IMG/VR virus record: IMGVR_UViG_3300021373_000887
Coordinates: 1 to 25,457 of that record
Origin: a virus
Reading direction: 5' to 3' (one strand)
Length of the DNA stretch: 25,457 nucleotides
Part shown: positions 1 through 25,457 of the stretch, in pieces
Position numbering within the stretch: the stretch's first letter is position 1
Layout: each line of letters opens with the position of its first letter
The notes under the pieces: generated by a model
Database searches by the model: none
The model's input: the letters and a program-made list of their open reading frames with translations, nothing else
What the model was told of the DNA's origin: nothing
Program-made: the position numbers and the translations under genes

Positions 1-107
1 CGAGAATGCCCCTAGAAGCTCGTAAAATAAATTCTTTGATATAACTATCGCCTAAATAACGAACGTTTTGTGAGGGTATCATTAAATGCCTAATTCTGAT
101 TTTATAC

Positions 108-135
108 AAAAAACCCCTCAAAAAGAGGGGCTTTT
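108..135 (-). terminator. Intrinsic terminator ending the leftward early arm
   Basis: A 6-bp GC stem (CCCCTC at 114-119, GAGGGG at 125-130) with an A5 loop. Read leftward it is followed by a run of six T, the standard rho-independent layout, 20 bases after the stop of the 155-772 gene. Read rightward it is followed by CTTTT, so it may also stop rightward transcription. The stretch 1-107 contains no resolved gene; short open frames running in from the left edge end at 15, 26 and 43, so it may be the 3' end of a rightward late gene if the genome is circular. Confidence 0.85.
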
Positions 136-154
136 CGTTGGTTTTAGTGTATTT

Positions 155-772
155 TTAGTTTTTTAATAACCAATAACCATAGACTCCTACCTTTCCATCC
201 CATGAACAATCATAGGTATCACGCAATACACCATTAATAAAAGCAGTGTAATGCCTTTTTTTAGATACCACCAATCTTCCATTAGGTAATTCATCGGAAT
301 TTAAGTGAGCTTTAAACCCTTGACCTATTCCAGATGTAGAAACCCATACAAATCCGAGCTCTGCCATGTAATCTTTAAACCATTTTCTTTTTACGTATAT
401 GCCGTTACGTGCTGAACGTGGTTGTTTAGATGTACGTTTACTTTTTCTTTGATTCGCCATACCATCGGATAATCTATCATAAACCTCTTTATAAGGCTTT
501 TGTGTAGCAATAGCAATAGCACGACATACGCAATCACCAGCAAACCCTTTATACCCAGCCTCTTCTCTTCCTCCATCATCAAAGACCCATGATAGCTCTG
601 TTGATTCTGAAAGAACGACTGAAGTACTTCCTGATACATAGGTAGCTCTTTTTCCTGGATATTGAACCATAGCACCCATATTGCTTAATTTAATTAAAGT
701 ACCAGTTTTACCACTTGATAGTTTGAAGGTAGAACCGATAGGTAGTGAGTTTATCTTTACAGTTTTAATCAT
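155..772 (-). CDS. Predicted papain-fold (C39/transglutaminase-like) cysteine peptidase-like phage protein
   Basis: 205 residues, last gene of the leftward arm, with its own promoter and an AAGGAG ribosome site 5-10 bases before the ATG. Residues 1-55 look like a small beta domain. The C-terminal part has GDCVCRAIA (residues 79-87, candidate catalytic Cys81), HYTAF (His174) and DTYDC (Asp185 or Asp188), in the order Cys-His-Asp seen in papain-like folds. Phages often carry unnamed proteins with this GDCV...H-TA...DT-D pattern. No signal peptide is visible, so it would act in the cytoplasm. The catalytic role and any substrate are inference; it could be an inactive homologue. Confidence 0.5.
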   Translation of the reverse strand: MIKTVKINSLPIGSTFKLSSGKTGTLIKLSNMGAMVQYPGKRATYVSGSTSVVLSESTELSWVFDDGGREEAGYKGFAGDCVCRAIAIATQKPYKEVYDRLSDGMANQRKSKRTSKQPRSARNGIYVKRKWFKDYMAELGFVWVSTSGIGQGFKAHLNSDELPNGRLVVSKKRHYTAFINGVLRDTYDCSWDGKVGVYGYWLLKN

Positions 773-807
773 AAATAACTCCTTGTTTAGTGTGAATATA
801 ACATTTA

Positions 808-836
808 AGATTACAAATCTCTAAAACCAATGTCAA
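808..836 (-). promoter_or_regulatory. Sigma-70-type promoter for the 155-772 gene
   Basis: Leftward TTGACA (836-831), 17-bp spacer, TAATCT (813-808). The spacer begins TTGGTTTTAG, also present in the promoter at 9223-9251 and nearly so at 10543-10571, which supports a shared early promoter class. A GTTTAAAC palindrome lies 48 bp upstream, inside the helicase gene end. Confidence 0.65.
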
Positions 837-867
837 GAAATTTCTTTAAGTGCTGATATTGTTAGAC

Positions 868-2217
868 TTAATCGGAGTAGAGCTCGTTTAAACGGTCTCT
901 ATACTTTTGTTTGGCGTGCTCTGGACTATCCATTATTGATGCACTATCACCATGATAACCCACATCAAACTTACAAGTTGTACCATATCTGTTTTTGGCT
1001 ATAATTATCTGTTGCCCAAACTCACCATGTTCAGCTTGCTCGTATTCATATACATAAGGGTAATAGTTAAAGATTACAATTTCTGCGTCTTGCTCTAGAT
1101 TACCAGACTCAGCTAGGTCGCTGAGCCTTGGAATCTTATCTACACGATGCTCTATGTTACGATTTAGTTGAGAGACTAATATAACAGAACAATCAAGTTC
1201 TTTCGCAAGCCACTTATATCTTCTAGTCACTTCGGCGATACGATGTCTTACATCTCTATTATCACGCTGTGAAAATTCAATAAAACCTATGTGGTCATCA
1301 ATGATTACATCAGGTCTTATCTTTTTGGCTTCTTGAATGCCTTCATCTAGACCTCTTAAATTATCAAATAAATGAAGCGATTTGTAATACTTTTTAATAA
1401 ATTCTAAACCTTTTTCTATTTCTTCTCTATGGTTAGAAGCATTGTTACGCATTTGTTTATTAGGTACAGAGGTATGCATTGCAAGAAACTTTTTAACAAT
1501 CTCTACTCTAGGCATCTCCCTACTTATAAACATCACCTTCTTGCCATCAAGTATCATGTTCTTAGTAATATTTAAAGCTAAGGTACTCTTACCATTACCA
1601 GGTCTACCAGCAATAATAGATATTTCTCCTTTGGTCATACCAACGATAGCTTTATCTACTAAAGAGATACCAGTCTGAACTAAATTCTTTTTTGCAAAGA
1701 TAGACTCTATCAAGTCTTCATCAATACCTTCCATTGATTGATGGTCCATTTTCAGCATACTATTAAACTTCTCTGATATTTTACCAAGGTAGTCAATATC
1801 TGATGCTACATCTTTATAGGATGTATCTTTTTCTATTCTATCTTTAAAACCTACAATACGCTTCCAAAGCTGTCTTCTTATAAAAAGATTATAGATTGTA
1901 ATACAATGTGTTTTATGAGTTGCATCTGTAATAACCTCCTCTATCAAACCAGAAACATAATAAGCAAGCTTATGACCTTTCTCTCCTAAAAAGTTTGATA
2001 CTGTTGCTATGTCTATATCTTTATTAGATTCATGAAGATAATACATAGCTCCCCAAATATGTTGATGGTCTTCCATATAAAATACTTTCGTGGTGTTTAC
2101 ATAGTTTAACGCTTGTTGCATTAATTCAGGTTTTTTAAGTATACATCCCAATACTTGTTTTTCAGATACGCCACTATACATCTTTGACACATCTATATTT
2201 TTGTCAAAATAATCCAT
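868..2217 (-). CDS. dnaB: Replicative DNA helicase, DnaB family
   Basis: 449 residues, close to the usual DnaB length. Residues about 17-115 match the DnaB N-terminal domain. The RecA-like motor follows: Walker A GRPGNGKST (204-212), Walker B VIIDD (304-308), VSQLNR (348-353) and the DLAESGNLEQDAE segment (367-379) that corresponds to the DnaB DLRESGxIEQDAD motif. It would unwind DNA at the fork as a hexamer, recruiting host primase. The start follows AAAGGAGGATTAG and abuts the stop of the upstream gene, so the two are co-translated. The gene contains a CGTTTAAACG palindrome, read as Arg-Leu-Asn, ten codons before its stop. No primase domain is fused. Confidence 0.92.
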   Translation of the reverse strand: MDYFDKNIDVSKMYSGVSEKQVLGCILKKPELMQQALNYVNTTKVFYMEDHQHIWGAMYYLHESNKDIDIATVSNFLGEKGHKLAYYVSGLIEEVITDATHKTHCITIYNLFIRRQLWKRIVGFKDRIEKDTSYKDVASDIDYLGKISEKFNSMLKMDHQSMEGIDEDLIESIFAKKNLVQTGISLVDKAIVGMTKGEISIIAGRPGNGKSTLALNITKNMILDGKKVMFISREMPRVEIVKKFLAMHTSVPNKQMRNNASNHREEIEKGLEFIKKYYKSLHLFDNLRGLDEGIQEAKKIRPDVIIDDHIGFIEFSQRDNRDVRHRIAEVTRRYKWLAKELDCSVILVSQLNRNIEHRVDKIPRLSDLAESGNLEQDAEIVIFNYYPYVYEYEQAEHGEFGQQIIIAKNRYGTTCKFDVGYHGDSASIMDSPEHAKQKYRDRLNELYSD

Positions 2218-2568
2218 CTAATCCTCCTTTAGGTCTGGTGGTAAGTTATCTAATCTCTTACGCTCTATAATTAATTTGTTCTCATACTTCTTATTCTCAT
2301 TCCTTAATATACCTATAAAATAATATACATCATAACCTTTTCCAGCTAAGTCTTTGCGTTCCCAAATAGTAATACAATGTTTGATTACTTCGTCGTCAAT
2401 GTCTTGACAAGCTTTGAGTAAAGTATAGGTAGTTAAGTCATCTAGCGACGATATGAAGAGCTCGTTTAAACGCTCTAACGTATCATCACCTACATTTTTT
2501 TGAAGCCTTGCTATCATCTTTGGATAGTTTTTCAAGGCATTTGACCAGCCACAAGCTGGACATCTCAT
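2218..2568 (-). CDS. Small protein adjoining the helicase, possible helicase loader or replication accessory
   Basis: 116 residues. It starts with a CPAC half zinc-knuckle (residues 3-6) and is otherwise charged and helical. The segment around residues 80-95 (KGYDVYYFIGIL) resembles C-terminal helical regions of small phage replication organisers, but I do not recognise the family. The stop touches the helicase start and the start overlaps the preceding stop (ATGA), so it is translated in one block with the helicase. That context suggests a helicase partner; this is inference. A CGTTTAAACG palindrome lies inside, read as Arg-Leu-Asn, followed by Glu-Leu as in the helicase copy. Confidence 0.7.
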   Translation of the reverse strand: MRCPACGWSNALKNYPKMIARLQKNVGDDTLERLNELFISSLDDLTTYTLLKACQDIDDEVIKHCITIWERKDLAGKGYDVYYFIGILRNENKKYENKLIIERKRLDNLPPDLKED

Positions 2569-2879
2569 TTACGCTCCTTACAAGGAAGCTCTTCAGGGCA
2601 TGGTTGCTTGTCCATAGGAACACGCTTACCCAAGAACTCCCTCATAGGAACTTTACCTTTTGGCAACGTATAGTACCTCCAAGGTCTTTCGCATCGTGGA
2701 CAACGATAAGGCTGGAACTTTGACTTATTGCTGTAAGACACTTCATTCTTCTTACGCTTCTCTGATTCAATGTATTCATCATCAAACCACTCATCATCAA
2801 AGTAATTTCTAAGAGTTTCTTTAGAGTATAAAGACTCATAGAGATAAAGCCAGACTTTTTCTGCGAACTTTTTAATCAT
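2565..2879 (-). CDS. Small zinc-ribbon-like protein, unknown function
   Basis: 104 residues from the ATG at 2879; a GTG at 2891 in the same frame would add four residues, and neither has a strong ribosome site, so translation is probably coupled to the overlapping upstream gene. It has a helical N-terminus, an acidic middle (residues about 27-40) and a CPRC pair near residue 61 with further cysteines near the end (PCPEELPC), a plausible zinc-binding site. It ends in an ATGA overlap with the next gene and sits in the helicase block. No family recognised. Confidence 0.65.
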   Translation of the reverse strand: MIKKFAEKVWLYLYESLYSKETLRNYFDDEWFDDEYIESEKRKKNEVSYSNKSKFQPYRCPRCERPWRYYTLPKGKVPMREFLGKRVPMDKQPCPEELPCKERK

Positions 2880-3024
2880 CACAAACTTCACAATTAGGAT
2901 TTACCTTTGAAAGTTGCATTGATTCTTGTTTTTCTTTTTTCTCTTTATTTCTTTCAGTTGCCTCTATTATCTTTTTTGCAATAGTCATAATAGATTCAAT
3001 CTCTTTCTTATCAAGCTCAATCAT
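2872..3024 (-). CDS. 50-residue charged helical protein with a C-terminal CxxC
   Basis: An open frame linking the neighbours: its ATG overlaps the preceding stop as ATGA (3024-3021), and its stop lies inside the start region of the next gene. The protein is a lysine/glutamate-rich helix (likely coiled coil) ending in NCEVCDD, a single CxxC pair. The unbroken chain of overlaps is the main support for it being real. Function unknown. Confidence 0.6.
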   Translation of the reverse strand: MIELDKKEIESIMTIAKKIIEATERNKEKKEKQESMQLSKVNPNCEVCDD

Positions 3025-3236
3025 TGTGTAGCTACCTCTTCATAGCTGTATTCTGCTACCACTTTGCCTTGAGGTGTTGATATATGTTTAGTCTTAATTG
3101 GATGACCCTCGTTTCTTAAATCCCATATTCTGGCACTTAAACGAAAGCATCCAAAACTTTCAAGAGCTGACAATGGCGTAATACGTTCACCATTTTTTAA
3201 GGCTACTAAAATCATATCATTCTGTGTTTGATTCAT
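3021..3236 (-). CDS. Helix-turn-helix protein (HTH_39-like)
   Basis: 71 residues. I chose the ATG at 3236 because GGAG lies 11 bases upstream; an in-frame ATG at 3260 lacks a ribosome site. The core ITPLSALESFGCFRLSARIW followed by DLRNEGHPI matches the small phage winged-helix type (HTH_39), where an alpha-helical pair is followed by a wing. It probably binds DNA, for example as a local regulator or replication accessory. Its target is unknown; the GTTTAAAC palindrome is one site that could be tested. Confidence 0.7.
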   Translation of the reverse strand: MNQTQNDMILVALKNGERITPLSALESFGCFRLSARIWDLRNEGHPIKTKHISTPQGKVVAEYSYEEVATQ

Positions 3237-3513
3237 CTTCTGTTTTCTCCTTATCACCATCTAGTTCTGTAAGAACATTATTAATGTAGTTGTTAGCCAA
3301 AAACCTTTTTTCATTAAGCTGTTGCTCTAACATCTGTGTTTCTTGAGCTATTTGATTAGCTCTGACGTAAGCCATTTGTGCATCATTACTTAAGTCGCTC
3401 AAGTAGAATTTAATATCTTCTCCATCACGATTAATAACTTGCTCACGTTCTTGTGGCTGTGATACAGCCTCTGCTTCTTGTTTTACCAAGTCTAATTCAC
3501 TCATTTTACCCAT
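3217..3513 (-). CDS. Acidic coiled-coil protein, unknown function
   Basis: 98 residues, start at the ATG after GGAGGAGTAAT. Residues about 40-90 form a long heptad-like helix rich in Gln, Glu and Leu, and the C-terminus is acidic (DKEKTEDESNTE). Its 3' end overlaps the next gene by 20 bases. In this position it could be an adapter or bound-protein partner in the replication block, but no family is recognised. Confidence 0.7.
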   Translation of the reverse strand: MGKMSELDLVKQEAEAVSQPQEREQVINRDGEDIKFYLSDLSNDAQMAYVRANQIAQETQMLEQQLNEKRFLANNYINNVLTELDGDKEKTEDESNTE

Positions 3514-3514
3514 A

Positions 3515-3787
3515 TTACTCCTCCTTATTTAAGTCGTTAAAGTTTGCTCCATCATAACACTTAGAGCATATTCCAGTTTCTTCTTCTTCTATGAATGAGT
3601 TTCCAAAGGGAGGAGATGTACAGCAAGAACTTTGCCAATCCCTCTCTTCACAAACTTCACATTCATTGACAGAGATAGCTGGACTATCTCCATCTTTTTT
3701 GTTTCCACAATAAGAACATTGAATTTCAGGAACATATATTCCGTACTTATCACTTTTTTCTTGTTGTACAAATTCTAAATACCTCAT
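3515..3787 (-). CDS. Small multi-cysteine zinc-ribbon protein
   Basis: 90 residues with four CxxC-type pairs (CSYC near 24, CEVC near 43, SCC near 55 and CSKC near 74), consistent with two zinc sites. Very acidic C-terminus. Its ATG overlaps the stop of the Hjc-like gene (TAATG). Function unknown; such ribbons in phage early operons usually mediate nucleic-acid or protein contacts. Confidence 0.7.
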   Translation of the reverse strand: MRYLEFVQQEKSDKYGIYVPEIQCSYCGNKKDGDSPAISVNECEVCEERDWQSSCCTSPPFGNSFIEEEETGICSKCYDGANFNDLNKEE

Positions 3788-4107
3788 TACTTATCCTTAA
3801 ATTCTTTTATCATTGCAATTAAACTTAAGTAATAATCCTGAGACATGATAGCTAAATTTTCACCTCTGTCTTCTCCAACAAACTGAACATGAATTTCTTT
3901 TGTTGGCTTTAGATGCTTAGCTAACACTTTTCTTTTTTTACATTGAACATAGATGTTGTCTTCAATAACCATGTCTACCTCTTGAGCTAGACCTCTTGAC
4001 CTTCCATCACTTCCCCATGTTCTTTCTGCTTTTAAATCAAAACCTTGAGCTTTTTCTACACATTTTCTTTCGTAATATGTTCCTCTTAATTTATTCTTCG
4101 CTGGCAT
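3787..4107 (-). CDS. Hjc-like Holliday-junction resolvase / PD-(D/E)XK nuclease
   Basis: 106 residues, the typical length for small archaeal-type Hjc proteins. Visible motif elements are the N-terminal RGTYYER with Glu13, a GSDGRSRG turn (32-39), EVDMVI with Asp45, and VQCKKRK with Gln55 and Lys57, which is the PD-(D/E)XK active-site order with Gln in the usual Glu position. It would cut branched recombination or replication intermediates, matching the neighbouring annealing protein and Cas4-like nuclease. Translationally coupled at both ends. Confidence 0.72.
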   Translation of the reverse strand: MPAKNKLRGTYYERKCVEKAQGFDLKAERTWGSDGRSRGLAQEVDMVIEDNIYVQCKKRKVLAKHLKPTKEIHVQFVGEDRGENLAIMSQDYYLSLIAMIKEFKDK

Positions 4108-4339
4108 TTCTTCTATCTCCTTTCCAGTATTGCATAATCCAATTTTTATTTTTTTTCTGATGTCTTAAATCCATACCAGCAAATATCCACCAAGCTCCAT
4201 GCTTATCAGCGAACTCCTTTGCTGTCTCTTCTCTCCACTTATCATCTTGCACTACTAAACTTTTTCTTTTAATCATGTGCTTTGGAATCTTTTCTTCTTT
4301 TCTTTTTTGCCAAGCTAATTCTCTTTTATTTAAACTCAT
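4091..4339 (-). CDS. Small basic protein, unknown function
   Basis: 82 residues, start at 4339 (GGTGG upstream; TAATG overlap with the preceding stop). Strongly basic N-terminal half, then an aromatic segment (WWIFAGMDLRHQKKNK). It overlaps the Hjc-like gene by 17 bases. Basic charge and context suggest nucleic-acid binding, which is inference. Confidence 0.65.
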   Translation of the reverse strand: MSLNKRELAWQKRKEEKIPKHMIKRKSLVVQDDKWREETAKEFADKHGAWWIFAGMDLRHQKKNKNWIMQYWKGDRRNASEE

Positions 4340-4488
4340 TATATCCACCAATCTGTTATATCGTTTTCATCTTCAGAACGCCTAAATATTTCGTTCTCTT
4401 TTTCTTCTTTTTCTATATGGTCTTTAAGCCATATATACCCTCTGTAAACTCCGTATAGTGATAATACTGCTAACACCCAATCAATCAT
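4339..4488 (-). CDS. Single-pass small membrane protein
   Basis: 49 residues from the ATG at 4488, which follows AAGGAGATAAAC; a longer upstream open frame lacks this site. Residues 4-20 form one hydrophobic segment (WVLAVLSLYGVYRGYIW), followed by a highly charged tail, giving an inner-membrane protein with the tail in the cytoplasm. Unknown role. Confidence 0.6.
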   Translation of the reverse strand: MIDWVLAVLSLYGVYRGYIWLKDHIEKEEKENEIFRRSEDENDITDWWI

Positions 4489-4508
4489 GTTTATCTCCTT
4501 TGTAAGAT

Positions 4509-4565
4509 GCGTGGGAATCTGCGATGAGATGTAGTAGATGAGTAAGAGGTATAAGACCCCCACGC
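4509..4565 (-). repeat. Inverted repeat in the gap before the membrane protein gene
   Basis: GCGTGGG (4509-4515) pairs with CCCACGC (4559-4565) across a 43-base loop. It fills the 86-base gap between the SSB-like gene and the 4339-4488 gene. No T-run follows on the leftward strand, so it is not an obvious terminator; it may stabilise or process the mRNA. Confidence 0.4.
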
Positions 4566-4574
4566 TTTGTTAAA

Positions 4575-5096
4575 TTAAAATGGCAGTTCGTCATCCTCCA
4601 TCAACGCATCCTTACCTCTTGATACTGCCTTAAACACCATCTTAACTCTTGGTGTTTTCATGTCATTTCCTTCTCTTCCTACCCACTCTTCAATGACTAC
4701 CTCTACATTGAATAGAAAGCGTTTAAACGCCTCCACATCTAGCTCTGGTAAAATCATCTTGTCATCTTTCTTTTGTACCATGTCCATCATATCACAAAGA
4801 GCATAGTATCCAGAATTACTTCCCATGTCAGCTTGTAGGTTTGGGTATTTAGCTGGGTCAGGTTTTTTAAACCTAAAAATCCCTTTATGTTTTACATCCT
4901 TACCTTCAATGTTAAACACTGGCTCGTAAATGTCTGCTAAAAACTTTCCACTAACTACTATATCTTTTTTGATATTTAAGTCCTTAACCTCTACATTATC
5001 ATACTTACCAGCCTGTACAGAGCTACCACCACCTTGTGATTTTGGCTCATACCAAGCGTCTTCTCCAAATATGTTATTCAAGTCGTTATTATCCAT
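4575..5096 (-). CDS. Single-stranded DNA-binding-like protein
   Basis: 173 residues. The middle is beta-rich (residues about 30-75) and the C-terminus is an acidic tail ending DDELPF, very like the D-D-x-(I/L)-P-F tip that bacterial SSB proteins use to recruit partners. It lies directly downstream of the annealing protein gene with an 8-base overlap, a standard SSB/annealing-protein pairing. Strong ribosome site AAGGAGGTAAAGA. The OB fold itself is inferred, not evident from a named motif. Confidence 0.65.
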   Translation of the reverse strand: MDNNDLNNIFGEDAWYEPKSQGGGSSVQAGKYDNVEVKDLNIKKDIVVSGKFLADIYEPVFNIEGKDVKHKGIFRFKKPDPAKYPNLQADMGSNSGYYALCDMMDMVQKKDDKMILPELDVEAFKRFLFNVEVVIEEWVGREGNDMKTPRVKMVFKAVSRGKDALMEDDELPF

Positions 5097-5697
5097 TCTT
5101 TACCTCCTTCTTAGGTTTTTTCTTCAGCTGTTGTACATAGCCTTCAAAGTTATTTGTATTTAGTTTTTTATTTCTTACTGCTACTTCAATGCTTTCTATG
5201 AAAGCTTTATCTTTACCTTCTAACAATGTCATCAAGTAATCATTTTGTTCTTTAGAAATTGCTTGAGGTTTATCATCTTCAGGTAAATCTTCGCCTCTGT
5301 AAATATAAAGACCAAGACCAAACAATGCAAAACATTTTACCAAACATCTTTTTATAGAGTTGTTAATCTGTGTTGCTGTTGGTTCTTTGATAGCTTTATT
5401 ATAGTTATCCATTACAGCGTGAACTTCTGTTCTTGTTATACCTTCAATAGTTACAGATACTTTAACAAAACATCCACTATCTGTTCTCATATATGGCTGT
5501 GTTGCATATATCATAGGGTCATTTGATACAGGCTGATGATACTCATGAGTTTCCCAAGTAGCATCTGGGTATACAGATAGAACATATTGCACTGCATCAC
5601 TCCAAGATAGATAATCGTAATTACCTTTCTTTTCTTTAAACTCATTTACATTTATTTTATTAAGTGTTTCAAACACTGATAGTTTTTTCGTTGGCAT
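5089..5697 (-). CDS. Single-strand annealing protein, DUF1071 family
   Basis: 202 residues. The N-terminal VFETLNKINVNEFKEKKGNY and the following DYLSWSDAVQYVL match the start of DUF1071 proteins, phage recombinases of the Rad52-like annealing class. The segment TATQINNSIKRCLVKCFALFG (about 125-145) is also typical of this family. It would anneal complementary single strands produced by the neighbouring nuclease, with the SSB-like protein. Start after AAGGAGGAATACA. Lysine-rich C-terminus. Confidence 0.82.
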   Translation of the reverse strand: MPTKKLSVFETLNKINVNEFKEKKGNYDYLSWSDAVQYVLSVYPDATWETHEYHQPVSNDPMIYATQPYMRTDSGCFVKVSVTIEGITRTEVHAVMDNYNKAIKEPTATQINNSIKRCLVKCFALFGLGLYIYRGEDLPEDDKPQAISKEQNDYLMTLLEGKDKAFIESIEVAVRNKKLNTNNFEGYVQQLKKKPKKEVKNG

Positions 5698-5908
5698 TGT
5701 ATTCCTCCTTATGTATTTCTATAAATTTATCTATGCTAACCCAGCTATCTGAGTTACCCTCGTGTATCATTGCTATACCAGCTATGTCTGGTCTCATCGT
5801 AAAGTCTCCGTAGTTTTTACTATTCGCCCAATCCATTAACATAAGGGCATAGTCCTCTGACCTCACAATACTTTTCACATTTTTTTCCGTTCCAAGTTTC
5901 TTTTTCAT
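5669..5908 (-). CDS. Small protein overlapping the Cas4-like nuclease gene, unknown function
   Basis: 79 residues from the ATG at 5908, which follows AGGAGGTGCG. It overlaps the nuclease gene by 89 bases in another frame and the annealing-protein gene by 29 bases. The central sequence (YALMLMDWANSKNYGDF) looks like a folded protein rather than a shadow, and the ribosome site is among the best in the window. A later in-frame ATG at 5842 would reduce the overlap. No family recognised. Confidence 0.6.
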   Translation of the reverse strand: MKKKLGTEKNVKSIVRSEDYALMLMDWANSKNYGDFTMRPDIAGIAMIHEGNSDSWVSIDKFIEIHKEEYNANEKTISV

Positions 5909-6698
5909 CGCACCTCCTAGGTATCGTGTTATCATCTAGATGTTTTAAAAGAACATCTCTCTTGCTCGTAAAGTACGAAACAATTTCTTCATTGTCAACA
6001 ATAGGAATATTAACAAAATAAATATTTTTATCTACTCCTCTGGAAACAGCTGAGTGCGTTCCAGCATCTCTGATATTCATTTGTAGTTTCATTGCCTTAA
6101 CTTTATGACCTTTCTTCTCTAATAAATATCTATACATATTGACTTGATATAGCCAATCTCCAAAGTCTGCTTTGCTCTCATCCCTATGAAATACTTTAAC
6201 CTGTTTAAACGCTCCCTTGTTTCCCCAAGCTCCAGACTTTTTATACCTTGCTCCTGATGGGTCTGGCATCATGACGTGTGTCATTCCTAAAACTTTTGAT
6301 GCCTTAAAACTACCTGTGTTTTTATAATCAATAAGCGTTTCCGTATCTTTGTCATAGAAATCTAAGATACCAGTAATATCTAATCCTTCAAGTTTTTCTT
6401 CTTGTATCGCATTATCATCAAGCTCTTGACTTTCTAAATGTAAGTGATGAATAGTTCCCATGACTGCAAACGCCATGTCCTGTGGGTCTATATAATAATC
6501 ATTAGTTCTTTTAAGGTAAGCCTCACACGTTCCAGACAATAGTTCTGTTGTGCTTGGTGGTCTGTCATTAGGTCTCTGGTCTGACATCATCTTTAATGTG
6601 GCAACACTCATACAACGCTCTGACATACGACATTTTTTTAGACATCGTTTAAACGTAGTTTGTTCTCCATCTGGACAAATAAAACCTATTGCTCCCAT
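5820..6698 (-). CDS. Cas4/RecB-like PD-(D/E)XK exonuclease with likely Fe-S cluster
   Basis: 292 residues. The active-site pattern is visible: His in GTIHHLHLE (about 107-115), Asp in DITGILDFYD and the D-Y-K triad in TLIDYKNTG. Cysteines in the N-terminal 30 residues (FICPDG, RCLKKC) together with a C-terminal cluster (KKCEKYC and GLCPY, roughly 273-286) fit the Cas4/AddB-type 4Fe-4S arrangement. It would resect DNA ends for the DUF1071 annealing protein, forming a phage recombination pair. Start after AAGGAGGTTAC. Two GTTTAAAC palindromes lie inside the gene, both read as Phe-Lys. Confidence 0.82.
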   Translation of the reverse strand: MGAIGFICPDGEQTTFKRCLKKCRMSERCMSVATLKMMSDQRPNDRPPSTTELLSGTCEAYLKRTNDYYIDPQDMAFAVMGTIHHLHLESQELDDNAIQEEKLEGLDITGILDFYDKDTETLIDYKNTGSFKASKVLGMTHVMMPDPSGARYKKSGAWGNKGAFKQVKVFHRDESKADFGDWLYQVNMYRYLLEKKGHKVKAMKLQMNIRDAGTHSAVSRGVDKNIYFVNIPIVDNEEIVSYFTSKRDVLLKHLDDNTIPRRCDEKETWNGKKCEKYCEVRGLCPYVNGLGE

Positions 6699-7134
6699 GT
6701 AACCTCCTTAATTTATTATGGTGCTTGCAATCAGTACTAGCAATTTATAGTTTGTTAGTTTATACGTATTGTTATTCAGGCAATAATACAAACACCACAA
6801 TTTTAGATAGGCGTATTACACTTCTCTGTCCGATTAATGTCCTAAGACAAATTCAACCTCTATTGGTGATAACCTTAGACCAATTAGGTAATCTATGACG
6901 ACATCAAGCTATCTCAAGGAATTTAAAGAGCCGTATTAAACAGCTCACACCTTATCATACGCCTATACCAATTTTCAAACTTTACTGGAGTAGATGAGTA
7001 GCCAACCCTTAAACTTTTGAAAACTTATAAATGCATTAACCAAAGGGTAGACAGGATTGGTTACCTGCGACACTCCTTATAAATGCCATTAAATGTTTTC
7101 TGTTAATATCTACTCCAGAAATAAAACTTAACTA
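6699..7134. other. Non-coding region with two long-range inverted repeats: candidate structured RNA or cis element
   Basis: I see no convincing gene here. Two perfect long-range inverted repeats stand side by side: ATAGGCGTAT (6807-6816) with ATACGCCTAT (6957-6966), enclosing 140 bases, and CTGGAGTAGAT (6985-6995) with ATCTACTCCAG (7108-7118), enclosing 112 bases. Smaller helices fit inside: TGTC/GACA (6838-6849), ATTGGT/ACCAAT (6862-6884), GAGC/GCTC near 6928-6943, and CCAA..CCCTT with AAGGG..TTGG in the second domain. TATAAATGC(C)ATT occurs twice (about 7026 and 7078). It could be the long 5' leader of the recombination operon, a separate RNA on either strand, or an origin-like element. The strand is not settled. 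Confidence 0.5.
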
Positions 7135-7173
7135 TAAAAAACAAAAGAGGCAAGAAATAAATCTCGCCTCTTT
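7135..7173 (-). terminator. Intrinsic terminator of the 7270-13796 leftward genes
   Basis: Perfect 8-bp stem AAAGAGGC (7144-7151) / GCCTCTTT (7166-7173) with a 14-base loop. Read leftward it runs into TTTTGTTTTTTAT, a good U-tract. Rightward it is followed only by TTTCC. It therefore separates the accessory operon from the recombination operon, implying a new promoter downstream or partial read-through. Confidence 0.8.
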
Positions 7174-7182
7174 CCACACACT

Positions 7183-7207
7183 AAGGAGTTCCATTATGAA
7201 AACATAA
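7183..7207 (+). other. Rightward minigene-like site: ribosome site plus Met-Lys-Thr-stop
   Basis: AAGGAG (7183-7188), 7 bases, then ATG AAA ACA TAA TAG (7196 on). The preceding CCACACACTAAGGAGTT resembles the leaders in front of real genes in this phage, yet it points rightward inside the leftward arm and the frame stops after three codons. It may be a minigene, a leader peptide, or the remnant of a lost gene start. Confidence 0.3.
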
Positions 7208-7212
7208 TAGAA

Positions 7213-7261
7213 GTTATCATGATTGATAACACTTTAGTTTAACACCTTTATAAGTAGGTGT
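7213..7261. repeat. Two short perfect inverted repeats downstream of the 7270 gene
   Basis: GTTATCA TGAT TGATAAC (7213-7230, 7-bp arms) and ACACCT / AGGTGT (7242-7247, 7256-7261). They lie between the gene stop and the terminator. Neither has a T-run. The first looks like an operator half-site pair; RNA stabilisation is another option. Confidence 0.4.
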
Positions 7262-7269
7262 CAATTGAA

Positions 7270-7476
7270 TTATAAATTATTATTTAGATTGACCAGTTTA
7301 TGACCTTTGCCTTTATCAAACTCAATGTCATAGTCTTGCATTAGTCTCACTATCGCATCTTTTTCGTTCTTAGCTACGTAGTGATAAGTAGATGCGTTCT
7401 TACTTTTAGGAATAAAGAACACAAAGCTTGCAAGCTCTCCACTATCAATCTTCTTGTAGGTTTCAATATCTAGCAT
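7270..7476 (-). CDS. Small phage protein, unknown function
   Basis: 68 residues, ATG preceded by GAGGATTTACAG. The sequence has alternating beta and helix character (FVFFIPKS, then YHYVAKNEKDAIVRLMQDY), suggesting a compact alpha/beta domain. Last gene before the 7135-7173 terminator. Not recognised. Confidence 0.65.
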   Translation of the reverse strand: MLDIETYKKIDSGELASFVFFIPKSKNASTYHYVAKNEKDAIVRLMQDYDIEFDKGKGHKLVNLNNNL

Positions 7477-7565
7477 CTGTAAATCCTCATATTGTTATAT
7501 TTATAGTCTCTCATTACAATATAGCTTTAAATATAGGTTAAAGTCTACTATTATTTTCATGTCGT

Positions 7566-7751
7566 TTAAACGCTCTTAGCATTATATATTTTCTGTATTT
7601 CTAACAGCTCTTTTGCAAACTCTTTTAAAGTAAATGGTATATCAATAGATACTTTTTTCAATCCTCTTTCGTCTGTTTCTATAACATAGAACAGCTCTTG
7701 CTTTACAATAGGTATTGCATTACTATCTAAATGGTCTTGTATTTTTTTCAT
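7566..7751 (-). CDS. Small helical protein whose stop codon lies in a palindrome
   Basis: 61 residues, ribosome site ATAAGGAGGAAAAG, ATGA overlap with the preceding gene. Mixed beta/helix with a C-terminal helix (FAKELLEIQKIYNAKSV). The last codon and stop, GTT TAA, are inside CGTTTAAACG at 7563-7572. Unknown function. Confidence 0.65.
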   Translation of the reverse strand: MKKIQDHLDSNAIPIVKQELFYVIETDERGLKKVSIDIPFTLKEFAKELLEIQKIYNAKSV

Positions 7752-7876
7752 TTTCTTTTCCTCCTTATTGATGATTGCATATTAAAATACATAAACTCAA
7801 ATCCAAGCTTATCTAACTTGTCAATAAGTTTACTTATTTTTTCTTGTAATAAAAACGCCTCGTCTGATTTACTCAT
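7748..7876 (-). CDS. 42-residue helical protein
   Basis: Starts with ATGAGTAAATCA after GGAGGATGAATA, overlaps the preceding stop as TAATG, and ends in an ATGA overlap with the next gene. The product is a leucine/lysine-rich helix (LLQEKISKLIDKLDKLG) with an aromatic patch and a basic tail RRKRK. Coupled overlaps at both ends support it; function unknown. Confidence 0.65.
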   Translation of the reverse strand: MSKSDEAFLLQEKISKLIDKLDKLGFEFMYFNMQSSIRRKRK

Positions 7877-8091
7877 TATTCATCCTCCACTTTTAATCTT
7901 TTTCTTAATATGTCATCTATTAAATAATACAAATGCCTACCCAGCCTAGTATTTTCTGTGCCTTCTTGATGTTCTGATTTAACAACACAATCTTTTTCAA
8001 TGCCAAGCATCTTGATAATTTCAAAATACAAATCATCTGCTGTTTCATAAATTGTATCAGAATCTACAAAATTTATTATTTCTTTACTCAT
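7876..8091 (-). CDS. Small acidic protein, unknown function
   Basis: 71 residues, mostly helical, acidic with a short basic stretch near the end (LRKRLKVEDE). Overlaps the preceding gene by 8 bases and the next by the TAATG junction. No motif recognised. Confidence 0.65.
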   Translation of the reverse strand: MSKEIINFVDSDTIYETADDLYFEIIKMLGIEKDCVVKSEHQEGTENTRLGRHLYYLIDDILRKRLKVEDE

Positions 8092-8332
8092 TTCTTAGTC
8101 CTTTCATTTCATCCCATGTTTGTATATATGAACAATAGCTACACGCTTTCTTACTTCGTTTAAACGCTATCTTACTCATCTCATTAATTTTATCTATCAG
8201 AGCTATTGCTAACTCTTTACGACCTCTGATGATGTCGCCTGTATCATCGCTCATTAACTCTATCTCAGTCTCTGGTACAAGCTCTTTATCTAGATAGTCT
8301 CTAATCTGTTCTATAATCTGTTTATCTGTCAT
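8084..8332 (-). CDS. Small helical protein with C-terminal CSYC
   Basis: 82 residues from the ATG at 8332 (AGGAG seven bases upstream and ATGA overlap); the GTG six bases earlier is too close to the ribosome site. Two amphipathic helices, then KKACSYCSY, a CxxC pair. A CGTTTAAACG palindrome in frame gives Phe-Lys-Arg just before the cysteines. Unknown function. Confidence 0.65.
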   Translation of the reverse strand: MTDKQIIEQIRDYLDKELVPETEIELMSDDTGDIIRGRKELAIALIDKINEMSKIAFKRSKKACSYCSYIQTWDEMKGLRNE

Positions 8333-8517
8333 TTCCACACTCCTGTATGTTTCTTATTTTTATCTTCAAAGAGCTGTCTTATAGCTCCCATCTTCACATC
8401 AAATTGTTCTACCATATCATCATCAGATAATAGATAGTTACCCTCATCATCTATGTAATAGTGAACATTTAGTGTTATTTCAAATGGTACGCCTTTAGTG
8501 TCTTTTTTCTTTTTCAT
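8329..8517 (-). CDS. Small protein, first gene after the 8565-8593 promoter
   Basis: 62 residues, start after AAAAGGAGTTTGAT. Basic N-terminus (MKKKKDTKG), a beta segment (FEITLNVHYYID) and a helix. It lies directly downstream of a promoter and leads the 7270-8517 set. Not recognised. Confidence 0.65.
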   Translation of the reverse strand: MKKKKDTKGVPFEITLNVHYYIDDEGNYLLSDDDMVEQFDVKMGAIRQLFEDKNKKHTGVWK

Positions 8518-8564
8518 ATCAAACTCCTTTTTAGTGTTCTGCTAGCTTTGCTAGCTCTTTGTTA

Positions 8565-8593
8565 GTTTAACTAGTATGTTAGCGACTTGTCAA
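8565..8593 (-). promoter_or_regulatory. Leftward promoter candidate
   Basis: TTGACA (8593-8588), 17-bp spacer, TTAAAC (8570-8565). The -35 is consensus, the -10 is weak but identical to the one at 11946-11974. The -35 overlaps the stop codon of the 8590-8703 gene. Downstream are nested GCTAGC repeats (GCTAGC AAA GCTAGC) that could fold in the leader. Confidence 0.5.
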
Positions 8594-8703
8594 GCTTTTT
8601 CTTGTTCTTCTTCACAATCTTGACATAGAAAAAAGTCATCTATGTCTAAAATCGTTGGGCATTCTTCACAAGTTTTTGTTTCTTCATTATCAATTTCTAT
8701 CAT
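8590..8703 (-). CDS. 37-residue acidic zinc-ribbon micro-protein
   Basis: Start after GGAGGAATT with an ATGA overlap on the preceding gene's stop. The product carries CEEC and CQDC pairs 15 residues apart, a complete four-cysteine zinc ribbon in a very acidic chain. Function unknown; an acidic ribbon could bind a host polymerase or other protein, which is speculation. Confidence 0.65.
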   Translation of the reverse strand: MIEIDNEETKTCEECPTILDIDDFFLCQDCEEEQEKA

Positions 8704-9191
8704 AATTCCTCCTTTGTTATGTTGTGTAAAAATGTTGGTGGTACAAATACTTCTTGTTCCTGTTCCCAATAAACCAGAAAGTCAAGAGCGTTTAAACGAC
8801 CTGTGTAAATTACTGGCTGTTTATCTTTCTTGACCTTTGCGAACCTAGTTGCAAACCAATGGGCTCTGTTCTTATCCAGTGTCCAGCTAAAGCCCTGTTC
8901 ATATTCTCCAAGAGTACCTCTGTATAAGACTATCTCATCGTTATCTTCTAGTAACTCTTCGTATATCTGATACTCATTTGTATCCATAGTAAATCCTATT
9001 TCATCATAGTAGTAAGTCAGTATGTCCTGTAAATCTTTGTTCGTCATCATCGTGTGAACATTATCAATGGCTGTATACTCTTCTCTAAAATGTTGCCAAA
9101 ACTTTGATGGGGCTATCTTTTCCTTAGCTAGGTCTTGAACCATCATAGCTATGCCACCCTGTTGGTAGTAGTTATTTATTATGTCTTCCAT
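8700..9191 (-). CDS. Probable ADP-ribosyltransferase (R-S-E class)
   Basis: 163 residues from the ATG at 9191 (GGAGGGTAC); a longer upstream frame includes the promoter and is not used. The C-terminal half shows the three landmarks of R-S-E mono-ADP-ribosyltransferases in order: LYRG (Arg91), FSWTLDKNRAHWFATRF (the S-T-S-like strand, Ser102-Thr104), and EQEQEVFVPP with Glu145 and Glu147 as the E-x-E pair. Such enzymes transfer ADP-ribose from NAD to host proteins or nucleic acids; phages use them to redirect transcription or counter defence. The N-terminal helical half may give specificity. Target unknown. Confidence 0.62.
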   Translation of the reverse strand: MEDIINNYYQQGGIAMMVQDLAKEKIAPSKFWQHFREEYTAIDNVHTMMTNKDLQDILTYYYDEIGFTMDTNEYQIYEELLEDNDEIVLYRGTLGEYEQGFSWTLDKNRAHWFATRFAKVKKDKQPVIYTGRLNALDFLVYWEQEQEVFVPPTFLHNITKEEL

Positions 9192-9222
9192 GTACCCTCC
9201 GTGTGTGTTAGTGAGTTGCTTG

Positions 9223-9251
9223 ACATTAGCTAATCCTAAAACCAATGTCAA
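9223..9251 (-). promoter_or_regulatory. Leftward promoter for the ADP-ribosyltransferase gene
   Basis: TTGACA (9251-9246), 17-bp spacer beginning TTGGTTTTAG, TAATGT (9228-9223). CGTTTAAACG sits exactly 16 bp upstream of the -35, followed by AGGTCAAA, the same arrangement as at 10543-10597. Confidence 0.7.
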
Positions 9252-9281
9252 GCTATTTGTTTGACCTCGTTTAAACGATGC

Positions 9282-9590
9282 CTACAACCATATTGAACAT
9301 TGATTACTTTGTAGCTTAAAGATTTTTCTCCAAGCTCTAATCATCAAGTTTCCTACAATCGTTATTACACTTATCCAAGTAAAAAATACTAAGATGCTTT
9401 CCAGAAAAACATGACCAGCATTCGTTAAATATGTGTAGTCGTGATGGCTTAATAACAGCACTAAAATTACACATACTATTTGAGAGTAAATAAATATATT
9501 CATACATACTCTGTTTGCCATTGTTAATGATTTACTTAAATCGTTTCTAAATTCCATTGAGCTTTTGCTCATACCTGTTTTATTATTCAT
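9282..9590 (-). CDS. Membrane protein with two transmembrane segments
   Basis: 102 residues from the ATG at 9590 (AAAGGAGGCAAT). Hydrophobic segments at about residues 33-50 (FIYSQIVCVILVLLL) and 63-86 (FLESILVFFTWISVITIVGNL), with a charged N-terminus and a basic C-terminus. Two-pass topology of this size could suit a holin or superinfection-exclusion protein, but its early-arm location is not the usual place for a holin. Unassigned. Confidence 0.7.
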   Translation of the reverse strand: MNNKTGMSKSSMEFRNDLSKSLTMANRVCMNIFIYSQIVCVILVLLLSHHDYTYLTNAGHVFLESILVFFTWISVITIVGNLMIRAWRKIFKLQSNQCSIWL

Positions 9591-9603
9591 ATTGCCTCCT
9601 TTT

Positions 9604-10515
9604 TTAAGCACTCATATATCCACTTCTAGACCAGTTCCAATGTTCTCTATCTTGAACAACGTCTAGGTAGTGCGTTTGAAAATCTTTTGCTTTACTATTG
9701 ACATAGTAACTAGCGTCATATCTACGACCTCTGCTTTTTTTACGTTCTTCTTCATACGCTTGATAGCTGTCAATTAAGTTGCTCAACATACCAGCAAATC
9801 TTGACTGCTCATCATAAGAGCCCTGTACTAATACATTTATGCAAACCTGTCTTGCTCTTCTGAATTTTTTCTTGATAGACACTGGGTCGTTTAAACGTGT
9901 CTTGTACATCTCTGACATTTTTACCCAGAACTCTTGTTTAATATCTTTATCTGTTTTCCATTTCAAGTTGTCTACTTTATGAATCGCTCTTTCCTGTTGC
10001 TTGTTTTGAGCTGTCATATATGGCATATCATCTGCTAAAGATAGATGCAAATATTTAACTACTAATCCGTCTTCATTGATTGCTCTTCTAAGACCTACAA
10101 TGCTTTGTAGTCCTTTAATGTTACTACCAAAAGTATAGCTAGTATAAGAGTAAGAATTTCTTTCACATATACTAGCTGATGCATCTCTACCTCCGTGTGC
10201 TCCTTTATGTCTAAGCCACTCATCTCTATACCAAAGTGGTTTTCCGTCTTTCAAGACTAATATAACCTCATCTTTGCTAATTTTTATAGTATCAAACCAT
10301 CTCTGGCTACGACCTTGTGGCTGTCTCCACTCTGCATCTTCTTGAGCAATAACAAACACGATGCCCTCTTTTGATATGGTGTCGTTTAAACGTAGTTGAT
10401 TGTCTTCTAATTTGTTCCAATCTACTCCTAGTTTTGCTCCAAGATTTTTGAACCTCTTTAACTGCTGTCTAGAGTTCCAGTAATTCATTTCTAAGTTATT
10501 AATAATTTTATTCAT
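9604..10515 (-). CDS. 303-residue phage protein, unknown function
   Basis: The largest unassigned gene of the early arm; start after TAGGAGGTATT, directly behind the promoter at 10543-10571. Contains beta-rich N-terminal material (residues 50-110), a Ser/Tyr-rich stretch (NSYSYTSYTFGSN near 120) and a helical, basic C-terminal half. Two CGTTTAAACG palindromes are read as Arg-Leu-Asn-Asp in both places. No motif pointing to an enzyme is visible. Confidence 0.75.
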   Translation of the reverse strand: MNKIINNLEMNYWNSRQQLKRFKNLGAKLGVDWNKLEDNQLRLNDTISKEGIVFVIAQEDAEWRQPQGRSQRWFDTIKISKDEVILVLKDGKPLWYRDEWLRHKGAHGGRDASASICERNSYSYTSYTFGSNIKGLQSIVGLRRAINEDGLVVKYLHLSLADDMPYMTAQNKQQERAIHKVDNLKWKTDKDIKQEFWVKMSEMYKTRLNDPVSIKKKFRRARQVCINVLVQGSYDEQSRFAGMLSNLIDSYQAYEEERKKSRGRRYDASYYVNSKAKDFQTHYLDVVQDREHWNWSRSGYMSA

Positions 10516-10542
10516 AATACCTCCTAGTTTGTGTGTTAGTTA

Positions 10543-10571
10543 AGACTAATTAATTCTAAAACAAAAGTCAA
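10543..10571 (-). promoter_or_regulatory. Leftward promoter for the 9604-10515 gene
   Basis: TTGACT (10571-10566), 17-bp spacer containing GTTTTAGAATTA, TAGTCT (10548-10543). CGTTTAAACG at 10588-10597 is 16 bp upstream of the -35 and is followed by AGGTCAAA as at 9268-9277. Confidence 0.65.
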
Positions 10572-10590
10572 GACTTTTCTTTGACCTCGT

Positions 10591-10902
10591 TTAAACGTCT
10601 TCCAGCAAATCAATATACGCTTTGCCTCCAGTGTCTATATTTCTGCTTACAAAATGTTCATCTATTACTTCTTTATATTCATCCCATTTAGAACTTCTAT
10701 GTGGGTATTTAAATTCAAACGCTCTGATAAATTCAAGACCATACGTTCCACCTTCATCTTTGTTTTCCTCCCATTGATGATATTCAGTGTTGTTCTCTGC
10801 TAATTTCTGTGCCTCTTCTTTTGAAGATGCTATGACATCTTGAAAATAGCTTTTTACTTTTTTCTCTTCTGCGTATACTCTATATATTTTTTTCTCTATC
10901 AT
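10591..10902 (-). CDS. Small protein, DpnD/PcfM-like N-terminus
   Basis: 103 residues, ATG after AAAGGAGAATATT. The first 40 residues (YRVYAEEKKV...VIASSKEEAQKLAEN) resemble the small beta-alpha modules of the DpnD/PcfM type, whose function is poorly known. Stop codon lies inside CGTTTAAACG (GTT TAA). Family call is tentative. Confidence 0.6.
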   Translation of the reverse strand: MIEKKIYRVYAEEKKVKSYFQDVIASSKEEAQKLAENNTEYHQWEENKDEGGTYGLEFIRAFEFKYPHRSSKWDEYKEVIDEHFVSRNIDTGGKAYIDLLEDV

Positions 10903-10938
10903 AATATTCTCCTTTGTTTAGTCTGTTTAAACGCTGTC

Positions 10939-11511
10939 TTACAACAGCTTAGTGCCTTCTCCAAATTTATCTTCTACTAACTCATTAATGTTTTTGACTA
11001 AATCTCTGTCAAATATGTAGCTGTAATATCTGCTATTCTCATTATCATTTTGTAGTCTTTTTCTGGCATCTTTAATAGTGTTGTAGTCTCTGAAAAATAG
11101 GTCAGCCTCATCCATCAATTTTATTGTGCTACCTATAACATCGCTCATACTATCAAACTCTCCTCCATTGGCGTAAAAACCAACAACATAGTATCCAGCC
11201 ATGTCTTTTTCAAATCCATTTTTTTTGTCGTGAGCCCATTGCCAGCTATCATCTTTTTCTGTCAAGTGAAATCCAGCTGTTAGCTCTCTGTCATAAAAAG
11301 GTATCTGTTTAACTTTGTTTTCTTCTCCAGAATAACTATCATAATTTACTAGGTCGTGGCTGTATGTAAATAAATGCTGATTAGCCCAAGGGTGTTCTGG
11401 TGGTAAAGCCACATAACCACAGCCCCAGCCTCTCTCTGATTCATTTTTTCTAATTATCCAATAGTAAGTTGTACCATCTGCTTTTGTTTCTTGTATCCAT
11501 CTTTCTTTCAT
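10939..11511 (-). CDS. 190-residue phage protein with GYVALPPEHPW motif, unknown function
   Basis: Start after AAAGGAGGACAAT. The sequence GWGCGYVALPPEHPW near residue 28, then GFH and YYVVGFYANGGEFDS (about 107-121), recalls an unnamed phage family with G-Y-V-x-(V/L)-P-x-x-H-P and a downstream W/F-G-F segment. The C-terminal third is helical. Probably an early accessory protein; no catalytic site can be named. Confidence 0.7.
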   Translation of the reverse strand: MKERWIQETKADGTTYYWIIRKNESERGWGCGYVALPPEHPWANQHLFTYSHDLVNYDSYSGEENKVKQIPFYDRELTAGFHLTEKDDSWQWAHDKKNGFEKDMAGYYVVGFYANGGEFDSMSDVIGSTIKLMDEADLFFRDYNTIKDARKRLQNDNENSRYYSYIFDRDLVKNINELVEDKFGEGTKLL

Positions 11512-11552
11512 ATTGTCCTCCTTTGTGTGTTTTCTAATCTTACAAATTTTTA

Positions 11553-11608
11553 TTGGGGGCTACAAGCTAATTCTTCATCATCAGGACAGCCTGTTTAAAC
11601 GCCCCCAA
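11553..11608. repeat. Long hairpin between genes, GTTTAAAC in the loop
   Basis: Perfect 8-bp GC-rich stem TTGGGGGC (11553-11560) / GCCCCCAA (11601-11608), loop of 40 bases that includes TGTTTAAACG. It fills the gap between the 11614 and 10939 genes. No T-run follows on either strand, so a simple terminator is unlikely; mRNA stabilisation or a DNA signal fits better. Confidence 0.5.
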
Positions 11609-11613
11609 ATCTA

Positions 11614-11910
11614 CTACTCGTTTTTAAATATCTCAAAATCTTGGTCAAGACTTTGTGAGCTTATAAAATCTAATCTAAGCTCTAGCTCTTTTTGGTTAGA
11701 TAAATTCTCTGAGCTTTCTTCCAATCTGAACCAGTCAAAGCTTTCGTCTAAATCTCTATGAGCTATAAATTCTATTGCGTCTTCTAGGTCTTGCTCTACC
11801 TTTGCGTGTAAATCTGAAATAGTTTTTTTAATACTCTGTGCTTTTTCGTTATACTCTTTTAAAGCTTTTGTAAATCTCTTATTGATTTTCTTTTTTTTAT
11901 CGTTTTTCAT
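11614..11910 (-). CDS. Coiled-coil protein, unknown function
   Basis: 98 residues, start after AAAGGAGCAATT. Lysine-rich N-terminus, then two long charged helices (residues about 15-50 and 60-90). First gene behind the tandem promoters at 11946-12033 and next to the putative origin. Not recognised. Confidence 0.7.
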   Translation of the reverse strand: MKNDKKKKINKRFTKALKEYNEKAQSIKKTISDLHAKVEQDLEDAIEFIAHRDLDESFDWFRLEESSENLSNQKELELRLDFISSQSLDQDFEIFKNE

Positions 11911-11945
11911 AATTGCTCCTTTGTGTGTTTTGCAATATGTAAAGA

Positions 11946-11974
11946 GTTTAAAAATAAACTTTTGGAATTGTCAA
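11946..11974 (-). promoter_or_regulatory. Leftward promoter candidate, proximal
   Basis: TTGACA (11974-11969), 17-bp spacer, TTAAAC (11951-11946). Same -35/-10 pair as at 8565-8593. Leads into the 11614-11910 gene. Confidence 0.5.
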
Positions 11975-12004
11975 GCAGAAAAATAAAAATAATTTAAAAA
12001 AGTT

Positions 12005-12033
12005 TTCATAGTATAAAATAGCTCAGATGTCAA
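12005..12033 (-). promoter_or_regulatory. Leftward promoter candidate, distal
   Basis: TTGACA (12033-12028), 17-bp spacer, TATGAA (12010-12005). Lies between the origin-like cluster and the proximal promoter. The AT-only stretch 11980-12008 between the two promoters could also serve as a DNA-unwinding segment. Confidence 0.45.
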
Positions 12034-12192
12034 GACTTTTTTATTTCTGGCTGGTTTTACTCCTCTATAAACGCCAGAGAATAGCCCTAGAACGCAATAA
12101 AATAAAAAAAAGGTCTTATGGTATGCAAAAAATGTTTTGTCGTCGGAAACCTTGTTCAAATATTCCAGAATTTAGAGCCGTAAAATATGCGA

Positions 12193-12289
12193 TGTTTAAA
12201 CGCTCTTAACTTATCCACAAGTTATACACATAAAAGTTATCCACATTTTATACACAATTTGTGGAAAACTTCTAGACGCTGTTTAAACG
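12193..12289. other. Candidate replication origin: five DnaA boxes between two GTTTAAAC palindromes
   Basis: TTATCCACA at 12211-12219 and 12237-12245 are perfect DnaA boxes. TTATACACA at 12222-12230 and 12248-12256 are one-mismatch boxes, and the opposite strand carries TTTTCCACA at 12268-12260. The four forward boxes alternate with spacings of 2, 6 and 2 bases. TGTTTAAACG at 12193-12202 and 12280-12289 brackets the cluster. An AT-rich tract lies left of it (11980-12020). The 11911-12353 interval has no convincing gene. This strongly suggests host DnaA binding and theta-type initiation. Confidence 0.72.
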
Positions 12290-12301
12290 CTCTGAAAAAA
12301 A

Positions 12302-12340
12302 GAGCAAAAAAAAAGGGCTATTTCTAGCCCTCTTTTTTTT
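12302..12340 (-). terminator. Bidirectional intrinsic terminator
   Basis: Stem AGGGCTA (12314-12320) / TAGCCCT (12325-12331) with a TTTC loop, A9 on the left and T8 on the right. Read leftward it ends the 12354-12770 gene; it would also work rightward. It shields the origin-like cluster from transcription. Confidence 0.85.
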
Positions 12341-12353
12341 AGTTGGTATGTTG

Positions 12354-12770
12354 TTAAGCTTGAAAGTCCTTAACAATACTAGCATTAGTGTTTTTACCTC
12401 CACCTATAACATAAGTAGAATTAGCATCTATTTTTACCAGCTCTGAAGGCGTTTGAATATATGCCTCCCCTTTAATCTGTCTTACTTTACAAGTCAAGCC
12501 GTAAGTTTCAAATAAGCCGTTCAAACGCTCCCTAGTTGTCGGTGTGTTCCAACCAGCCAAGGTAAAGTATAGCCCCTTCTGAATTTGGTTGAAATTTGCT
12601 ATTAAATTGCCGTGCAAATATAGATACATTTCGACAAATCCGTTAGCGTCTTTAATCTCTTCGCCTTTGCCATTAGTGCTAATATATCTGCCTTTAACTT
12701 CTGTATTATTCATTTTCATTGCTTTTCTGTTATAAAAAGCATCTGCTGTTTTTAGTGTTATTTGTCTCAT
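12354..12770 (-). CDS. Conserved-looking phage protein, unknown function
   Basis: 138 residues, start after GGAGGCGTAATT. Contains NNTEVKG (about 21-27), YLYLHGNLIANF (50-61) and LAGWNTPTTRERLNGLF (72-88), a pattern I associate with unnamed small phage proteins in early regions. Likely a small alpha/beta fold. The palindrome appears here only in a degenerate form (GTTCAAACGCTCC at 12526). Confidence 0.7.
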   Translation of the reverse strand: MRQITLKTADAFYNRKAMKMNNTEVKGRYISTNGKGEEIKDANGFVEMYLYLHGNLIANFNQIQKGLYFTLAGWNTPTTRERLNGLFETYGLTCKVRQIKGEAYIQTPSELVKIDANSTYVIGGGKNTNASIVKDFQA

Positions 12771-12772
12771 AA

Positions 12773-12916
12773 TTACGCCTCCTGTCTTCTAGCTTTCGCT
12801 CTGTTTAAACGCTGTCTAATCTTCTTTGCGTCTCTGTTTTCTCTGGCTTGTCTGCCTTGCTCTGCTTGAGCCTCTAAGCCCTTAATTTGTGTAGCTGTTA
12901 AGCCTGTGTAATTCAT
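12773..12916 (-). CDS. 47-residue basic helical protein
   Basis: ATG at 12916 preceded by AAGGAGTTAATATT; an in-frame upstream ATG lies in the promoter. The product ends in a strongly basic helix (KKIRQRLNRAKARRQEA), likely nucleic-acid binding. A TGTTTAAACG copy is read as Arg-Leu-Asn. Two bases separate it from the next gene. Confidence 0.6.
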   Translation of the reverse strand: MNYTGLTATQIKGLEAQAEQGRQARENRDAKKIRQRLNRAKARRQEA

Positions 12917-12941
12917 AATATTAACTCCTTGTGTTTTTTCT

Positions 12942-12970
12942 AATTTACTTAACAATTTAATTTCTGTCAA
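12942..12970 (-). promoter_or_regulatory. Leftward promoter for the 12354-12916 genes
   Basis: TTGACA (12970-12965), 17-bp spacer, TAAATT (12947-12942). A palindrome-centred hairpin (12978-13009) stands just upstream, with TGTTTAAACG 18 bp from the -35. Confidence 0.65.
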
Positions 12971-12977
12971 GCCTAAG

Positions 12978-13009
12978 ACTAGAGACGCTGTTTAAACGCC
13001 GTCTCTAGT
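12978..13009. repeat. 32-bp near-perfect palindrome centred on GTTTAAAC
   Basis: Arms ACTAGAGACG and CGTCTCTAGT are perfectly complementary and share one centre with GTTTAAAC; only two position pairs of the 32 bases do not match. It sits between the SprT-like gene and the promoter at 12942-12970. No T-run follows, so an operator or cruciform is more likely than a terminator. Confidence 0.7.
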
Positions 13010-13031
13010 TTCGCCCTCTAGGGCTCATCAG

Positions 13032-13796
13032 TTAGGCATCAGCTAAGTTTTCAAAAAGCCCCAGCAACGCCCAAAATGGGCTGTTGGTGTTGCCATCTGC
13101 TAGAGCTTTGAACGCCTCTATGCTTATGATATGTTCGCCGTATTTCTTAGGCAATTTTACCTTATATTCACCGCCACAACATAAACAAGCGTTATTGACT
13201 ATCTCGTATAATCTCTGCTTGTTTAGTCTTAGGCTATGGTCACAGCTCTGCTGTTCTGTGCCTTCGCATACTAGGTTAATCATTCTGCATACGTCTTTAG
13301 GAAGACCAGCCAAACTAACTGCTTGAGTCGGAAATTTGCCGATTTTCTTCACGATACCATCAAGCGTTTTCTTTAGCTCTGGCGTTGCTATTGTCGCTGT
13401 CATTTGACCAGTTAAGCCTATAGCTGTTGCCATCTTCTTAAACTCTTTTTTATGTCCGTGCTTGTTGTCGTCGATAGCGTGGATTAATTCGTGAGCTAGA
13501 ACGTCAAGAACTCTTGAGCTGTTTTTTGCGTCAGTCGTAGAGATGTTTAGAGTTATCATATTAACGCCGTGTGCTATGTCTGAGCGATAGCAACAGCCGA
13601 GCGTGTGGTTTTTATCACCTCTGCCCGTCATAGAGCCAACGTTTATGCGTAGCTTTTTCGGAACTTGTAGCTTAGCTGGTGCAAACACTCTTTTTTGTAG
13701 CTCTTGCGTAGCTTGTTCTAACCATTGTGAGATTTTTATTTCAAGGTTCTCAACCTTTACCTGTGCGTTTTTGGTCGCCACCACTTTTGCTTTCAT
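13032..13796 (-). CDS. SprT-like zinc metalloprotease family protein
   Basis: 254 residues. HELIH (102-106) followed by GHKKEFKKMATAIGL (114-128) gives the HExxH...GH..F layout of SprT-like proteins, common in phages. The downstream half carries a cysteine group (near 169, 176, 184 and CLCC at about 204-207) that may form a zinc ribbon. SprT/Spartan relatives act on DNA-bound proteins; here the role is inferred only. First gene of the leftward arm, behind the promoter at 14065-14092; start preceded by AAAGGAAACAC. Confidence 0.75.
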   Translation of the reverse strand: MKAKVVATKNAQVKVENLEIKISQWLEQATQELQKRVFAPAKLQVPKKLRINVGSMTGRGDKNHTLGCCYRSDIAHGVNMITLNISTTDAKNSSRVLDVLAHELIHAIDDNKHGHKKEFKKMATAIGLTGQMTATIATPELKKTLDGIVKKIGKFPTQAVSLAGLPKDVCRMINLVCEGTEQQSCDHSLRLNKQRLYEIVNNACLCCGGEYKVKLPKKYGEHIISIEAFKALADGNTNSPFWALLGLFENLADA

Positions 13797-14064
13797 GTGT
13801 TTCCTTTGTGTGTTGTTAATCTTAAAAGCTCAATCAATATAATATATTTTACACTTTGTACAAACATTTTTTTTTGTCGTCATAGAATCGGCGTAAATCT
13901 GGGGCTCTGGCTTAGGCTGTTTAAACAATCCAAACTATAAATCTGGGGCTGGCAATGTAGGTATTATATAGGCTGTTTAAACGGCTTATATATATACTGC
14001 TGGGTCTGGCTTGGGTCTTGGAATAGATACTATATATAATTTTCCATGCGTGAGAACGGGCTGT

Positions 14065-14092
14065 AATATAACAATATATAAAGACTTGTCAA
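14065..14092 (-). promoter_or_regulatory. Leftward promoter for the SprT-like gene
   Basis: TTGACA (14092-14087), 16-bp spacer, TATATT (14070-14065, five of six consensus positions). About 270 bases separate it from the gene start, a long leader that includes both GTTTAAAC copies at 13918 and 13974. A weaker leftward TTGACA/TAACTT pair stands at 14415-14443. Confidence 0.5.
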
Positions 14093-14486
14093 GTGGTGCT
14101 AGGTCTCCGTCGGTAGAGAGTAGCTAGCTATGGTCTGCAATAATTATAATAACATAAGAAAAAAAAATAAAGCTTGACATTGTCAAATAGTTGTAACTCT
14201 AACAATATTAAGACTTAAACCGAATCTCAACGAACTTTTACAATTCCTAACTTGAAAAAGACTGGGGGGGCTATTGAAAAAAAAGAACTCCACACAAAGT
14301 TATAAAATTTTTTAGTTTTTTCTGGTGTCTGGAAGTGTTGATATTGTTGAACTTAGGGAATCGGCTAACTAACTAACTATACTAGCTAGTAGGTTTGTAG
14401 AGTTATCCTAACCTAAGTTAAGGAAAAAAACGCCTGATGTCAAGTACAAAGATGCTAAGACTTAAAAATATATTATAATTTTTTTC

Positions 14487-14513
14487 TTGACTTTTTCCAA
14501 TCTATGGTATTAA
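14487..14513 (+). promoter_or_regulatory. Rightward promoter candidate for the structural arm
   Basis: TTGACT (14487-14492) with TATTAA at 14508-14513 (15-bp spacer) or TTAAGC at 17 bp. It would start transcription next to the ATG at 14522. Another rightward TTGACA is at 14174-14179 but lacks a good -10. Confidence 0.4.
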
Positions 14514-14521
14514 GCTCTTAT

Positions 14522-14656
14522 ATGTTCAAAGGACCAAATGGAGCAGGTAAAGGGGATAAACCAAGACCTACCTCTATATCTAGAAAAGAATACGACAAAC
14601 GCTGGGATAAAATCTTTAAAAAGAAAAAGGATAACAATGTCAAAAGAAAAAAGTAA
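14522..14656 (+). CDS. Small basic phage protein with GKGDKPRP motif
   Basis: 44 residues. GAGKGDKPRPTSISRKEYDK followed by RWDKIF matches a widespread small phage protein family of unknown function with G-K-G-D-K-P-R-P and a W-D-x-I-F end. No ribosome site precedes the ATG, and the predicted promoter would place the transcript start within a few bases of it, so it may be leaderless. The next gene starts inside its 3' end. Confidence 0.7.
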   Translation: MFKGPNGAGKGDKPRPTSISRKEYDKRWDKIFKKKKDNNVKRKK

Positions 14657-14963
14657 TGTATTAACAGCATTAGGTATTATTACAAAAGAAAACGTAAAGC
14701 AACAATATGATAACTGGTGTCGTTATAAATCTATGCATCATGCAAATATATTAGACCATGATGAATTAAATGGAAGATTATTAGATGTTATTACAGATGA
14801 AGAATTAAACATAGCAATAGAAGTAACTACTCAATCATTTTCTCGCTACATCAGTTCGTTAGAAGATGCATATATAACTTCTATGCTAAACTTAATAATA
14901 GAAACAAAAAAATACAACATGGAGGAAACTAATGCCCATCAAGAAACCGAAGAAACCGAGTAA
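14637..14963 (+). CDS. Small helical protein, unknown function
   Basis: 108 residues from the ATG after AAGGATAACA; a longer in-frame extension upstream would overlap the previous gene in full and is less likely. All-helical and acidic at the end (ETNAHQETEETE). First of a row of small genes before the terminase. Not recognised. Confidence 0.65.
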   Translation: MSKEKSNVLTALGIITKENVKQQYDNWCRYKSMHHANILDHDELNGRLLDVITDEELNIAIEVTTQSFSRYISSLEDAYITSMLNLIIETKKYNMEETNAHQETEETE

Positions 14964-15153
14964 AAAAGAACTAATATACCACATAGCCCTCTTAAGAGAT
15001 AATATGTTTAAATTGACTGAAAAAACAATGTTACTAGAATCAGTCATTAATAAATATATAGAAATGAAGAAAGATACGAAAAAATTTAATAAATATTTAC
15101 TAGACCAAATTGAGGGAGCTAAGAATGAAAAAACTAAAGAAGCTAAAAAGTAA
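14932..15153 (+). CDS. Small basic coiled-coil protein
   Basis: 73 residues, ATG after GGAGGAAACTA, overlapping the previous gene by 32 bases and the next by 29. Proline/lysine start (MPIKKPKKPSKK) and a long charged helix with leucine repeats. Unknown function. Confidence 0.65.
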   Translation: MPIKKPKKPSKKELIYHIALLRDNMFKLTEKTMLLESVINKYIEMKKDTKKFNKYLLDQIEGAKNEKTKEAKK

Positions 15154-15472
15154 AACAATGATGCTTCCTATAAATGGTCATAATTATAGTATTAGGTTTA
15201 TATCTGGTGCGAAAGTAGACCTAGGGTCTATGGACTCAGAAATACTAGGAGCAATATCTATGCGTAATTGTGAAATAGTATTAGAACATGATATGAAAGA
15301 CAGTAAGCTGCTAGAAGTATTAATTCATGAAGTATTACATGGGATAACACATGGAAGCAGTTTAGACATGACAGAAACACAAGTACAAGTATTAGCAAAT
15401 AGTTTATACCAAATGGGTTTTGGTGACTATTTATGGAAAAAAGCAGGAGGAAAGTATGATTCCAAACTATGA
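15125..15472 (+). CDS. HExxH putative metallopeptidase
   Basis: 115 residues, start at 15125 with GAGGGAGCTAAGA. LLEVLIHEVLHGITHGSS (about 77-94) holds HEVLH, a zinc-peptidase motif, followed by LDMTETQVQVLANSLYQMG, where a downstream Glu or His could be the third ligand. Layout recalls small phage relatives of the ImmA/IrrE or minimal gluzincin type. Second HExxH protein in the window; unrelated in the rest of the sequence to the SprT-like one. Activity is predicted from the motif only. Confidence 0.65.
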   Translation: MKKLKKLKSKTMMLPINGHNYSIRFISGAKVDLGSMDSEILGAISMRNCEIVLEHDMKDSKLLEVLIHEVLHGITHGSSLDMTETQVQVLANSLYQMGFGDYLWKKAGGKYDSKL

Positions 15473-15785
15473 TGCAATAATAAAAAAAGCAAAAGCACTA
15501 TGCGACGATAAGAATACAGACTATGCACAGGTACAAGAACCGTTTTCTAACTTTGAAATGGTAGAAGCGTTGAAGATATGTGATACATCAACTGGCATTC
15601 TTGTTCGTATCTCTGATAAAATAGCTAGAATATCTAATCTATTGAAGAAAGACGGAGAAAGAGCTGTTGCTGAAGAAAAGGTAGAAGACACAATGCTAGA
15701 TTTAATAAATTATAGCGTAATACTATTGAGCCATACGATGTACAGCAAACAGTATGACTCAGAAAACGGAGAAAGAAATGATTAA
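15456..15785 (+). CDS. Nmad1/DUF1599-like, nucleotide pyrophosphohydrolase-type protein
   Basis: 109 residues, ATG after AGGAGGAAAGT. Conserved blocks are DDKNTDYAQ (17-25), GILVRISDKIAR (47-58) and VEDTMLDLINYSVIL (76-90). This pattern matches DUF1599 (nucleotide modification associated domain 1), an all-alpha group related to MazG/dUTPase hydrolases. It may act on nucleotides; the substrate is not known. Overlaps both neighbours. Confidence 0.7.
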   Translation: MIPNYDAIIKKAKALCDDKNTDYAQVQEPFSNFEMVEALKICDTSTGILVRISDKIARISNLLKKDGERAVAEEKVEDTMLDLINYSVILLSHTMYSKQYDSENGERND

Positions 15786-16521
15786 TCCAGGTAAAATATT
15801 AGAACACAATACAAAGAAGTCAAAAGTAAACCTACATTGTCTTACTGACATCCATGTAGGGAGCAAGGTATTTGATAGAAGTCTATTTCTAAAAGCAGTA
15901 GAAATGATAAAAGATGACCCAAATGCACTTTGGTTTGGAAATGGTGATATGTTGGAGTTTATTCCACCTAATTATCATATACCAGAAGGCGACCAGCTGT
16001 TTGATAACAACGAACAGTACGCTCAATTTGTAAAAATGATACGACCTATCATGAATAAGTGTGTGTTTTTACGTGGTGGTAACCATGATACGCTCCGTTC
16101 TGTGAGATTAGCAGGAATTGATATAATTCGTGTGCTATGTGACGACCTTGAAGTACCATATTACCCATTTCCAGGGTATGCAGTGATTAATTACAAGCAT
16201 AATCGCTTCACATTTGCAAGTGGACATGGTAAAAGTGGTGCTAAAAACGGAGATATGGAGCTAATTAGGCTTAGAAACATCTTTCCAGACGCTGATATGT
16301 ATTATTTGGGACATAACCATCAATTATACGCTAAACCAGTAGATTCTTTTGAAATTATGCAAGATAGCGAAGAAGTAAAAAGACAATGGTTCGTGCGTGG
16401 AGGTTCTTTTATAGGATATGCTGAATATGCACGCTATGCTATGTTTGAACCACAAACAAAAGGATGGGTAGAAATCAGATTAAGTGATAAAGACCCAGAA
16501 TACATCGTTCACCGTAAATGA
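15778..16521 (+). CDS. Calcineurin-like metallophosphoesterase
   Basis: 247 residues, ATG after GGAGAAAGAA. All metal-binding motifs are present: DIHVG (24-28), GNGD (54-57), GGNHD (100-104), SGHG (148-151) and GHNH (178-181). It could be a phage DNA phosphatase or nuclease related to SbcD/Mre11 folds, or a nucleotide phosphatase. It sits between the Nmad1-like gene and the terminase, with ATGA coupling to the latter. Confidence 0.85.
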   Translation: MINPGKILEHNTKKSKVNLHCLTDIHVGSKVFDRSLFLKAVEMIKDDPNALWFGNGDMLEFIPPNYHIPEGDQLFDNNEQYAQFVKMIRPIMNKCVFLRGGNHDTLRSVRLAGIDIIRVLCDDLEVPYYPFPGYAVINYKHNRFTFASGHGKSGAKNGDMELIRLRNIFPDADMYYLGHNHQLYAKPVDSFEIMQDSEEVKRQWFVRGGSFIGYAEYARYAMFEPQTKGWVEIRLSDKDPEYIVHRK

Positions 16522-17312
16522 AACAAAGAACTATAAAAGGTAAGGAGCACTTTGTATACGACAATATCAACGAGCTCAGGCAGGCTATGCCATTACAAGA
16601 CGTGCTAACCGAGTGGAGGAATGCCCCTATAGGCTCATGGACCTTAACAGATGATGGGCAGGTTTGTGAGGTGTTAGAGCGTGGGACAATCAACAACGAA
16701 CGTTACGTACGCACTGCGATTGGTATGTTTAACTGTGCTCCTACCGTAAAAATGGAAGGCGAACTAAGAGAGAGTATTTACAAGTTTAGTGGTAAGAACT
16801 CTAATACAGTATTTAAAGAAAGAGAAAAGCCTACAAAGAAAGAATTTTTATTTGCTAAGTATATTGCGAAAGGCGACGGAGTAATAGACTCGTTTAAACG
16901 AGCTTATCCTCAAGCTAAGTCAGAACAGTATATTAAAGAGCAAAGTAGTATGTTGTTGAAAACAGAAAGGATGCAAACATTGATTGATAAAGAAATACAA
17001 AAGATATTAGATAAAACAGAGATTACCCCTGAATATCTATTATTAAAAACAAAAGAGATTGTAGATAATATTGAAGCCAGAGATAGCGATAAGATTTCGT
17101 CGCTAAAGATGCTAATGGAAATATCAGGTCTATTAGGTAAAAAAGAACAGAAAACAGAATCTATTGCATTGTTTAAAGGTTTTAGCCCTGAACAACTAGC
17201 AGCATTGGAGGGGAAAGATGTCAAAAAAATTGCGAGCCAAGAACGAGAAGTTTTTGAACTGCCAGATGTGCGAGAGGAAAGTGAAGGTTCAGAAGTCGCC
17301 GATAACGTATAG
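16518..17312 (+). CDS. Terminase small subunit, with extra N-terminal domain
   Basis: 264 residues. Residues about 104-150 (PTKKEFLFAKYIAKGDGVID followed by SFKRAYPQ) give the Terminase_2-type HTH, recognising packaging DNA. Residues 1-95 form an additional beta-rich domain not usual in the small subunit. The C-terminus is acidic. One of only two rightward-arm CGTTTAAACG copies lies in the HTH coding region (16891-16900), read Phe-Lys-Arg. ATGA overlap with the metallophosphoesterase; its last 95 bases also encode the next gene. The large subunit follows at once. Confidence 0.78.
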   Translation: MKQRTIKGKEHFVYDNINELRQAMPLQDVLTEWRNAPIGSWTLTDDGQVCEVLERGTINNERYVRTAIGMFNCAPTVKMEGELRESIYKFSGKNSNTVFKEREKPTKKEFLFAKYIAKGDGVIDSFKRAYPQAKSEQYIKEQSSMLLKTERMQTLIDKEIQKILDKTEITPEYLLLKTKEIVDNIEARDSDKISSLKMLMEISGLLGKKEQKTESIALFKGFSPEQLAALEGKDVKKIASQEREVFELPDVREESEGSEVADNV

Positions 17313-17454
17313 TGACTTTTTGTTGAATACTATCATGGATATACCTATGGATAAATACATTACTGTTGATTGTGCCTGTCTTTGTATGTATGACGAAGAT
17401 ATGGATTTAATAGGATTTAGCAAGGAGTTTATTGAAAACAATGGAAAAGCTTAG
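17218..17454 (+). CDS. Small cysteine-rich protein overlapping the small terminase gene
   Basis: 78 residues, ATG after GGAGGGGAAAG, overlapping the terminase small subunit by 95 bases in the +1 frame. CQMC (15-18) and CACLC (around 52-56) could bind zinc. Good ribosome site and the position between the two terminase subunits support it; role unknown. Confidence 0.6.
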   Translation: MSKKLRAKNEKFLNCQMCERKVKVQKSPITYSDFLLNTIMDIPMDKYITVDCACLCMYDEDMDLIGFSKEFIENNGKA

Positions 17455-19006
17455 TATATCTGATAAGGAGAAGCTGTTACATAAAGCTTCTAAGGATTTA
17501 ATACTGTTTGGTAAGTTATTTTTACCAAATGATTTTTTACATAAATCAGCATCACCTCCTTTTCATTATGACCTTGGTAAAAAATTAATTAGTACAAAAC
17601 CTGGAGCACGTATCTGTAATGTGCTTCCAAGAGGTTTTGGAAAATCAGTATTAATGAAAGCTGCTATAATGCATAAACTATGCTATACTCCACAAGACCA
17701 GTCTATGTTTATGGCGTGGGTAGCTGAAGAACAGGGTCAGTCTATTGACCACGTAAAGTATATACGTTCACATTTAGAAACAAATCAAGCTATACGACAC
17801 TACTTTGGAAATCTATGTGGTGGTGATGAAGGCAAGAGATGGACCGAAAAAGACCTTATAACGACAAAAGGGCATCGTATTATAGCTAAAGGTACTTCAC
17901 AGCGTCTAAGAGGGCGTGCAGAGGTAGATACACGATATACTGGTATTATCTTAGATGACTTTGAATCAGAGTTAAACACAAAGACTGCTATACGTAGAGA
18001 TGAGATTAAACAATGGATTGTATCTACAGTATACCCATCACTAGAAGAAAGCCCTGGAAAAGAAGGGTGGATATGGTTATCAGGAACGATTGTACATTAT
18101 GACGCATTCTTACAGAATATTGTAGATGGATGGAAAGATGCAGACAAAAAGAAAAAGAAATACCCATGGGATTTAACCTTTATTAGAGCTATTGAAGATG
18201 GAAAGCCTGCATGGGAAGAACAGTTTCCTCTCTCTAAACTTAATCAGAAAAGACAAGAATACATAGAAGCAGGGAAAATTGACAAGTTCGCTCAAGAATA
18301 TTTAAACGACGCTAGAGATGCTGCTTCTGCTTCTTTTAAAATGGATAATATACACTACCATAGTTATGACTTCCACACAGATGGACAGTTTACTTATCTG
18401 AAAGATGAAAAAGAAATGATACCTATTTACACATATATGGGAGTAGACTTAGCACATACGGCATCAAGTACATCAGACTACCAAGTAATTGTAGTGATGG
18501 GAATAGATGCAAACAAAAATAGATATGTTATAGACTATTACCATGATAAGATACCAGCATTTGATATGCCAGAGCAAATACTAAAGATGGCAAGAAAATA
18601 TTCACCGATACGTAGATGTGCTGTAGAAACAGTAGGTGCACAGGAAATGGTAAGAGATATGGTAGAACGTATGGCTAGAAAAGAAAAAAGACTACTTCCT
18701 GGTATTAACAAGGGGGTAAGACCTCCACATGGTATAAAAAAAGAAGACAGGCTAGAGATGTCCTTGGGTAGTGTTATCAATTCTAAGAAGCTTTACATAC
18801 GAAAAGAACACTCTGAGCTAATAGATGAAATCTTTGAATTTCCTAAAGGAAAGCATGATGACTTGCTTGATGGATTGTATTATGCAGATTTCTTTGCAAA
18901 GCCTCCTAGAAGTAAAGCTATTCAAAACGATGAGTACGAAAGACCTGATGATTTTCCTACGCAAGCACGTACAAAAATAAATTGGATGACAGGATTAAAA
19001 ATATGA
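17441..19006 (+). CDS. terL: Terminase large subunit
   Basis: 521 residues from the ATG at 17441 (AAGGAG eleven bases ahead; an in-frame TTG at 17432 is a weaker choice). ATPase: Walker A PRGFGKSV (63-70), Walker B LDDFESE (171-177). Nuclease: YMGVDLAHT with Asp336, and HDDLLDGL (472-479) with the last catalytic aspartates. It pumps DNA into the procapsid and cuts concatemers. Followed by ATGA overlap with the lysozyme-like gene. Confidence 0.93.
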   Translation: MEKLSISDKEKLLHKASKDLILFGKLFLPNDFLHKSASPPFHYDLGKKLISTKPGARICNVLPRGFGKSVLMKAAIMHKLCYTPQDQSMFMAWVAEEQGQSIDHVKYIRSHLETNQAIRHYFGNLCGGDEGKRWTEKDLITTKGHRIIAKGTSQRLRGRAEVDTRYTGIILDDFESELNTKTAIRRDEIKQWIVSTVYPSLEESPGKEGWIWLSGTIVHYDAFLQNIVDGWKDADKKKKKYPWDLTFIRAIEDGKPAWEEQFPLSKLNQKRQEYIEAGKIDKFAQEYLNDARDAASASFKMDNIHYHSYDFHTDGQFTYLKDEKEMIPIYTYMGVDLAHTASSTSDYQVIVVMGIDANKNRYVIDYYHDKIPAFDMPEQILKMARKYSPIRRCAVETVGAQEMVRDMVERMARKEKRLLPGINKGVRPPHGIKKEDRLEMSLGSVINSKKLYIRKEHSELIDEIFEFPKGKHDDLLDGLYYADFFAKPPRSKAIQNDEYERPDDFPTQARTKINWMTGLKI

Positions 19007-19575
19007 GATTTCGCCCATTGGGTTGTTTTAAATTACAGAGGGTTATGGTATCTGAATATAAAATAGAAGATTACCTAGGCTACTTAAAAAGGGTAGAAGG
19101 GTACGCAAACAAAGTAGGGGACAGATTTTTTCCATACGATTCACCTGAAGGTGGATTAAAAACTATTGGGTATGGATACAAGCTAAAAACGCTTGAAGAA
19201 CAGAATACATTTGAAAAAACAGGTTTAAGTGAAAAAGAGGTAGAAGACCTCCTATGGCATGAAGCACAAGTATCTTTATTAAAAGCAAAGAACTACTGTC
19301 TTAGTAAGAATGCAAAATGGACTGAAGTAGACGATAGGCTGAAATACGCCTTAGCTGACTTCTGTTTTAACTTGGGAGGATTAAAAAAGTTCCCAACTAC
19401 TGCAAAACATTTAATAAAAAACAATGTTGAAGGTGCAATAGAGGATGACCCAGGTAGACCAGGCTTTAAGCAGTATGAGAGAGTGTTTGTAGATACAGAA
19501 GGTAAAAGACAAAAGCTTGGTAGAAATAAAGAATTTTACAATGAGTTTTTAAAACCATATATGGAGAAAGCATGA
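19003..19575 (+). CDS. Phage lysozyme, GH24 (T4 lysozyme-like) family
   Basis: 190 residues from the ATG at 19003 (ATGA overlap, AGGA eight bases upstream); ATG at 19045 is an alternative. LKRVEGY holds the likely catalytic Glu32, and the SPEGGLKTIGYGYK block (47-60) is the conserved region with the GH24 T-x-G-Y-G signature. The C-terminal lobe (ALADFCFNLGGLKKFPTT) is also typical. It hydrolyses peptidoglycan; being between terminase and portal it may be an endolysin or a virion lysozyme. No signal peptide. Confidence 0.78.
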   Translation: MRFRPLGCFKLQRVMVSEYKIEDYLGYLKRVEGYANKVGDRFFPYDSPEGGLKTIGYGYKLKTLEEQNTFEKTGLSEKEVEDLLWHEAQVSLLKAKNYCLSKNAKWTEVDDRLKYALADFCFNLGGLKKFPTTAKHLIKNNVEGAIEDDPGRPGFKQYERVFVDTEGKRQKLGRNKEFYNEFLKPYMEKA

Positions 19576-19802
19576 AAATAGATACACAAGGTTTAGGTAG
19601 AAGACTTTACAATTTTACCAATAAAAAAACAAAAGACTTTATGAAAAGATTTACTGTCAAATCTGAAAACGAAAGAAGACAGCAGTATAATGCTCAAAGA
19701 GATGCAGGTAAAGTAGATTATGTACCATCAAGAGGCGTGATGAAACAAGAAAAAGCTATCAAGGAAGATAGAAAACGCAGACAACAAATGAAGGTTAAAT
19801 AA
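19572..19802 (+). CDS. Small basic protein before the portal gene
   Basis: 76 residues, about one third Lys or Arg, helical, ATGA overlap on the left and TAATG on the right. Tight coupling to the portal suggests a virion or assembly role, but no family is recognised. Confidence 0.65.
   Translation: MKIDTQGLGRRLYNFTNKKTKDFMKRFTVKSENERRQQYNAQRDAGKVDYVPSRGVMKQEKAIKEDRKRRQQMKVK

Positions 19803-25457: not shown

Follow-up and report, generated by a model that had tools for sequence, protein, structure and literature searches.

Bacterial oriC is not the only kind of origin that depends on DnaA, since P1 oriR and other iteron origins need it as well. In most uncultured phages, initiation of replication is obscure, and a host-DnaA origin that can be recognised would bring a large group of them under one scheme. 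The roles of DnaA extend beyond origins: titration of DnaA has been documented on the E. coli chromosome, and DnaA is a transcription factor (PMC12371093). Short regulatory sites may also be scattered over mobile genomes; cluster A mycobacteriophages carry more than 20 short repressor sites, the stoperators, across the genome (PMC9283540), and the KorA operator GTTTAGCTAAAC of plasmid RK2 lies within DNA used in another study (PMC4889941). Here we describe, in a viral record of 25,457 bp (hereafter the window, a 25.5-kb record that lacks end repeats and whose fuller relatives are 37-64 kb), an array of DnaA boxes that is bracketed by two copies of a palindrome, GTTTAAAC, found over the early genes and that travels with a gene for an SprT-like metalloprotease.

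Results

A DnaA-box array in a gene-free interval

Five DnaA boxes are crowded into an interval without a convincing gene (Table 1), for which Rfam returned no match. Such clustering is far beyond chance: among 2,000 simulated sequences, order-2 Markov chains built on the window's own trinucleotides, the maximum was two boxes per 60 bp, against five in the window. The boxes on the plus strand follow an 11/15/11-bp rhythm, and the minimal form retained in relatives is an inverted pair resembling TTWTCCACA-N14-TGTGGAWAA. An earlier note on this DNA had listed two perfect and two near-perfect tandem boxes with a fifth on the opposite strand, and all five were located; it had also placed two palindrome copies around them, which holds, at a spacing of 78 bp, which needs correction to 77 bp between the copies or 87 bp from start to start. 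The insulating terminator that it proposed was likewise recovered, as a minus-strand hairpin with a T tail. The AT-rich tract said to lie next to the boxes exists, as a strongly AT-rich stretch within the same interval, but is not adjacent to them, and the duplex at the boxes themselves is not unusually unstable (15th-64th percentile for the 60-bp windows that overlap them). A second conserved TTGACA is found about 60 bp upstream of the promoter-like site.

Table 1. Positions of the array, its surroundings and related genes in the window
Feature	Position	Strand	Remark
DnaB-type replicative helicase	868-2217	-	Window gene
Early region with 20 of the 22 GTTTAAAC sites	886-13982		Site count in the window
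Sak single-strand annealing protein	5089-5697	-	ERF protein in its place in sister phage G017
Interval without convincing gene, 443 bp	11911-12353		Contains the array; among leftward early genes, near their head
Candidate unwinding region	about 11940-12042		Ranks in the weakest 0.4-0.6% of the window; boxes 170-270 bp distant
Promoter-like TTGACA-N18-TAAACT	11945-11974	-	Directed towards gene 11614-11910, with the array behind it
Left bracketing palindrome TGTTTAAACG	12193-12202		8-bp core ends 9 bp before first box; kept in all 7 close genomes
DnaA-box array, 5 boxes in 58 bp	12211-12268		4 tandem on +, 1 on -
DnaA boxes TTATCCACA	12211-12219, 12237-12245	+	Two of the four tandem boxes
DnaA boxes TTATACACA	12222-12230, 12248-12256	+	The other two tandem boxes
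DnaA box TTTTCCACA	12260-12268	-	Box on the opposite strand
Right bracketing palindrome TGTTTAAACG	12280-12289		8-bp core begins 12 bp past last box; kept in all 7 close genomes
Intrinsic terminator hairpin GGGCTAGAAATAGCCC and T tail	12306-12339	-	Ends upstream leftward transcript ahead of the array
Kyano_Gp96-family gene (function not assigned)	12354-12770	-	Adjoins the array
SprT-like metalloprotease gene	13032-13796	-	Presence largely tracks GTTTAAAC enrichment across phages

Conservation of the array and its loss in sister phages

The close set comprises seven genomes including the window, with relatives taken from IMG/VR (L093 among them). All seven carry two GTTTAAAC copies around an inverted DnaA-box pair, and the gaps between outer box and palindrome are constant at 9 and 11-12 bp, with arrays of 32, 58 or 107 bp that hold from two to eight good boxes (two in several relatives). 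The short arrays vary in sequence within the pair and are thus not simply collapsed assemblies. This constant spacing across genomes suggests that the bracketing palindromes matter to the array. A second close group of boxes was found neither in these seven genomes nor in the distantly related phage G008, and INPHARED contained no match when it was searched with 11.5-14.5 kb of the window for distant nucleotide similarity.

Two sister phages, G015 and G017, have 31 of 62 ORFs in common with G005, a 43-kb member of the family, in largely the same order (terminase 80% and DnaB 65-67% identical). Both are without SprT, Gp96 and Sak, neither has a DnaA-box cluster, and GTTTAAAC occurs once and twice in them against 1.7 and 1.9 copies expected. 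No initiator was recognised in the corresponding region of G017, which encodes an ERF annealing protein alongside one AAA and one DUF7192 protein. Array, palindromes and SprT segment are therefore absent together, which, given the few related genomes, is an association and not proof of joint function; and because both phages keep DnaB without the cluster, these helicases do not need it.

Replication genes and GC skew

The earlier note had pointed to a helicase gene with no polymerase or primase, and this was borne out in the fuller relative: G005 encodes DnaB and recombination proteins, and no initiator (Rep included), primase, polymerase or integrase was recognised among the 43 of its ORFs that were scanned, the remaining ones being mostly late-region or short. 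Abutting the start of DnaB in the window is the stop codon of a gene for a 116-aa protein (2218-2568), possibly a helicase loader, which is 93-95% identical in five of six close relatives and 72% identical in G006.

We measured skew as the coding-strand third-position GC skew of leftward early genes, with the direction of transcription held constant. It declines from about +0.29 at 8-9 kb to approximately zero at the array and is slightly negative beyond. The switch near 12.2 kb that the earlier note had proposed as a check is present as a sign change nearby, but the change point that fits best lies 2.5 kb off, and the cluster is not singled out, since G015 has a gradient much like this one and no array; G017 has little third-position trend. 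Skew, which initially seemed supportive, was dropped as decisive proof after this control and lends no specific support to an origin.

A strictly spelled palindrome over the early genes

No other 8-bp palindrome in the window comes near GTTTAAAC in number (22 copies against about 1.3 expected), and it is the most numerous in each close genome too (22-30 copies against 1.3-2.6 expected), always concentrated in the early region. The exact word numbers 20-34 copies per genome in G002-G008 and the cultured phage Venkman (MT375522), mostly across early genes. Its flanks lengthen the dyad to RnnnYGTTTAAACRnnnY, of which the outer part (R...Y) is weak. About half of the copies in the window are intragenic, and in relatives these occupy the homologous codons (RLN or AFKR) though neighbouring residues differ; one-mismatch spellings show no enrichment in AT-rich genomes. 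From this placement and this strictness, GTTTAAAC is most simply read as a selected DNA word and not a codon effect. It is a genome-wide, strictly spelled element that is not origin-specific and is present also in phages without a DnaA cluster, so that the tie to initiation control surmised in the earlier note is a matter of position only; the palindrome's link to the array holds in position and in distribution.

Two candidate readers of the palindrome were set aside. An HTH_39 protein is an unlikely one, being 87-90% identical in G015 and G017, which have no such sites, and a LexA-like protein of G008 has no counterpart found in the window family. GTTTAAAC precedes the start codon of this LexA-type DNA-binding protein (L230:1079-1312) by 8 bp, and G008 carries 18 copies of GTTTACAC/GTGTAAAC in addition. 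Other phage loci possess repeated palindromes of their own: TACATGTA occurs eight times in 11 kb, inside a longer conserved element, in L163, and GGGTACCC 11 times in 8 kb in L015.

Distribution of the array and its link to SprT

The pairing of array and palindrome is also seen in distantly related phages, with SprT at 27% identity and GC contents as high as 0.57, and in the cultured marine Methylophilales phage Venkman. G008, a 58-kb phage of 55% GC whose Sak and SprT show 43% and 25-27% identity, carries 21 copies of GTTTAAAC, and its only DnaA-box cluster adjoins one of them. Venkman has 34 copies against 2.1 expected, and its DnaA boxes lie in a 577-bp gene-free gap adjoining the SprT gene, with GTTTAAAC on both sides. 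The flanking genes differ in these two phages, and array and SprT remain together.

A profile search with the SprT-like protein yielded 80 loci. In those of GC 0.41-0.58 no palindrome is more enriched than GTTTAAAC, L316 being the one exception, and nearly all high-GC loci lack it. In the 55 GTTTAAAC-rich loci, which are mutually related so that their counts are not independent trials, 86 close DnaA-box pairs fall in the 162 kb near SprT (2.5 kb upstream to 0.6 kb downstream of its start) and the other 422 kb contain none; one or more such pairs near SprT are present in 40 loci, and 15 have no recognisable pair there. No close pair was found in 20 GTTTAAAC-poor SprT loci.

Among isolates, ctXG6705 and Pelagibacter phage HTVC106P, whose portal proteins are 60% and 43% identical to that of Venkman, have no GTTTAAAC in the 35 and 25 kb read, respectively. 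Two Nanhaivirus phages and Burkholderia phage Mica, all with SprT, show moderate enrichment, Dinoroseobacter phage R5C carries the palindrome, and Bordetella phage CN2 has SprT and no copy in 28 kb. SprT is the only G005 protein common to Venkman and the other GTTTAAAC-carrying isolates R5C, Pan1 and Mica; the G008 protein matches that of the window, and SprT is missing from GTTTAAAC-poor relatives except CN2 and the high-GC loci. With a structure model of the SprT-like protein (pLDDT 80), no PDB entry matched at an E value of 0.001 or below, and the protein's sequence profile found none beyond chance. In 84,980 bacterial and archaeal genomes, the bracketed array was matched by 22 stretches, apparently host sequence or chance; these are without the phage-like GTTTAAAC enrichment, and thus gave no prophage and no host assignment.

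DnaA-box pairs as such are common. Among viral contigs, at least 120 stretches contain the inverted pair TTWTCCACA-N14-TGTGGAWAA, against 12 for a reversed pattern of the same composition, an enrichment of at least tenfold across unrelated contigs, and the claim that phages recruiting host DnaA are uncommon is accordingly doubtful. Many of the matches listed have only two boxes; within the series L097-L176, L109, L117, L124 and L136 each have two inverted pairs 2-5 kb apart. The unusual part appears to be that a palindrome of strict spelling, spread over the genome, brackets the array and is linked to SprT. In the open-access papers searched we found no description of this, the searched text on Venkman mentions neither DnaA boxes nor palindromes, and the only work in which GTTTAAAC, phage and palindrome came together concerned nanopore sequencing of algae.

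Discussion

A conserved array in a gene-free gap, in a phage that has DnaB and no recognised initiator, primase or polymerase, is most simply read as a host-DnaA origin, and we consider that the segment 12193-12289 is probably the phage replication origin or its core. What the earlier note offered as a likely origin is supported in its setting, a conserved cluster, unique in its genome, near the head of the early genes; the activity itself we infer from sequence. Host DnaA would bind the inverted and tandem boxes, oligomerise and open the neighbouring duplex, whereupon the phage's own DnaB would be loaded at the opened site and host primase and polymerase would complete replication. The flanking GTTTAAAC copies may be sites of a DNA-binding system dispersed over the early genes, and a putative protein bound to them could limit or gate the assembly of DnaA, coupling early expression to initiation. 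Several points count against an origin: the duplex next to the boxes is of unremarkable stability, the sister phages keep DnaB with no cluster, 15 of the 55 GTTTAAAC-rich SprT loci are without a pair, and two good boxes, as in some relatives, are few for an origin.

Boxes without an adjacent weak duplex, in numbers that vary among relatives and dispensable to the sister phages, might instead form a sink that titrates host DnaA in the manner of datA or DARS loci, blocking initiation on the host chromosome during infection, with the phage starting elsewhere or by recombination through Sak and exonuclease. Titration is known on the E. coli chromosome (PMC12371093), but the two boxes of several relatives would titrate little, and a sink needs neither a fixed place by SprT nor constant spacing of the brackets; we regard it as improbable. 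The activity of DnaA as a transcription factor (PMC12371093) allows another reading, in which DnaA at the array acts on the leftward promoters (about 11945-12035) as repressor or activator and times the early genes by the replication state of the host. The conserved TTGACA elements and promoter-like site 170-270 bp leftward of the boxes fit this, as does the terminator between array and upstream gene; however, the promoter is too distant for simple repression, and in G008 and Venkman array and SprT keep company amid different flanking genes; the switch too seems unlikely.

The boxes could also serve a phage protein and not DnaA, the TTWTCCACA pair and GTTTAAAC both being sites of phage regulators. 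SprT, palindrome and array do co-occur and are jointly lost in G015 and G017, but the box sequences match the widespread DnaA box in full, down to its usual TTATNCACA variation, and inverted pairs are enriched at least tenfold in unrelated viral contigs, which makes this reading very improbable.

The co-occurrence of the array, the exact palindrome and the SprT-like gene, all missing in the sister phages, points to a defined module. A bolder and distinctly tentative proposal is that a DnaA-box origin, the early-gene GTTTAAAC that brackets it and a co-travelling SprT gene form three parts of one system that gates both early transcription and host-DnaA initiation; if true, such a system would span phages that differ widely in host and in GC content. 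Cultured members, namely Venkman and, for the palindrome, R5C, make the idea testable.

Each of the known systems resembles this locus in part. KorA and KorB of plasmid RK2 also act at dispersed palindromic operators, and GTTTAGCTAAAC starts with the same half-site; in contrast, the phage word is without the central GC, and the ORFs scanned (with Pfam in the case of KorA) gave no recognised homologue of KorA or KorB. Stoperators are likewise many short sites spread through a genome, but they are asymmetric 13-mers oriented with transcription, whereas the phage site is a perfect palindrome, half of its copies are intragenic and no repressor was recognised. With P1 oriR and other iteron origins the locus shares a mobile replicon and a few DnaA boxes; unlike those of the P1 and pSC101 type, the phage has no iterons or recognised Rep among the 43 G005 ORFs, and its repeat is a dispersed palindrome. 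Like this locus, bacterial oriC is a short stretch free of genes where 9-bp DnaA boxes, tandem and inverted, stand close together and where weak duplex is found as well, but the phage array has two to eight boxes, its weak duplex is 170 bp or more away, and it stands without a nearby dnaA gene, bracketed by a palindrome that is repeated over the early genes.
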